In this document: in pieces, positions 1 to 64,000 of the stretch | How positions within the stretch are numbered: position 1 is the stretch's first letter | How the letters are laid out: each line of letters starts with the position of its first letter | Assembly (NCBI RefSeq): GCF_038725785.1 | Contig: NZ_CP109796.1 | Span: 6,014,501-6,078,500 of the forward strand | Origin: Termitidicoccus mucosus | GTDB lineage: Bacteria > Verrucomicrobiota > Verrucomicrobiia > Opitutales > Opitutaceae | DNA: 64,000 nt | Direction of reading: 5' to 3' | Program-made: the position numbers and the translations under genes | Notes under the pieces: generated by a model | Seen by the model: the letters and a program-made list of their open reading frames with translations, nothing else | What the model was told of the DNA's origin: nothing | The model's database searches: none

Positions 1-2
1 AG

Positions 3-2504
3 CGGGTTTGCAAGATTGAGTTCAAACGGCAGACAGGGGGTTCGCATCCGCCTGGATTCGGAGCCGAGCTTTACGGGCCGTTGTCAATCGCATTTCCTAC
101 AGTCAAGGCGGATCATTTTCGTTTTGTGATATCTGGATCGGGAGCCTTGGTTGAACTGGAGCTTACCGGCGAATATTGGTTGGATAACTTCCTGGAAAAA
201 ACACTCGGGAAGCCTGTGCTGGCCAATCAGCCGCCATGGAATTCCTATATTTGGCCGACACAGCGCGGACCTGATGCGCTAGGTCTTGTGATAAAACCGG
301 ACCGCATAATCAATCTTACAAAATATGTTGGGGCCGATGGTTCACTGCGCTGGGATGTTCCCGCGGGAAACTGGATCATACGCCGCTTTGGCATGACACC
401 GACGCCAGCCCATAATTTTCCTGCTGCGCCTGAAGCCAAGGGACCGGAAATTGATAAGATGTCGCGTCCGCTGATTCGCCATCATTACGAACAATTTTTC
501 GGCAAATTATTGGGCAGGATGCCGGCCGAGGATCGTTCGGCTTTGCGATATATCGTTGCGGATAGTTACGAACAGGGCTCCCAGAACTGGACGGATGGAT
601 TCGCAGCGGATTTTCAGAAGCGTTATGGCTACGATCCCATCCCCTTCATGCCCGCATTTTCCGGGCGGATTGTCGATAGCCCGGAGATGACCGAACGTTT
701 CTTGTGGGACTTGCGCCGCTTGATCGCCGATCATGTTGCGTATAATTATGTGGGAGGGCTGCGTGATTTGGCGATGAAGGACGGGATGCGGCTCTGGCTG
801 GAAAACTATGGGCATAAGGGTTTTATTGGCGAGTTTATGCAATATGGTTCGCAGGCCAATGAAATCGGTGGCGAATTCTGGGCATCCGGTTCAGGTGGCA
901 ATGTGGAGCTGCGCGCGGCAGCCTCAACCGCCCATGTGTTTGGCCAACCAATCGTCCATGCCGAGTCCTATACCAATGTCGGCACGCATGGAACCCCGTC
1001 TGAGGCGTGGATCCACGATCCCTGGAGCTTGAAGCGGAAAGGCGACTGGGCCGCGACCGAAGGCATTAACCATGTGGTGTTGCATGTGTACATCTCCCAG
1101 CCGAACGAACAGAAACCGGGGATCGCCGCCTGGTTTGGCATTGAGATGAACCGCAACAACACATGGTTTGAACAATCAAAGGGCTGGATCGATTACCAAC
1201 GCCGTCGCGATTATATGCTCCAACAGGGCAAATACGTTGCCGACATCGCCTACTTCATCGGAGAAGACGCCCCGAAAATGATGGGGTCTCATTCCCCCGC
1301 GCTACCACCCGGCCATGCGTTTGATGATATCAATGCGCAAGCCGTCCTGGAGCGCTTGAAAGTAGAAAACGGTCGTTTTATCCTGCCGGATGGCATGTCC
1401 TATCGGGTGCTGGTTCTTCCTCCGTTGGATACAATGCGCCCCGAAGTCTTGCGTAAGATTCGCGATCTGGTCGCCGCCGGAGGCACGATACTCGGTTCAC
1501 CTCCAGTCCGGTCACCAAGCCTGGAGCGTTATCCGGATTGTGACCGCGAGGTTGCGCAACTTGCCGCTGAGTTATGGAGAGATTGTGATGGCAAAGATCA
1601 TAAAGCCGCGATTTTTGGAAAAGGCCGGGTGTTTCGCGACATGGAAATCAAGGAAGTGTTTGCTGCGCTAAACATGATCCCCGACCTAAGGGTTTCGCGT
1701 TCCAAGCAAGCAACCATCCCCTGGATACACCGACACGCAGAAAGGGCGGAAATATATTTTCTCTCCAATCAGGACGACGCCGATGTACAGATTGAGGCTG
1801 GTTTCCGCGTGCGCGGGCTGCAACCGGAGCTTTGGGATGCGGTCACCGGGGAAAGGCGCCCGTTGTCGGAATTCAATGAAGATGGAGGCCATACCGTCGT
1901 GCCGTTGACATTTGCCCCGCGGCAATCGCTTTTCGTCGTATTTCGCAAGGGCGCAAACACAGCATCATGCATGCGCACAGTCGGGGAAAATTTTCCAAAA
2001 TTCCAAGATGCCGGTGAAATAACCGGATCGTGGACGGTGCATTTTGATCCTCAATGGGGAGGTCCGGACAAGGTGGTCTTCGACAAACTGACTGACTGGA
2101 CCCGGCGTCCCGAGAATGGTATCAAACATTATAGCGGAACAGCCATCTATCGGAAACTATTCGATCTGCCGTCCATCACCAGCGGCCGGCGGGTATATCT
2201 CGATCTCGGGAGTGTCGCCAGCATGGCCAGGATTCGCCTGAACGGGCATGATCTTGGCACCGTGTGGTGTGCGCCGTGGCGGATCGAGATAACCAAGGCG
2301 ATGAAATCCACTGCCAATCACCTCGAAATCGAAGTCGTCAATACATGGGCCAATCGCTTGATCGCCGACAGCGGATTGCCTGCGAGCGAGCGGCTGACAG
2401 TCGCGGCAGAAAGTATGCGTCCACAGGCTGATTCACCGCTGATGCCAGCCGGTTTGTTCGGTCCCGTGAAACTGATGCTGATAGATAAAGATTTGAAGCA
2501 ATAA
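3..2504 (+). CDS. GH106-type alpha-L-rhamnosidase, 5' end outside window
   Basis: The reading frame is open from base 3 with no stop before it, so the gene starts upstream and about 833 C-terminal residues are visible; a TTG at 81 is internal. The text resembles the large glycoside hydrolase family 106 rhamnosidases, with the core stretch IVADSYEQGSQNWTDGF followed by GGEFWASGSGGN. The C-terminus carries a beta-sandwich carbohydrate-binding-like domain (YLDLGSVASMARIRLNGHDLG) typical of that family. These enzymes release L-rhamnose from rhamnogalacturonan. The GH28 gene follows 34 bp downstream and a rhamnose transporter lies in the same block, which fits. Family assignment is from recalled motifs, not a search. 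Confidence 0.85.
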   Translation, partial: RVCKIEFKRQTGGSHPPGFGAELYGPLSIAFPTVKADHFRFVISGSGALVELELTGEYWLDNFLEKTLGKPVLANQPPWNSYIWPTQRGPDALGLVIKPDRIINLTKYVGADGSLRWDVPAGNWIIRRFGMTPTPAHNFPAAPEAKGPEIDKMSRPLIRHHYEQFFGKLLGRMPAEDRSALRYIVADSYEQGSQNWTDGFAADFQKRYGYDPIPFMPAFSGRIVDSPEMTERFLWDLRRLIADHVAYNYVGGLRDLAMKDGMRLWLENYGHKGFIGEFMQYGSQANEIGGEFWASGSGGNVELRAAASTAHVFGQPIVHAESYTNVGTHGTPSEAWIHDPWSLKRKGDWAATEGINHVVLHVYISQPNEQKPGIAAWFGIEMNRNNTWFEQSKGWIDYQRRRDYMLQQGKYVADIAYFIGEDAPKMMGSHSPALPPGHAFDDINAQAVLERLKVENGRFILPDGMSYRVLVLPPLDTMRPEVLRKIRDLVAAGGTILGSPPVRSPSLERYPDCDREVAQLAAELWRDCDGKDHKAAIFGKGRVFRDMEIKEVFAALNMIPDLRVSRSKQATIPWIHRHAERAEIYFLSNQDDADVQIEAGFRVRGLQPELWDAVTGERRPLSEFNEDGGHTVVPLTFAPRQSLFVVFRKGANTASCMRTVGENFPKFQDAGEITGSWTVHFDPQWGGPDKVVFDKLTDWTRRPENGIKHYSGTAIYRKLFDLPSITSGRRVYLDLGSVASMARIRLNGHDLGTVWCAPWRIEITKAMKSTANHLEIEVVNTWANRLIADSGLPASERLTVAAESMRPQADSPLMPAGLFGPVKLMLIDKDLKQ

Positions 2505-2538
2505 ATAACACCCAAGTCCAAAACATCCTTTTCTTTCC

Positions 2539-4140
2539 ATGATGATCCGATACATTGCCCTTGCCCTGATTATGTTTACCGCGCTCCGGTGCGTTTTCAC
2601 CATATTTAAACCGGTGCCCTGCAACTTCGTGTCAGCAATGAAGCTCGCGTTCTGTCGTGTGGGAGCAGTGGCGTCTCGATGGAACTGGCGACTGCGGGCC
2701 GCTGCGATTTTGGCAATCGGTCTCGTGCTTCCCACGATGGCCGCGCCACGGTCAGTCGAAATTCCCGCCTGGGTGAAGGATGTGGGGGCGCGCACGGCGC
2801 CGGTGAGTGAAAACAGCGTCATCGTAAACACCTTCGGAGCCGCCAACAATGGCCGCACCCTCGCGACGGCGGCCATTCAAAAGGCGATTGACACATGCGC
2901 GGCGGCAGGCGGCGGCACCGTCGTCTTTGAGGCAGGGACTTATCTCACGGGGGCGCTATTTCTCAAGAGCAACATCCATCTGCGCGTTGACGCAGGGGTG
3001 ACGCTTCTCGCCGTACAGGATGAATCTGCCTATCCGAGTCGGCGAACACGTATTGCGGGGATTGAGATGAATTGGCCGTCAGCGCTCATCAACGTCTATG
3101 GAGAGCGCAATGTGAAAATCTCCGGCAAGGGCATTATTGATGGCAACGGGGAAATTTGGTGGAATAAATTCAAGACCATGCGGCACGATGAGTACGAGCC
3201 GCGCGGACTGCGCTGGGCCGTCGATTATGACTGTGAACGCGTGCGGTTGCTGGTGGTTTACGATTCAACCGATGTGACCATTGAGCAAGTACACTTGCGG
3301 CGATCGGGTTTCTGGACCGTTCAGATTTGCTACTCACACCACGTGACGGTCGATGGGGTAAGAATCACCGACAACACGGGGCCCAGTTCGGATGGAATCG
3401 ATATCGACTCTTCACACCATGTGCTCGTGCAGAACTGCGACATCGACTGCAATGACGATTGCCTGTGTCTCAAGGCAGGCCGGGATTATGATGGTCTGCG
3501 GGTCAACCGTCCGACCGAGTATGTCTACATACGCAATAATACGACTCGCAATGGGCATGGTGTCATATCCTTCGGCAGTGAGACATCGGGCGGCATCCGG
3601 CATGTGGTCGTGCAGGGCAATCGCGCCTTCGGCACCGCGGAAGGTCTCCGCTTCAAATCTGCCAAGACGCGTGGCGGCTTCGTATCCGATGTGCTCATCC
3701 TTGACACGGTCATGGAAGACGTGCCGGTTCCGTTCGTCTTTACGTTGGACTGGTATCCGATCTACAGCTATGTCACGCTGCCCAAAGACCTGAACAACCT
3801 GCCGCCAAATTTGGCGGGACGCGACAAGCTGCCCGAACATTGGCATGTGTTGCAAACGCCCGTCACCCCGCCCGAGCGCGGATTCCCGGATTTTCACAAT
3901 ATCACCATCGCGAATGCAACCGCAAGTGGCGCACGGAGGATCCTGACATCCACAGGGTTGGACACAAGGCCGATCCACAACATTCATTTCATCAATGTAA
4001 TCGCCAGCGGTGAAACCGCCGGCGAAATCAAATACGGGCAGGATTGGACAATGCAAAACGTCAAGTTCACCACGCCCACGGGTGCTCCATTGAAGATCAC
4101 GAACAGTGAAAATGTTGAAGCGCCGGAAGTGACGCGATAA
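2539..4140 (+). CDS. GH28 polygalacturonase / rhamnogalacturonan hydrolase
   Basis: A right-handed beta-helix pectinase of glycoside hydrolase family 28. The family signatures are visible in order: SSDGIDIDSS (equivalent of the NTD motif), then the DD pair in CNDDCLCLKAG, the GHG motif in NGHGVISFG, and RFKSAK (equivalent of RIK). The catalytic aspartates therefore appear intact. The first methionine (2539) gives a hydrophobic leader. An internal ATG at 2638 gives a more conventional signal peptide (MKLAFCRVGAV... ending near TMAAPRS), so either could be the true start; no clear Shine-Dalgarno decides it. The protein is probably exported to cut galacturonan or RG-I backbone. It lies between the rhamnosidase and the next beta-helix gene with very short gaps, suggesting an operon. 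Confidence 0.9.
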   Translation: MMIRYIALALIMFTALRCVFTIFKPVPCNFVSAMKLAFCRVGAVASRWNWRLRAAAILAIGLVLPTMAAPRSVEIPAWVKDVGARTAPVSENSVIVNTFGAANNGRTLATAAIQKAIDTCAAAGGGTVVFEAGTYLTGALFLKSNIHLRVDAGVTLLAVQDESAYPSRRTRIAGIEMNWPSALINVYGERNVKISGKGIIDGNGEIWWNKFKTMRHDEYEPRGLRWAVDYDCERVRLLVVYDSTDVTIEQVHLRRSGFWTVQICYSHHVTVDGVRITDNTGPSSDGIDIDSSHHVLVQNCDIDCNDDCLCLKAGRDYDGLRVNRPTEYVYIRNNTTRNGHGVISFGSETSGGIRHVVVQGNRAFGTAEGLRFKSAKTRGGFVSDVLILDTVMEDVPVPFVFTLDWYPIYSYVTLPKDLNNLPPNLAGRDKLPEHWHVLQTPVTPPERGFPDFHNITIANATASGARRILTSTGLDTRPIHNIHFINVIASGETAGEIKYGQDWTMQNVKFTTPTGAPLKITNSENVEAPEVTR

Positions 4141-4150
4141 TCAATGGCAT

Positions 4151-6178
4151 ATGATATATAGACCACTTGGAAAAACCGACTTGATGACGGGAACGCTGGG
4201 AAGATTTCTGGCGGGAAATGCTGGTTTCCTCATTATTGCCTCAATATGCTTCGCCAATGCGGCCAGCGGTAATACTTCCGCAGATACATCCCGGCAGTCC
4301 GGGGCCGTGTTTCATGTCAATGATTTTGGCGCCAAACCGGATGATGATGCTGATGACCGCGAGGCTATTCGCGCGGCCATCAAAGCCGCCATCAAAGCCG
4401 GACCGGGATCCGTGGTGGCGTTGTCATCCGGCGAGTATCGTATCGGGCTTTCAAAACAGGAACTCTCCGAAAAACCACTCCAGGGCAAGGCGCCGTTTAA
4501 CAAGCGCCGCTTCATCCATTTTGATCTCAACGGCGCGGATGGCATCAGCATCAAGGGCAATGACTCACGGCTGCTCATCACGGATCCGCGCGCCGTCCTG
4601 GTTAATTTCCAAGGTTCAAGAAATTGCGCGCTCAGCGGCATCAGTGTCGATCTTGATCCACTCCCATTCACGCAAGGCGAAATACTGGCGGTGGATCGTG
4701 ATGCGCATACTTTCGACATAAAAATCCCAGACGGTTTCCCGCTCCTGGGAGAGTATCCTTGGCTCACGTTGGGACCGCAATCCGACTGGCAAAATCGCCT
4801 CATGGTTTTTAGCGTCGCTTCTTCGGATAATTGTGATCATGCGCGGAGAGATGTGCCGATGTTTTGTTATGAATTCCGCCCTCGATTAGCCTCGATACGC
4901 GATACGCTTTCATTGGAACAAATTGGCCCGCGTGTTTTCCGCATCCACTCCAAGCAACCACTGGCCCAGGCAATAGCTCCCGGAAACATCCTCGTATATT
5001 CATCCAAGGTCGGTGGCGGGCCGCTCGTTGATGCCGGAGGGCAGCATGTACAGCTTGAGGATGTGGTGATTTACGCCTCGCCCGGTTTTGTTGTGTCCGC
5101 AGCATCAGCCGACAACCTCCAGGTGAGGCGTTTCGCCACCCGCCTCAAGCCGGGGCGCCTTGTGGTCGGTACATCTGATGGCATCCACATTCGTGCGACA
5201 CGGGGAGGGCCACGAATTGAAGATTCGGTCTTTGAAGGCATCCAGGATGATATATTCAACATTTCGGGCAATCCCCTGCCGATTGAGGAAATCGTATCAG
5301 GCACGGAGATCATCCTGCATCAGAATATAAACGCCTTCAACCGGGGTCGGATAGCCGAAGGCGATTGTGTCTATGCCTACGCCATGCCCGAAGCGAAAAT
5401 CAAGGGCGAAGCGCATGTCCTCCGACTTGGCCAGCCGAAGAGCGGCAGCAAGGGCAAGAGCCTCATCCTCGACCGGCCCATCCCCGGATTGCTGACAACC
5501 GACATGCTTTATAGCCGGGAAGCCGGCAATGGTGGCGCGGTGATTCGGAGCTGCACTTTTCGGGGTGGGCTCCGGTCGGCGATCATGCACATGGCCGGCG
5601 ACGGCACCCTTATCGAAGGCAACACATTTGAATACATGCAAAGCGCCATCGCCATCCGCCAGTCGACCGAGTCCTCCCGCAACGGTCAGGGCGGAATGGT
5701 GCGCAATGTTATCATCCGCAACAACATCTTCCGGGGTTGTCACATGCTTGGCGTCGGAACTCATCAGAATCATCCCGATGCGGTCATCGGTGTGATGTTG
5801 TATCCGGATTCCGCTTCCCGGCAGATCTCGAATATCGTCATCGAGAATAATCAAATTATTGAACCCGGGCTGTATGGGATATGGTTGAGCAATGTCACGG
5901 GGGCAACCGTGCGGAACAATAAGATCATCGCCTATCCTGACAGTGAGCGACTGCCCGGTTCAGGATCATCCCAACGGCGCTCCTTGCGCATCCATGAATC
6001 CAGCGACATCGTGATCGACGGCCTTGTCATTCGGGAACCGCGCCCCGACCTCGGTGCGGGCATCGCCATTGACTCCGCTTCCGATGGAATCAGCATCGGC
6101 AACCTTTCGCTTGAGGCAGGACATGCAGAAGAAATCCGCCGCAACGATAATCTCACCTCCAATGCTTCTGCCAAGTGA
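4151..6178 (+). CDS. secreted right-handed parallel beta-helix enzyme, GH110-like
   Basis: The protein opens with a signal peptide (better from the internal ATG at 4184, MTGTLGRFLAGN... to FANAASG) and then VFHVNDFGAKPDDDADDREAIR, the usual first turn of pectate-lyase-like beta helices. Repeated helix rungs (VIRNNIF, IVIENNQII, ATVRNNKII) run to the end. A PFTQGEI segment near residue 175 recalls family 110 alpha-galactosidases, so a galactosidase is possible. A lyase or other glycosidase cannot be excluded because no catalytic set was confirmed. It starts 10 bp after the GH28 stop and likely shares its transcript. Confidence is high for the fold and secretion, moderate for the activity. Confidence 0.75.
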   Translation: MIYRPLGKTDLMTGTLGRFLAGNAGFLIIASICFANAASGNTSADTSRQSGAVFHVNDFGAKPDDDADDREAIRAAIKAAIKAGPGSVVALSSGEYRIGLSKQELSEKPLQGKAPFNKRRFIHFDLNGADGISIKGNDSRLLITDPRAVLVNFQGSRNCALSGISVDLDPLPFTQGEILAVDRDAHTFDIKIPDGFPLLGEYPWLTLGPQSDWQNRLMVFSVASSDNCDHARRDVPMFCYEFRPRLASIRDTLSLEQIGPRVFRIHSKQPLAQAIAPGNILVYSSKVGGGPLVDAGGQHVQLEDVVIYASPGFVVSAASADNLQVRRFATRLKPGRLVVGTSDGIHIRATRGGPRIEDSVFEGIQDDIFNISGNPLPIEEIVSGTEIILHQNINAFNRGRIAEGDCVYAYAMPEAKIKGEAHVLRLGQPKSGSKGKSLILDRPIPGLLTTDMLYSREAGNGGAVIRSCTFRGGLRSAIMHMAGDGTLIEGNTFEYMQSAIAIRQSTESSRNGQGGMVRNVIIRNNIFRGCHMLGVGTHQNHPDAVIGVMLYPDSASRQISNIVIENNQIIEPGLYGIWLSNVTGATVRNNKIIAYPDSERLPGSGSSQRRSLRIHESSDIVIDGLVIREPRPDLGAGIAIDSASDGISIGNLSLEAGHAEEIRRNDNLTSNASAK

Positions 6179-6257
6179 CCGGGATTGGCAATCGCAACTC
6201 ACTAAGCATTCTAAAGCTACTTTTTAATCCAAGACCCGGGAGGGAATAATCGAACCT

Positions 6258-7778
6258 ATGCAATCAAACAGAATACTTCACGGCGGAACATGCATCATGG
6301 CAGTTCTTTTGTTTATCTGTTCCAGCCGAATCCACGCCGATGTCACACTCGCCCCCCTGTTTCGCGACAATACCGTGCTCCAGCGTGACAAGCCCGTGCC
6401 GATATGGGGAAAAGCCGATCCCGGTGAAAAGGTGAATGTCAGTTTTAACCGGCAAACACAAACCGCGGTCACAGATAACCACGGGCGCTGGCGCGTGCAA
6501 CTCGCCGCCATGCCCGCCTCATCCACTCCCGCCAAACTGACCGTGCAGGGGAAAAACACCCTCACGATCCAGAATGTGCTGGTTGGCGAAGTCTGGCTTT
6601 GTTCAGGACAATCAAACATGGAATGGCTGGTGAAGGACTCCCTGAATGCCGAGCAGGAAATCGCCGCGGCGGATTTCCCGCAAATCCGGCATTTTAGAGT
6701 GCCCCATGTGGCTGCAGTGTCGCCGCAGGGTGACTGCGGCAGCACCTGGACGGTGTGCAGTCCTGCCTCCGCAGGTGCGTATTCGGCAGCGGCCTACTAT
6801 TTTGGTCGTGAGCTATGTCGCCAACTGGGTGTTCCGATTGGCCTTATCAACAGCTCCTGGGGTGGCACGCAGATCGAGTCGTGGATGAGCCCGGCGGGAT
6901 TGGCAGGCGACCCTGCCGGGCCGGAAGTGGATAAACGTTGGCAGGAAGAAATACAGGCCATGCCCGCCAAACGCGCGGCTTATGAGAAAGCGCTGGCGCA
7001 ATGGAATAAAGATGCCGCCGAAGCCAAAAAGAACGGCAAAGTATTCAAGATCCGCAAGCCTTCGGAACCGATGGGGATCGGCAGCCGACAGCAACCCTCT
7101 GCTCTTTATAATGCGATGATCGCGCCGCTGGTGCCTTATGCTATTCGCGGTGTGATATGGTATCAGGGCGAGGCCAACGCCCCGCGCTATGTTGAATATC
7201 GCACGCTGTTTCCCTCCATGATTCGGCAGTGGCGACATGATTTCAGGCAGGGGGATTTCCCCTTTTATTATGTGCAGCTCGCAAACCACAGGCCGAGGAA
7301 ACACTGGGCGTTCCTGCGGGAGGCGCAGGAATATGCGTTGAAACTGCCCGCCACGGGCCAGGCCGTGGCAATTGATATCGGGGAGTCGAACGGCATTCAC
7401 CCGAAGAACAAGCAGGAAGTCGGGCGCCGGCTTGCGCTAAACGCGTTTGCGACCACCTACGGCTTGGAAATCGAGTATTCGGGGCCCAGGTATGCGGGCA
7501 TGACAGTGGAGCGGGGCGAGGTGCGGTTGCGGTTCAGACATGACCAGGGACTCAAGACGAAAGATCCTGCGATGCCGGGATTCGAAATCGCCGGACACGA
7601 CAGGAAATTCGTCCCCGCCTCCGCGCGCATCGACGGGGAAGCCGTGGTGGTGAGCTCAAAGGAGACAAAAGAACCCGTCGCAGTGCGTTATGCCTGGGCT
7701 TCCGATCCGCCGGTCTCTTTGTATAATGCGGCCGGCCTTCCGGCCGCGCCATTCCGCACCGATAATTGGGACGAGTGA
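6258..7778 (+). CDS. sialate O-acetylesterase family SGNH esterase
   Basis: A 506-residue secreted esterase. After a signal peptide (IMAVLLFICSSRIHA) comes the N-terminal beta domain with LFRDNTVLQRDKPVPIWG. The SASA catalytic domain then shows the nucleophile motif CSGQSNMEW, the block IWYQGEAN, and the late D-x-x-H in SNGIHPKNKQEVGRR. Family members remove acetyl groups from sialic acid, but in plant-polysaccharide loci relatives act on acetylated xylan or pectin. Between a pectinase and a rhamnose transporter, deacetylation of RG-I or its oligomers is the better guess. A GGAGGG stretch about 14 bases before the ATG may serve as the ribosome binding site. Confidence 0.9.
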   Translation: MQSNRILHGGTCIMAVLLFICSSRIHADVTLAPLFRDNTVLQRDKPVPIWGKADPGEKVNVSFNRQTQTAVTDNHGRWRVQLAAMPASSTPAKLTVQGKNTLTIQNVLVGEVWLCSGQSNMEWLVKDSLNAEQEIAAADFPQIRHFRVPHVAAVSPQGDCGSTWTVCSPASAGAYSAAAYYFGRELCRQLGVPIGLINSSWGGTQIESWMSPAGLAGDPAGPEVDKRWQEEIQAMPAKRAAYEKALAQWNKDAAEAKKNGKVFKIRKPSEPMGIGSRQQPSALYNAMIAPLVPYAIRGVIWYQGEANAPRYVEYRTLFPSMIRQWRHDFRQGDFPFYYVQLANHRPRKHWAFLREAQEYALKLPATGQAVAIDIGESNGIHPKNKQEVGRRLALNAFATTYGLEIEYSGPRYAGMTVERGEVRLRFRHDQGLKTKDPAMPGFEIAGHDRKFVPASARIDGEAVVVSSKETKEPVAVRYAWASDPPVSLYNAAGLPAAPFRTDNWDE

Positions 7779-7894
7779 GGCGCGCGCGGTATGTCAATTC
7801 GCGAAACCTGTCATTTGTATCCGGTAACGGGTATTTATAAAGTACCTGTGACTATATATTATTAATTTAAATCCCAAAAACAACAAACAACACC

Positions 7895-9061
7895 ATGCCC
7901 ACCTCATTCCTCGGCGTTGTTTTCCACTGGCTCGGCGGCCTGGCCTCCGGCTCCTTCTATGTGCCCTACAAGGGCGTGAAAAAATGGTCGTGGGAGACCT
8001 ACTGGCTCGTCGGCGGGTTCTTTTCCTGGATCATCTGCCCGATTTTTTTCGCGTCGGCGATGACCAATGACCTCTTCGCGGTCATCCGCGCGCAAAGCTG
8101 GAACACGCTTTGCGTCACCTACCTCTTCGGCGTGATGTGGGGCATGGGCGGGCTGACGTTCGGGCTGACGATGCGCTACCTCGGCATGTCGCTGGGCATG
8201 GGGGTGGCGCTGGGCTACTGCACGGTGTTCGGCACGCTGCTGCCGCCGATCTTCAAGGTGTTTGTGGACGTGCCCGACGTGTATATCGCCGAGACCATCG
8301 GGCAGATTTTCGCCACCACGCCGGGCAAGATCACGCTGGCCGGCATCGTCGTGACCATGGCCGGCATCGCCATCGCGGCCTACGCGGGGCTGACGAAGGA
8401 GCGCGAGATGCCGGAGGCGGAAAAGAAGAAGGCCATCGCGGAGTTCAATTTCAGGAAGGGCATCCTGGTGGCGACGTTTTCCGGGGTGATGAGCGCGGGC
8501 ATGGCGTTCGCGATGAGCGCGGGCAACCCGATCGGCACCGCCTCGCTCGCGGCCGGCACGGACTCGATCTGGACGGGCCTGCCGAAACTGGTGGTGATCC
8601 TGCTGGGCGGGTTCACGACGAATTTCATCTGGTGCGTGCTGCTGAACATCAAGAACCGGACCGGCTACCAATACCTGGCCAGCCACGTGCGGCCCGAGCA
8701 CGCGGGCGTCGCGCCGATGCACCTGGCGGGCGGCCCGGCCGCGGAGCCGTCGCGCGAGCAGCTCAAGGTGCCGGTGGCGCCGAACTACCTGTTTTCGGCG
8801 CTGGCGGGGGCGACGTGGTATTTCCAGTTTTTCTTCTACACGATGGGCGAGACGAAGATGAAGGAGGCGAACTCGGATTTCGCGAGCTGGACGCTGCACA
8901 TGGCGAGCATCATCATCTTCAGCACGCTGTGGGGGATTTATTTCAAGGAATGGAAGGGCGCGAGTGCGAAGGCGCGCGGCCTGATCTTCGCGGGCATCGC
9001 GACGCTGGTGTTTTCGACCGTGGTCATCGGTTTCGGCACCTGGCTGAAGACCCGCGGTTGA
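7895..9061 (+). CDS. rhaT: L-rhamnose/H+ symporter RhaT
   Basis: A 388-residue polytopic membrane protein, somewhat longer than the usual 344. It begins with the family signature SFLGVVFHWLGGLASGSFYVPYKGVKKWSWETYW and keeps GVMWGMGGLTFGLTMRYLGMSLGMG, both characteristic of L-rhamnose-proton symporters. About ten hydrophobic segments are visible. Its likely role is to import rhamnose released by the rhamnosidase upstream. Codon use here is visibly more GC-rich than in the four genes before it. The 116-bp gap before it is AT-rich (TATTTATAAAG ... TATATATTATTAA) and probably contains its promoter, so it may be transcribed separately. No rhamnose catabolic genes (rhaA, rhaB, rhaD) lie in this window. 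Confidence 0.93.
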   Translation: MPTSFLGVVFHWLGGLASGSFYVPYKGVKKWSWETYWLVGGFFSWIICPIFFASAMTNDLFAVIRAQSWNTLCVTYLFGVMWGMGGLTFGLTMRYLGMSLGMGVALGYCTVFGTLLPPIFKVFVDVPDVYIAETIGQIFATTPGKITLAGIVVTMAGIAIAAYAGLTKEREMPEAEKKKAIAEFNFRKGILVATFSGVMSAGMAFAMSAGNPIGTASLAAGTDSIWTGLPKLVVILLGGFTTNFIWCVLLNIKNRTGYQYLASHVRPEHAGVAPMHLAGGPAAEPSREQLKVPVAPNYLFSALAGATWYFQFFFYTMGETKMKEANSDFASWTLHMASIIIFSTLWGIYFKEWKGASAKARGLIFAGIATLVFSTVVIGFGTWLKTRG

Positions 9062-9309
9062 ACTGATGCTGACGCGAATCCTCGAAACCCATCCATACCC
9101 AAACACAATGGCTGATTGAATCCTTGCCAGAGGAAATTTCCGGCAAGGTCTCCTGGCCGCCCTCATGTCAATTTTCATATCTCGCTAAAACGCGCGGCCC
9201 TCCGCGTCCCATCAACCCCGATCTGTCCTAAATATTACCGCAACCAACTCCCTGCGTTTTCCATCGCTCCATTTTGCCAAAACCATCCGACTGCCTCGCA
9301 CCCATTCCC

Positions 9310-10623
9310 ATGAACATGAATATCCACTCACAACCGCGCTTCACCGCATATAAAGCCATCCTTGTATTAGCCGCATGCATTTTGTCCGCGGCTTTTGCAT
9401 ACTCGATGGAATCCGAAACAACCCGGCGATTTTATCTAGGTCCGGGCGACGCGCCATCCGGCTGGACCAAGGTCTCCGCCGAAACCAAATACGACGCCGG
9501 CACTGGCTTCGGATTCGAGTCCACTGATGGGCTCAAATCCGTTGATCACGGCATGGGGTTTATGACCGCCGACAAGCCGTTTTATTTCTCCGCCATGCTG
9601 CCCGAAGGCAATTACCGAGTCTCGGTCACGCTCGGCGATAATGATGGGGAATCCGACACCACGGTGAAAGCCGAGTTGCGCCGTCTGATGCTGTCCCGCG
9701 TCACCACGGCGTCCGGCGAAGTTGTCCGGTGCGAGTTTATCGTCAATATTCGCCGCGCCTCCATCTCGGGCGCATCGGCCGGTGAAAGAAAGACCGTCGC
9801 ACTCAGACCCCGCGAGCGAACGGAGGAAGCGTGGGCTTGGGATGAAAAGCTCACCCTGGAGTTCAATGGTTCCCGTCCGTGCGTATCAGCCATCGAAATC
9901 ATCCCGGCCGCGCAAGAGCCGACGGTATTTCTTCTCGGTGATTCCACCGTGTGCGACCAACCGCGCGAGCCATACGCCAGTTGGGGACAGATGCTCACGG
10001 TCTTTTTCACGCCTTCCATCGCCATCGCTAATTATGGCGAGTCCGGTGAAACCTATCACGGCGCGCTCAAGTTCGGACGGCTCGGGAAAGTGCTCAGTGT
10101 GGCGCGTCCCGGCGACACCGTGCTCATGCAATACGGTCACAACGACATGAAAGTCGTCGATGTCCCGACCTACAAAGCCAACATCAAGAAATTCGTGGAG
10201 GCTTTCCGTGAGAAAAAAGTGGCCATCGTGCTCGTCACGCCGCCGCACCGCCGCACTTTTAACAAGGAGGGGCGCATCATCAACTCGCACAAAGACTACC
10301 CTGATGCTGTTCGTGAGGTGGCGCGCGAGGAAAAACTCCCGCTTATCGACCTGCTCGAAATGACACGCGCGTTTTACGAGGCGATGGGGGTGAGGGCATC
10401 CGGCGTGGCTTTCAAGCCCGGCGACGGCACACACCACAACGCCTACGGCGCTTACGAGCTCGCGAAGTGCATCGTCGAGGGCATTCGCGCCAGCCAGTTG
10501 CCAATATCGAAGTATATCATCGACGACCTCCCGCGTTTTGATCCCGCGCATCCCGACGCCCCCGGCTCCGTCAAAATCCCGCCCAGCCCCACCTCGCCCG
10601 GCAACACGCCGGATGGAAGCTGA
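9310..10623 (+). CDS. rhamnogalacturonan acetylesterase, CE12-like (copy 1)
   Basis: An SGNH/GDSL hydrolase of 437 residues preceded by a signal peptide (MNMNIHSQPRFTAYKAILVL...). A beta-sandwich N-domain (residues about 30-190) precedes the catalytic domain, where the nucleophile GDSTVCDQP, the oxyanion-hole residues of YGESGE and GHNDMK, and the DGTHHNAYGAYE aspartate-histidine pair are all present. This matches rhamnogalacturonan acetylesterases, which remove acetyl groups from RG-I galacturonate. The ATG at 9310 is chosen over an upstream TTG (9274) because it gives a clean signal peptide. A second, very similar copy lies at 15990-17297. This copy is noticeably less GC-rich at synonymous positions. 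Confidence 0.9.
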   Translation: MNMNIHSQPRFTAYKAILVLAACILSAAFAYSMESETTRRFYLGPGDAPSGWTKVSAETKYDAGTGFGFESTDGLKSVDHGMGFMTADKPFYFSAMLPEGNYRVSVTLGDNDGESDTTVKAELRRLMLSRVTTASGEVVRCEFIVNIRRASISGASAGERKTVALRPRERTEEAWAWDEKLTLEFNGSRPCVSAIEIIPAAQEPTVFLLGDSTVCDQPREPYASWGQMLTVFFTPSIAIANYGESGETYHGALKFGRLGKVLSVARPGDTVLMQYGHNDMKVVDVPTYKANIKKFVEAFREKKVAIVLVTPPHRRTFNKEGRIINSHKDYPDAVREVAREEKLPLIDLLEMTRAFYEAMGVRASGVAFKPGDGTHHNAYGAYELAKCIVEGIRASQLPISKYIIDDLPRFDPAHPDAPGSVKIPPSPTSPGNTPDGS

Positions 10624-10756
10624 ACCGCAGCTCCTGCCTTCAAAGTTGATTTTATAAACCAAAACGAAATTCGAGTCCTCGGTGAGGAAACTGCAGTTTC
10701 ATCGGTCGCCATGCCTCACGCCATCCCTCCATTCAACCCACACGCCACCAGTCTCC

Positions 10757-13700
10757 ATGAACCCAGACAAACCCAACCACGCGAAAACACGCCGGGTTTC
10801 CAGCCATGCCCGGCACAACTCCCCCGGTCCGCGCCGCTGCCGCTCGCTTCCAGTGTTTTTGTCCGCCGCGCTCATGATGACGGCGGCGGGCGCGGGACTG
10901 CATGCGCAGACCGTCATCAACACCAACACCACCGCCGGGGGCACTCCCGTCAACCACACCACCGGCGGCACACTGGCCATCAGCGCCACCGTCTTCAGCA
11001 CGGGCGGCAACGGCGTTCAGGTCAACACGCTCTCCGCGACGCTGGTCAACGAGGCCACTGGGCGCATCGAAACTGCAGGCACCAACCGTCCCGCGGTTTA
11101 TTTTTACGTCGGGGACACGCTTCTCAACGCCGGCGTCATTTCCGCCACCACTCATGCCAACGACGATGCTGTCATGGTCGCCGCCCGCATCACCGGCTCC
11201 AGCTCCGGCCGCATTGAGGGCGCACGCTACGGCATGCAATTCGCATCGGCTGCCAATGGCAGCGTGCTGACAAACTCCGGCACCATCACCGTTACCGGCA
11301 CCGCCGGGCGCGGCGTTAGCGCGGCCACCGGTGCCTCCATTGAGTTGATCAACGAGTCTTCCGGCCGCATCCAAGCCGTGTATCTTTTCAGCGGCGGCAC
11401 CGTGACCAATCACGGCGTCATCCAAGGCGGCTTGGCGCCCGGCAGCACCATCGACGGCCTCACCGCCACCGGTGCGCTCGACCTTGCCAACACCGGCACC
11501 ATTGACAGCGTCAGATACGGTGTCCAGTTCGGCAACGGCTCCGCCGGCAGCACGCTGGACAATGGCGGCGTCATCTCCGGCAGCACCAACGGCCTTTATG
11601 TTTACGGCGCGTTCACCGGCACCAATCGCGGCTTGATTACCGGCAACTTCGGCGTCCAGTTCGGCAACGCCGCCGCCGCCAATGGCAGCGATTTTGTCAA
11701 CACGGGCACGATCCGCGGCACGGGCGGGGACAGCCGCGGCATTTCCTCAGCCTTCGGCGCCGCCCATGTGCGCAACGAATCCGGCGGCCTCATTGAGGCA
11801 GGGTTTAGGGGCGTTTATTTCTCCGCCTCCGGCGGCACGGTGACGAACTCCGGCGCCATCACGGCCGTCACCACCGCCACCGGCAGGGCCATCCAGTCCG
11901 ATGGTCCGCTTTCCCTCGACAATTCCGGTCTGGTTCAGGGGCTCCAATACGGTGTCTGGCTCAACGGAGCCGCCGACGCCGGCAGCGCCATTACCAACAG
12001 CGGCGTCATCACCGGTGGCTCGCTCGGCGTGAATATCGCCGGCGGCGCGGCCTTCTCGCTGCTCAACACCGGCACCATCACCGGCGCCGTCGCCAGCGCC
12101 GCCGCCGTCACCAGCGCGACTCTCGCCGCCGGCGGCAAAATCGACGGCGTCCTTGCCCTCGCCGGCAACGCCTCCACGCTCACCCTCGCCGCCGAGACCG
12201 GCCCGCAATCCCATGCCGCCGCCGTCACCGGCAGCACCATGTTTACCGGCACGCTCGTCAAGGTCGGCGCCGGCACGTGGGACATCGATTCCGCCGCCGC
12301 GAACCTCGCCGGGCTCGCCCAGCAGGCCACCCTCGTGCAGGCCGGCACCCTCGCCGTGGACTGGGCCGCGCACCAGCTCAACGCCGCCGCCGGCGCCGCC
12401 GTCAACGTGGACTCCGGCGCGACCTTGCAAGTCAGGAAAACCGGCACTGCCGACGTCACCTTCGCCAACCCGCTCACCGGCGCCGGCTATGTGGCGCTCC
12501 ACAACGCCTCCACCGACGCGGGCGGGCGGTTCGTCCTCGCCGCGAGCACCGGCAGCGGTGTGTTCACCGGCACCCTCGGCGTGAGCGGCGCGGCGCACAC
12601 CGGCCGCCTCCTTCTCGACGATGCCGCCGGTGCCGCGCTCGCCCGCGCCACCCTGAGCCTCGGCGTGAATTCCGAGACCGCGCTCGACGCCGACCTCGCC
12701 ATCCACGCCCTCGATTTCGATGGCGGCCTCCTCTTGGTTTCCAGCACCATCACCGCTGCCGGCATGCCGGTATTCCGCACGCTCACGGTGGACCTTCTTG
12801 CGGGCACTGGCGGCACCATCGGCGTGACCGCCTCCGGCCTGGACCTCCCTCGCCCGCCCGGCAGCGGCGCGCTCACCGGCGGCATCTTCGACCTGGATAC
12901 GACCGCTGCCGCGCTCAACGGCGCTCCCATCATCAAAGTCACCGCGACCGGCGCCGCCACGCTGGGCGACGGCACCGTTTTCATGCTGGTGGACGGCAGC
13001 ACCGGCATGGCAATCACGACAACCCCTGTCTCCGGCTCCGCCGCGACGGATTTCTACGACGCCACCGGCGCCACCATCATCGGCAAAATCACCGACGGCT
13101 ATAAGGCGGTGTATAACGCCGGCAGCGCCGTCGCCACCGGCACCGCGGGCATTTACTTCGACTACGGCGTGACCGCCATCGAAAGCACGCACGCGACCAT
13201 CCCCGTCACGCTCGACCCGGCCGGCGCCGTGGACAAAACCCTTGGCGTGCTCCTCACCGGCACCGGCGTCGGCGCGGGGTTCACCTTCACCGGCACCGAC
13301 ACCATCACCCTCGCGCAAAAAGCCGACTACACCGGGGCAACGCTCATCACCGGCTCCGCCGTGCTCAAAGCCGGCGACGGCATCGCCGACATCATCGCCA
13401 GCAGCATGCGCGTGACGCTCGATGGGGAGCGCACCGGCTTCGACCTCGGCACCGCAAATCAGACGCTGAAAAATCTCTCCGGCTCCGGTTTCGTGGCATT
13501 GCGCGACGCCACCCTCACGGTGGACAACAGCGATTTCACCGGCACGCTCTCCGGCGCGATCACTGGTGCGGGCGGGCTGACACTCTCCGCCGGCGGCCTC
13601 GCTCTCACTGGTGCCGCCTTCCATACCGGCACGACTGCCGTGCAAACTGGCGCGACCCTCACCCTCGGCGACGGCGCGACCCGCGGCGTGCTCGCCACCG

Positions 13701-15595
13701 CCAGCCGCGTGACCGTGGCCGCCGGCGGCACCCTCGCGCTCTGGCGCTCCGACGCGATCACCTTTGCCAACACCGTTGCCGCCGACGGCATCATCGAGGT
13801 GAAAGCCGGCTCCGGTGACAACGCCTTCACCGGCCCGCTCACCGGCTCCGGCACCCTGGTGCAAAACGCCGCCGCGCTCGCCACGCTCTCCGGCGCGAAC
13901 GACATCGCCCTGCTCGTCAACCGCGGCACCGTGCAAATCGGTGCCGGCGGCGGCACCGGCAACGGCTGGGCGACCGACACGCTCGACCGCTCCGTCACGC
14001 TCACCAGCGCCGACGCGAAACTCGTGCTCAACCGCCCAGGCAGCTTCACCATCGACACCGTCATCGCCGGCGCGGGCGCCGTGGACATCATCGGCACCGG
14101 CGTCACCGCCGTGCTCCGCTCGCAAACCTATGCCGGCGCCACCCTCGTGCGAAGCGGCACCCTGCGCGCAGGCACGGTCAACGTGCTCGCCGCCAGCGCG
14201 GGCCTGACCCTTGAGAACGCGGCCTTTGAGTTGAACGGCCACGACCAAACCCTCCAGCGCCTCCACGGCCATGGCGGAAACGGCGCGACGATATTCTACC
14301 ATGCCGATCAGTCCCTGTCCGACACGACCGCCCCGGCCTACGCCACCCTGACTGTCGGCGCGCTCACCGGCGCGACCGTGCAGCACATGAACGTGGACAT
14401 GGCAGGTCGGCTCAACGACAAGCTCCAGGTAAACACGCTGGCCACCGGCACGCACCACATCACGCTCCACCGCACCACCACCACCGAAATCGACGATGCG
14501 CAGTTCACCTACGCGCTCGACATGCTCACCCTGCCCGCAAACGCGAGTGCCGATCCCTCCGAGTTGAGCATCACCTCCAGCGATTTGGAAATGGGTGCGC
14601 ACACCTACCGGCTCATCCGCGGCGACGACGGGAGAATTTACCTGTCTGGCGTCGATGCGAACGGCGACGCGCGCAGCCGCGCCGGCGACGCGATCTACTG
14701 GACTGCCGGGGTGGCCGGGCTCGACTGGCACTATTCGCTGGACAGCCTGCGCAAACGCATGGGCGAGTTGCGCATGGGCGGGTTGCCCGAAAACGGAAAC
14801 GTGTGGGTGACCGCCAACACCTACCGCGTCAACGCCGGCGCAGGCCTCGCCGGCGACGGTTTCAAGCAGGACAGCTTCGGGATGACCGCCGGCGGTGACC
14901 GGCGCATCGACCTGACTGGCGACCTCACGCTGCTGGCCGGCGGCTTTCTTTCCTTCGCGCGGCACGAGCGGGACTTTGAGAACCACGGCGGCGGTGAGAC
15001 CTCGGGTTTTGGCTTGGGCGGCTACGCCACCGTGCTGCACAAGGACGGCTGGTATGGCGATTTCGTGCTGCGCGCCGACCGTTCCGCCAACAAACTGCAC
15101 ACCGAGGCCGTGGACGGCTTTGTGACCGCCGCGCGCTACGGCGGCGAAGCGGTGGGCGCGTCGCTGGAACTGGGCCGCCACGTGACAGCGGGCGCCCTCT
15201 GGCTGGAGCCCTCGGTGCAGATGGCGCTGGCCCGTTTTGGCGGCGAGAACTACGACACGGAACGCCAGACCGCCCTCCACGAATCCATCCACGTGCGCAT
15301 CGACGGTTCGACGGCGGCGCAATACCGCCTGCAACTGCGTGGCGGCGTGGATTTCGACCGGTGGCGCCCCTATCTCCGTGTGGCGGAGGTCAGGAGCGAC
15401 ACGAGCGGCGGAAAGCTGCGCGTGGAGGGCCGCGAGTGGGCGCCCGGCTTCGACGGCTGGCGTTTCGAGACCGGCCTCGGCGTCGGCTGCCTGATCGACG
15501 CGCAAAGCCAGTTCTATTTTGATTATGAATATAACAAGGCCGACGCCTACGAACGCCCCTGGTCTCTGAGCCTCGGCTATCGCCGGGCTTGGTGA
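10757..15595 (+). CDS. autotransporter with beta-helical passenger and C-terminal beta-barrel
   Basis: A protein of about 1,612 residues. An extended basic leader (MNPDKPNHAKTRRVSSHARH...) ends in LSAALMMTAAGAGLHAQ, a cleavable signal. The passenger first has dozens of rungs of the TNSGTIT/NTGTI type, then autotransporter-associated beta-strand repeats such as LTLGDGATRGVLATASRVTV and GTLALWRSDAITFANTV. The last 260 residues form a type V beta-barrel ending in WSLSLGYRRAW, with the expected C-terminal aromatic. A GTG at 10682 would add 25 residues, but the ATG at 10757 better fits the leader. No protease or esterase active site was seen in the passenger. Attachment to plant polymer or host surface is a guess from its place between two pectin acetylesterases. 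Confidence 0.9.
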   Translation: MNPDKPNHAKTRRVSSHARHNSPGPRRCRSLPVFLSAALMMTAAGAGLHAQTVINTNTTAGGTPVNHTTGGTLAISATVFSTGGNGVQVNTLSATLVNEATGRIETAGTNRPAVYFYVGDTLLNAGVISATTHANDDAVMVAARITGSSSGRIEGARYGMQFASAANGSVLTNSGTITVTGTAGRGVSAATGASIELINESSGRIQAVYLFSGGTVTNHGVIQGGLAPGSTIDGLTATGALDLANTGTIDSVRYGVQFGNGSAGSTLDNGGVISGSTNGLYVYGAFTGTNRGLITGNFGVQFGNAAAANGSDFVNTGTIRGTGGDSRGISSAFGAAHVRNESGGLIEAGFRGVYFSASGGTVTNSGAITAVTTATGRAIQSDGPLSLDNSGLVQGLQYGVWLNGAADAGSAITNSGVITGGSLGVNIAGGAAFSLLNTGTITGAVASAAAVTSATLAAGGKIDGVLALAGNASTLTLAAETGPQSHAAAVTGSTMFTGTLVKVGAGTWDIDSAAANLAGLAQQATLVQAGTLAVDWAAHQLNAAAGAAVNVDSGATLQVRKTGTADVTFANPLTGAGYVALHNASTDAGGRFVLAASTGSGVFTGTLGVSGAAHTGRLLLDDAAGAALARATLSLGVNSETALDADLAIHALDFDGGLLLVSSTITAAGMPVFRTLTVDLLAGTGGTIGVTASGLDLPRPPGSGALTGGIFDLDTTAAALNGAPIIKVTATGAATLGDGTVFMLVDGSTGMAITTTPVSGSAATDFYDATGATIIGKITDGYKAVYNAGSAVATGTAGIYFDYGVTAIESTHATIPVTLDPAGAVDKTLGVLLTGTGVGAGFTFTGTDTITLAQKADYTGATLITGSAVLKAGDGIADIIASSMRVTLDGERTGFDLGTANQTLKNLSGSGFVALRDATLTVDNSDFTGTLSGAITGAGGLTLSAGGLALTGAAFHTGTTAVQTGATLTLGDGATRGVLATASRVTVAAGGTLALWRSDAITFANTVAADGIIEVKAGSGDNAFTGPLTGSGTLVQNAAALATLSGANDIALLVNRGTVQIGAGGGTGNGWATDTLDRSVTLTSADAKLVLNRPGSFTIDTVIAGAGAVDIIGTGVTAVLRSQTYAGATLVRSGTLRAGTVNVLAASAGLTLENAAFELNGHDQTLQRLHGHGGNGATIFYHADQSLSDTTAPAYATLTVGALTGATVQHMNVDMAGRLNDKLQVNTLATGTHHITLHRTTTTEIDDAQFTYALDMLTLPANASADPSELSITSSDLEMGAHTYRLIRGDDGRIYLSGVDANGDARSRAGDAIYWTAGVAGLDWHYSLDSLRKRMGELRMGGLPENGNVWVTANTYRVNAGAGLAGDGFKQDSFGMTAGGDRRIDLTGDLTLLAGGFLSFARHERDFENHGGGETSGFGLGGYATVLHKDGWYGDFVLRADRSANKLHTEAVDGFVTAARYGGEAVGASLELGRHVTAGALWLEPSVQMALARFGGENYDTERQTALHESIHVRIDGSTAAQYRLQLRGGVDFDRWRPYLRVAEVRSDTSGGKLRVEGREWAPGFDGWRFETGLGVGCLIDAQSQFYFDYEYNKADAYERPWSLSLGYRRAW

Positions 15596-15645
15596 GACGG
15601 AGGGAATATCACGGATCACACCATTACCGAGTGGAATTTATGGAG

Positions 15646-15690
15646 TGCGGTGGCCTGCCACCGCTTTAGACGGGCCGGCTTGCCGGCCCG
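15646..15690. repeat. two adjacent perfect hairpins between autotransporter and second CE12 gene
   Basis: Two short palindromes lie side by side: gcggtggc/gccaccgc with a 2-nt loop and cgggccggc/gccggcccg with a 2-nt loop. They could act in transcription termination of the autotransporter mRNA, but no T-tract follows, so a dispersed palindromic repeat is as likely. The rest of the roughly 390-bp gap (15596-15989) shows only fragments of similar GC-rich repeats and, in its last 70 bases, sequence homologous to the upstream flank of the other CE12 copy. Confidence 0.5.
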
Positions 15691-15989
15691 CCCCGGTTGC
15701 CGGTGATGGACTTATGCGCGGCCTGCCCCTGCGTCGAGCCGCGCATGGCGGACGGTCCCACGCGTTTTCGGCCTGACACAAGGCCGGGCACTGCAAAATC
15801 CTATCGGCGGCATAACATCAGTTTTTCATTGGGAAATGGTATGACTCACTCGCAAAACGCCCCGGAAAAAAACGAGAACGATTCAGGCGGGCCACTGTAA
15901 GCCGCGCCCGAATATGACCGTAAACCAATTTCCGGCGTTTCCCCCGCGCCGTTTTGCCGCGACACTCCGGCTGCTTCGTGCCCATTCCC

Positions 15990-17297
15990 ATGAATACCCG
16001 TTTCCGCCTGTGCTTCGCCGCACTTAAAACCATCCTTGCGCTGGCCGTGTGCCTGCCGCTTGCGTCCCTCGCTTTCGCCGCGAAATCCGAACCGGTCTGG
16101 CGGTTCCACCTCGGCCCCGGCGCCGCGCCGTCCGGCTGGACCAAGGTCGCCGCAGGCGCCAAATACGACGACGGTGCCGGCTTCGGCTTCGAGTCCACCG
16201 ACGGCCTCATGCAGGTTGACCACGGCGCGGGCTTCACCACCGCCGACCGCCCTTTTTATTTCTCGGTCGCGCTGCCCGAGGGCAACTATCGCGTCGCCGT
16301 CACGCTCGGCGATGCCGACGGAGAATCCGACACCACGGTGAAGGCCGAGTTGCGGCGCCTGATGTTGTCCAACGTCACCACGACGCGCGGCGAAATTGTC
16401 CGGCGCGAATTTGTCGTCAACCTCCGTCGCCCCTCCATCCCGGGCGCGTCGGGCAACGAAAGGAAAAACGTCGCGCTCAAGCCCCGCGAGCAAAAGGAGG
16501 AATGGTGGGCCTGGGATGAAAAACTCACGCTGGAGTTCAACGGCTCCCGCCCCTGCGTGTCCGCCATCGAGATCACGCCCGCCGACCGCGTGCCGACGGT
16601 GTTTCTCCTGGGCGATTCCACCGTGTGCGACCAGCCGCGCGAGCCGTTCGCGAGTTGGGGCCAGATGCTCACGATTTTCTTCGAGCCTTCCATCGCCATC
16701 GCCAACCACGGCGAGTCCGGCGAGTCCTATCACGGCGCGCTTGCGGCCGGACGTCTCGCGAAAGTGCTCAGCGTGGCGCGCCCCGGCGACACCGTGCTCA
16801 TGCAATACGGCCACAACGACATGAAGGTCGTCGATGTCCCGACCTACAAAGCCAACATCAAGAAATTCGTGGAGGCTTTTCGGGAGAGAAAAATTTCCGT
16901 CGTGCTCGTCACGCCGCCGCACCGCCGCACCTTCGACAAGGACGGCCGCATCACGAACTCCCACAAAGGCTACCCCGACGCCGTCCGCGAAGTCGCGCGC
17001 GAGGAAAAACTCCCGCTCATCGACCTGCTCGAAATGACGCGCGCGTTTTACGAGGCGATGGGGCCGGAGGCCTCCGGCGCGGCCTTCAAGCCCGGCGACG
17101 GCACGCACCACAACGCCTACGGCGCCTACGAACTCGCGAAGTGCATCGTCGAGGGCATTCGCGCCGCCAGACTGCCGGTGGCGAAACATATCATCGACGG
17201 CCTCCCGCGTTTCGATCCCGCGCATCCCGACGCGCCCGGCTCCGTCAAAATCCCGCCCAGCGCCACCTCGCCCGGCGACACGCCGGACGGAAGCTGA
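15990..17297 (+). CDS. rhamnogalacturonan acetylesterase, CE12-like (copy 2)
   Basis: A close paralogue of the protein encoded at 9310-10623, aligned nearly end to end with few gaps. It has a signal peptide (MNTRFRLCFAALKTILALAVC...), the nucleophile motif GDSTVCDQP, GHNDMK, and the DGTHHNAYGAYE Asp/His pair, so it should be an active secreted deacetylase for RG-I. The ATG at 15990 is used rather than the upstream in-frame start at 15954, for the same reason as in copy 1. DNA similarity extends about 70 bp upstream of both starts, so the duplication included the 5' region. Compared with copy 1 the third codon positions are shifted to G/C, suggesting different residence times or origins. Confidence 0.9.
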   Translation: MNTRFRLCFAALKTILALAVCLPLASLAFAAKSEPVWRFHLGPGAAPSGWTKVAAGAKYDDGAGFGFESTDGLMQVDHGAGFTTADRPFYFSVALPEGNYRVAVTLGDADGESDTTVKAELRRLMLSNVTTTRGEIVRREFVVNLRRPSIPGASGNERKNVALKPREQKEEWWAWDEKLTLEFNGSRPCVSAIEITPADRVPTVFLLGDSTVCDQPREPFASWGQMLTIFFEPSIAIANHGESGESYHGALAAGRLAKVLSVARPGDTVLMQYGHNDMKVVDVPTYKANIKKFVEAFRERKISVVLVTPPHRRTFDKDGRITNSHKGYPDAVREVAREEKLPLIDLLEMTRAFYEAMGPEASGAAFKPGDGTHHNAYGAYELAKCIVEGIRAARLPVAKHIIDGLPRFDPAHPDAPGSVKIPPSATSPGDTPDGS

Positions 17298-17309
17298 AAA
17301 GGCTTGGAA

Positions 17310-17456
17310 AACCGCGAAGGGCACGAAGGCCGCGAAGCATAAAATAATGACCGCCATATGCGCGGCCAAAAACACATTTATAACAAATCAGAGATCAGCA
17401 TGATGATTGAATTTATAAGAAACCTTTTCTTAGCAACCTTCGTGCCCTTCGCGGTT
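17310..17456. repeat. 20-bp perfect inverted repeat in intergenic region
   Basis: The arms are 17310-17329 (aaccgcgaagggcacgaagg) and its exact reverse complement at 17437-17456, separated by 107 bases. A related single arm with one change (aaccgcgaagggcgcgaagg) occurs at 47540. This is one member of a dispersed repeat family rather than a gene-specific signal. Confidence 0.8.
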
Positions 17457-17482
17457 ATAAAAACGATATTCATATCAAGGCC

Positions 17483-22058
<4,576 letters not shown>

Positions 22059-22117
22059 GCCGGTCTCCCCCTGTCTTTCCCCTTTATATCAATTCCAATC
22101 CAAAATTAGCCTTTCGA

Positions 22118-22198
22118 TGGAGGGCCGAGCTCCTGCGAGGCCGTCGCGGTTAACCGTGGTGCCCCGCCGCGACGGCCTCGCAGGAGCTCGACCCTCCA
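22118..22198. repeat. 32-bp near-perfect inverted repeat between the two GH2 genes
   Basis: Arms at 22118-22149 and 22167-22198 match over 32 bases with one mismatch and a 17-base loop. The arm begins tggagggccgagctcctgcg. A half copy of the same arm starts at 25110. The 302-bp gap holding it (22059-22360) shows nothing else except an AG-rich segment similar to the inverted repeat at 18502-18607. Confidence 0.85.
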
Positions 22199-22360
22199 AA
22201 AACATAGGTGCCAGAGTCTAAAAATAACTTGGGAATGGTATTATTCTTTATCATGCCTCTTTCTCCTCGTTATTTTCGCCCCATCGCCGGATGGAAAAAT
22301 AAAGAGAAAGAGAAAAAATAGAGAATAAATACCAACCCCGCGTTCCGCGTTTTTTATATT

Positions 22361-25042
22361 ATGACCACCCGCCATCCCTCCACCTGCCTCCTCGCCCTTC
22401 TCCTCGCATTCGCCGCCGCCGTTTCAGGCCGCCCCGCGTTTGCCGCTGCGGAACGCGCCACCGCGGCCGAAACTCCGCCCGCCCGCGAGCGCGTCACCTT
22501 CAACTCCGGCTGGCTCTTCACGCGCGGCGACCCTGCCCACGCGGGCGAGGCGCTTTCCTACGAGCGCGTGAAACCCTGGGTGCTCCCGACCGGCGACGAC
22601 TTGCTCAACGTCCCCCCGCCGCGCATGCCCCCTCCCGCGCACAATCCCGGCGCGCAGCCCGGCGGCGAGATTGCCTACACCCGCCCCGACTTCGACGACT
22701 CCGGCTGGCGCCGCCTCGACCTCCCGCATGACTGGGGCATCGAAGGACCATTCCGGCAGGAACTCTCCGGCGAGACCGGCAAACTCCCCTGGGCCGGCTC
22801 CGGCTGGTATCGCAAGCACTTCGACTCGCCCGCCTCGGATGCAGCACGCCGCGTTTATCTGGATATCGACGGCGCCATGTCCTACGCGCTGGTCTGGCTC
22901 AACGGCCGCGTGATCGGCGGCTGGCCCTACGGCTACGCCTCGTGGCGTCTGGACCTCACGCCGCACCTCAGGCCCGGCGAAAAGAACGTCCTCGCCATCC
23001 GCCTCGATAACCCGCGCGAATCCTCGCGCTGGTATCCGGGCAGCGGCATTTACCGCAACGTCTGGCTCGTCAGGACCGCGCCCGTCCACGTCGCACAATG
23101 GGGCGTGTTTGTCACCACGCCCGTCATCACCGCCGACTCCGCCACCGTCGATGTCGCCGTCACGCTGGACAACAAATCCGGCGACCGCGCCGAGGTGCGG
23201 GTCTCCGCGCGCCTCTTCGCCGCCGACGCCGAAGGCCGCCCCGTCGGCGAACCCGTGGCCGCCGCCGAACCGCGCTCCGTGCGTGTCCCGCCCGGACGGC
23301 AGGCCAGCGCCGCCCACACGCTCGCCGTCGCCTCGCCGCGCTTGTGGAGCCTGCGCGAACGCCACCGCTACGTCGCCGAGACCACCGTCGCCGATGCCGC
23401 GGGAAACGTCATCGACCGCGTCGAGACGCCCTTCGGTATCCGAAAAATAAATACCGACCCTCTGCGCGGCTTTTTCCTCAATGACGAGCACGTCCCCATC
23501 CGCGGCGTCTGCCAGCACCACGACCTCGGCGCGCTCGGCTCCGCCGTCAGCACCCGCGCCCTCGAACGCCAGTTGGAAATCCTTCAGGCGATGGGCTGCA
23601 ACGCCATCCGCACCAGCCACAACCCGCCCGCTCCCGAGCTGCTCGAACTCTGCGACCGCATGGGTTTCCTCGTCATGGACGAGCCCTTCGATTGCTGGGC
23701 CATCGGCAAGAAACGCGACGACTACAGCCGCGTCTTCGCCGACTGGCACGAGAAGGATCTGCGCGCCCTCATCCGCCGCGACCGCAACCACCCCAGCGTC
23801 ATCCAGTGGAGCATCGGCAATGAAATCCGCGAGCAATACGAGGCCGACGGCTGGAAACTCGCCGCGCACCTCGCCGCCATCATCCGCGAGGAGGACCGCA
23901 CCCGCCCCGTCACCGCCGGCTTCAACTACATCCAGGCCGGCTACAACGGATTCCAGAACATCGTCGATGTATTCGGTTATAACTACAAGCCGCAGGAATA
24001 CGCGAAACTCCGCGCCGCGCACCCGCATCTCGCCATCATGGGCGCCGAGACCGCCTCGACCGTCAGCTCGCGCGGCGAGTATTTCTTCCCCGCCAGCGAC
24101 GACAAGCTCGCCGGCCGCGCCGATTATCAAGTCAGTTCCTACGATCTCTACGCCACCCCCTGGGCCACCACGCCCGACACCGAGTGGCGCGCCCACGATG
24201 AAAATCCCGGCATCCTCGGCGAGTTTGTCTGGACCGGTTTCGACTACCTCGGCGAACCCTCCCCTTACAACGCCGACTCCACCAACCTCCTGAATTACTC
24301 CGATCCGGCCGAGCGCGCCCGCGCCGAACAGGAACTCGCCGCCCTCGGTAAAATCCTTGTCCCCTCGCGCAGCTCCTACTTCGGCATCATCGACCTCGCC
24401 GGTTTTCCCAAGGACCGCTACTATCTCTACCAGGCGCGCTGGCGCCCCGACCATCCGATGGCGCACATCCTGCCGCACTGGAACTGGCCCGAACGCATCG
24501 GCCAGGCCACGCCCGTGCACGTTTACACCAGCGGCGACGAGGCCGAGCTTTTCCTCAACGGCAAAACCTTCGGACGCAAAAAACGAGCCCCGCTCGAATA
24601 CCGCTTCCGTTGGGACGACGTCATCTACGAACCCGGCGAGTTGAAAGTGGTCGCGTGGAAAAACGGCCGCCCCTGGGCCGAGGCCGTCATGCGCACCGCC
24701 GGTCCTGCCGCGAAACTCATGCTCGCCGCCGACCGCGCGCGACTCCGCGCCGACGGGCGGGATCTTTCCTTCGTGACCGTGACCATCGCCGATGCCGAAG
24801 GACGGCCCGTCCCGCGCAGCAAGAACGCCATTCGCTTCCGCGTGACCGGCCCCGCCGAAATCGACGCGACCGACAACGGCGACGCGACCGACCACACCTC
24901 CTTCCAATCCCCCGAACGCCGCGCCTACAACGCCCTCGCCCTCGTCATCCTCCGCACCAAGCCCGGCGAGAAAGGCGAAATCACCCTCCACGCCGAAAGC
25001 GAAGGACTGGTTCCCGCGGAAATCATATTACAAAGCGAGTAG
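22361..25042 (+). CDS. GH2 family glycosidase with C-terminal Ig-like domains (beta-galactosidase type)
   Basis: An 893-residue protein with a signal peptide (LLALLLAFAAAVSGRPAFA). Domains in order: sugar-binding jelly roll (residues about 100-230, SYALVWLNGRVIGG), an immunoglobulin-like domain, and a TIM barrel with IRGVCQHHDLGALGSA and IRTSHNPPAPELL. The acid/base Glu is near residue 488 (SIGNEIREQY) and the probable nucleophile Glu near 563 (MGAETASTVSSRGEYF). Two C-terminal beta domains of DUF4982 type follow (HVYTSGDEAELFLNGKTFG). It is shorter than the upstream LacZ-like protein and differs in subfamily. A beta-galactosidase or related exo-glycosidase acting on pectin side chains is most likely. 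Confidence 0.9.
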   Translation: MTTRHPSTCLLALLLAFAAAVSGRPAFAAAERATAAETPPARERVTFNSGWLFTRGDPAHAGEALSYERVKPWVLPTGDDLLNVPPPRMPPPAHNPGAQPGGEIAYTRPDFDDSGWRRLDLPHDWGIEGPFRQELSGETGKLPWAGSGWYRKHFDSPASDAARRVYLDIDGAMSYALVWLNGRVIGGWPYGYASWRLDLTPHLRPGEKNVLAIRLDNPRESSRWYPGSGIYRNVWLVRTAPVHVAQWGVFVTTPVITADSATVDVAVTLDNKSGDRAEVRVSARLFAADAEGRPVGEPVAAAEPRSVRVPPGRQASAAHTLAVASPRLWSLRERHRYVAETTVADAAGNVIDRVETPFGIRKINTDPLRGFFLNDEHVPIRGVCQHHDLGALGSAVSTRALERQLEILQAMGCNAIRTSHNPPAPELLELCDRMGFLVMDEPFDCWAIGKKRDDYSRVFADWHEKDLRALIRRDRNHPSVIQWSIGNEIREQYEADGWKLAAHLAAIIREEDRTRPVTAGFNYIQAGYNGFQNIVDVFGYNYKPQEYAKLRAAHPHLAIMGAETASTVSSRGEYFFPASDDKLAGRADYQVSSYDLYATPWATTPDTEWRAHDENPGILGEFVWTGFDYLGEPSPYNADSTNLLNYSDPAERARAEQELAALGKILVPSRSSYFGIIDLAGFPKDRYYLYQARWRPDHPMAHILPHWNWPERIGQATPVHVYTSGDEAELFLNGKTFGRKKRAPLEYRFRWDDVIYEPGELKVVAWKNGRPWAEAVMRTAGPAAKLMLAADRARLRADGRDLSFVTVTIADAEGRPVPRSKNAIRFRVTGPAEIDATDNGDATDHTSFQSPERRAYNALALVILRTKPGEKGEITLHAESEGLVPAEIILQSE

Positions 25043-25109
25043 CGGATGGCACGAGGCATCGGATTAATAAAAACGTCTGGTAACAACACCTTTTAAGATT
25101 TGGTCTTTT

Positions 25110-25281
25110 TGGAGGGCCGAGCTCCTGCGAGGCCGTCGCCGGAAAACGCAACGCTTAACCGCGACGTCCTCGCTCAACATTGGCCCAAAAGGTAGGGCGA
25201 GGCGTCCCCGCCGAGCCTCGGCTCAGCCGGAGGCTTCGCCCTACCGGTGCTGCCGCGCCACTGTTAAATGAAAATACTATA
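25110..25281. mobile_element. chimeric repeat: half palindrome fused to a truncated MITE-like element (copy A)
   Basis: From 25110 the first arm of the 22118-type palindrome is present, and its second arm is cut after gcgacgtcctcgc. It runs directly into the MITE-like element whose body (cattggcccaaaaggtagggc ... cttcgccctaccgg) is shared with copies at 39090 and 54454. The right end aaatgaaaatactata is intact at about 25281, but the matching left end is missing. The orientation is opposite to the copies at 39090 and 54454. Confidence 0.75.
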
Positions 25282-25314
25282 TAATACCAACTACCAATCG
25301 AAATCCGACTTTAG

Positions 25315-25380
25315 GTGGATGGACGGCCTCCGTGCCGTCCGTTTCCGGGCGGATAGACGACATGGAGGCCGTCCATCCAC
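25315..25380. repeat. 20-bp inverted repeat
   Basis: Arms gtggatggacggcctccgtg (25315-25334) and catggaggccgtccatccac (25361-25380) pair with one mismatch. It lies in the gene-free stretch 25043-25868, which otherwise holds only repeat elements. An open frame at 25332-25706 has no recognisable content and crosses repeat sequence, so no gene is called there. Confidence 0.7.
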
Positions 25381-25729
25381 GGTGCGTTTTTGATAACGCG
25401 TCCTTTCAATTCATAAATGGCATAAAAAAGAGAGCGACGAGGCCAGCGCCACGCATGGGTGTGCTTCATCAGGGAGGGACGCCTTGGCCGGCGCAGCTAT
25501 CGTTTGACCGTGACTGCATTGCGACACGGACTGTCCGACTGCCCTCATCTTGGATCGGGGAAACCCATCAGATAGTCAGGGCGGCACTACGTTTTTTTGA
25601 TTTCGATCCGGTCACCCATCAACCCTTCGTAAACCCATGCGCCCAACCCTTGCGTGTCTTTGTATGTTTTGCGCAATCCCGCGCTTGTGCGCCGGCGCTG
25701 AATTAATCGACAGCCAGCAGGAAGCAGCG

Positions 25730-25813
25730 GGCAACGACCCCGCCGAGCCGCGGCTCAGCCGGAGGCTTCGCCCTGCCGGCGCTGCCCCGTCACTGTTAAA
25801 TGAAAACACTACA
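25730..25813. mobile_element. truncated MITE-like element (copy B)
   Basis: This contains the core gccgagccgcggctcagccggaggcttcgccct followed by the conserved right end tgttaaatgaaaacactac. The left half (ggcccaaaagg block) is missing. It belongs to the same family as the copies near 25174, 39090 and 54454. Confidence 0.65.
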
Positions 25814-25868
25814 AGACCTGCTTGCAGGTCATTTTAAACCATCGCGATAATGAAAAAAACATTTAATT

Positions 25869-26809
25869 ATGATAGCGGTTGTCTCTACGCTCCTTCTTTT
25901 GATTGGAGTAGCCATTACATTGTATCTTAATGTCATTGACGGGGAAAAGCAATAATGGGCTACAGGAGCACGACAGGCAAAGCATTGGAAGATCTGGCAT
26001 CTCGTGAAAATGAAAACATCAGGCGCCAAAAAATGCTGGAGAAATCCAATGAAAGTATAAAAGATATTCAGGATGCGCTGGACAAGTTGGAGCGGGAGGC
26101 AAGGCAAAATAGCATCGCGGACACGGAAGCGGGAGGCAGCGAACTCGACCAATGGCTCGGCGCTGCTCGCAAATTAAGGAATTCTCTAAAATATCATCCG
26201 AATTACGCCATACCGGAATTTAAATACCTGACCGCAAAGGAGTGCCTGTTTTTCACCGCGGACGGCCCACTGCAATGTGAGGCGGATTACAGAAAAGCGC
26301 TGGCCGGGCTCAGACAGGACGCCACACTGGCGGTGGGCAATATATTCAAGCAAGCCGTCAAGGATTTTTCCAATGCCAATAATGGCAAAGCTCCAACCCA
26401 ACTGAGCGACATTGTGAATTACCTGCCCAAGGACTTTGACCCCCGCATCCTTGAAAGATATGAAACCAACGCATCGGGGGAAACCTATGCGGGCGCGGAT
26501 GCCAAGACCGCGTTAGGAGGGCGGCACTGGATAATAAAAGAAGCGGCGCCGCCGGTTGACAGCATTTGGAACAGTGCAAGATGGGTGAGCAACATCGGGG
26601 AAGTGGGTCTCAAGCAAACCGGTCTTGATACTCCGAGTGGGGCGTGGGCGGTGGATCCCGTGCGAAACGCAATTAAAAACTATGCAAAGGAGCATGGGGC
26701 TGAACCAGCCAGTGCCGGCCAGATTGGCAAATATATCAAAGCTGATACTATCAATAGGGCTGGTGAGGATAAAATAAACGAGATATTTCAAACCCTGATG
26801 AATAAATAA
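25869..26809 (+). pseudogene. membrane-anchored paralogue of the next gene, split by a 1-bp frameshift
   Basis: A 28-residue frame (25869-25955, MIAVVSTLLLLIGVAITLYL...) encodes a single transmembrane segment and ends in TAA. The next frame (25955-26809, MGYRSTTGKALEDLASREN..., 284 residues) starts on the last base of that stop. Together they correspond to the intact neighbour at 26952-27893, whose membrane segment and soluble part are one protein. The neighbour reads gaaaaggcaatgaac where this copy reads gaaaagcaataatggg, so one base looks deleted. The TAATG overlap could instead allow coupled translation. The soluble part has a coiled-coil-like segment and shared blocks YAIPEFKYL and ADYR. 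The function is not recognised. Confidence 0.6.
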
Positions 26810-26951
26810 TGCAAAATGCACCAGACCGCCTGCTTTTAATCCATAATGAACATAGTCAAGACAGCCAAATTGACCACGGAGGGGTGTCAGAAAATTATTT
26901 TGGCTTCCGCGCACACTATGTGCGCTTCGTGGTGAAATCCGTCTCACTTAA

Positions 26952-27893
26952 ATGAAAAAGCACCTAAAAATCATATTTTCCGCGTTTATATTTCTAATCC
27001 TGATCGGGTTGGTCATCAAACTGCGTTTTGATATTATTGGCAATGAAAAGGCAATGAACGGCTTAAAAAGCGCAAGGAACCAGGCATTGAGCAATTTGGA
27101 ATCGAGCAAAAACGAGGGTATCAAGCTGCAAAGGGCCTTGAGGCAATCCAATGAACTGTTAAAAAGCCTTGAGGATGGGTTGGCTAAATTGGAGCAGGAC
27201 GGTGACGCGGACGAGGGGAACACGGAAGAGGAGGAAAACACACTCACCGGCTGGTTCGACAAAATTGAAAAAGTAAGGGATTTCATCAAAAACAATCCCA
27301 AGTATGCCATACCGGAATTCAAATACCTGATCGCTCAACAATGGCTTTCGGCAACCGGAGGGAAAATGGAAACCGAGGCGGATTATAGGATATCCGCGGC
27401 CTGGCTCAGGCTATTCGCCTTGGGGCATGCGTCAGGATTGCTTGGCCGGGCGATTTCTGATTTTTCCCGTGCGCATGATGGCAATCCACCACAAAGTTAT
27501 GCGGATATCCAACAGTATCTTCCCGAGGACTTTGATCGTTCAAGATACACGGATGTTCCGCCTGACGAATATCCGCCAACACCCCCCGGCAGTAATTACG
27601 GGACATGGATTGTCAAAAGTGTCGGTCCGGTGGATCCTGTCTGGGATAGCGGATTATTAATCAGCGCCGGCCCCAGAAGGGCCACGCAGGTGACCCCGAT
27701 TGATTGGGGACCGGGCGAGGCGGTGAATGATACAATCAAAAAATATAAAAACAAAAATGATGACAATGCCCCGACAAATTCCAGCCAGATTACTGAATAT
27801 ATAAGATATAATGATGCCACCAAAGAATTAAACGCAACGAATATCGACGATATATTTAAAAGTATAATGACACCGGTTCAGGGGAATCCGTAA
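26952..27893 (+). CDS. hypothetical membrane-anchored protein
   Basis: A 313-residue protein with one N-terminal membrane segment (HLKIIFSAFIFLILIGLVIKL), a probable coiled coil (residues about 35-85, rich in K, E, L and S), an acidic linker, and a soluble domain. The soluble domain contains YAIPEFKYL and HDGNPPQSYADIQQYLPEDFD, a phrase resembling those found in uncharacterised Verrucomicrobia proteins. Topology suggests an inner-membrane anchor with the bulk outside the cytoplasm. It follows its frameshifted paralogue by 142 bp; that gap includes a hairpin-like cgcgcacactatgtgcgcttcg segment. I do not recognise the family. Confidence 0.7.
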   Translation: MKKHLKIIFSAFIFLILIGLVIKLRFDIIGNEKAMNGLKSARNQALSNLESSKNEGIKLQRALRQSNELLKSLEDGLAKLEQDGDADEGNTEEEENTLTGWFDKIEKVRDFIKNNPKYAIPEFKYLIAQQWLSATGGKMETEADYRISAAWLRLFALGHASGLLGRAISDFSRAHDGNPPQSYADIQQYLPEDFDRSRYTDVPPDEYPPTPPGSNYGTWIVKSVGPVDPVWDSGLLISAGPRRATQVTPIDWGPGEAVNDTIKKYKNKNDDNAPTNSSQITEYIRYNDATKELNATNIDDIFKSIMTPVQGNP

Positions 27894-27905
27894 GGGGTCG
27901 GGATG

Positions 27906-28103
27906 GAATGGCGCTAAGTTTAAGGGCTGTTGTCGTTAAAAACACGCTTGCGCACGGAGGGGCGGCGTCCCGCCGCCCGACACGCGGAACGCGTGCCCAT
28001 CGTGTCTCGATAAGCCGCGCGAAACGGGCGAGGCTTTCGCCTCGTCCGGCGGCGGGACGTCGCCCCTCCGTGCGCAAGCGTCTCTCTTAACTTAGCGTCA
28101 TTC
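27906..28103. mobile_element. 198-bp palindromic MITE-like element with nested inverted repeats
   Basis: The outer ends are near-matching inverted repeats: gaatggcgctaagtttaag at 27906 and cttaacttagcgtcattc ending at 28103. A second, inner pair of 34-base arms (27944-27977 and 28048-28081, one mismatch) encloses a 70-base centre that itself contains short inverted pieces. There is no coding capacity. The structure is that of a non-autonomous palindromic element mobilised in trans. The rest of the gap (27894-28261) shows nothing else apart from an AT-rich stretch around 28130-28200. Confidence 0.7.
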
Positions 28104-28261
28104 GGGCCGGGACGCTGTTTGTTGATTATCTATTATGCTCGAATTCATTAATATTAGTATTGATTACAACATCATATTATGAATATGATTCCGACTACGC
28201 ATCATGAGAATCAACAAACAGCGTACTGCCCCCTTTGGCATGCTCTAATGGGACCACAACA

Positions 28262-28501
28262 ATGAATAACTTCGACTATATTGCAGAGGCACGTGCGATA
28301 CGTGAAGCGCTGCCAGATGATCTTTCTGCGTGGAAATCGCGTATTGATGACGCGATTGCGAGCGGTGCTACGGGAACAGAAATCCTGATGGCGCTACGTT
28401 GGGAAATGAATGAGTTGATCAAGACGGATGTGAAAATTTCCACTAATCTTGCTCAGCGGGTAAAGGATTACATATATGCTGCAAACAAGTTGCTAGGCTG
28501 A
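28262..28501 (+). CDS. small hypothetical protein, 79 residues
   Basis: The ATG at 28262 (MNNFDYIAEARAIREALPD) is preferred to a TTG at 28235. The sequence is mostly helical, has balanced charge and no membrane segment or signal peptide. It contains ATGTEILMALRWEMNELI and ends NLAQRVKDYIYAANKLLG. It stands alone between a palindromic element and a repeat, with an AT-rich upstream region that may hold a promoter. Base composition is lower in GC than its neighbours, which suggests recent acquisition. An immunity-type or regulatory small protein is possible, but nothing in the sequence proves it. Confidence 0.55.
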   Translation: MNNFDYIAEARAIREALPDDLSAWKSRIDDAIASGATGTEILMALRWEMNELIKTDVKISTNLAQRVKDYIYAANKLLG

Positions 28502-28641
28502 TGGAAGCAAAAGAGCCGACCGAAAACAGAGCCACGGGGCATCCCCAGGATACCCCTTTCTCTCGAACACATGCTATGGGGTCAGGCTGGGGCTGCCCTG
28601 AATTGACGGACACGGGTGGAGGGGGTCAAAGGCAGAAGGCC

Positions 28642-28690
28642 AGCGGCGCTTCGCGCCTTCGGTTTTGACGGCAGGCGGGGATGCCTGCGC
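28642..28690. repeat. 49-bp dispersed direct repeat, copy 1
   Basis: This stretch (agcggcgcttcgcgccttcg...) matches 31090-31138 with a single difference. It contains two small hairpins (cggcgcttcgcgcc; gcaggcggggatgcctgc). A nearby gtcaaagg motif precedes both copies. It lies upstream of the TVP38-type gene, and so frames that extend the gene into this repeat were not used for its start. Confidence 0.75.
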
Positions 28691-28843
28691 CACGCGCTGG
28701 CGCTTCTCCCTGACTCTGATCGGACTTCACTTCGAGTAACACCCGGCAAAACGTGGAAACGCTTTTTGGGATTTGCCGCGGCTCGCCCAAGCGGCATGCT
28801 GCCGGGCTTTATGGCTTCCGGTTCCAAGGAGCTGCGCCGCTCC

Positions 28844-29632
28844 ATGTTTCTGACCAAACTGCTGATGGCCCTCGTGCTGATCGCCGGGGGCACGCTCGCC
28901 TATTTCCACTTGCAGGAGGTCCGCTCCTGGATGCACCTCGGGCTCGAATGGATTCGCGGCATGGGGCCGGTGCCGTTCTTTGCCGCGATGGTCGTGCTGC
29001 CGGCGTTCGGGTGTCCGGTCTCCGCGTTCACGTTCACGGCGGGGCCCACTTTCATTCCGCAAATGGGCACGGTGTGGGTGTGCGTCCTAGTGTCCCTCAG
29101 CATGACACTGGATCTCGCGCTGGCGTATTGGCTGGCCCGGTATGCGGCGCGCCCGCTGCTTTTGCGCCTGATGGAAAAGATGGGCTACAAGCTGCCCAAG
29201 GTCGCGCCGGGCGATCACACCGGGCTCACGGTGCTGCTGCGTGTCACGCCGGGCCCGCCGTTGTTCATACAAAACTACCTGCTCGGGCTGGCCGAGGTGC
29301 CGTTCAAGACCTACATCCTCATCTCCGCGCCGATCATGAGCGGCTGGGCGCTGGCGGCCGTGCTGGCGAGCGATGCGCTCGTGGCGGGCAAGGGCCGCAC
29401 GGCGTTCATCGCGCTGGGCTTGGTCGCGGGGCTGGTCATCGTGGTGCGGATGGTGCGCAAGCGTTTCGCGCGGCGGCAACTGGAAGCCGCGGACGCGGCA
29501 ATGCCCAAGGGGCAAAACCCAAATCACGAAATCCCAAATCCCAAAGGCGGCACGGCCACCGGCGGCGCCGGCTTGGGGGGCGCGCAGGCAGACCGCAATG
29601 GCGACAACCGCGCTGGCGGCGAAAACCCATGA
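28844..29632 (+). CDS. TVP38/TMEM64 family membrane protein
   Basis: The predicted protein has 262 residues and about five to six hydrophobic segments. The core is typical of the VTT/SNARE-associated domain: GMGPVPFFAAMVVLPAFGCPVSAFTFTAGPTF and LRVTPGPPLFIQNYLLGL. The start at 28844 is chosen because AAGGAG sits 12 bases upstream; ATGs at 28811 and 28796 remain possible. Bacterial members are inner-membrane proteins of uncertain transport function (lipid-scramblase-like roles are proposed for relatives). The C-terminal tail (about residue 220 on, NPNHEIPNPKGG...) is low-complexity and derived from a dispersed caaatccc-type repeat. Its stop overlaps the xseA start (ATGA), so the two are coupled. 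Confidence 0.85.
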   Translation: MFLTKLLMALVLIAGGTLAYFHLQEVRSWMHLGLEWIRGMGPVPFFAAMVVLPAFGCPVSAFTFTAGPTFIPQMGTVWVCVLVSLSMTLDLALAYWLARYAARPLLLRLMEKMGYKLPKVAPGDHTGLTVLLRVTPGPPLFIQNYLLGLAEVPFKTYILISAPIMSGWALAAVLASDALVAGKGRTAFIALGLVAGLVIVVRMVRKRFARRQLEAADAAMPKGQNPNHEIPNPKGGTATGGAGLGGAQADRNGDNRAGGENP

Positions 29633-30933
29633 GCGACCGGCAGGCAGATTTGTTTGACGGGAGCGGGGACGAGAACGACGGCGCGCGCGCCTTGAGCGTG
29701 AGCGAGTTCACGCGGCGGGTGAAGGACGCGCTCGCGGCCGCCATCCGCCCGTGCTGGGTGCGCGGCGAGATTTCCAACCTGCGGGCGCAGGCGAGCGGCC
29801 ATGTCTATTTTTCGCTCAAGGACGCGGGCGCGCAGCTCTCGGCGGTGCTTTTCCGCGCGGACGCGGCCCGGCAGCAGGTGCGGCTGCGCGACGGGTTGCA
29901 GGTGGTGGCGTTCGGACAGGTGAGCGTTTACGAGGCGCGGGGGCAATACCAGCTCGTCGTGCGCGCCGTCATCGAGGACGGGGTGGGGCGGTTGCAGCGC
30001 GAGTTCGAGGCGCTGAAACGCCGGCTCGCGGACGAGGGGCTGTTCGACGCGGAACGCAAGAAACCGATTCCGCCCATGCCGGCGACCGTGGGCTTCGTCA
30101 CGTCGCCGACCGGCGCGGCGGTGCAGGATTTTATCCGCATCCTGCTGCGGCGCGGCTGGCGTGGGCGGCTGGTCGTGCTGCCCGCCAAGGTGCAGGGCGA
30201 GGGCGCGGCGGGGGAGATGGCCGCGATGCTGCGCGCGGCGGAGGCGCTGGGGATTTTCGACCTGCTGGTCATCGGGCGCGGCGGCGGCAGCCTGGAGGAC
30301 TTGTGGGCGTTCAACGAGGAGCCGCTGGTGCGCGCGGTGGCGTCGTGCGGCGTGCCGGTCATCTCGGCGGTCGGCCACGAGATCGATTTCACGCTGTGCG
30401 ACTTCGCGGCGGACGCGCGCGCCGAGACCCCGAGCGGCGCGGCGGAGTTGATTTCGAGCCATTTCCTCGCCTGCGCCGAGCGCTCGGCTCAGGCCGCCGC
30501 CGCGATGGAGGACGTGCTCGGCACACGGCTCACGCGCGCCCGCGAGCGGCTCGACGGCGCGCGCGCGCACCTGCGGCTGCTTTCGCCGACGGCGCGCGTG
30601 GAGCAGGGTTTTCTGCGGCTGGATGACCTGGCCAACCGCCTCGGCGCGGCGTCCGCGCGCGCCACGATGCTCAAGCGCGAACGGCTGACCGCCGCGGCCG
30701 CGGCGCTGGAGCGGCGGTCGCCCGAGACGCGCGTGCAGATCGCGTCGCACCAGTTGCTGGCCTTGTGGAAACGCCTGCAGGCGGCCAGCCCGGCATCGGT
30801 GCTCAACCGCGGCTTCGTCATCGTGCGCGACGAGGCGGGACGGCCCGTGCAGCGCCGCGCGGCGGTCGCGCCCGGGCAGGCGCTGGCGGCGGAGTTCGCC
30901 GACGGGACTGTCAGGGTGCGCAGCGAGGGGTGA
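29629..30933 (+). CDS. xseA: exodeoxyribonuclease VII large subunit
   Basis: The 434-residue protein begins with the OB-fold domain (LSVSEFTRRVKDALAAAIRPCWVRGEISNLRAQASGHVYFSLKD), followed by the nuclease domain with VGFVTSPTGAAVQDFI, LVIGRGGGSLEDLWAFNEE and SAVGHEIDFTLCDFAADARAETPSGAAE, all canonical for XseA. A coiled-coil-like C-terminal region follows and ends in the conserved VLNRGFVIVRDEAG block. It degrades single-stranded DNA together with XseB in the cytoplasm. No xseB follows directly, so the small subunit must be elsewhere. Start and upstream stop overlap (ATGA), suggesting translational coupling with the TVP38-type gene. Confidence 0.97.
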   Translation: MSDRQADLFDGSGDENDGARALSVSEFTRRVKDALAAAIRPCWVRGEISNLRAQASGHVYFSLKDAGAQLSAVLFRADAARQQVRLRDGLQVVAFGQVSVYEARGQYQLVVRAVIEDGVGRLQREFEALKRRLADEGLFDAERKKPIPPMPATVGFVTSPTGAAVQDFIRILLRRGWRGRLVVLPAKVQGEGAAGEMAAMLRAAEALGIFDLLVIGRGGGSLEDLWAFNEEPLVRAVASCGVPVISAVGHEIDFTLCDFAADARAETPSGAAELISSHFLACAERSAQAAAAMEDVLGTRLTRARERLDGARAHLRLLSPTARVEQGFLRLDDLANRLGAASARATMLKRERLTAAAAALERRSPETRVQIASHQLLALWKRLQAASPASVLNRGFVIVRDEAGRPVQRRAAVAPGQALAAEFADGTVRVRSEG

Positions 30934-31089
30934 CGCGGGGAGGGCAGGAGGAAATAATGCCGGCGAAATTGCGGCGGTCAGGAGAGGCGGCGGCCATGTC
31001 GTAGCGCAGCAACGGTGATCAACGCGCATCCTGCCTGCCGTCAAAGGGGATCGCGCGAAGCGCGGCATTTATTTTTGCAGAAAGAAGTC

Positions 31090-31138
31090 AGCGGCGCTTC
31101 GCGCCTTCGGTTTTGACGGCAGGCAGGGATGCCTGCGC
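31090..31138. repeat. 49-bp dispersed direct repeat, copy 2
   Basis: Partner of the copy at 28642-28690, one mismatch. It lies in the 294-bp gap between xseA and the TonB-domain gene, which otherwise shows no gene. Confidence 0.75.
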
Positions 31139-31227
31139 TACGGCTGCGCGTCGCCCGGGCGGTTGTGCTTGCGAAAGGGTGCGGTGCGGTCCATCTTGCA
31201 ACCTGTCCAAAAACAAGGAGGCACCCC

Positions 31228-31980
31228 ATGAATGCAAAGGCGTTTTCGAAGCGTGTGGCGGAGTGCGCCGTTCTCCTGCTTTTCGCAGGCGGAATCGGTT
31301 TTTCAGCGACCGGCGGCGGTGCGACGGAAACAGACGGCGGCGGTAACCGGGAATTGCGCGTGACGCGCATGGTGGAGCCCGTGTTTCCCGCCGGATTGAC
31401 GGCGCAGGGCATTCTGCGCGGCGAGGTCACGGTGGTTTTTTCCGTCGATCCCGAGGGACGGCTCGACGACTGGCTGGTGCTGGCCGACACGCATGAGGCG
31501 CTCGCGCGCGAGACGGTGCGCGCGCTCAATCAATGGCAGTTCGAGCCGGTGCTTGCCGGCGGCATGCCCGTGTGGTCGCGCGCGCAGCTGCGGGTCACGT
31601 TCGAGGCGTCGGGCGCGGTCGTCACCAAGACGGTGATTGACTCTTTCGACATGCTCACCGGCGACAGGTTGAAATACCCCGCGACCGTGCGCGTGTTCGG
31701 CTCGCTGCGCGAACTGGATCGTCCGCCTGCCCTGAAACGGGACGGCGCGCCGTTGTATCCGGCGGAGCTGGCTGGCGCCAGCGCGGGCGGCTCGGCCTTG
31801 GTGGAGTTTTTCATCGATGAGAAGGGCCGCGTGCGCATGCCGGTGATAGAGAGCGCGGACCACGGCTTGCTCGGCATTGCGGCGGTGGACGCCGTGTTGA
31901 AGTGGGAGTTCGAGCCGCCGGTGCGCAACGGCAAGCCCGCCGTCGTGCGCGTGAAACAGCGGTTTGATTTCAAGGGCTGA
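31228..31980 (+). CDS. periplasmic protein with two TonB-C-like domains
   Basis: A 250-residue protein with a signal peptide or N-terminal anchor (VAECAVLLLFAGGIGFSA). Two copies of the TonB C-terminal fold follow: the first around EPVFPAGLTAQGILRGEVTVVFSVDPEGRL...ALNQWQFEPVLAGG, the second around APLYPAELAGASAGGSALVEFFIDEKGRV...AVLKWEFEPPVRNGKP. Such tandem proteins lack the full TonB membrane anchor and proline linker and are common in Verrucomicrobia. The start at 31228 has a good ribosome binding site (AAGGAG, 7 bases upstream). An energy-transducer role cannot be assumed, because no ExbB/ExbD or TonB-dependent receptor is nearby. Confidence 0.8.
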   Translation: MNAKAFSKRVAECAVLLLFAGGIGFSATGGGATETDGGGNRELRVTRMVEPVFPAGLTAQGILRGEVTVVFSVDPEGRLDDWLVLADTHEALARETVRALNQWQFEPVLAGGMPVWSRAQLRVTFEASGAVVTKTVIDSFDMLTGDRLKYPATVRVFGSLRELDRPPALKRDGAPLYPAELAGASAGGSALVEFFIDEKGRVRMPVIESADHGLLGIAAVDAVLKWEFEPPVRNGKPAVVRVKQRFDFKG

Positions 31981-32076
31981 GTGGTTTGGCCCGTCGCTGT
32001 TTGGGGATGCCGCTTCGCTCGGAACCTGTCCGTGATTTCGCGGGCAGGAATGCCCGCGCCCCCGGGCGGAATAAAG

Positions 32077-32235
32077 CAATTTTCGTTTATCTGTCGCATG
32101 TAGGGCTCGACCTTGCGTCGAGCCGGGATGGCATGGATGAAGGAGCCGCGTTGCGCACTGGAAACATCGCGGCCTGACGCAAGGTCAGGCCCTACGGGGC
32201 CGCTGTTTATTTGCGACAGAATAAACGAAAAATGC
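32077..32235. mobile_element. 159-bp palindromic MITE-like element beside the IS5-family insertion
   Basis: The ends agcaattttcgtttatctgt (32077) and tgcgacagaataaacgaaaa...tgct (to 32235) are inverted with a 1-bp gap. Inside, gggctcgaccttgcgtcgagcc and gcctgacgcaaggtcaggccc are further small palindromes. There is no coding capacity. The IS5-family element starts 4 bases to its right. Confidence 0.65.
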
Positions 32236-32236
32236 T

Positions 32237-32698
32237 CTAGGACCTGTTAGCACTATTGAGGAGTAGCCAAGAGAGAGCGAAGGAGACGAAAGAGCGGAAG
32301 AGGACATCGAGCTTGTCGTAGCGGGTGAAGACGCGACGGAAGCCCTTGATGCGGCGGAAGAGGCGCTCGACGTGGTTGCGCTGGCGGTAAAGTGCCTGGT
32401 TGAGTTTCCAGGGTTTTCGACGCAACGGGTTGGGCGGGACGACAGGCTTGAAGCCGAGCAGGCAGGCCAAGCCGCGGGTTTCGTTGCCTTCGTAGGCCAT
32501 GTCCATGGCCAGGGCGCATCCATGCCTCGGGCATCCCAACTCGCCAATCAGCTCGCGTCCCTCGGGTCCGTCGCCGTTCTGCCCGGGCGAGAGGCGGAAG
32601 CCGAGGGCATGGACATCATTCGCGGCAGCCAGATGAATCTTGGTGTTCCGGCCTCCTCGTGATTTGCCGATCGCCTGAGGCCCGTTTTTTTCTCCGCC
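32237..32698 (-). CDS. IS5-family transposase, C-terminal frame (OrfB, made by -1 frameshift)
   Basis: Past the slippery site the frame reads GEKNGPQAIGKSRGGRNTKIHLAAAND, then the second catalytic aspartate (MDMAYEGNETRGLACLLG) and the glutamate in QALYRQRNHVERLFRRIKGF, the normal end of an IS5 DDE transposase. It is open further upstream (to 32890) but those residues overlap OrfA and are not transposase-like, so it is shown from the slip site. A heptamer A-AAA-AAC on the minus strand fits programmed -1 frameshifting. The stop lies 3 bp outside the inverted repeat, in the TA duplication/flank. Confidence 0.8.
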   Translation of the reverse strand, partial: GGEKNGPQAIGKSRGGRNTKIHLAAANDVHALGFRLSPGQNGDGPEGRELIGELGCPRHGCALAMDMAYEGNETRGLACLLGFKPVVPPNPLRRKPWKLNQALYRQRNHVERLFRRIKGFRRVFTRYDKLDVLFRSFVSFALSWLLLNSANRS

Positions 32699-33063
32699 CC
32701 GGTCCCATCGGGGTGGACCTTCACGCTGGTACTGTCCAGCGACACCACCTTCAGCTCCAGATGCACCAGCCCTTCCTTCTGCAGCCGCTCGAACACCCGG
32801 TCCCATACTCCGCTTTTGCTCCAGCGATTCATCCGCGTGTAGATCGTGTGCCAGTTCCCAAACCTCTCCGGCAATCTCCTCCATTTGCACCCGTTCTCCG
32901 CCACATACAGCACCCCGTTTAGAAAGCTCAGCACATCAATGCTCACATTGCCCCGCTCCACCGGCAGGCTGTCCTTGATTCTCTCCAGGTGTTCCTTCGT
33001 CAGTTCCATTCCCCTCCTCATACGCATAAATCACCGTCAAGTGCAATTAATGTTAACACGCCC
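32240..33063 (-). mobile_element. IS5-family (IS427-like) insertion sequence
   Basis: The 824-bp element has imperfect terminal inverted repeats (ggacctgttagcac at 32240 and gtgttaacacgccc ending 33063) and a 2-bp TA duplication on each side (32238-32239 and 33064-33065), as expected for the IS427 group. Two overlapping frames on the minus strand encode one DDE transposase through a frameshift. Both ends and the reading frames look intact, so the copy may still be mobile. Confidence 0.88.
32548..33027 (-). CDS. IS5-family transposase, N-terminal frame (OrfA)
   Basis: The 159-residue frame contains the N-terminal DUF4096-type domain (FLNGVLYVAENGCKWRRLPERFGNWHTIYTRMNRW) and the first catalytic aspartate in LKVVSLDSTSVKVHPDGTG. 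Beyond the A7 tract (minus-strand gag aaa aaa acg, plus-strand T7 at 32685-32691) the frame reads unrelated residues, so the biologically useful product depends on a -1 shift into OrfB. The first ATG at 33027 (MRMRRGMELTKEHLERIKD) is plausible; the internal MELTKEH is an alternative. It acts on IS ends in the cytoplasm. Confidence 0.85.
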   Translation of the reverse strand: MRMRRGMELTKEHLERIKDSLPVERGNVSIDVLSFLNGVLYVAENGCKWRRLPERFGNWHTIYTRMNRWSKSGVWDRVFERLQKEGLVHLELKVVSLDSTSVKVHPDGTGAEKKTGLRRSANHEEAGTPRFIWLPRMMSMPSASASRPGRTATDPRDAS

Positions 33064-33089
33064 TAAAGGCGGGGGACCTTTTCAGCCCT

Positions 33090-33467
33090 TCAGCCTTTTT
33101 CTATCAGCTCCACTTCGTAGCCTTCGGGCGCGTCGATGAACGCGATGGTGTCGCCTGACGAGGTTCGCGTCAGACCGTCGCTCAGCTTGCAGCCTTTCTT
33201 TTCCAGTCCGGCGGCGAAGGCGGCCAGGTCGTCCACCTCGAACGCCAGGTGCATCAAGTCCGGCTGCACGCGCACCGGCTCGGCGCCGGGCAACTCGCAG
33301 AGCTCGATTTCCTCGTCGCTGCCCGGCGTCCGAAGGAAGGCCAGCTTCGCGCCGCGCGGCGAGATCGTCTGGCGGACGCATTTGAGGCCGAGGATTTCCT
33401 CATAAAACTTGATGGTGCGCGCGATGTCATCGACGCGCATGCGGGTGTGAAGAAGTTTTTTGACCAT
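33090..33467 (-). CDS. gloA: lactoylglutathione lyase (glyoxalase I)
   Basis: A 125-residue protein of the vicinal oxygen chelate fold with two beta-alpha-beta-beta-beta halves. It begins MVKKLLHTRMRVDDIARTIKFYEEILGLKCV, and the metal-ligand pattern is complete: His in LLHTRM, Glu in EEIELCEL, His in LMHLAFEVDD, Glu in YEVELIEKG. It converts the hemithioacetal of methylglyoxal and glutathione (or another thiol) to a lactoyl thioester. The start at 33467 is used; a longer frame begins at 33488. It is the last gene in the minus-strand run that starts with the corrinoid cluster, 147 bp after the regulator, and may be unrelated functionally. Confidence 0.92.
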   Translation of the reverse strand: MVKKLLHTRMRVDDIARTIKFYEEILGLKCVRQTISPRGAKLAFLRTPGSDEEIELCELPGAEPVRVQPDLMHLAFEVDDLAAFAAGLEKKGCKLSDGLTRTSSGDTIAFIDAPEGYEVELIEKG

Positions 33468-33614
33468 GAGGCGGACAGGGTTGCCCACATGCCGGGAAAA
33501 CGCAATCGCAGCCGGCGGTCCGGCATGGCATTTTTGTCGTGCGCCATTTGGTGTCTGGCGGCGGCATCGGCAGTCCTGCGGGGTGTTCCGGGAGCCGCCC
33601 GCCGAACACCAATC

Positions 33615-34826
33615 TCATGCCTTGGAGTGCGGGGCGCGCACGCGGCGGCGGTAGTCGAGCGGGGTTTCGTTGAAGGTTTTTTTGAAGACGCGCGTGAAAT
33701 AACTCTGCTCGCTGAAGCCGCAGGCGGCGGCGATTTCCACCACGGTGCTGCTGTCGCGCGCGAGCATGCGGCGGGCGTTGTCGAGGCGGATGCGCAGGAG
33801 CAGTTCGGTGAAGGACACGCCGGCGCGTTCGCGCATGAGGTGCGAGAAATGGCTGGCCGACAGCCCGGCGGCGCGGGCAACCTCGTCGCGCCCGAGATTT
33901 TCGGAAAAATGCTGCTCCATGTAGGCGACGGCGCGGGCCAGTTGCACGGCGTTGGGGTGCGCGGCGGGCGCGCCCATCGCGTCGATGAGCTGCTCGAGCA
34001 TTTCGCAGAGCCAGTCCGACAGGTCCTCCTGCGAGTGCACGCCGGCCAGCTCGGTGAGCGAGCGGTAGTTGATGCCGAGCACTTTTTCGGGCTCGGCGCC
34101 GGCCTGCACGGCGGCGCGCGCCATCATGACGACGAGTTCGAGGGCGAGGGTTTTCAGGAGGCCGCGGCGCCCGGCGCCGCGGGTGTAGATGGCGGTGAGG
34201 ATGCGGTTGATGATGCCGCGCGCCTCGGCGCGCTCGCCGCGCTGGATGGCGGCGAGGAGCGCGGGCTCCTCGCGCAGGTAGATGCTGCGGATGTCGTCGT
34301 AGAGGCGCTCCTTCAGGTCGTGCAGCGCCTCGGCGCGGCCGGACTCGCGCTCGGCGGCGAGGCGGTTTTTTTCGAGCAGGGCGGTGTTGGTGAGGTTGTG
34401 GCGCGAGGCGAGGTCGAGGAGCGCCCGGCTGGCGTCGAGCAGGCGGCGGTCGAGCGTGCCGGCGCCTTCGAGTTCCTCCAGCGACACGCCGCCGACGAGC
34501 AGGCCGCCGAGGATCTGGTGGTTGTGCATCACGGGGACGGCCCAGAGCGCGTGGCCGAACGGGCAGCACATGATGCAGGGTTCGCCCCAGCGCAGGGTTT
34601 CCTCGACGGACTGGCGGAAGACCGCGCGATGTTCCTCGGGCCCGGCGGTGCAGCGCACCTCGCCGCGCAGCAGGCCGCCGCGCGCGTCCACGGCGGCGAG
34701 TTCGAAGCCGGTCTCGCCGTGATAACTGATGGCGAGCCGGTCAAACTCGGCGATGGTCAGCGCGCCGGGAAGAAGTTCGGCGGGGCGGGCGGATGGCGGG
34801 CGGGATTTTTTGGCGGGAGGAGGCAA
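33615..34826 (-). CDS. AraC-type regulator with PocR-like sensor domain
   Basis: A protein of about 403 residues. The N-terminal half resembles the PocR sensory domain, with cysteines at CTAGPEEH and CIMCCPFGHALWAVPVMHNHQILGGLLVGG. The C-terminal 100 residues are a two-helix-turn-helix AraC DNA-binding domain (DEVARAAGLSASHFSHLMRERAGVSF and IAAACGFSEQSYFTRVFKKTFNETPLDYRRR). PocR-like domains are commonly found in regulators of cobalamin- and corrinoid-dependent pathways, so control of the adjacent methyltransferase genes is likely. The longest start is a TTG at 34826 and there is no upstream ATG, so the exact start is uncertain. Four copies of a heptamer lie just upstream. Confidence 0.88.
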   Translation of the reverse strand: MPPPAKKSRPPSARPAELLPGALTIAEFDRLAISYHGETGFELAAVDARGGLLRGEVRCTAGPEEHRAVFRQSVEETLRWGEPCIMCCPFGHALWAVPVMHNHQILGGLLVGGVSLEELEGAGTLDRRLLDASRALLDLASRHNLTNTALLEKNRLAAERESGRAEALHDLKERLYDDIRSIYLREEPALLAAIQRGERAEARGIINRILTAIYTRGAGRRGLLKTLALELVVMMARAAVQAGAEPEKVLGINYRSLTELAGVHSQEDLSDWLCEMLEQLIDAMGAPAAHPNAVQLARAVAYMEQHFSENLGRDEVARAAGLSASHFSHLMRERAGVSFTELLLRIRLDNARRMLARDSSTVVEIAAACGFSEQSYFTRVFKKTFNETPLDYRRRVRAPHSKA

Positions 34827-34835
34827 GGCGGAGGA

Positions 34836-34867
34836 AATTACGAATTACGAATTACGAATTACGAATT
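34836..34867. repeat. tandem heptamer aattacg x4 upstream of the regulator
   Basis: Four perfect copies of aattacg (34836-34863) and a partial fifth copy sit 10 bases upstream of the regulator's TTG start, in its probable leader or promoter. Change in copy number would alter spacing. The remainder of the gap to the next gene is not obviously structured. Confidence 0.85.
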
Positions 34868-35024
34868 GGGCGCTGCCGCGCCGGAGAGGGACGGGGGTGG
34901 TTTGGAAAATGCAAGGGGCTGATGGGACGGATTCGGCTGGCGGGTGGCGTATGTTATTTTTTGGGATTTGTCCGATTGGAATTTTTTCTTGTTACTTGCC
35001 ACTTGTCACTTGGGACTTGCGCTC

Positions 35025-36761
35025 CTACGGGAGCGCAAGCTGGTCGATATAGGTATCCTCGAAGGCCGGCTGGAGGTTGAGCTCGATGCTTTCCATCAGG
35101 TCGCAGGCGCGGGCGATTTCGGGGAGGAGCCCGCGGTCTTGCAGCACGGCAAGCGCGCCGCCGAGCGAGGTGTTTCCGACGACCTCGATCTGGCGCGGTT
35201 CGAAGCCGGGGAGCAGGCCGCAGGCGATGGCGTTGTCGAGGTCGAGGTGCATGCCGAAGCCGCCGGCCAGGTGCAGCGTGCGGATGTCGGCGGGGGCGAG
35301 TCCGGCGATGTCGAGCAGGGTGGCGATGCCGGCGGCGACGGCGGCCTTGGCTTGCAGGAGGCGGGCGATGTCGGGCTCGGTGACAAGCACCGGGCCGGAG
35401 CGTCCGCGCGGGTCGAGCACAAAGGCGCGGGCGTCGTCGTGCGTGATGAACGCGGATTCCGCGCCGGACGGCGGCGGGGCGGCGAAGCGGCCGCGCTCGT
35501 TGAGGAGGCCGGAGCGGCGGCCCTCGGCGAGAAAGTCGATGTAGGCCGAGCCGCAGATGCCGACGGACCGGAGGTGGTTTTGGCCGGCGTTTTTTCCGCC
35601 GCCGATGAGCGAGAGTTTTTGGGCGAACGGGTCGCGGGAAAAACGGATGTCCTCGATGACGCCGTCCACGGCGCGCATGCCGCTGGCGAGCCCGGCGCCC
35701 TCGAAGGCGGGGCCGGCGGCGGTGGCGGTGCCGAGCAGGCGCGGGCCGTGCTTGAGGATGATTTCGCCGTTGGTGCCGACATCGACGAGGAGCGCGGGGC
35801 CGTCGTCGTGGAGCAGGCCGGTGACGAGGATGCCGGCGGACAAATCCGCGCCGACGTAGGCGGCGGGGCCGGGGAGCAGGTGGGCGTCGGCGGGCGCGCT
35901 TCCGCCGAACGAGAGCCCGAGCGCGGCGGGCACGAGGCGGCGGTGCCCGAGAAACGGCGGTGTGAACGGGAAGACGCCGATGGGCGAGGGATCGACGCCC
36001 GCGAGGAGGTGCAGCATCACGGTGTTGCCGGCGACGACCAGCGAGCGCACGTGCGCGAGGTCGGCGGACGCGTTGGAGCAGGCTTTTTCCAGCAATTGCT
36101 GGATGGTGCCGGCGGCGGCGGACTGGAGCACGGGAAGGTTTTTTTGCGGATCGGCGGCGCAGAGGTTGATGCGGGTGAGCACGTCCTCGCCATGGCGGAC
36201 CTGCGCGTTGAAGGCGGAGGCGGTGGAAAGGGTTTCGCCGGTGCGCAAGTCGCAGAGCAGGAGCGCGACGGTGGTGGTGCCGAGGTCAACGGCCGCGCCC
36301 AGCCACGGTTCGCCGGTGGAGGCGGGCGGCGGCGCGAGGGGATCGAGGGAGCGGGGGATTTTTATCCGGAAATTGGATACGACGGAGGGCTCGTGGCGCA
36401 GGAGGGCGCGCGCGGGGATCTCGATGAATGCGGAATGCGGATTGCGGAATGCGGAATTAATCGATCCTTCGACGGCCTGGGTTTGTAATTCCGCATTCAT
36501 CGCGTGGCGGCAGGCCTTGATTGTCGCGGGGGCATGGATGGTTTCGTTTGTATCAATGGAACGGATACTTCCGGCGGCAAGCCGGACCTCGCAGGCGCGG
36601 CAGAGGCCGCGTCCGCCGCAGCGGGTGTTGAGCGGGTGGTGATGCGCGGCGAGAAGGGCGGAGAGCGGCTGCGCGGGCGAACCGGGCACGGGGAGCGGGA
36701 TTTCGTGCCCGCCGTCAGGCGTGCGGATGATGAGGCGTGGGGCGGGCGATGCGGGTGTCAT
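35025..36761 (-). CDS. RACo-like corrinoid activation protein (2Fe-2S ferredoxin + ASKHA domain, DUF4445)
   Basis: The protein has 578 residues. The N-terminus is a [2Fe-2S] domain (NTRCGGRGLCRACEVRL with C-x5-C-x2-C and a later Cys in IKACRHAM). The rest is the actin-like ATPase part of DUF4445, with AAVDLGTTTVALLLCDL, VVAGNTVMLHLLAGVDPSPIG, YVGADLSAGILVTGL and LLVDVGTNGEI. RACo proteins reduce Co(II) corrinoid back to active Co(I) using ATP. Its start overlaps the DUF1638 stop (ATGA). An insert of about 27 residues (about 87-113) right after the fourth Cys is encoded by a repeat with perfect 15-bp inverted ends (36422-36436, 36488-36502), in frame. Confidence 0.92.
   Translation of the reverse strand: MTPASPAPRLIIRTPDGGHEIPLPVPGSPAQPLSALLAAHHHPLNTRCGGRGLCRACEVRLAAGSIRSIDTNETIHAPATIKACRHAMNAELQTQAVEGSINSAFRNPHSAFIEIPARALLRHEPSVVSNFRIKIPRSLDPLAPPPASTGEPWLGAAVDLGTTTVALLLCDLRTGETLSTASAFNAQVRHGEDVLTRINLCAADPQKNLPVLQSAAAGTIQQLLEKACSNASADLAHVRSLVVAGNTVMLHLLAGVDPSPIGVFPFTPPFLGHRRLVPAALGLSFGGSAPADAHLLPGPAAYVGADLSAGILVTGLLHDDGPALLVDVGTNGEIILKHGPRLLGTATAAGPAFEGAGLASGMRAVDGVIEDIRFSRDPFAQKLSLIGGGKNAGQNHLRSVGICGSAYIDFLAEGRRSGLLNERGRFAAPPPSGAESAFITHDDARAFVLDPRGRSGPVLVTEPDIARLLQAKAAVAAGIATLLDIAGLAPADIRTLHLAGGFGMHLDLDNAIACGLLPGFEPRQIEVVGNTSLGGALAVLQDRGLLPEIARACDLMESIELNLQPAFEDTYIDQLALP
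36422..36502. repeat. 81-bp palindromic repeat inside the RACo-like gene
   Basis: The ends cgatgaatgcggaat (36422-36436) and attccgcattcatcg (36488-36502) are perfect inverted repeats, with extra gcggaatgcgg direct repeats inside. It is read in frame and adds residues of the type NSAFRNPHSAF. A related sequence occurs inside hemE near 52365-52440. Confidence 0.85.
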
Positions 36762-37678
36762 GAGTCATGGGCATTCTGGCCGTGGACGCCTTCGCCGGGC
36801 ACGGGCGGGACGCCCGTGCCACCGCAGGGCGCTTCCGCGCCGCTGTTTGTTTGGGATTTGGCCCTTTGGGATTTGGCCCTTTGGGATTTGGGATTTTTCC
36901 CTGCGGGCGGCTCGTCAACGGCCTTGATGACGCGGTCGTCGATGCTGAGCTGCACAAACTGGCGCGGCTGCACGACGAGGAAACGGTCGTCGTCCCAGCG
37001 GCCGGCGAGCAGGTCGCGGAGGAGCCGCGGGTCGCCCTGCACGCGCCGGAAATCCCAGCCCATCCAGCAGGCGCAGCGGCGGGTGTAGGCGATGTTGGCG
37101 TCCGCATCGCCGACGCCGAGGTCCACGTAGGCGGCGGTGGTGTAGTGCGCGTGGAGTTCCTTTTCCATCTCGATGAGGTAATCGGCCTCCTCCTCGGGAA
37201 ATTTTTTCAGGAAATCGTCGCGCAGTTTGGCGAAGCGGTCGGGGCCGGGCGCGGCGTGGCATTTGTTCCAGCCGGGGCTGTACCAGTAGGTGGCGGGGTT
37301 TTCCTGCTGGAACTGCTGGTAGCGTTCCTTCGAGCCGAGCAGGAGCGTGATGCAGTCGTGCGCGCGGGGCACGACCATGCGGCAGCGGCGCAGCGGAATG
37401 GCTTCGATGCCGCGGCTGCACACGCCGTAAACCAGCGCGATGGCTTCCGCCCGGCCTTCGGCCTCGACGGCGGCGACCGCCCCGGCGACGGTGGTGTTGA
37501 GGCGCGCGGGCTCGTTGTGCAGGCCCTGCGGGAGAAACGTGAGGCTCGTGATGTGCGGCAGCCCGGCGGCAAACGCGCGCACTTCATCCTCCAGCACGGC
37601 GCAGGCGATGATGGCGGTCCGGGGCGGAGAAACCGGGGCGGGCGCAGGCGGGAGGGCGTTGTCGGAATCGTGAGGCAC
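36758..37678 (-). CDS. DUF1638 family protein
   Basis: A 306-residue protein with a GTG start. DUF1638 features are visible: IIACAVLEDEVRAF near the start, LVYGVCSRGIEAIPLRRCRMVVPRAHDCITLLLGSKERY in the middle, and TYWYSPGWNKC. Members usually sit beside corrinoid methyltransferases, and the conserved cysteines and histidines suggest a metal or corrinoid-linked job, though the biochemistry is not established. The last 60 residues (AGKNPKSQRAKSQRAKSQT...GTGVPPVPGEG) are low-complexity, encoded by a caaatccc-type tandem repeat and a gggcacgggcgggacgcccgtg palindrome, so the domain ends near residue 245. Its stop overlaps the RACo start. Confidence 0.85.
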   Translation of the reverse strand: MPHDSDNALPPAPAPVSPPRTAIIACAVLEDEVRAFAAGLPHITSLTFLPQGLHNEPARLNTTVAGAVAAVEAEGRAEAIALVYGVCSRGIEAIPLRRCRMVVPRAHDCITLLLGSKERYQQFQQENPATYWYSPGWNKCHAAPGPDRFAKLRDDFLKKFPEEEADYLIEMEKELHAHYTTAAYVDLGVGDADANIAYTRRCACWMGWDFRRVQGDPRLLRDLLAGRWDDDRFLVVQPRQFVQLSIDDRVIKAVDEPPAGKNPKSQRAKSQRAKSQTNSGAEAPCGGTGVPPVPGEGVHGQNAHDS

Positions 37679-37788
37679 GAGAGGGGAGACGCTGAAGCGA
37701 AAGGAAGACAGTGGGCCGGCACTGCCGCGGCGGAAACATCAAAATGGAAAAGAAAGCGCAAAACAGCCCTGGTATTTGCCTGTGCGTA

Positions 37789-39084
37789 TTATTGTCCGTG
37801 TGCGAGATCGGGTGGCGAATCGGCCATCGTGAGGGTGCGGAAGTTTTTTATGCGATGGAAGGTGACGCAGTTGGAGTTGTGGATGTTGTAGGCGTCCCAG
37901 GCGGTGCGGGACACGGCGATGAGGTCGTCGCCGTCGAACTGCCAGTCGAGGTATTGGAAGCCGAATTTGTCGCGGTTGGTCAACCGGCGGCCCTCGCCCC
38001 AGCGGAGGATGACGCTGTGCTCCGTCCAGTTGCGCAGGTCGGGCGAGGACGTGAGCATGATGACGTTGCGCTGCACGCGCGGGTGGTCGCGGCCGGTGTA
38101 GTCGGGCTGCGGGTTGGTGATTTTGTTGATGAGGCTCCAGTAGCGGTTCGTCCGCGGGTCGTGGCGGATGGTGAATTTGGTGATGCCGCCGGGGAAGTGG
38201 ATGAAGCCGGTTTTCGGATCGAAGGTGAGCGTCTTTTCGTCCTTCACCTCAAGCAGCGCGGCGGTCTCGAAGCGCGGGATGCCGGCGGCGGAGCCGGTGT
38301 GCGGAAAATCCTTCGCGGCGGGCGTGGGCGGGTCGTCGTTCAGGCGCATGATTTCGACGAGGCGGCCGCCGGGCCCGGGGACAACGTTGCCCTCCAGCCA
38401 GCCGTTGCGCGGGCCGGGGAGCCATTTAGGCTTGAAGGCGACGCGCTTGGCGAGCGTCCAGCTTTTCGCGTCGAGCAGGTCGGCCTCGACCGGCGCGGAA
38501 ATGACGAGCGCGCCGAAATAATCGCCCGACCATTTTTGCTCGGGGCCGCCGGTGTAGTCCTCGAACGCGCGCCAGATGCGGCCGTTGTGGATGACGACGG
38601 GCACGGGGGCGCAGTGAAACTCGCGTCCGCCGCGCTCGGTGAGCAGGCCGGACCGGGCATCGGCGGGAGTCGTCCAGGTGCGCCCGCCGTCGGAGGATTG
38701 GCGGATGGCAATCTCGCCGTATTCGCGGTTGGCGCCGAGCAGCCAGACGGCCCCGTTATGATAAAACAGGGTGGACCAGAACTGGTCCTGCAAGTGCGCG
38801 AGCTGCGTCCAGGTTTGGCCTTTGTCGCGGGAAGAGAACACGCGTGACGAGTGCAGCAACGCCTTCGCATCGGGGTCGGTTTTCTTGCCGAAGAAATCAT
38901 GCGACACGAGGTAGGAGCCGTCGGGCAGGATGAGGAGGGAGGGCGAACCGACGAAGTTGTGCTCGGGATTCGGCGAGGTGGCGACCACGACGCCGGGTGG
39001 CGGCGGGACGGCGGGGGCGGCGGCGTTTAATATAACACCGGCGAGGAGCGCGACGGCGAGGAAGGGGAGACCGGGTGTTTTCAT
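37789..39084 (-). CDS. secreted sialidase-like (BNR/Asp-box) protein
   Basis: A 431-residue protein with signal peptide (LPFLAVALLAGVILNAAAPA). Asp-box motifs SSRDKGQTWTQ and SSDGGRTWTTP indicate a six-bladed propeller of the sialidase superfamily. Sialidase-like proteins without proven sialidase activity are common in Verrucomicrobia and some act on other sugars. The canonical FRIP motif is not seen, so the substrate is open. It lies inside the corrinoid methyltransferase run, between a UroD-type methyltransferase and DUF1638. A MITE-like repeat starts 6 bases upstream of its start codon, in the place where its promoter or leader should be. Confidence 0.8.
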   Translation of the reverse strand: MKTPGLPFLAVALLAGVILNAAAPAVPPPPGVVVATSPNPEHNFVGSPSLLILPDGSYLVSHDFFGKKTDPDAKALLHSSRVFSSRDKGQTWTQLAHLQDQFWSTLFYHNGAVWLLGANREYGEIAIRQSSDGGRTWTTPADARSGLLTERGGREFHCAPVPVVIHNGRIWRAFEDYTGGPEQKWSGDYFGALVISAPVEADLLDAKSWTLAKRVAFKPKWLPGPRNGWLEGNVVPGPGGRLVEIMRLNDDPPTPAAKDFPHTGSAAGIPRFETAALLEVKDEKTLTFDPKTGFIHFPGGITKFTIRHDPRTNRYWSLINKITNPQPDYTGRDHPRVQRNVIMLTSSPDLRNWTEHSVILRWGEGRRLTNRDKFGFQYLDWQFDGDDLIAVSRTAWDAYNIHNSNCVTFHRIKNFRTLTMADSPPDLAHGQ

Positions 39085-39089
39085 GTTAT

Positions 39090-39210
39090 TATAACGTTTT
39101 CATTTATATTGGCGCGGCAGCGCCGGTAGGGCGAAGCCTCCGGCTGAGCCGCGGCTCAGCGGGGACGCCTCGCCCTACCTTTTGGGCCAATGGTGAGAGA
39201 AAATACTATA
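39090..39210. mobile_element. MITE-like element, copy C
   Basis: A 121-bp element with ends tataacgttttcattta and gagagaaaatactata (near-inverted). The palindromic core has cggtagggcgaagcctccgg and ggacgcctcgccctacc on either side of gctgagccgcggctcagc. It closely matches 54454-54576 (same orientation) and, in reverse, 25174-25281. It lies just upstream of the sialidase-like gene. Confidence 0.8.
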
Positions 39211-39314
39211 TATGATGTCAATTTTCATTGGCGTTCCTCCATTTGAAAAAATTCAATCTTTTGGGAAATGACTATTATATATTTTGCGGCCACGGGCGGG
39301 GCCGCGAAAATAAA

Positions 39315-40469
39315 TCAGATCATCGCCTCGTAGTTCCCATATATGGCGGCGGTCTCGACGAGGGCGGCGAGGTTTTCGCGCTTGGCGGCGCGGGGGACGA
39401 CGCAGCCGGAGCCGAGTATATAACCGCCGCCCGCGCCCGCGCCTTCGATGCACCGACGGGCTTCGCCCATGATTTGCGCGGGGGTGCTGTTGATAAACGA
39501 GAGGGTGTTGACGCCGCCCATGAGCGAGGCGCGGGCGCCGACGGTTGCGCGCACCTGGGCGGCGGTGACACCGCCGAGCGGATCGAGCGGGGCGATGCAG
39601 TCGAGGCCGGTCTCGACCAGATCCTCGATGATGGGCATCACGTTGCCGCAAATATGACAATACACGCGGGCGTCCTTGTCGTGGGCGTGAACCTCGTCGC
39701 AGAAGTGTTTGAAGCGCGGTTTTATAAACCGGCGCCACAGGGCGGGAGAGATGACGGACATGTTGCCCGCGGAGTCATTCAGGCGCAGGACCTTCAGCCC
39801 GAGGTCGAGGTTGAACTTGGCGCGCTCGATGGCGATTTCGACGCCCTTGTCCATCACGGCCTCGACGAGCTCCGGTTCCTCCAGCAGGTCCATCAGCGCG
39901 TTGTTCATTCCCCGGAATGATATATAAAACGCGAGGGTGGGGGAGTCGCAGTCGCCGATGATGTCGAGTTTATCCCCGGCCCGCCGCTGCTGCGCGCGCA
40001 TGCGCCCCGCCCAGCCGAAACGCTCGTAGTCGGCGCGGGTGGGGACGTGCATGCGGGCGGCGTCCGCGACGCTGTTTACCAGGGGATTTTCGCACGTCCA
40101 GTAGTGATGGTGCGCCATCATATAGGGATCCTCCAATATAAACATGGCCGGATCGTCGAGGTGGGTGACGAGGCCGCCGAGCATGTCCACCTCGCCGCGC
40201 CGCGCGCCGTGCTCGTCGAACTCGATGACCTTGCCGTCCTGCTCCCGGATTTTTTTGGCGGGGAAATGCCACATGCGCACGGCGTCGAAGCCGCAGGCGA
40301 GACCGGCGTCGGTCATCACGCGCAGGGCGGTTTCGGGGCTGGTGACGATTTCCTTGAGATCAACGCCGAGGATGACGGCGGCGAGGTCGACCCATATTTT
40401 GGGGATGACGGGGACCCGGTCGGGTTTGCCGCCGGAGATGGCGGTAAAGACGCGTTCTTGGGCGTTCAT
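39315..40469 (-). CDS. UroD-family methyltransferase (corrinoid system, paralogue 3)
   Basis: A 384-residue TIM-barrel protein. It opens MNAQERVFTAISGGKPDRVPVIPKI, the usual start of methyltransferase members of the uroporphyrinogen decarboxylase superfamily. The zinc ligands of that group are present: His and Cys in YCHICGN, then Cys in LGSGCVVP. Such enzymes move methyl groups to or from a corrinoid protein (MtaA-, MtvB-type) and lack the HemE arginine cluster. The start at 40469 is used because the longer frame reads low-complexity hydrophobic residues. It is separated from paralogue 2 by 214 bp with its own possible promoter (a near-palindromic ttgattgcatgcatcaa at about 40609). Substrate unknown. 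Confidence 0.88.
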   Translation of the reverse strand: MNAQERVFTAISGGKPDRVPVIPKIWVDLAAVILGVDLKEIVTSPETALRVMTDAGLACGFDAVRMWHFPAKKIREQDGKVIEFDEHGARRGEVDMLGGLVTHLDDPAMFILEDPYMMAHHHYWTCENPLVNSVADAARMHVPTRADYERFGWAGRMRAQQRRAGDKLDIIGDCDSPTLAFYISFRGMNNALMDLLEEPELVEAVMDKGVEIAIERAKFNLDLGLKVLRLNDSAGNMSVISPALWRRFIKPRFKHFCDEVHAHDKDARVYCHICGNVMPIIEDLVETGLDCIAPLDPLGGVTAAQVRATVGARASLMGGVNTLSFINSTPAQIMGEARRCIEGAGAGGGYILGSGCVVPRAAKRENLAALVETAAIYGNYEAMI

Positions 40470-40683
40470 TTGGGCTGGGGATAGAAAAGCTGAAGAGTGG
40501 CTAAATCGGATTAGCAAAAAGGCAAAATAAAAATGCAAGGGCGACGCGAAAAAGAAAAACAACCGGAATGGTTTTGTGTGTTTGGGGAGGACAAAGAGAA
40601 AGGGGAAATTGATTGCATGCATCAATCTATACTAATTTCTTCTGCGGAAATTTAATCTTCCCTCCCCGGAAAGGCCGCGCATT

Positions 40684-41682
40684 TTATGGTTTTATGGGGG
40701 CGCAGAGGGCGCGGAGGTTTTCCGGCGGGGTGGGCGGGGGGATTTCGCAGCCGGCGTTGACCATGAACGGCGCGCCGGCGATTTCGTAGCAGCGAAGGGA
40801 GGCGGCGCGGATGGCGTCCGGGGTGCTGTTCATCACGCCGGCGACGGGGTTGATGTTGCCGCCGAGCACTATTTTCGGGCCGAGGATGCGGCGGGCCTCG
40901 GCGAGGTCCACCATGTGGTCTATGTCGATCACGTCGAGGCCGAGCGTGGCGAGTCCGGGCAGGATATGCGTGATGTTGCCGCAAATGTGCATGCGCACGA
41001 ACACGCCCATGGCGTGGAGCGCGTCCACGAGTTTTTTCTCCAGCGGGAGGATGAGGTTTTCGTAGGTGGCGGCGGAAACCTGGCTGGCGACGGCGTCGCC
41101 GATGCCAATGGTGTCGGCGCCGGCCTCGACTTGCGGGCGGGCGAACTCGACGGCGACATCGACGCAGTGCTCCATGAGGGCGCGCGCATAGTCCTCGTCG
41201 TCGAGCAGGTCCATGAAGAAGTTGGAGACGGTGCGCAGATCGCCGGCCTCGGCCGCCGGGCCCTCGACCCAGCCCATGATGGAGTAGCGGTCGCCGGCGC
41301 GGCGCTTGTATTCGCGGACGGCGTTGATGCGGTCGAGCATGCGTTCCGCCTTGAGGGGGTCGGGGCGGGGGAGCCTGGTGAAGTCGGGGTCGTCCTCCAG
41401 CGGGTGTTTTTCGCAGTAGGGAACGCCGTCGCGGGGGTAGATGATTTTCGCGCCGTAGCCCTGGGTCTCGCGGTAGGGGTCGGACATCGTGTTCAACTGG
41501 TCGATGCCGAATTCTTCCGCGCAGCGAAGGTTGGACTCGGCGAGCACGCGGTAGTCGGACGCGAAGGCGTCGTAGTGCGAGCCGATGTGCTCGGCGGCGA
41601 ACTGCATGAGGATGGGCAGGCGCGGGAGGATGTCGGGCCGGCGGCCTTGGAGGACGGCAAAGTAGCGTTCGCGCGGAGTCAT
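40684..41682 (-). CDS. UroD-family methyltransferase (corrinoid system, paralogue 2)
   Basis: A 332-residue protein of the uroporphyrinogen decarboxylase superfamily with MTPRERYFAVLQGRRPDILPRLPILMQF at the start. The barrel carries the zinc-ligand set RMHICGN and NAGCEIP, which marks cobamide methyltransferases rather than HemE. It is one of three such genes on this strand and lies between the CobW-like gene (46 bp upstream) and paralogue 3. Relatives include vanillate-type aromatic O-demethylases and CoM methyltransferases. Here the methyl donor cannot be named. It is probably cytoplasmic, working on the corrinoid protein encoded at 43542-44180. Confidence 0.88.
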   Translation of the reverse strand: MTPRERYFAVLQGRRPDILPRLPILMQFAAEHIGSHYDAFASDYRVLAESNLRCAEEFGIDQLNTMSDPYRETQGYGAKIIYPRDGVPYCEKHPLEDDPDFTRLPRPDPLKAERMLDRINAVREYKRRAGDRYSIMGWVEGPAAEAGDLRTVSNFFMDLLDDEDYARALMEHCVDVAVEFARPQVEAGADTIGIGDAVASQVSAATYENLILPLEKKLVDALHAMGVFVRMHICGNITHILPGLATLGLDVIDIDHMVDLAEARRILGPKIVLGGNINPVAGVMNSTPDAIRAASLRCYEIAGAPFMVNAGCEIPPPTPPENLRALCAPIKP

Positions 41683-41727
41683 GGCGGGGTGTGAAAAATT
41701 AAGAATTAAGAATTGGGGCGGGGAAGT

Positions 41728-42354
41728 TCAGAGGGTGAGGGGGATGATTTTATCGTCGTCGGCATTGGTGGCGGGGGTATCGGCGGCGGGGGGCGTGATA
41801 ATCTCGTCGGCGAGGGCGAGCAGCGTGGAGAGAAACAGGGGAAGCGTTTGTTGCGCGGCGCGGACACGGGCCCAGGCGGCGCTGAGGCAGACGACGAGCG
41901 TGCGCGGCCAGCCGACCACGCGGTCGAACTCGGCGAGCAGGCGCGGCGCGGCGATATCGGGGATTTTTATGAAAAGGTGTGAGACCGGCTCGCCGGGGAC
42001 GCCGCACATGGAGCGGACGGCGACGGGCAGGCCGGCGAGTTCGGGACAGCACGGGCAGGGGAGGGTGAGTTTGTTGACGCGCGCGCCGGGGAAGTCGGTG
42101 TCGTCACTGTGGCGGGCGAGCAGACCGCCGTCGTCGATGACGAGGACGGCGGTGCGGGCGGAGGCGGGGCAGGCGGCGAGTCGCCGCTGAATGCAGCGCG
42201 TGCGGCCGGAGCGGCGCGGGCCGGTGACGAAGGTGCAGGGCGGAATGGCGGGCATGGGCGGGTCGCCCATGCCACGCAAACCCACGGGCGGGACGCCCGT
42301 GCCACTCGAACCCGCGGGCCGGCCGGCCGCGCCGCTTAGCTCGTCACGGGGCAT
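41728..42354 (-). CDS. CobW-like (G3E) protein with degenerate Walker A
   Basis: About 208 residues. The start of the fold reads PCTFVTGPRRSGRTRCIQRRL where a G3E GTPase would have a GxxGxGKT loop; the lysine is replaced by arginine and the loop is altered. VLVIDDGGLL follows, then the LPCPCCPEL motif, matching the family's CxCC metal-binding motif. The protein is short and lacks the second CobW domain. G3E proteins deliver metals or assist cobalamin-enzyme maturation. One in a corrinoid operon fits a helper role, but nucleotide binding is doubtful. The start is uncertain (42354, 42270 or 42255); the N-terminus is built partly from the GTGVPPV-type repeat. Confidence 0.6.
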   Translation of the reverse strand: MPRDELSGAAGRPAGSSGTGVPPVGLRGMGDPPMPAIPPCTFVTGPRRSGRTRCIQRRLAACPASARTAVLVIDDGGLLARHSDDTDFPGARVNKLTLPCPCCPELAGLPVAVRSMCGVPGEPVSHLFIKIPDIAAPRLLAEFDRVVGWPRTLVVCLSAAWARVRAAQQTLPLFLSTLLALADEIITPPAADTPATNADDDKIIPLTL

Positions 42355-43406
42355 TGCATGAAGGCGTCCACCTTGCGCATGATCTCGGCCTCGCTGCCCG
42401 GGACGCTGAGCACGTCGCATTCGGAGCCGAGGATGAAGGGGTGCCCGGCGGCGGACATTTTTTCAACGAGTTCGCAGGCCATCTGGGCGACGGCTTCGGC
42501 GCTGAGCTGCGTGGCGTAGAATTGTTTGCTGGGCAGGTTGCCGTAGAGGACGGTGTCTTTCGGCACGAGCGCGGCGTCTTTCCAGAGCGCGCGCGAGCAG
42601 CCGAGGCTGATCATGGACGCGCCGAGCGTGGCGAAACGGTTCACCATCTCGTCGGTAAGCTCGCCGCAATCGTGGAAAATCAAGTCCACGCCGCGCGCGC
42701 GCAGCAGCGCGGCGATGCGGCGCATGGGCTCCATCACGTAGCGCTCGAAGACGTCGTAGCCGGTTTCCTCCTGCTGTTTTGGCGAGAAATAAACCAGGTT
42801 GGCGGCGGGCTCGCAAATGACGAGGGCCTTTGCACCGGCGTCGATTTGCGCCGTCAGGTAGCGGTGGATGACCTGCTCGCCGAGCGCGAGGAGGCGCTCG
42901 ACCAGCGCGACCTCCGGGTCGTCCTCGGCGGCGAGCCCGTTGCCCGCGAGGAAGACCGGCATGATCGGGTCGGTGACGAGCTTGGTCATCAACGAAAACG
43001 GCCCGATGCCCATGCCCATCGGCACGAGGGCGGGATGGGTTTCGGCGATGTGCGTGATGGCGCCGCAGGTGGCGGTCATGCGCGGCGTGAGCGGGATGGA
43101 CGCCGGGGCGGCGGGCGGCTCGGTGAAATGATGGCTGTCAGCCTGGCTGGCCGGGATGCCGCAGGCGAGGAGCAGCGCGGCCTTCTCCAGCGTGAGGTCC
43201 ATGAGCGGCATGGCGAGCGGCGTGGAAAAACGCGCCGCGGCCTCGGCCACGGTCGCGCCGAGACGCGCGCCGTCGTGAATGATGGCCTCGTGATCGGCAT
43301 GCCGGTGCAGCACGAGATGCGTGCCGATGGGCACGCGGTGGTTTTGTCTGGCGAGGTCGAGGAGGAGGGCGCGGGTCATGGGGACGATGGGATTTGCGGG
43401 ACGCAT
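42336..43406 (-). CDS. UroD-family methyltransferase, MtaA/MtbA-like (corrinoid system, paralogue 1)
   Basis: A 356-residue protein closest in feel to methylcobamide:CoM methyltransferases: MGMGIGPFSLMTKLVTDP in the barrel, the zinc ligands in LIFHDCGE, then GSECDV near the end. It begins 136 bp downstream of the corrinoid-protein gene and overlaps the following CobW-like gene if the latter starts at 42354. The start could also be the ATG at 43379. It may transfer the methyl group onward from the corrinoid protein or load it; the direction is unknown. The adjacent corrinoid protein makes it the best candidate for a direct partner. Confidence 0.9.
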   Translation of the reverse strand: MRPANPIVPMTRALLLDLARQNHRVPIGTHLVLHRHADHEAIIHDGARLGATVAEAAARFSTPLAMPLMDLTLEKAALLLACGIPASQADSHHFTEPPAAPASIPLTPRMTATCGAITHIAETHPALVPMGMGIGPFSLMTKLVTDPIMPVFLAGNGLAAEDDPEVALVERLLALGEQVIHRYLTAQIDAGAKALVICEPAANLVYFSPKQQEETGYDVFERYVMEPMRRIAALLRARGVDLIFHDCGELTDEMVNRFATLGASMISLGCSRALWKDAALVPKDTVLYGNLPSKQFYATQLSAEAVAQMACELVEKMSAAGHPFILGSECDVLSVPGSEAEIMRKVDAFMQCPVTS

Positions 43407-43541
43407 GCGACAGGCATGGGCGCGGGCCTGGCAGACTTGGCGTGTTTTTGCGCGGAACCTGTTCGCGATCTTCTTCGCGATGAGGAACGAAACGCAGGCT
43501 GGAAAGCCCGCGCTCCTGTTGCGGGGGCGCCGGGGCGGAAC

Positions 43542-44180
43542 TCAGTTCGCGCCGACGAGTTCGACAGCCTTTTCGACGGCGGAACCGGCGTCGGCGGTAT
43601 AGGCGTCGGCTCCGATTTCGTCGGCGAATTGCTGCGTGATGGGGGCGCCGCCGATCATGATTTTGCCCTTGGGCAGATTGGCGGCCTTGAGGGCGGCGAC
43701 GGTGGCCTTCATCGCGGGCATGGTGGTCGTGAGGAGCGCGGAGAGGCCGATGAGGTCGGGATTGTGCTGCTTGGCGGCGTCGATGAATTTCTGCGGATCG
43801 ACGTTGGTGCCGAGGTCGATGACGCGGAAGTTCGCGCCCTTCCACATCATGGCGACGAGGTTTTTGCCGATGTCGTGGAGGTCGCCCTGCACGGTGCCGA
43901 TGACGGCGGTGTATTTCGGGACGATGCCGGCCTTGGCGAGGAGCGGTTCGAGCAGGATCATCGACTCCTTCATGGCGCGGGCGGCGACGAGCATCTCGGG
44001 AACGAAGATTTCGTTGCGCTTGAATTTCTCGCCGACGATGCCCATGGCGCGCACGAGGGCGTCGTCCACGATTTGCTGGAGCGGGATGCTGGCATCGAGC
44101 GCCTGCTGGGTGAAGGCCTTGGCGTCTTTGCTGCGGCCGATGATGACGGAATTCGCGAGTTGTTCGAGAATGGGGTGCAT
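43542..44180 (-). CDS. corrinoid (B12-binding) methyltransferase protein
   Basis: A 212-residue two-domain protein. The N-terminal helical cap (residues 1-85, EKFKRNEIFVPEMLVAARAMK) precedes a Rossmann B12-binding domain with the cobalt-ligand motif GDLHDIGKN (His about 102). The size and order match MtaC/MtbC/MtvC-type corrinoid proteins that carry the methyl group between methyltransferases. It is the first gene of the minus-strand run and is followed by the MtaA/MtbA-like gene. Reactivation would be by the RACo-like protein encoded downstream. All landmark residues are intact. Confidence 0.95.
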   Translation of the reverse strand: MHPILEQLANSVIIGRSKDAKAFTQQALDASIPLQQIVDDALVRAMGIVGEKFKRNEIFVPEMLVAARAMKESMILLEPLLAKAGIVPKYTAVIGTVQGDLHDIGKNLVAMMWKGANFRVIDLGTNVDPQKFIDAAKQHNPDLIGLSALLTTTMPAMKATVAALKAANLPKGKIMIGGAPITQQFADEIGADAYTADAGSAVEKAVELVGAN

Positions 44181-44364
44181 AGGTTGGTTTGGATGAGGAA
44201 AATGATTTTTTGAATCCGGGGAGAAGGGAGGAAAAACGACGATAAACCTAGCAAAATGCGGGGTGGAATGCTTGCACTTCGGTGCGGAAAGTTGGGATTC
44301 CGGTGCGGATGCGGTCCCGCGGGGTCACGCACCCGTGGGATCGGGCGCAGGCGCGGCGGGATAT

Positions 44365-46353
44365 TTACATGAAGGGCAAAGAGATGATCGCATTGTTTGC
44401 GGTCCAGTCGAGTTTGGGAAAGCCGGCGCGGGGAGCGGGGCGGCCGAGGCGGCGGCGGAGGCGGCGAGGCCAGCCGCGCGGAAGGAGCATGGCCGGGCCG
44501 CTGGTGAGTTCGGGGCGGCCGATGGCGACTTGGCCGAGCCCGCGCAGGGCGATGCGGAGCGGGAGGCGCGGGTCATCGACGGGCACGGAAAAGGGGCGGG
44601 CGAGGGCGGCGCGGGGACGGGCGGCCTCGGCGCGGAATTCGATGGTGAAGCGGCTGTGGAGGTCGAGCCAGGCGCCGTCGGGCCAGCGTTGTTGGACGAC
44701 GATTTTCTGGAGGGCCGGAGCGTGGTTGTGGACGATGAAGGTGAGCTGCCAGCGTCCGCAGACGGGCGTGGCTTCGTGAACGCGCGCGGGATCGCGCCGG
44801 ACGGCGCGGAGCCAGTCGCGCCAGGCCCGGAGGCGGGCCTGGTCGGCGTCGAGGATAAGTTCGTTCTGGCTGCGGGTGCGCGGGTCGCGGGTGCGCGTCC
44901 ACATGAGGCGCGCGGCGCGGCGGGCCTGCCTGACGGCGGCGGCGAAGCCGCGGGCGGACGGGGTGGCGGCGCGTAAGGTCGATTGCCAAGTCCGCCTTGA
45001 GGCAGGCAGGTCCGGCGATGCCATTTGGCGAAGCGCAAAAACGGTTTGCTGGCAGGCGGCGATGAAGGCGTCCCGGGTTTCGAGGTAGTCGAGAAAGGCG
45101 ATGCTGGCGGCGAGCGGGGCGGGCAGGGCGGCCCGGGGCGCGGCATGGGGCGTTTGGAGGCTGGCGGTTGAGGCTTTGGGGGGATTTCGGCGTTGGGTTT
45201 CGGGCTTTGTTTTCCGGGGCGCGGCGACATCCCAGCGGTCGTTGATTTCCCAGCGGGCGTAGCCGGTGAAGGCCCGGGCGTCGCAGGCGAGCGCGGCGCG
45301 GGCGGACGGGAGGGAGTTTTTGCGGCCGAAGAGGCGGGCAAAACCGCGCGCGAGCATGCGCTCGTCGTTGGCGGCGAGGGCGGGCGCGTCGAGCCAGAGC
45401 GAGGCGGCGGCGGCATCGACGACGACGGCCAGCTCGAACGCGAGGCGGAAGGGCTCCCAGGAGGTGACGAGGAAACCCGAGGCTTGCGTGCGGCGGCAGC
45501 GAGTCCACCAGGAGCGGAGGTTGGCGAGGCGGTCGCGGAAGAGCGGGAGCAGCTCGTGGCGGAAGGCGCCGTTCATGGGGCAGCCGTAGTAGTCGATGCC
45601 GCGGGCGCGGAGGGCGGGGGCGAGGTCGCGTTCGGCGAAGTTGTGCAGTTCCACGCGGGGAGCGCGGGCGAAAGGGTAATAATACCAGTCGTAGGCGGCG
45701 AGACCGCGCGGGAGCCGCGCGATGGCGGCGGGGATGAGGTTGAGCATGTCGGCCCAGATGCCGGCGCGGAGGCCGCGCGCGGCGGCGAGGGCGTGAAGGC
45801 GGCGGACGTATTCGGAAAAATGATACGAAAGGCCGCGGCGGGCGATTTCGTCGCGGCAGCGCGGGCAGCGCCCGAGCGAGAAGGATTCGTCGAGGCCGAG
45901 GTGGATTTTGCCGGCGGTGCAGAAGGGGAGGACGTCGCGGATGAGCCTGTCGGCGGTGTCGAGGGTGCGGGGATGGAGCGGGCAGAGCTGTCCGGCGGGC
46001 AGGGGCGAGCCGTCGGGGGCGCGGAGTTCGTTGAGGTCGCGCAGGCCGGGGGTTTTTATGAGATACTGGGTGTGGCCGAGGAGGTTGACGATGGGGACGG
46101 TGGCGATGCCGTGGCGCGCGGCGGTTTCGACGAGGCGTGCGAGTTGCGCGTGCGAGTAGGCATCGCGGCGGGCGACCTCGGGAAGGCCGGGGTAAACGAC
46201 GGCGTCCTCAAGGTGAAGATAGAGCTCCTGGTAACCCCAGTCGGCATAGCGGGGCAGGAGGCGCAGGAGGAAGGGGAGGCGTTCGACCTGGCGTGCGAGG
46301 TCCCACTGGAAGGCGCGGACGGGAAGGGCGGTGCTGGCGGAGGCGGGGGGCAA
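44365..46353 (-). CDS. GH20-like glycosidase (beta-N-acetylhexosaminidase type)
   Basis: A protein of about 662 residues. The TIM barrel shows the D-E pair in KIHLGLDESFSLG (normally HIGGDE), with GIATVPIVNLLGHTQYLI and WWTRCRRTQASGFLVTSWEPF as further blocks. The second half is helical and low in similarity to known domains. There is no clear signal peptide, so it may be cytoplasmic. The longest start is a TTG at 46353. A perfect palindrome lies 84 bp upstream. It could cleave N-acetylhexosamine from oligosaccharides. Its adjacency to the corrinoid genes (184 bp gap) is notable. A segment near residue 385-400 contains repeat-like text. Confidence 0.75.
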   Translation of the reverse strand: MPPASASTALPVRAFQWDLARQVERLPFLLRLLPRYADWGYQELYLHLEDAVVYPGLPEVARRDAYSHAQLARLVETAARHGIATVPIVNLLGHTQYLIKTPGLRDLNELRAPDGSPLPAGQLCPLHPRTLDTADRLIRDVLPFCTAGKIHLGLDESFSLGRCPRCRDEIARRGLSYHFSEYVRRLHALAAARGLRAGIWADMLNLIPAAIARLPRGLAAYDWYYYPFARAPRVELHNFAERDLAPALRARGIDYYGCPMNGAFRHELLPLFRDRLANLRSWWTRCRRTQASGFLVTSWEPFRLAFELAVVVDAAAASLWLDAPALAANDERMLARGFARLFGRKNSLPSARAALACDARAFTGYARWEINDRWDVAAPRKTKPETQRRNPPKASTASLQTPHAAPRAALPAPLAASIAFLDYLETRDAFIAACQQTVFALRQMASPDLPASRRTWQSTLRAATPSARGFAAAVRQARRAARLMWTRTRDPRTRSQNELILDADQARLRAWRDWLRAVRRDPARVHEATPVCGRWQLTFIVHNHAPALQKIVVQQRWPDGAWLDLHSRFTIEFRAEAARPRAALARPFSVPVDDPRLPLRIALRGLGQVAIGRPELTSGPAMLLPRGWPRRLRRRLGRPAPRAGFPKLDWTANNAIISLPFM

Positions 46354-46436
46354 GGTGGTCGGCAGGGTGTTTTATAGGGACCGCAGATGGAGGCGGCCGG
46401 ACCGGGGGCATTTTGGGCGGAACTGTCGCCGCCGGG

Positions 46437-46459
46437 AATGTAACCCATTGGGTTACATT
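46437..46459. promoter_or_regulatory. palindromic operator candidate upstream of the GH20-like gene
   Basis: aatgtaaccca-t-tgggttacatt is a perfect inverted repeat with 11-bp arms and a 1-base centre. It is 84 bp upstream of the GH20-like start and downstream of the transaldolase stop, the right place for a repressor site of the LacI type or similar. No T-tract follows it, so it is unlikely to be a terminator. Confidence 0.55.
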
Positions 46460-46502
46460 TCCGGCGAGGCCGGGCGCCTGTCAGGCCAAAGACTCGCGCG
46501 GA

Positions 46503-47447
46503 TTATTTTCGTTTTTGCGCGATGAGCTGTTCGAGTTTCACGATGTCGGCGGAGAAGAGACGGATGCCTTCGGCGGTCTTCTCAGTGGCCATCGCGTCTT
46601 CGTTTAATGCGAAGCGGAAGGATTTTTCATCGAAGGAGACTTTTTCGATATTCGAGGCGGCGGCTTTCGCGGGGTCGAGTTTGCGGACGACGGGCTCGGC
46701 GGAGGCATTGAGCTCGGCGAGCAGTGCGGGGGCGATGGTGAGGAGGTCGCAGCCTGCGAGTTCGAGGATCTCGCCTTTGTTGCGGAAGCTCGCGCCCATG
46801 ACTTCGGTCTTGTAGCCGTGCTTCTTGTAATACGTGTAGATTTGCGTGACGGATTTCACGCCGGGGTCCTCGGCGGGGGCGAAGTCGCGTCCGGCGTTTT
46901 TCTTGTGCCAGTCGAGGATGCGGCCGACGAAGGGAGAGATGAGCTTGATGCCGGACTCGGCGCAGGCGACGGCCTGGGGGAAGGAGAAAAGGAGGGTGAG
47001 ATTGCAGTTGATGGCCTCTTTCTGGAGTTGCTCGGCGGCCTTGATGCCTTCCCAGGTGGAGGCGATCTTGACGAGGATGCGCTCGCGGGGGATGCCGGCT
47101 TTCTCGTAGAGGGCGATGATGTCGCGGGCCTTGGCGATGGAGCCTTCGCGGTCGAAGGAGAGGCGGGCGTCCACCTCGGAGGAGACGCGGCCGGGGACGA
47201 TCTTGAGGATTTCGAGGCCGAAGGCGACGAGGAGGCGGTCGATGATTTGCGCGGTGGGAGCGGCGGCGGGGGCGTCGGCGAGCGCGCGGTCGACAAGGTG
47301 CGCGTAGTTCGGCATGACGGCGGCCTTGAGGATGAGGCTGGGGTTGGTGGTGGCGTCCCGCGGGGCGTATTCCTTCATGCTGGCGAAGTCGCCGGTGTCG
47401 GCGACGACGGTGGTGAGGGCTTTGAGTTGGTCGAGTTGCGTGGGCAT
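46503..47447 (-). CDS. tal: transaldolase
   Basis: A 314-residue protein of the TalB type. The N-terminus reads [21 protein letters not shown] and is followed by [13 protein letters not shown]. The catalytic Schiff-base lysine lies in [17 protein letters not shown], and [32 protein letters not shown] matches. It interconverts sedoheptulose-7-P plus glyceraldehyde-3-P with erythrose-4-P plus fructose-6-P in the pentose phosphate pathway. The start at 47447 is preferred over 47477 because of the family's usual N-terminus. It is transcribed toward the GH20-like gene, but the palindrome between them suggests a separate promoter for the latter. Confidence 0.97.
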
Positions 47448-47652
47448 GGCGTGGATGGATGGATTGTTTTTGACCACTAATGTTCACTGGCGGCGGGCAC
47501 TGATAAACACTAATGAAGAGGAGTTCTAATGTATGGATTTAACCGCGAAGGGCGCGAAGGATGCGAAGGAAAGGCAGCGAAGCGAGCATCGTCTGGAGAG
47601 TTCGTTTTGCGATGTGGTGTCGGTTAATGCCGATGGGGCGGGTGGTTTTTAT

Positions 47653-49062
47653 TCATGAGTGAGCATGGGTGGTTTTCAGATGCGTTTCCAGCCACATGTG
47701 CGCGCCGGATTCGTCGGTGAAGGCGCCTTCGAGCTGGGCCTCGAAGGCGGCATCGAGGATGGTTTTGAAATGCGTGCCGGGCTTGAGACCGGCGGCGATG
47801 AGGTGGCGGCCGAGCAGGATCGGGCTCGGCGCGTCGCGTTCGATGGCGAGGGCGGCGGCGCGGGCGCGGAGAAGCTCGATGCGTTCGAGCGTTTCGGGCG
47901 AGCGGACCGGCGGACGTCCATCGTGGTCGGCGCGCATGACGAGGCAGAGGTCGTCGATGCCGGCGGGGGCAAGGCGGCGGGCGAGGCGGCGGAGGCTGGT
48001 GTCGGAAAAATCGGGCTGGCCGTTGTGGTGGGCGAGGTGGTTGACGACGAGCGGGCGGACGAAGTCGATGGTGTCGCGGGGAGCGCCAATGCGGGCGAGA
48101 AACGCGTCCGAGAGCGGGCCGCCCGCCGCCTCGTGGCCGGGGCTTATCCAGCGAAGCTGGCCGCGGCGTTCGCCGAATTGGGTGGTGGCGGGTTTGCCGA
48201 GATCGTGGGCGAGGACGGCGAGGAGGAGGGCGCGGCGGCGTTCGGGAGGGGCCTGCGTCCAGTCGGGGATGCGGACAAGGGCGTCGCAGCAGTGCGCGGT
48301 GTGCGTGAACACGTCGCCTTCGGGGTGCCAGGCGGGATCCTGCGGAGTGCCGCGGAGCGCCGCGAGCTCGGGAAAATGCGCGAGCCATTCCGTTTGCTCA
48401 AGCACGTCGAGGCCGCGCGAAGGACACCGGGCTTTTTCGGCCCATTTGGCCCATTCGCCCCAGACGCGTTCGATGGGGAGTTCGGCGTAGGCGGTGCGGA
48501 TGGAGCGGCAGAGCGCGACGGTTTCGGGCGCGAGCGTGAGGTCGAAGCGGGCGGCGAGTTGGAAGCCGCGCAGCACGCGCAGCGGGTCCTCGGCAAACGC
48601 CGCGCTGGTGTGGCGCAGGACGCGGGCTCGCAAGTCGCGTTCGCCGCCGTGCGGATCGATGAGGGTGTTGTTGAACGGGTCGTAGGCGATGGCGTTGATG
48701 GTGAAATCGCGCCGCGCCGCCGCCTCGGCATCGGTCAGGCCGGGCTCGGGCGAGACGGCGAAGCCGCGGTGGCCCGCTCCGGTCTTGGATTCGCGGCGCG
48801 GCAGGCTGAAATCATACTCGGCGCCGTCGATGCGGACCTTGATGACGCCGAAACTGCGGCCGATCACATCGGTGCTGCCAAAAGGCGCGAGCGCGCGGTG
48901 CAGTTCCTCAAACGTGACACCGGGCACCTCCACGTCGAAATCCTTCGCCTCCAGCCCGAGCAAGGCGTCGCGCACGCAGCCGCCGACGAGGCGCGGGCGC
49001 GCGCCGTCGCGGCGGATGGCCCGCAGGGCGGTGAGGAGAGGCTCGGGAAGATGCAGGTTCAT
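47653..49062 (-). CDS. cca: CCA tRNA nucleotidyltransferase
   Basis: A 469-residue polynucleotide adenylyltransferase-family protein. The catalytic head has RLVGGCVRDALLGLEAKDFDVEV (GG-motif with the D-x-D pair), then RRDFTINAIAYDP and AFAEDPLRVLRGFQLAARFD. The C-terminal half has an HD domain (VLAHDLGKP, NHLAHHNG), characteristic of the bacterial CCA-adding enzymes that also have phosphohydrolase activity. It adds or repairs the CCA end of tRNA. The start is the ATG at 49062; a much longer frame (to 49260) reads through sequence that does not look coding. Confidence 0.92.
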   Translation of the reverse strand: MNLHLPEPLLTALRAIRRDGARPRLVGGCVRDALLGLEAKDFDVEVPGVTFEELHRALAPFGSTDVIGRSFGVIKVRIDGAEYDFSLPRRESKTGAGHRGFAVSPEPGLTDAEAAARRDFTINAIAYDPFNNTLIDPHGGERDLRARVLRHTSAAFAEDPLRVLRGFQLAARFDLTLAPETVALCRSIRTAYAELPIERVWGEWAKWAEKARCPSRGLDVLEQTEWLAHFPELAALRGTPQDPAWHPEGDVFTHTAHCCDALVRIPDWTQAPPERRRALLLAVLAHDLGKPATTQFGERRGQLRWISPGHEAAGGPLSDAFLARIGAPRDTIDFVRPLVVNHLAHHNGQPDFSDTSLRRLARRLAPAGIDDLCLVMRADHDGRPPVRSPETLERIELLRARAAALAIERDAPSPILLGRHLIAAGLKPGTHFKTILDAAFEAQLEGAFTDESGAHMWLETHLKTTHAHS

Positions 49063-49147
49063 GGACGCACTGAAAGCCCGAAGGCCGGACGGGGCAAAAC
49101 AGAAGGACGAAAAACATGGGCCCACCTCTCGCTGGCCCGGCGCCCCT

Positions 49148-49546
49148 TCACTTTTCGCTCTTTTCAAACGCGCCCGCGATGACGAAGCCCCAGCCGGCGA
49201 GCAGCAATATCCCGCCGAGCGGCGTGACCGGGCCGAGCCAGCGCGGCCCGCCAAGCGCAAGCCAGTAAAGCGTGCCGGAAAACAGCACCACGCCGGCGAG
49301 CCATGCCCGTGAAGCCCGGCCGGGCCAGCGGGCCAGCCCCGGGTTTGGCCGCGCGCGGGCGAGCAATGCCACTCCCAGCAGCGCGACGGCGTGGATGAGC
49401 TGGTAGTGCACGGCGGTTTCCCATACGTCCAGCCGCCCGGCGGCCACGAGCCGCTCCTTCAATGCGTGCGCGCCAAAGGCGCCCAAGGCCACCCCGCTAA
49501 ATCCCAATATTCCAGCCAATAAGATGTCGAACTGTCTGAATCTCAT
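49148..49546 (-). CDS. DUF423 family membrane protein
   Basis: A 132-residue protein with four hydrophobic segments. The N-terminal LLAGILGFSGVALGAFGAHALKERL and the later AVHYQLIHAVALLGVALL are typical of DUF423. The function of the family is unknown. The start at 49546 (MRFRQFDILLAG) is favoured over 49597 because it begins just before the first hydrophobic segment. It lies 85 bp upstream of the CCA gene in the same direction, and is divergent from the porin gene; the shared intergenic region 49547-49726 probably holds both promoters. Confidence 0.85.
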   Translation of the reverse strand: MRFRQFDILLAGILGFSGVALGAFGAHALKERLVAAGRLDVWETAVHYQLIHAVALLGVALLARARPNPGLARWPGRASRAWLAGVVLFSGTLYWLALGGPRWLGPVTPLGGILLLAGWGFVIAGAFEKSEK

Positions 49547-49726
49547 AATAGTCGCCACAAAGATTGGGAACGTAAAAATCATTCTCCTGTCCCACACGCG
49601 ATAAGAAAAGGTGCCGGATGGAGCATGGGTAAAAACTTAAGACTTGTGTTTTACAAAGGTATCTTTTCTGTTACCAACGCCTTGCATGCCCCAAGGCACA
49701 ACAAACTAACTACAGAACGAAAGACT

Positions 49727-50455
49727 ATGAAAAAAGTTGCAATTCTCCTCGCCTCGCTCGTGGCCGGTTCGGCCATGTTTGCGCAAAGCAGCGAGCCTTC
49801 CTCCTCTTACAAGGTCTCCGCCGATTTCACGTATGCCAATGATTACGTGTTTCGCGGGATCAAACAGGCTGGCAACAGCTTCCAGCCCTCGATCGAGGTG
49901 ACTGTTGATGATTTTTACGTCGGTTTCTGGACCAATCAACCCATCACCAAGCACCAGAATAACGAGTTGGACATCTACGCCGGTTACAAGCAGCAGATCA
50001 CCGACAACCTCCAGCTCGACGTGATCGCCACCTATTACTGGTATCCCGAGGCTGGTGACTACGAAACCGGCAAGACCTACGAGGCCGGCGTCGGCGCCAC
50101 CTATAATTTCCACGGCATTTCCGCCAGCGTTTACGGCTACTACGACTTCCGTCTCGAAGCCACGACGCTTCAAGCCTCGGCGGGCTACAGCTTCCCGATC
50201 GAGCCGCTCGGCACCTCGCTCGACTTCAACGTGTATCTTGGCACCGTTTCCGCCCGCGACGCCGCGCCCGACGCCTTGGCCACCGGCCAGAAGGAAGCCT
50301 ACAACTACTACGGCGCCGACCTGACGCTGCCCTATCGCCTCAACGACAACGCCATCGTCCACGCCGGCCTTCATTATGCCAGCAACGACGGCGAGCCCGT
50401 CTGGGCCGACGACAACAAGCTCTGGTTCACCCTCGGCCTGACGATCGGCTTCTGA
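49727..50455 (+). CDS. TorF-like outer-membrane porin
   Basis: A 242-residue protein with signal peptide (KKVAILLASLVAGSAMFAQ). Alternating polar/hydrophobic strands such as SADFTYANDYVFRGIKQAGNSFQPSIEVTVDDFYVGFWTNQP match the TorF family of putative porins. The last residue is a phenylalanine in LGLTIGF, as needed for beta-barrel assembly. The start at 49727 is chosen for the signal peptide; an upstream frame (49625) has no signal. It is followed by a strong rho-independent terminator (50490-50520), so it is likely monocistronic. Confidence 0.88.
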   Translation: MKKVAILLASLVAGSAMFAQSSEPSSSYKVSADFTYANDYVFRGIKQAGNSFQPSIEVTVDDFYVGFWTNQPITKHQNNELDIYAGYKQQITDNLQLDVIATYYWYPEAGDYETGKTYEAGVGATYNFHGISASVYGYYDFRLEATTLQASAGYSFPIEPLGTSLDFNVYLGTVSARDAAPDALATGQKEAYNYYGADLTLPYRLNDNAIVHAGLHYASNDGEPVWADDNKLWFTLGLTIGF

Positions 50456-50489
50456 TCGCCCGTCGCGTTCCGAGCAAAATTCGATCTCA

Positions 50490-50520
50490 CCCGCCCCTCC
50501 GCAACGAGGGGCGGGTTTTT
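50490..50520 (+). terminator. rho-independent terminator after the porin gene
   Basis: A 10-bp perfect stem (cccgcccctc / gaggggcggg) with a 6-base loop is followed by TTTTT. It sits 35 bp past the porin stop codon, with L13 starting about 77 bp further on. Confidence 0.9.
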
Positions 50521-50596
50521 ATTCTTTTCGATTTCGTGGCAATCTAAGAGTTGACAGCCCCCCGCCAGACGCTAGCACTTGACCCCTTTTCCTTTC

Positions 50597-51025
50597 ATGA
50601 AAACGTTCCTCGCCAAAAAAGAGACAGTTCAACCCAAGTGGTATCTCATTGATGCCGAAGGGGTGGTCCTTGGCCGTCTCGCCGTCAAAATCGCCAACAT
50701 CATCCGCGGGCGCAACAAGGCTTCCTACACGCCGCACGTCGACACGGGCGATTACGTTGTGGTCATCAACGCCGAAAAAGTCGCCGTGACCGGCAAGAAG
50801 GAGGAGAAAAACGAATACATGTTCTTCTCCGGCTACGTCGGCGGCGAGAGCTACCGTTCCTTCGAGCAGATGCGCGAACGCAACCCGGAGTTCATCATCA
50901 AGCACGCGGTCAAGGGCATGCTCCCGAAAAATCGCATCGCGGCCACGATGCTCACCAAGCTCCGCATTTTCAAGGGCCCGGCGCACACGCACGAAGCGCA
51001 GAACCCCGTCAAAATTTCCCTCTGA
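50597..51025 (+). CDS. rplM: ribosomal protein L13
   Basis: A 142-residue large-subunit protein. The signature WYLIDAEGVVLGRLAVKIANIIRGRNKASYTPHVDTGDYVVVINAEKV is complete and is followed by GMLPKNRI and the usual C-terminal region. The ATG at 50597 gives the normal N-terminus (MKTFLAKKETVQPKW). rpsI follows 12 bp downstream, the conserved rplM-rpsI arrangement. A rho-independent terminator precedes it, so its promoter must lie within 50520-50590. Confidence 0.98.
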   Translation: MKTFLAKKETVQPKWYLIDAEGVVLGRLAVKIANIIRGRNKASYTPHVDTGDYVVVINAEKVAVTGKKEEKNEYMFFSGYVGGESYRSFEQMRERNPEFIIKHAVKGMLPKNRIAATMLTKLRIFKGPAHTHEAQNPVKISL

Positions 51026-51037
51026 TTTAAATAGCCC

Positions 51038-51436
51038 ATGAGCGCTGAACAAGCCATCCACCTCGGCACCGGCCGCCGCAAGACCTCCACCGCCCGCGTC
51101 CGCCTTTTCGAAGGCACCGGCAAGCTCGTCGTCAACGACCGCGACATCGAGAACTATTTCTCGCACGAGAATTTCGCCAAGCAAGCCTACGCGCCCCTGC
51201 TCACCGTCGAGCTGCGCGACAAGATCGACGTCGTGGCCCTCGTTGACGGTGGCGGCGTCTCCGGCCAGGCCGGCGCGGTCGCGCACGGCATCGCCCGCGC
51301 GCTCCAGAAGATGAACCCGGAGCTTCGTTCCGCGCTCAAGAAGGCAGGCCACCTCAAGCGCGACCCGCGCGAGAAAGAGCGCAAGAAGCCCGGTCAGCCC
51401 GGCGCCCGCAAGCGCTACCAGTTCTCGAAGCGCTGA
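51038..51436 (+). CDS. rpsI: ribosomal protein S9
   Basis: A 132-residue protein with the expected features: LGTGRRKTSTARVRLFEGTG at the N-terminus, GGGVSGQAGAVAHGIARALQKMNPELRS, and the basic tail ending KKPGQPGARKRYQFSKR, which reaches the ribosomal P-site. It is cotranscribed with rplM, and a rho-independent terminator (51483-51517) lies 47 bp after the stop. Confidence 0.98.
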   Translation: MSAEQAIHLGTGRRKTSTARVRLFEGTGKLVVNDRDIENYFSHENFAKQAYAPLLTVELRDKIDVVALVDGGGVSGQAGAVAHGIARALQKMNPELRSALKKAGHLKRDPREKERKKPGQPGARKRYQFSKR

Positions 51437-51482
51437 GTCCCGGCCCCGGCCGATTCCAGCTTGGCTGGAGAACGGTTTTCGC

Positions 51483-51517
51483 AGCCGCCCTTCCCAAGGA
51501 GAGGGCGGCTTTTTTTG
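51483..51517 (+). terminator. rho-independent terminator after rpsI
   Basis: A 9-bp stem agccgccct / agggcggct with a loop of about 10 bases is followed by eight Ts. This is the natural end of the rplM-rpsI transcript. The adjacent stretch 51518-51740 shows no gene. Confidence 0.92.
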
Positions 51518-51740
51518 CGCCTGCTCGAAAGGACGACTTTTTTGGTCTCACGCCATTTCGCATTCACGTAAATAATGGAGCCCTTGCGCCCCGAAGCGGA
51601 CGATACGGAGGTCGTCCCTCCAGGAGCCCATGGTATGCGTTTGAATGCGACAGACGCAATGAGGGAGGCTCGCCTGTTGTCTCCCGGAAATGGGTTTCGC
51701 AATCGAGGCACCCGGCGCAGGCGGGGATTTGGCATAGGCG

Positions 51741-52853
51741 TCAGCGCCACGCGGTGACCGTCTCGACCAGCGCCTCCACGCATTCGATGCGGGCCTGCGG
51801 GGTGATGCCGTGGCCGAGGTTGAAGATGTGCCCGCCGGGAAGTCCGCGCATCGATTCGAGCAGGCGCGCGGTTTCGCGGCGCGTGATCGCGGGCGTGGTT
51901 TGCAGGATGGATGGGTCGAGATTCCCTTGGAGGGCGACGCTCGCGGGAAGGTTGCGGCGGACGATGGAGAGATCGGAGGTCCAGTCGATGCTGAGCGCGC
52001 ACGCGCCGCAGAAGGCTTGGGCGATGTGGTGCGGCGCGGTGTTTTTCGCATAGAGAATCACCGGAAAATCCGGCGGCAGCGCGGCGATGATCTCGCGTAT
52101 CCAGTTCAGGGAGGCAGTTTCGTAATCGGGACCGGCGATGACGCCGCCCCAGGAGTCGAAGATCTGGATGGCGTCGGCCCCGGCGGCGATCTGCATCTTG
52201 AAATAAGCGATGAGCGCGGCGGTGAGTTTGGCGAGGAGCGCATCGAACGCGGCGCGGTCGGTGTGGAAAAGCAGCTTGGCCCGGGCGAAATCGTCGGAGC
52301 TGCCGCCTTCGAGCATGTAGGCGGCGAGCGTCCAGGGGGAGCCGCCGAAGCCGAGGAGGGCCTTCGTGGAATGCGGAATGCGGAATGGGGTTCCGAGCGA
52401 AGCGACATGCCTGCCATGCGGAATGACGGATGGCGGCGTCGCGGCAGGGGTGAGTTCGTGCTTGAGGATGCGAAGGGCGTCGGCGACGTAGGCGAGCCTT
52501 TCGGGAACGGCTTCGGCGGGCGCGAGGGCGTCGATGTCGGCGCGGGTTTCGAGGCGGCGCTCCATCGCGATGCCGCCGGTGTCGCGGAAGGTGTAGGGCT
52601 GGCCGAGCGCCTCGGGAATGACAAGGATGTCGGAGAAGAGAATGGCGGCGTCGATGCCGGGGAAGCGGCGGAGCGGCTGGAGCGTGACCTCGGCGGCGAG
52701 CGCGGGCGTGCGCACCATTGCAAGGAAGGAGTGGCGGGCCTTGAGGGCGCGGTATTCGGGCAGGTAGCGGCCGGCCTGGCGCATGATCCAGAGCGGAGGG
52801 CGCTCAAGCGGCTGGCCGGCGCAGGCGGCGAGGAAACGGTCGCGGGAGGTCAT
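51741..52853 (-). CDS. hemE: uroporphyrinogen decarboxylase with in-frame insert
   Basis: A 370-residue protein. HemE hallmarks: PLWIMRQAGRYLPEYRAL (substrate arginines), the catalytic aspartate in LFSDILVIPEALG, GFGGSPWTLAAYMLEGG and LQGNLDP. It decarboxylates uroporphyrinogen III to coproporphyrinogen III for heme. Unlike the three UroD-type methyltransferases it keeps the arginines and lacks the HxC zinc motif. About 28 residues (TPPSVIPHGRHVASLGTPFR...) after LRILKHEL are extra relative to the family and come from a dispersed repeat (plus-strand 52365-52440, cggaatgcggaatgcggaatg). The start is set at the ATG at 52853. It is divergent from the MazEF-like module. Confidence 0.95.
   Translation of the reverse strand: MTSRDRFLAACAGQPLERPPLWIMRQAGRYLPEYRALKARHSFLAMVRTPALAAEVTLQPLRRFPGIDAAILFSDILVIPEALGQPYTFRDTGGIAMERRLETRADIDALAPAEAVPERLAYVADALRILKHELTPAATPPSVIPHGRHVASLGTPFRIPHSTKALLGFGGSPWTLAAYMLEGGSSDDFARAKLLFHTDRAAFDALLAKLTAALIAYFKMQIAAGADAIQIFDSWGGVIAGPDYETASLNWIREIIAALPPDFPVILYAKNTAPHHIAQAFCGACALSIDWTSDLSIVRRNLPASVALQGNLDPSILQTTPAITRRETARLLESMRGLPGGHIFNLGHGITPQARIECVEALVETVTAWR
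52365..52440. repeat. repeat-derived insertion within hemE
   Basis: A stretch with tandem ggaatgc units (cggaatgcggaatgcgg) and a later gcggaatgacggatg. The block gives residues of the type TPFRIPHST, similar to NSAFRNPHSAF encoded by the palindromic repeat inside the RACo-like gene. It does not break the frame. Confidence 0.7.
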
Positions 52854-52975
52854 GCCGGAATGCTGGGAGCCGGGGCGCGAAAGGCGAGACCGGAGGCGGG
52901 GGATCATGCCACTGTCCCCAATCATGCCAATCGCGGCCCCCTTGACAAAACAGGACGCGTAGGAAAAGGTAAGAC

Positions 52976-53227
52976 ATGCAACTCACACTCTCCAGCAAGG
53001 GACAGATTGTCCTCCCCGCCGCCCTGCGCCGCAGCCTGCGCCTGCGCCCCCGCGCCAAGCTCGAAGCCGAGGAGCGCGACGGCGGCATTTTCCTGCGCCC
53101 CGCCGCCCGCCCGAAAAAAGTCGAGCCGATTGAGTATCTGCCTCCCGGCGCGATCAAACTCACGCAACGCGAATGCGAAATGATGGACGCCCTTGCCGGG
53201 GAGGATGACGCCCCTGATTTTTCATGA
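52976..53227 (+). CDS. AbrB/MazE-like antitoxin
   Basis: An 83-residue protein. The SpoVT/AbrB swapped-hairpin DNA-binding fold covers the first 45 residues: MQLTLSSKGQIVLPAALRRSLRLRPRAKLEAEE. The C-terminal part is loosely structured, as expected for an antitoxin that binds its toxin. The stop overlaps the toxin start (ATGA at 53224-53227), the usual arrangement. It probably autoregulates the operon through binding upstream. The module lies between hemE and a divergent XRE gene and is bracketed by a 12-bp direct repeat. Confidence 0.85.
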   Translation: MQLTLSSKGQIVLPAALRRSLRLRPRAKLEAEERDGGIFLRPAARPKKVEPIEYLPPGAIKLTQRECEMMDALAGEDDAPDFS

Positions 53228-53577
53228 GCACGAGCAACGCCCCCGCGCAATGGGATGTCGTCAAGGTCCGTGTCAACCCGCACGACCGCGACGAGCATCC
53301 CGCCGTCATTATCTCGCCCGATGAATTGTGCGCCAATCCGCACAAGGCGAAGCTGAACGTGCTCTATGGCACGACGCGCCGTCCGGCTGGCGGCGCGGGC
53401 CTGTTCGATGTCACCCTGAACGGAGCGGACGGGCTGGAGCATCCCACGAATTTTGATTGCTCCTATGTCTACACCATCGACCGCGCCCGAATCAGCACGC
53501 ACATGGGGCGCGTGGCGCATGAACGCCGCCGCCAGATCGGACGCAAAATCATCGCCACATTCCGCCTGCCGATTTGA
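53224..53577 (+). CDS. PemK/MazF-like toxin
   Basis: A 117-residue protein with the N-terminus of the PemK/MazF fold: WDVVKVRVNPHDRDEHPAVIISPDELCANP, then LNVLYGTTRRPAG, and the late DCSYVYTIDRARISTHMGRV. MazF proteins are mRNA interferases. The family's key arginine and serine/threonine residues cannot all be mapped by eye, so activity is inferred from the antitoxin partner. It is coupled to the antitoxin by a 4-bp overlap. A distant MazF-like relative is an alternative to a classical MazF. Confidence 0.8.
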   Translation: MSTSNAPAQWDVVKVRVNPHDRDEHPAVIISPDELCANPHKAKLNVLYGTTRRPAGGAGLFDVTLNGADGLEHPTNFDCSYVYTIDRARISTHMGRVAHERRRQIGRKIIATFRLPI

Positions 53578-53601
53578 CTGTCCCCAATGGGGACTTTTGT
53601 T

Positions 53602-53913
53602 TCAGTTCGTAATGGGTATCAGTCCATGCCCGCCCGCCCGGCGGCGGTAGCGGCTGCGCAATCCCAAGTCGGGCGCGGCGGTCTTGGCGAGCAGGGTGAC
53701 GGGGTTCAGGCCCATCGCCTGCGCCAGCCGGAAAAACGTGTCGATGGTCGGCACCCGCATCCCGCGCTCCACGTAGCTCACCATCTGCTGGGAAATCCCA
53801 GCCCGTCCCGCCACCTCCGACATGGAAAGCACCTGACTCTCCCGCTCCTCCCGCAGCAATCGAGCCACTGCGGAGCAAACCTCCGAGCGAAGAGCATCTT
53901 CCTCTTTCGTCAT
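53602..53913 (-). CDS. XRE-family helix-turn-helix regulator
   Basis: A 103-residue protein with an XRE/Cro-type domain: LREERESQVLSMSEVAGRAGISQQMVSYVERGMRVPTIDTFFRLAQAMGLNPVTLL (residues about 20-75). It has a short basic C-terminus. It is divergent from the gene at 54125 and convergent with the toxin gene; the palindrome upstream (53942-53963) is a probable autoregulatory operator. It could control the module beside it, although that already has its own AbrB-type antitoxin. Confidence 0.88.
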   Translation of the reverse strand: MTKEEDALRSEVCSAVARLLREERESQVLSMSEVAGRAGISQQMVSYVERGMRVPTIDTFFRLAQAMGLNPVTLLAKTAAPDLGLRSRYRRRAGGHGLIPITN

Positions 53914-53941
53914 TCCCCCATAAATCTCAAACCAAGGATTG

Positions 53942-53963
53942 CCTAACTATAACTATAGTTAGG
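53942..53963. promoter_or_regulatory. palindromic operator candidate for the XRE regulator
   Basis: cctaactataactatagttagg is an inverted repeat with arms cctaactata / tatagttagg around its centre, 29 bases upstream of the XRE start codon. Its position and symmetry fit a homodimeric repressor site in the regulator's own promoter. Confidence 0.5.
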
Positions 53964-54124
53964 TTTAGGTATTGGTGCCTGTCCGCAGTTTATTTTGGCT
54001 GTGCTTCGATTTTCCTTGTTAAACTGCCCGCAGCAGCCACTTCGTTCCGCAGGCCCGCGCCCGTTTCCCGCTGTTTGCAAATGGCCGCGCGCCCGTCTTC
54101 TCTAAAACAGGAGGAGCGCCCGCC

Positions 54125-54436
54125 ATGGAGCTTTCCCGTCACCAAGCAGCGGCCGATCCGCTTCAAAAAGCCGGTCAGGAAGCAGACGACGGGAAGGCTG
54201 CGTCAAGGATGAGCATCATAAAGAAGCTGGCTGACACGGCATTGATACGAGGATACGACGACAAGGATCACTGCATCTATATAAACTTGCTCGAAAAGAA
54301 AAATGACCAGGACTGGGAATTGATAGAAATCAGGCACCAGAGATACCGGGAGTTGGGCATTCGGAAATTAAGCGTTCTCATGCTTGGACCCAATGGGGAG
54401 ACATGGCGGCTTCCCGATGACATTTTCCCATCCTGA
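54125..54436 (+). CDS. small hypothetical protein, 103 residues
   Basis: The ATG at 54125 is preceded by AGGAGGA about a dozen bases upstream, a good ribosome binding site. The protein is mixed polar, with IKKLADTALIRGYDDKDHCIYINLLEKKNDQDWELIEIRHQRYRELGIRKLSVLML and no membrane segment. No family was recognised. It is less GC-rich than neighbouring genes and sits beside an XRE regulator and a MITE-like repeat, which suggests an accessory origin. Confidence 0.6.
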   Translation: MELSRHQAAADPLQKAGQEADDGKAASRMSIIKKLADTALIRGYDDKDHCIYINLLEKKNDQDWELIEIRHQRYRELGIRKLSVLMLGPNGETWRLPDDIFPS

Positions 54437-54453
54437 AGGGTCCATGCCCTATT

Positions 54454-54576
54454 TATAGTGTTTTCATTTAACATTGGCGCGACAGCGCCGGTAGGGCGAG
54501 GCCTCCGGCTGAGCCGCGGCTCGGCGGGGACGCCTCGCCCTACCATTTGGAGCCAATGTTGAGAGAAAATACTATA
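54454..54576. mobile_element. MITE-like element, copy D (best preserved)
   Basis: A 123-bp element with near-inverted ends tatagtgttttcattta and gagagaaaatactata. The palindromic core runs cggtagggcgaggcctccgg through gctgagccgcggctcggcgg to ggacgcctcgccctacc. It matches copy C (39090-39210) along its length. It lies between a small orphan gene and the MsbA-like gene and has no coding capacity. Confidence 0.8.
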
Positions 54577-54625
54577 AGGGACGGCCTCTTGTAACGCGCC
54601 CGCGGGAAGCTCGCGCGATCCGGCT

Positions 54626-56476
<1,851 letters not shown>

Positions 56477-56572
56477 GCGGGAGGGTTCTGCTGGACGGAC
56501 GAAAACCGTGTGAGATCGGATGTGGCGGGGCGAATAGATTTTTTTAGGGCGGAATCGGCCGATGCGCCGGGG

Positions 56573-57475
56573 TCAGTCCTTGGACGAGCGGACGTCGAGC
56601 GCGTCGCGCAGGCCGTCGCCAAGGAAATTGAGCGAAAGCAGGGTCAGGGAGAAAATGAAGCCGGGAATCGCAAGGAGCCAGGCGTATTCCTCCATTTTCT
56701 CGGCGCCTTCCTTGATCAGCGTGCCCCACGAACTCATGGGCGGCTGCACGCCGAGGCCAAGGAAGCTCAAAAATGCCTCCAACAGCATGACCGACGGGAT
56801 GGTGAGCGTGATGTAAACGATGATCGGGCCGAGAATGTTGGGCAGGATGTGGCGGAAGATGATGCGACGTTTGCCGAAGCCGAGCGAGCGGGCCGCCTCG
56901 ATGAACTCCATGCGTTTCACCGCCATGACCTGGCTGCGGACGATGCGCGCCATGGTGAGCCATTCGACCGCGCCGATCGCGGCGAAGAGGAGGTAGATGT
57001 TTCGCCCGAAAAAAGTCATCAGCAGGATGACAAAGACGGGGAAGGGGAACGAGTAGATGATGTCCACGGCGCGCATCATGGCGGCATCGAGCCTGCCGCC
57101 GAAGTAGCCGGCGACGGCCCCGTAGGTGATGCCGATGACGAGGGCGACAAACGTCGCGCAAAGTCCGACCATGAGCGAGATGCGCCCGCCGGTGAGGATG
57201 CGGACGAGCTGGTCGCGCCCGAGGTCGTCGGTGCCCAGCCAATGCGACGCGCTCGGGCCGGCGGCGCCGAGATCGAGGTTTTGCTCCATGTAATCGTAGG
57301 GGCTGAGCGCGGGGCCGAAGAGGCAGGGCAGCACGAGGATGACGAGGGTGACGAGGCCGGCCATCGCGAGTTTGTTCTTGCGCAGCCGCAGCCAGGCATC
57401 GAGGCCGAGCGAGCGGCCTTTCTCGACCGGCCCGGCGGTTGCCGGCGTGGCGGGGATGGGAGATGCGGCGGACAT
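56573..57475 (-). CDS. oligopeptide/dipeptide ABC transporter permease (OppC-like)
   Basis: A 300-residue permease with about six transmembrane segments. The N-terminal RKNKLAMAGLVTLVILVLPCLF and the conserved EFIEAARSLGFGKRRIIFRHILPNI (EAA loop) are typical of the OppC type, as is LGTDDLGRDQLVRIL. It would pair with the OppB-like protein of the next gene upstream (57635-58612). The start at 57475 is preferred over 57517 on length. Neither a substrate-binding protein nor OppD/OppF ATPases are in the window. Confidence 0.92.
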   Translation of the reverse strand: MSAASPIPATPATAGPVEKGRSLGLDAWLRLRKNKLAMAGLVTLVILVLPCLFGPALSPYDYMEQNLDLGAAGPSASHWLGTDDLGRDQLVRILTGGRISLMVGLCATFVALVIGITYGAVAGYFGGRLDAAMMRAVDIIYSFPFPVFVILLMTFFGRNIYLLFAAIGAVEWLTMARIVRSQVMAVKRMEFIEAARSLGFGKRRIIFRHILPNILGPIIVYITLTIPSVMLLEAFLSFLGLGVQPPMSSWGTLIKEGAEKMEEYAWLLAIPGFIFSLTLLSLNFLGDGLRDALDVRSSKD

Positions 57476-57510
57476 GGGTGCGGTGCGGGATTTCTCGTTC
57501 GGTTTTAATG

Positions 57511-57579
57511 GCCACAAAGAGGCACAAGAATCACAAAGAAAAACAATTCCATCTTGTGCCTTTTGTGCCTCTTTGTGGC
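57511..57579. repeat. 17-bp perfect inverted repeat
   Basis: gccacaaagaggcacaa (57511-57527) and its reverse complement (57563-57579) frame a 35-base centre between the two permease genes. The arms resemble the family of aagaggcacaa-type repeats and are not associated with a T-tract. Confidence 0.75.
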
Positions 57580-57634
57580 TATTTCATAGGTTTGTTTTTT
57601 GTCCCGATTCTTTCTCTTTCTCAAAACATCCGTT

Positions 57635-58612
57635 CTAGCTTTCCAGCCGCACTTTGGGGTCCATCCATGCCTGCGCGATATCGACGAGGAAGTTGAGGGA
57701 GGAAATGAGCAGGCCGTAGAGGATGACCGTGCCCAGGATGAGGGTGTAGTCACGGTTGAAGGCGCTGTTCACGAATTCGCGTCCGAGGCCCGGGATCTGG
57801 AAAATCGTCTCGATCACAAACGAGCCGGTGAGGATGTTGGCCACCGCCGGGCCGAGATATGAAACGACGGGCAGCAGGCCGCCACGCAGCGCGTGCTTGC
57901 AGATGACGCGCGCCGGGGACGCGCCCTTGGCAATGGCGGTGCGGATGAAATCCTGGCTGAGCACCTCCAGCATGCCGCCGCGGGTGAGGCGCACGATGGG
58001 CGCGGCATAGGCGAGCCCGAGGATGAGGCAGGGCAGCACCCGGTCGGAGAGCGAATACCAGCCGGAGGCATTGAAAAGCCGGATGTGGATGGCGAAAACG
58101 AGCACCATGACCGGGCCGACCACGAAGGTCGGTATCGAGATGCCCGCCATGCCGAAGGCCGACGCGGCGTAGTCGATCCAGGTGTTGCGGTTCACGGCGG
58201 CGACGACACCGAGCGTGATGCCGACGAGGAGGGCGATGGCGAGCGCGGGCACGCCGAGCTGGATGGAGACGGGGAGTTTGTCGGCGATGATTTCGTTGAC
58301 GGTGCGGTTGGGGTATTTGAAGGACGGGCCGAAATCGATGCCGAAGGCGGCGTTGAAGTCGAAGTCCGGGAAGAGCTTCCGCGGCGCGAAGCGTTTCGGG
58401 CAGAGGCTCCAGAGGTAATCGGCGTATTGGGAGGCCAGCGGCTTGTCGAGGCCGTAGTGGGCTTTCAGGTTGGCTTCGATTTCCGGGGTGACGGCTTTCT
58501 CGGCGGTGAAAGGGCCGCCGGGCGCGAATCGGCACATGAAGAACGTGAGCGTGACGAGGACGAAGATCGCGAGACAGGTCTGCCAGAATCGTGTGAGAAA
58601 AAAATGAAGCAT
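57635..58612 (-). CDS. oligopeptide/dipeptide ABC transporter permease (OppB-like)
   Basis: A 325-residue permease starting MLHFFLTRFWQTCLAIFVLVTLTFFMCRFAPGGPF, as usual for OppB/DppB. Conserved text continues with VMVLVFAIHIRLFNASGWYSL, the EAA-type loop in IRTAIAKGASPARVICKHALRGGLLPVVSYLGPAVANILTGSFVIETIF, and IPGLGREFVNSAFNRDYTLILG. It forms the channel with the OppC-like partner encoded 159 bp downstream. The ATP-binding and solute-binding components are missing from the neighbourhood, so the transporter must use subunits encoded elsewhere. Confidence 0.93.
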   Translation of the reverse strand: MLHFFLTRFWQTCLAIFVLVTLTFFMCRFAPGGPFTAEKAVTPEIEANLKAHYGLDKPLASQYADYLWSLCPKRFAPRKLFPDFDFNAAFGIDFGPSFKYPNRTVNEIIADKLPVSIQLGVPALAIALLVGITLGVVAAVNRNTWIDYAASAFGMAGISIPTFVVGPVMVLVFAIHIRLFNASGWYSLSDRVLPCLILGLAYAAPIVRLTRGGMLEVLSQDFIRTAIAKGASPARVICKHALRGGLLPVVSYLGPAVANILTGSFVIETIFQIPGLGREFVNSAFNRDYTLILGTVILYGLLISSLNFLVDIAQAWMDPKVRLES

Positions 58613-58725
58613 CTCGAAGCGGAGATTAGGAATTAAAAATCAGGAATTAGAAATTAAGAAGTTGAAACTAAAGGCGCCTTTCAAAAACCGGCGGTGCGGT
58701 GGCGCGCATTTTTAATTCCTGAATT

Positions 58726-60003
58726 TTAGCTCCTGATTTCATCCCGTCCCGCCAGCAGCCGTTTGCGCGCCATCGGGCGGTTGAGCAGCCACGGGACGGC
58801 CGGCGTGACGAGCAGCCAGCGCAAAAACCACGTCTCGCCGCCAAGCGCGGCGGCGGCGATGCCGCCGCCGACGAGGACCGCCGTGCCGGCCAGATCCACA
58901 GGGCCGCAGGCGCGTTCGCGCCGCCCGGCGAGCAGCAGGATATGGAAGAATTGCGCGGTCAGCAGCGCGGCCAGAAAACAGCCCGCGGGCACGATCATGC
59001 CGAGCGCCCCGCGATAGGTTTCCGCGATGAGCGGTCCCACCAGAAACGGAGCCACGGCATGCAATACGCCCAGCCCCGCCAGCGCGCACACCGTGTAGCC
59101 GGCGGCCACGCGGTCAATCCGCCCCGCCAGCGCCCGGCGTTCGTCCGCCGTCACGCAGGGCGACGCGAAAAGCGACGGCTGGAAATATTGGACAAAAACC
59201 ACGCCGAGCATCGACGTGACGATGATCGACACATTTCCCGCCAGGGTGAAAAAGCCCGCGCGCTCCGCGTCGAAGAAGCCGGCCATGATCCAGCGGTTTG
59301 CCGCCGTCGCGATCCACGATGCCAGCGCCAGCACGACAAACAGCGGGCCTGCAAAGACCGGCGTCAGTTGGTGCCCCGGCTGCCGTTCCGCGGGCGCGGC
59401 GGAGGAGGATGCGCGGCATCCGGCGCGCGACGCCCACCATGCCGCGCCCGCGAACACCAGCGCGTGCGCGGCGAATCCCGCCTGCAATGCCGCCAGCGAG
59501 CCGCCCGCCGCCATGTAGCACAACGGCGGGACGAAGGAGCGCGAGACCGATCCCGTCACGGTGACGCCGAGGTCGGCCCAATGCGAGCGCTGCGCCTGCA
59601 ACGCGCCCTGTCCCAGCGCGGCGAACACGAGCGCGGACGCCGCGAGGAACAGCAACCCCGCCGTGCCCCACCACGTCCCGCCGGGGACAAACGCCGCGGC
59701 GGCTCCAACCGCCAGCGCGAGCCAAGGCAGTTTTTTCCATGCCGCCGCGGTCACCTCGCGCCTCAGTCCCGCGCGGTCCGGCGAACCGGCCCAATAGCGG
59801 ACGACAAACTTGACCAATCCCGCATGCACGACCCACATGCCGAGCGGCGCGCAGGAAACAAACACGCCATACGCCCCGTAATCATCGGGGGCGACCAGAC
59901 GGGTGGCGATGCGCACGCCGGCAATGCCGCAGGCCAGCCCCGCCATCTGGCTGAGCGCGATGGGCAGCAGCCTTTGGCGGATGGAGGCGCTGGAGGGAAT
60001 CAT
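58726..60003 (-). CDS. polysaccharide flippase-like membrane protein (Wzx type)
   Basis: A 425-residue protein with about 12 hydrophobic segments. It starts MIPSSASIRQRLLPIALSQMAGLACGIAGVRIATRLVAPDDYGAYGVF, the N-terminal pattern of polysaccharide transporters (MOP superfamily). It probably flips lipid-linked oligosaccharide across the inner membrane. No glycosyltransferase or Wzy genes are near, so the pathway is unknown. Terminal regions are alanine-rich and GC-rich. It ends 114 bp before the OppB-like gene. Confidence 0.8.
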   Translation of the reverse strand: MIPSSASIRQRLLPIALSQMAGLACGIAGVRIATRLVAPDDYGAYGVFVSCAPLGMWVVHAGLVKFVVRYWAGSPDRAGLRREVTAAAWKKLPWLALAVGAAAAFVPGGTWWGTAGLLFLAASALVFAALGQGALQAQRSHWADLGVTVTGSVSRSFVPPLCYMAAGGSLAALQAGFAAHALVFAGAAWWASRAGCRASSSAAPAERQPGHQLTPVFAGPLFVVLALASWIATAANRWIMAGFFDAERAGFFTLAGNVSIIVTSMLGVVFVQYFQPSLFASPCVTADERRALAGRIDRVAAGYTVCALAGLGVLHAVAPFLVGPLIAETYRGALGMIVPAGCFLAALLTAQFFHILLLAGRRERACGPVDLAGTAVLVGGGIAAAALGGETWFLRWLLVTPAVPWLLNRPMARKRLLAGRDEIRS

Positions 60004-60185
60004 GGCGGCGCCTAGTGCAATGCGCCGGATGCCTCCATCTCAAGCTGTTTTAGGGCCGCGGCGCGGCTGATAGTGAAGTCAAAGCAAGCGAGCGGGAGGT
60101 CTTTCATGTGCACCCGCAGTGATTCGGTCATCGGCCCGGATGGCCGAATCTCTATTCTGTCAGCGGGCATGCGTGATGCGCATCG

Positions 60186-62330
60186 TTACGGGGCGGACTC
60201 CACCACTGTCTCCGCTTTTTCCTCCGGAAACCAATTTCGGGCCGCAGCCTGTTTGCCGAGGCTGGTGTTGCCGCAGCGGATGACGAGCGCTTGATAAAAC
60301 CGGTTCGCCTCCTTCGGGGCGCGGTTTTTGAGCCAGCCGCCGGCGGTGTTTAGAATGTGCGCGGTTTTGTCGGAATCGTTCGGCATGAGTGATGCCGCCC
60401 ACCAGCCCAGCTCGGCGGCGCGGAGGCGGTAATGGAAGCGTTTTTCGGGCGGCCTTGCGTTTTCGAGCCGTTCCAATTCATCCGGCGTGGGCGCGCCGGG
60501 ACCGTTTTCGAGCCGCAATGCAGTGCGCCGCGAGTCGGCTATCCGGCTCCATTCAAAACTGCCGTCCCAGATAAAATAGTCCGGCGCCAGTTCCGTGCCG
60601 AGCAGCGCCATGCCGTTTTCGCGGATGTTTTTCGCGGCACGCCAGAACGCCTCCGCCCGTTCGTCAGAGGAAAGCGCGTTATCGAAACCGGCGCGTACAT
60701 CGGACACGTAATCCTCATAATTCCGGCGCACGGTTTCGGGGAAATATTCTTTGGCGGCGTCCGTCCGGCCGGCGCGGGCCAGGCGGCGTGCGAGCAGGTG
60801 GCGAAGCGCGTCGCGCAGCGTTTGCGCGTCTTCCTCCTTGCGCTCCACGGCGACCGAAACGAACCGCCTGTTGTTGGCCTCCGCTGCCTGCGCGCATCGC
60901 GGGGTCGCGAACTGTTTCAGCTCATCGAGCGTGAGCACGCGTTCGGCGATGTAGGCGGAATCCTCCCAATGTCCGCCGTGCATGAAGGCGTCGAGCGCGC
61001 CGGCGAATTCGCCCCGGCCCATGCGCACGCGGCCCAGTTCGGCCCAGGCGACGGGCCTCGCCTCGCCGATGAGCGCGGGGCTGGACGTCACCGTGGCGAG
61101 CAGTTGCTCTCCGGCGGCGGCATCGCCCGCGCGGAGGGCGAGCTTGGCGCGTATCCAGTTTGCGGGGACGGAATCGCCGGGAGCGAGGGCGGCCCATTTT
61201 TGCGCCATGTCGAAGAAGCCGGCTTGATAAGCGAGCCACGCGATGCGGTCGGCGTCGGGCACGTCGCGCAGGCCGGCGCTTTCCAGCGCCGCGGCCCAGG
61301 CGCGGGACTGGCGCTCGATGCGTTTTTCCGCGCCGCCGTTGTCCCAGAATGGATTCGTGCCGAAGCGGGCGAGGAGATAGAGCGTGACGACGCGGCGGGA
61401 GAGTTCGTCACGGGCGAGGACTTGGAGGCGCTCGGCCGCCCCGGTGTCCCCGTCCTCGTTTGTGTGATTGTCGCCCCAGCCGGAGGATTCGAGCAGGGAG
61501 CGGACGACGATGCGCAGCGATTCGGTGGCGCGCGTGTCGTCGCCGTTTTTGCATTGTTCGAGATAAAGGTGAATGGCCTTGGCGTGGTCGCCGTTGATGA
61601 ACCACGCGCGCGCCTCCCAGCCGAGGCTGGCCTGGGCGAGAAAGGAAATGTCGTCGAACCCGGCGGCGGCGGCTTCGCGGGTCTGGCGCAGCCATTTGAT
61701 GGAGTCGAGCATGGCCCGTTTTTCATCATCCAGATAATAGAGGACGCGTTCTTCACGGTTATCGGGGTTGAGGGTGCGTCCGATCATGTAAGTGGCGTTG
61801 ACGGTGTAGTGGCGGCGTTCGCCGGCTGGGAGGGCGAGGAGTTGCGTCCAATATTCGCGGGCGACGGGAAAGTCGTCTTTCCAGTAGGCGAAGGCGCCTT
61901 TGAGGTAGAGAGCGAACTCGGCGGGCATGTCGTCGGAAAAATGCGGCGTTGTTTTCCAGGCTTTCGCAAAGATCGCGGCGCGGGCGGCTTCGAGTTCGGC
62001 GGCGAGGGCGTCAATGCGCGCGGGGGTGCAACCGCGTTTGGCGAGTTCGAGGCGGAGGACGCCGGTCTCGGTGAGTTCGCCGTCGCGCTTGGCGGCGTTG
62101 GCGGCGATGATGAGGGCGTCGTTTGGGTTGGCGCGGCCGGTGTCCTTGTCCGGCGGCGCGAGTTTTGCGATCTCGGCGGCGAAGTAGCCTTCGGGCGCGG
62201 AGAGGAGGCTGACGCTGCCCTCGGCGAGCCAGGCGTTGGGAAAATCGGGGCCGCAAGCGCGGGCGTTTGCCGCCGCCAGCGCGCACAGGATGAACGCGGC
62301 GCGCAAGGGCCCTTTATGGAATGGTTGCAT
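60186..62330 (-). CDS. large secreted hypothetical protein with helical repeats
   Basis: The ATG at 62330 (MQPFHKGPLRAAFILCALAAANARA) gives a signal peptide; 62360 (MKKSHPHSQ) is an alternative. About 714 residues of helical text follow with recurring W-A-A-A-L and A-R-A patterns such as ARAWFINGDHAKAIHLYLEQCKNGDD and RVRMGRGEFAGALDAFMHGGHWEDSAYIA, which suggest TPR-like or Sel1-like repeats. Its start overlaps the end of the DUF3142 gene, so they are probably coexpressed. No catalytic motif was seen. It could be a scaffold or envelope-associated protein. Confidence 0.75.
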   Translation of the reverse strand: MQPFHKGPLRAAFILCALAAANARACGPDFPNAWLAEGSVSLLSAPEGYFAAEIAKLAPPDKDTGRANPNDALIIAANAAKRDGELTETGVLRLELAKRGCTPARIDALAAELEAARAAIFAKAWKTTPHFSDDMPAEFALYLKGAFAYWKDDFPVAREYWTQLLALPAGERRHYTVNATYMIGRTLNPDNREERVLYYLDDEKRAMLDSIKWLRQTREAAAAGFDDISFLAQASLGWEARAWFINGDHAKAIHLYLEQCKNGDDTRATESLRIVVRSLLESSGWGDNHTNEDGDTGAAERLQVLARDELSRRVVTLYLLARFGTNPFWDNGGAEKRIERQSRAWAAALESAGLRDVPDADRIAWLAYQAGFFDMAQKWAALAPGDSVPANWIRAKLALRAGDAAAGEQLLATVTSSPALIGEARPVAWAELGRVRMGRGEFAGALDAFMHGGHWEDSAYIAERVLTLDELKQFATPRCAQAAEANNRRFVSVAVERKEEDAQTLRDALRHLLARRLARAGRTDAAKEYFPETVRRNYEDYVSDVRAGFDNALSSDERAEAFWRAAKNIRENGMALLGTELAPDYFIWDGSFEWSRIADSRRTALRLENGPGAPTPDELERLENARPPEKRFHYRLRAAELGWWAASLMPNDSDKTAHILNTAGGWLKNRAPKEANRFYQALVIRCGNTSLGKQAAARNWFPEEKAETVVESAP

Positions 62331-63609
62331 GGATTGAGAATGCGGATGCGATTTTTTCATCTGGGAAATCGAAGCGCAGCCAGCCGATGGCACGGCTGCG
62401 TCCGGGGGCGAGTTCGGCGGGGGCGGGGGAGTGGCGGTAAACAAAGAGGACATTGTCCTTGGGAAGATCATAATAACAGTAGTAACCGGCGAGGGTATCG
62501 CATGCCGTGGCGCGGCCTCCCGGTGTCCAGATGACGCGCAAGGTTTGCGGGAGCGGCTCGGCGGTCTGGCCGCGGTTGACAATGACGATTTCCGCTAGGC
62601 CGGGCTGGGTGCGGTGGATTTCGGCGGACAGTTGGGAGACGATGGGGATGTCTTGGATGACGGCGGCGAAGGTTTCGGCGTTCCATGCGAGACGGTCGCC
62701 GGCGACGGGGAGGCGGAACCAGATGATGCCATCGAGGTGGGAGAGGTTTTCGGCGGAGAGTTCACGGGCGAGGCACTGGAGTTCGCGAGGGTTGGCGCGA
62801 ACGGCGCGGAGTCGCGTGCCGGCGGGCCAGTCGCGAGGGGCTTCGGCGGCGAGGCCGATGAAACGGCCCCCGGTGTCGAAGCCGAGCGTGTAGCCGTAGG
62901 TGGGAAGCGCGACGCGGAAACGCGCGCCGGAGGGCCCGGCGCGGGCGGCGAGGGCGTCGGCCCGGCGCGCCCAGGCGAGCACCAGCTTGGGATCACAGAG
63001 CGTGAAGGCGGAGTCGATGGACGCGGGTTTTTCCAGCGAGTGGACTTGGAGGACAAAGCCGTCGGCTTCGCGGGCAAGCGCGGTGAAATCCTCCTCGTGT
63101 TTCAACCATGAGGGCAGCGCGGTAAAAGTGAGCGGGGTTTGGCCAACAGTGGCGCGGAGGGAGTAGAGAAGTTCGCGATAGCGGGCGAGTTTATGCCCGG
63201 GGCAGTCGTAGTCGATTTGGAGTTCAACGGGGACGATTCCGGCGGCGCGGGCGGCGGAGAGGATGGCGGCGGCTTCGGAGGCAATTTGGGATGCGTGGTC
63301 GGCGGGTTTTGTTTTTGGAGGGAGAGGATTGATACGGAGGGCGAGAGCGATGGGTTTGCCAAGGGCGGCGAGCGTGGCATGGTCGAGATGCGGGCGGGAG
63401 ATGCGGGGAGCGTCACCGTGCCATGAGATTTCGGAGGCAAGGAAGCAGCAGGTGTTGATGTGGTCGCGTGAGGAGTGGATGGCGGCATCGAGCGCGGGCG
63501 AGGGCTGGCGCTGCCAGACGTAGGCGTCGTGCGTCCAAGTGGCGGCGGGCGCGATACACCCGGGGGCGGCGAGCAACAAAAGGGCGGCAATGCGATGGAG
63601 TCCGGCCAT
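62314..63609 (-). CDS. DUF3142 family protein, exported
   Basis: A 431-residue protein. The ATG at 63609 gives MAGLHRIAALLLLAAPGC, a leader that ends either at a lipobox-like LAAPGC or at APAATW. The DUF3142 text follows: VPVELQIDYDCPGHKLARYRELLYSLRATVG, then the TIM-barrel-like FVLQVHSLEKPASIDSAF and TRLRAVRANPRELQCLAREL. The family is reported as uncharacterised with a glycoside-hydrolase-like barrel. It is upstream of, and overlaps, the large secreted hypothetical gene. An envelope polysaccharide role is a guess from fold and export. Confidence 0.8.
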   Translation of the reverse strand: MAGLHRIAALLLLAAPGCIAPAATWTHDAYVWQRQPSPALDAAIHSSRDHINTCCFLASEISWHGDAPRISRPHLDHATLAALGKPIALALRINPLPPKTKPADHASQIASEAAAILSAARAAGIVPVELQIDYDCPGHKLARYRELLYSLRATVGQTPLTFTALPSWLKHEEDFTALAREADGFVLQVHSLEKPASIDSAFTLCDPKLVLAWARRADALAARAGPSGARFRVALPTYGYTLGFDTGGRFIGLAAEAPRDWPAGTRLRAVRANPRELQCLARELSAENLSHLDGIIWFRLPVAGDRLAWNAETFAAVIQDIPIVSQLSAEIHRTQPGLAEIVIVNRGQTAEPLPQTLRVIWTPGGRATACDTLAGYYCYYDLPKDNVLFVYRHSPAPAELAPGRSRAIGWLRFDFPDEKIASAFSIHATIP

Positions 63610-63777
63610 ACGACGTGAAGCATGGGCACGCTGCATGAAGCGAGTATGAAGCCGGCGTGAAATCGGCGAGAAATGTGACGCGGGAGCGCGTTTCACGCAC
63701 ACCCGTTGCGGTTCGGATGCCGGCCGGCGCACACCGCGCGCGGCTGGCTTCAACTTAAACTGGCCGCTGCCGCGGCC

Positions 63778-64000
63778 TCAGAAGGCCGAGAGCAACTGGC
63801 CGAGGTCCACGTGGTCGGTGATGAGGCGTTTGATGACGGGGATCTTGTCCGTGTCCTGCGGCTGCGTCTTCACCGTCATGCCGTGGATTTTCGAGGTGAT
63901 GGCAAAACATTCCTGTTTCGCGGCGATGACGGGGATGTCGGTCTGCTCCAGCAGGTCGAGGAGCGTCGGGTGCGGCGGGATGTCGTTGGTGAGGATGAGG
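63778..64000 (-). CDS. DRTGG-domain protein, N-terminal part outside window
   Basis: The reading frame on the minus strand is open from the window edge to a TGA at 63778-63780 and gives 73 C-terminal residues. It reads LILTNDIPPHPTLLDLLEQ, then TDIPVIAAKQECFAITSKIH, then GMTVKTQPQDTDKIPVIKRL and ends DHVDLGQLLSAF. The pattern fits a DRTGG domain, found in the N-terminal part of some phosphate acetyltransferases and in cobyrinic-acid-synthase-like proteins. Which full protein it belongs to cannot be decided here. It is the upstream neighbour of the DUF3142 gene. Confidence 0.65.
   Translation of the reverse strand, partial: LILTNDIPPHPTLLDLLEQTDIPVIAAKQECFAITSKIHGMTVKTQPQDTDKIPVIKRLITDHVDLGQLLSAF

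Follow-up and report, generated by a model that had tools for sequence, protein, structure and literature searches.

The closest described counterparts of the locus treated here are the MtaABC methanol system of methanogens and acetogens, the mlp gene clusters, the split methionine synthase/MtgCD of roseobacters and the methanol system of Brockarchaeota. In acetogens, a folate-transferring MtaA passes the methyl group of methanol to folate, according to the accessible part of PMC13391211. The mlp clusters are delimited, in the available text of Kountz and Balskus (PMC10418091), by at least two MtaA-like proteins (>25% identity), a corrinoid protein and Ram, at most 2 kb apart and with no folate methylase within 20 kb; the same text assigns HCC zinc ligands to S/Se-methyltransferases and ties carboxylates at the Cys ligand positions to O-methyl substrates.

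The Termitidicoccus mucosus locus resembles MtaABC through an MtaB homologue elsewhere in the genome, an MtaC-like carrier, an MtaA-type UroD protein and a RACo-type activase; it differs in that MtaB is unlinked here and in that the second enzyme is of UroD type, yet neither ComA nor a folate-transferring MtaA was found. With the mlp clusters, as far as PMC10418091 is accessible, it has in common that several HCC MtaA-like proteins share a strand with a corrinoid protein and Ram and that a folate methylase is lacking, whereas MtaB in the genome and in the operons of relatives, DUF1638 and PocR set it apart. The roseobacter system, as presented in the available portions of PMC5764234 and PMC12478193, likewise pairs RamA-like and DUF1638 proteins with a corrinoid protein that stands alone, and a homocysteine methyltransferase lies near the carrier in 17 of the 72 classified loci of relatives; unlike that system, no stand-alone pterin-binding partner was found here and the genome encodes a MetH that carries an activation domain of its own. 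Finally, MtaB and a carrier without any known folate-transfer enzyme also characterize the Brockarchaeota system, which is archaeal, has MtaB always beside the carrier and, in the accessible part of PMC8065059, has no MtaA reported. The best reading is that the operon is a variant of the known MtaABC and mlp clusters.

Gene organization of the locus

Open reading frames and Pfam and NCBIfam models delineate a row of ten proteins, all on the minus strand, in the window, meaning the whole stretch of 64,000 nucleotides that was analysed. The row and a separate HemE gene in the same window are as follows:

43542..44180, minus: stand-alone corrinoid (MtaC/MtgC-type) methyl carrier, 212 aa (B12-binding_2 5.8e-19, B12-binding 2.9e-28)
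42336..43406, minus: UroD1, UroD-superfamily protein, 356 aa (URO-D 5.8e-17)
41728..42270, minus: CobW-like P-loop protein with a CxCC motif (from a homologue and alignment)
40684..41682, minus: UroD2, MtaA/CmuA-type methyltransferase, HCC site, 332 aa (URO-D 5.6e-61)
39315..40469, minus: UroD3, MtaA-type methyltransferase, HCC site, 384 aa with the start chosen by coding potential (URO-D 2.1e-41)
37789..39084, minus: secreted protein, sialidase-like by eye, 431 aa (coding score)
36758..37678, minus: DUF1638 protein (PF07796, 6.9e-37)
35025..36761, minus: RACo/RamA-type corrinoid reductive activase, 578 aa (PF14574, PF17651; 2.7e-65)
33615..34826, minus: PocR-domain AraC-family regulator, 403 aa (PF10114, 25.1 bits, cut-off 23.9; PF12833 HTH_18, 2.8e-24)
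33090..33488, minus: glyoxalase-family protein, low end of the row (PF00903, 6.7e-21)
51741-52907: separate HemE

The close same-strand spacing suggests a putative operon. The gaps are 135 bp between carrier and UroD1, 65 bp between UroD1 and the CobW-like gene, 45 bp from there to UroD2, 214 bp between UroD2 and UroD3, 230 bp between UroD3 and the secreted-protein gene, 110 bp from the latter to DUF1638 and 198 bp between RACo and PocR, while DUF1638 and RACo overlap by 4 bp. A preliminary description of this DNA had placed one corrinoid protein, three UroD proteins, DUF1638, RACo and a PocR/AraC regulator on one strand, on which open reading frames, Pfam and NCBIfam agree; its seven genes stand, and two more on the same strand, for the CobW-like and the secreted protein, had been omitted. 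The ends it called overlapping or close are close, with one overlap and the other gaps at 45-230 bp, and its lower boundary at 33467 falls within the glyoxalase gene. That protein is a neighbour which may, putatively, belong to the system. An IS4/5-type transposase pair lies just past the low end of the row.

No riboswitch was matched by Rfam in the window or in three loci of relatives (L101, L102, L022), and a promoter scan gave 1 site against 1.6 in shuffled sequences. Terminator-like sites number 22 against 13.1 in shuffles (sd 4.0) and are scattered over both strands.

The corrinoid carrier and the three UroD proteins

The best PDB match of the carrier is 1y80 (E 7.8e-50) and its best NCBIfam model is MtgC, far under the cut-off (194.7 of 370 bits). 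Only the carrier and MetH match PF02607 in the assembly, which makes the carrier the sole stand-alone protein of this kind within a search that did not extend to carriers matching PF02310 only.

The zinc site proposed earlier for the UroD proteins is there: all three carry His-x-Cys...Cys (HCC), and the HemE control does not. This, together with the separate HemE gene in the window, leaves a HemE identity for UroD1-3 unsupported. UroD2 appears to be the most MtaA-like of the three by sequence, followed by UroD3 and UroD1. The best PDB match of UroD2 is MtaA 4ay7 (9.7e-23), and against TIGR01463 it reaches 2.5e-52 (178.3 bits, under the 235.4-bit cut-off); MtaA is also the best solved relative of UroD3, whose sister in a tree of 150 proteins is a paralogue from this very genome, flanked by a GH88-family gene on one side and a symporter on the other. 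A grouping with non-corrinoid enzymes, named in the preliminary description as evidence against its reading, is thus contradicted for UroD2 and UroD3, while for UroD1 the PDB offers no clear relative by sequence and its predicted fold is tied between the two sides: its AlphaFold2 model (pLDDT 91.1) aligns to MtaA 4ay7 (Z 28.8, rmsd 3.2, 309 aligned) and to human UROD 1jpi (Z 29.0, rmsd 3.1, 310 aligned) equally well, and by Foldseek alone HemE entries rank over MtaA. The putative zinc ligands of UroD1, H245, C247 and C330, are invariant in 20 aligned sequences. A methyl halide may still be a substrate, since the best NCBIfam model of UroD2 also covers the chloromethane enzyme CmuA; CdmB is described in the accessible part of PMC13222342 as a UroD-family haloalkane enzyme without zinc.

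Methyl donor and acceptor

The same assembly encodes an MtaB (C1:137259-138626; match 2.2e-160) outside the window, 1.9 Mb from the operon around the circle and 5.9 Mb along the contig. It aligns to M. barkeri MtaB (2i2x_A, 1e-90) and keeps a Glu and two Cys positions that we take to be the zinc ligands; the Pfam model cut-off is passed, and NF040651 gives 390 bits, under its cut-off of 720. It is 75-78% identical to MtaBs situated within the corrinoid operon of four relatives (L022, L029, L039, L069). In the family sample, a match to the carrier (at E <= 1e-30, with identities as low as 44%) was found in 11 of 12 genomes with MtaB against 39 of 108 without it (Fisher p 2.6e-4, genomes being taken as independent). 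MtaB lies within 1.5 kb of the carrier in 7 of the 11 other MtaB genomes, a count that excludes G034, where MtaB adjoins another, distant corrinoid protein; G005 has neither an MtaB nor a carrier match. Methylotrophy was proposed, with no MtaB named, for Opitutaceae TAV5 (Kotak 2015, PMC4358385).

Since 39 of the 50 family genomes with a carrier match have no MtaB, the carrier and UroD1 must also act without methanol. Carrier and UroD1 occur without a detected MtaB in G051 and G002 (99 and 100% complete), and UroD2 orthologues likewise in L035 and L089. MtaB is also missing from 41 of the 50 genomes of other loci, a sample from which most loci with MtaB in view had been left out.

As the preliminary description stated, there is no MtrH- or MttB-like gene in the window, and none was detected assembly-wide at E <= 0.001 (no match to PF02007, MtrH, and 0 matches to PF06253, the MttB/MtgB family) in an assembly that is 96% complete. 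PF00809 is matched there by MetH and folP only (C1, 1.45 and 2.78 Mb), with no stand-alone folate methyltransferase, and ComA (PF02679) was not found. The choice offered earlier, between UroD proteins filling both roles and a folate partner elsewhere, is therefore incomplete, an unlinked MtaB having been found and a folate partner not; the broader claim of a methyl-group utilisation system is supported overall. Glycine betaine is rejected as a substrate, no MttB/MtgB family member being present in the assembly. CoM is rejected as the acceptor on the lack of ComA in the assembly, with other CoM routes or uptake being possible.

Because neither a folate methyltransferase nor ComA was found in the assembly, a thiol is proposed as the methyl acceptor, and conversion of homocysteine to methionine would be the likeliest final route. 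The homocysteine S-methyltransferases near the carrier in relatives form family c6 (representative PF02574), and T. mucosus has its own second, stand-alone PF02574 protein, 50-59% identical to the six c6 members queried. A glycan degrader without ComA has MtaA-type thiol enzymes in place of a folate partner, and methanol, which pectin breakdown releases as a by-product, might feed methionine directly.

Recurrence in relatives

In many loci of Verrucomicrobiota and Planctomycetota the corrinoid gene is accompanied by genes for UroD, DUF1638, RACo and PocR proteins, a recurrence that is not due to chance. The loci were fetched via the carrier, and neighbour statistics are biased towards it. The neighbour survey covered 101 stretches, 20 later ones partly repeating the first 80 loci, with profiles that include the UroD2/3 cluster; 11 were dropped, 8 of them from the first 80, for lack of a carrier ORF after the overlap filter or in the stretch. 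Its class "other" undercounts UroD1, which follows the carrier in L046 and L047.

Proposed mechanism and alternative explanations

In the mechanism that we propose, the PocR/AraC protein would turn the gene set on, RACo and the DUF1638 protein would reduce the corrinoid to Co(I), and a donor enzyme, the best-supported donor being methanol via the unlinked MtaB, would load the carrier. Methyl exchange between the carrier and a thiol would then be the task of the HCC zinc methyltransferases UroD2, UroD3 and UroD1, and homocysteine would become methionine in the last step, perhaps with the second homocysteine S-methyltransferase. We give about even chances to this reading of the operon, a methanol-fed corrinoid carrier that hands its methyl groups on to a thiol acceptor, in all probability homocysteine or, less likely, another thiol.

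An unlikely but serious alternative is an mlp-like salvage of methyl-S or methyl-Se compounds, in which the UroD proteins would load the carrier with methyl groups taken from thio- or selenoethers and would methylate a different thiol, with methanol playing an incidental part. The HCC sites and the persistence of carrier and UroD1 without detected MtaB in G051 and G002 agree with it, as do the core parts shared with the mlp clusters: judged by MtaA similarity, at least two MtaA-like proteins encoded on the same strand as a corrinoid protein and Ram, and PF00809 genes no nearer than the two places on C1 given above, compared with the 20 kb in the available text of PMC10418091. Against it stand the linkage of MtaB to the carrier in relatives, the 2.55 kb between UroD3 (39315) and RACo (36761), which exceeds the 2 kb in that text, the lack of a sulfur or selenium gene among the ten proteins by Pfam and NCBIfam, and the fact that no Verrucomicrobiota are named in the accessible main text of PMC10418091. 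A methoxy-aromatic O-demethylase of the acetogen OdmB/VdmB/MtvB type, the class implied by the preliminary description, would also have a corrinoid protein, UroD-type enzymes and an activase; the HCC ligands argue against methoxy-aromatics for these three proteins and, by the ligand rule, set them apart from OdmB/VdmB/MtvB, and together with MtaA as the best solved relative of two of them and no folate methyltransferase found in the assembly they make this class very improbable. It is also improbable, to a lesser degree, that the operon is the leftover of a decaying MtaABC system, as could be suspected from an MtaB that moved out, the nearby transposase pair, the loss of the Walker A lysine (an arginine in the alignment) in the CobW-like protein and locus L018, whose carrier is 97% identical, which has no UroD1 between carrier and P-loop gene and in whose incomplete genome no MtaB was found; yet the rest of the operon has intact reading frames that score well for coding potential, and the zinc ligands of UroD1-3 are kept.

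Scattered UroD paralogues

A further reading, compatible with the methanol-to-thiol reading and not exclusive of it, is a hub for glycan demethylation, in which about 20 scattered UroD-like enzymes would strip methyl groups from O-methyl sugars or similar compounds and load them onto the single carrier; we consider it rather doubtful. Its chromosome-wide form, with MtaB and the roughly 20 enzymes feeding one carrier while the operon supplies carrier, reactivation and thiol outlet, is just as tentative, and its inputs could be pectin methanol and O-methyl sugars from plant-glycan breakdown. The assembly has 25 URO-D matches, 20 of them neither HemE nor UroD1-3, for one stand-alone PF02607 carrier, although PF02310-only carriers lie outside that count. 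A GH or sulfatase occurs among the scanned neighbours in 11 of 17 paralogue regions (12 if DUF2961, presumably GH172, is counted), but the 30 neighbours were hand-picked, one or two per region and some non-adjacent, and the genome is generally rich in glycan genes. As a control, 17 random regions were drawn and one on this operon was dropped; among 30 proteins of the remaining 16, three GH families with at most 3 proteins appear in the 25 of 57 control families listed (p 0.009 if these are 3 regions).

In Opitutae (for example L026, L028, L030, L174-L177), UroD families c7, c8, c9 and c12 lie close to the carrier together with RACo or DUF1638, a closeness biased by the fetching of loci through the carrier. 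Family c8 matches MtaA/CmuA models and not HemE, and has no MtaA among its first 50 Foldseek matches. Asp occupies the second ligand position in 8 of the 20 paralogues, in line with the carboxylate pattern for O-methyl substrates in the available text of PMC10418091, whereas 6 are HCH and fall outside it. In an open-access library no paper was found that links uroporphyrinogen decarboxylase to both glycoside hydrolases and corrinoids, to polysaccharide utilization in Verrucomicrobiota, or to corrinoids and methyltransferases in Verrucomicrobiota; cobalamin-dependent O-demethylation of polysaccharide sugars brought up a single review. If the hub existed, many heme-enzyme-like UroD genes would gain a role in the demethylation of glycan products, and polysaccharide utilisation in Verrucomicrobiota would have an unrecognised demethylation branch.

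Accessory genes

The DUF1638 protein is likely, by analogy, an accessory of corrinoid reactivation, DUF1638 being genetically linked to methionine synthase reactivation in Phaeobacter in the accessible part of PMC5764234. That RACo and DUF1638 serve as reactivators of MetH is less likely, because MetH has its own activation domain. The secreted protein has no Pfam or NCBIfam match, and its role in the methyl system is doubtful. The CobW-like protein has no Pfam match itself, while its homologue in L022 matches cobW at 4e-10; from its sequence it is possibly a metallochaperone, perhaps decayed. Another CobW-like copy adjoins MtaB.

Gene row and genomic setting

The operon is a genuine and conserved module for corrinoid methyl transfer. 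Its most plausible role is as the carrier of a methanol system whose substrate enzyme is encoded elsewhere and whose outlets are thiol-type, which would make it a novel variation on known systems. The window (C1 6,014,501-6,078,500) belongs to a 7.82 Mb contig of a two-contig assembly that is 96.5% complete. Within the species collection, the window's corrinoid protein is most similar to that of the Opitutaceae MAG Nm470_bin120 (97% identity). The genes first needed here are, by window position:

43542-44180, minus strand: stand-alone corrinoid protein (the carrier)
42336-43406, minus strand: UroD1, UroD superfamily
41728-42270, minus strand: CobW-like P-loop protein
40684-41682, minus strand: UroD2, UroD superfamily
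39315-40469, minus strand: UroD3, UroD superfamily

The transcription order is corrinoid protein, UroD1, CobW-like P-loop protein, UroD2, UroD3, sialidase-like secreted protein, DUF1638, RACo, PocR/AraC and glyoxalase. Every gene named in the preliminary description was found in this row, and its list holds for those genes; the P-loop gene and the secreted gene had been overlooked.

A GH20-like protein (44365-46353, PF00728 4.4e-9) lies on the same strand directly upstream of the corrinoid gene, and an IS4/5-type transposase in two overlapping frames (32237-33027, DUF4096 and DDE_Tnp_1) lies just past the low end of the operon. Elsewhere, 7895-25042 is a pectin- or galactan-type locus with a RhaT-type rhamnose symporter, a GDSL esterase, an autotransporter-like protein, a GH43 gene and two GH2 genes. 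A DUF3142 protein (62314-63609, 3e-34) adjoins a large protein whose sole match, to TPR, is marginal.

Putative zinc sites of the UroD-like proteins

When 154 UroD-like proteins are aligned, the columns of the MtaA-type zinc site hold H, C and C in UroD1, UroD2 and UroD3, and Y, K and H in the window's own HemE; the putative ligands of UroD1 are invariant in 20 of 20 aligned sequences. The HCC pattern is described as a mark of S-methyltransferases within the UroD superfamily, carboxylates or non-coordinating residues replacing one or both Cys in O-methyltransferases (PMC10418091). The best solved relative of both UroD2 (9.7e-23) and UroD3 (5.7e-18) is MtaA 4ay7, and for UroD1 no solved relative was found by sequence (top match 0.014). 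The AlphaFold2 model of UroD1 (pLDDT 91.1) is a UroD-superfamily barrel on which human UROD 1jpi (Z 29.0, rmsd 3.1, 310 aligned) and MtaA (Z 28.8, rmsd 3.2, 309 aligned) are tied as predicted fold relatives.

Probable link of the carrier to methanol

The assembly encodes one MtaB, the methanol enzyme (C1:137259-138626). Its distance from the operon is 1.9 Mb by the shorter way round, should C1 be circular, and otherwise 5.9 Mb along C1. When aligned to 2i2x_A it retains a Glu and two Cys, which we take to be the MtaB zinc ligands, and it shares 75-78% identity with the MtaB proteins of four relatives' loci of one kind, among them L022, which has the order DUF1638, RACo, PocR, carrier, UroD1, MtaB, CobW, UroD2. 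A second CobW-like gene comes after the own MtaB. The two CobW-like paralogues (41728-42270 in the operon and, after MtaB, 11464-12414 of the own-genome stretch L101) both have the Walker A lysine replaced and the CxCC motif kept; five relatives retain the lysine.

Of 120 genomes sampled from the same family, 12 encode MtaB and 50 contain a carrier match (E <= 1e-30); 11 of the 12 MtaB genomes have both (p 2.6e-4, with genomes treated as independent). MtaB lies at most 1.5 kb from the carrier in seven of the 11 other MtaB genomes (G006, G031, G036, G042, G060, G072 and G086). In G034 it adjoins a distant corrinoid protein, the carrier match being on another contig; no carrier was found within the short MtaB stretches of G077 (same genus) and G102, and G105 has MtaB and no carrier match in its genome. 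This MtaB of G034 (L123, contig 3) is more divergent, and its neighbours include a RACo fragment as well as the distant corrinoid protein.

Limits to a methanol assignment come from carriers lacking MtaB, which was not detected in 39 of the 50 carrier-match genomes, a set that extends down to 44% identity and includes some incomplete genomes. Two of these, G051 and G002, are 99 and 100% complete with carrier identities of 82-83%, and UroD1 is the only family recognised beside their carrier. Of the first 80 loci, 72 were classified; in these the carrier is immediately followed by UroD1 in 12, by MtaB in 12, by the further UroD-like families UroDc7, UroDc8 and UroDc2 in 8, 3 and 2, respectively, and by another or an unrecognised gene in 35. 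Since several methyltransferase families directly follow it, the carrier family serves several of them, as acetogen corrinoid proteins likewise do (PMC13391211).

Candidate methyl acceptor and proposed reactivation

Profile searches of the own assembly (E <= 0.001) gave no match to PF06253, PF02007 or PF02679; PF00809 was found in MetH and folP only, and PF02607 in MetH and this carrier only. A homocysteine S-methyltransferase family member is present in 17 of the 72 carrier loci and a pterin-binding methyltransferase in seven. Besides the homocysteine enzyme adjoining MetH, the own genome encodes a stand-alone one (C1:3247790-3248608), which shares 50-59% identity with six proteins of that carrier-locus family. 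From these data we infer homocysteine as the candidate methyl acceptor.

In Phaeobacter inhibens, DUF4445/RamA-like and DUF1638 proteins are required, by genetics, along with a split methionine synthase, that study giving DUF1638 no specific proposed role (PMC5764234), and both proteins are more abundant in Ruegeria pomeroyi on N-osmolytes (PMC12478193). The own MetH has an activation domain of its own, and the presence of RACo and DUF1638 even so suggests that they serve the new carrier. Within this activation domain, which Pfam reports as two pieces, MetH (own-genome stretch L102:7872-11555, near C1 1,447,900-1,451,500) has a Zeta_toxin-like P-loop domain (PF06414, 1.1e-9); its homocysteine domain is encoded upstream by a gene of its own.

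Dispersed UroD-like paralogues

The reason for further interest is that one carrier might serve dispersed UroD-like enzymes. Apart from UroD1-3 and HemE, there are 20 other UroD-like places in the genome, with two HCC, six HCH, three HDH and nine mixed or gapped ligand patterns, and Asp at the second ligand position in eight. Thirty neighbours in 17 paralogue regions, one or two each, hand-chosen and not always adjacent, included nine proteins matching glycoside hydrolase families and three sulfatases, so that 11 of the 17 regions have such a neighbour, or 12 counting DUF2961. For 16 random regions, 25 of 57 neighbour families were listed; three of those listed were glycoside hydrolase families, accounting for at most 3 of 30 proteins (p 0.009 if these count as three regions). 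The pattern is a lead rather than proof. The tree places a paralogue as sister to UroD3 with support 1.0, and a GH88-family gene and a sodium:solute symporter flank it. Several Opitutae loci (L026, L028, L030, L056, L174-L177 and L183; L175 and L056 are apparently one record) combine the carrier and RACo and/or DUF1638 with at least six UroD-like genes.

Two own proteins of the c8 family are 49-68% identical to c8 proteins of 17 carrier loci, and H308, C310 and H395 are kept in 19 of 19 c8 sequences. The family matches MtaA/CmuA models, with no match to HemE, and its predicted model (pLDDT 90.4) is a UroD-superfamily barrel that aligns with UROD 1j93 (Z 25.0, rmsd 3.4, 312 aligned) and MtaA 4ay8 (Z 23.0, rmsd 3.4, 301 aligned).
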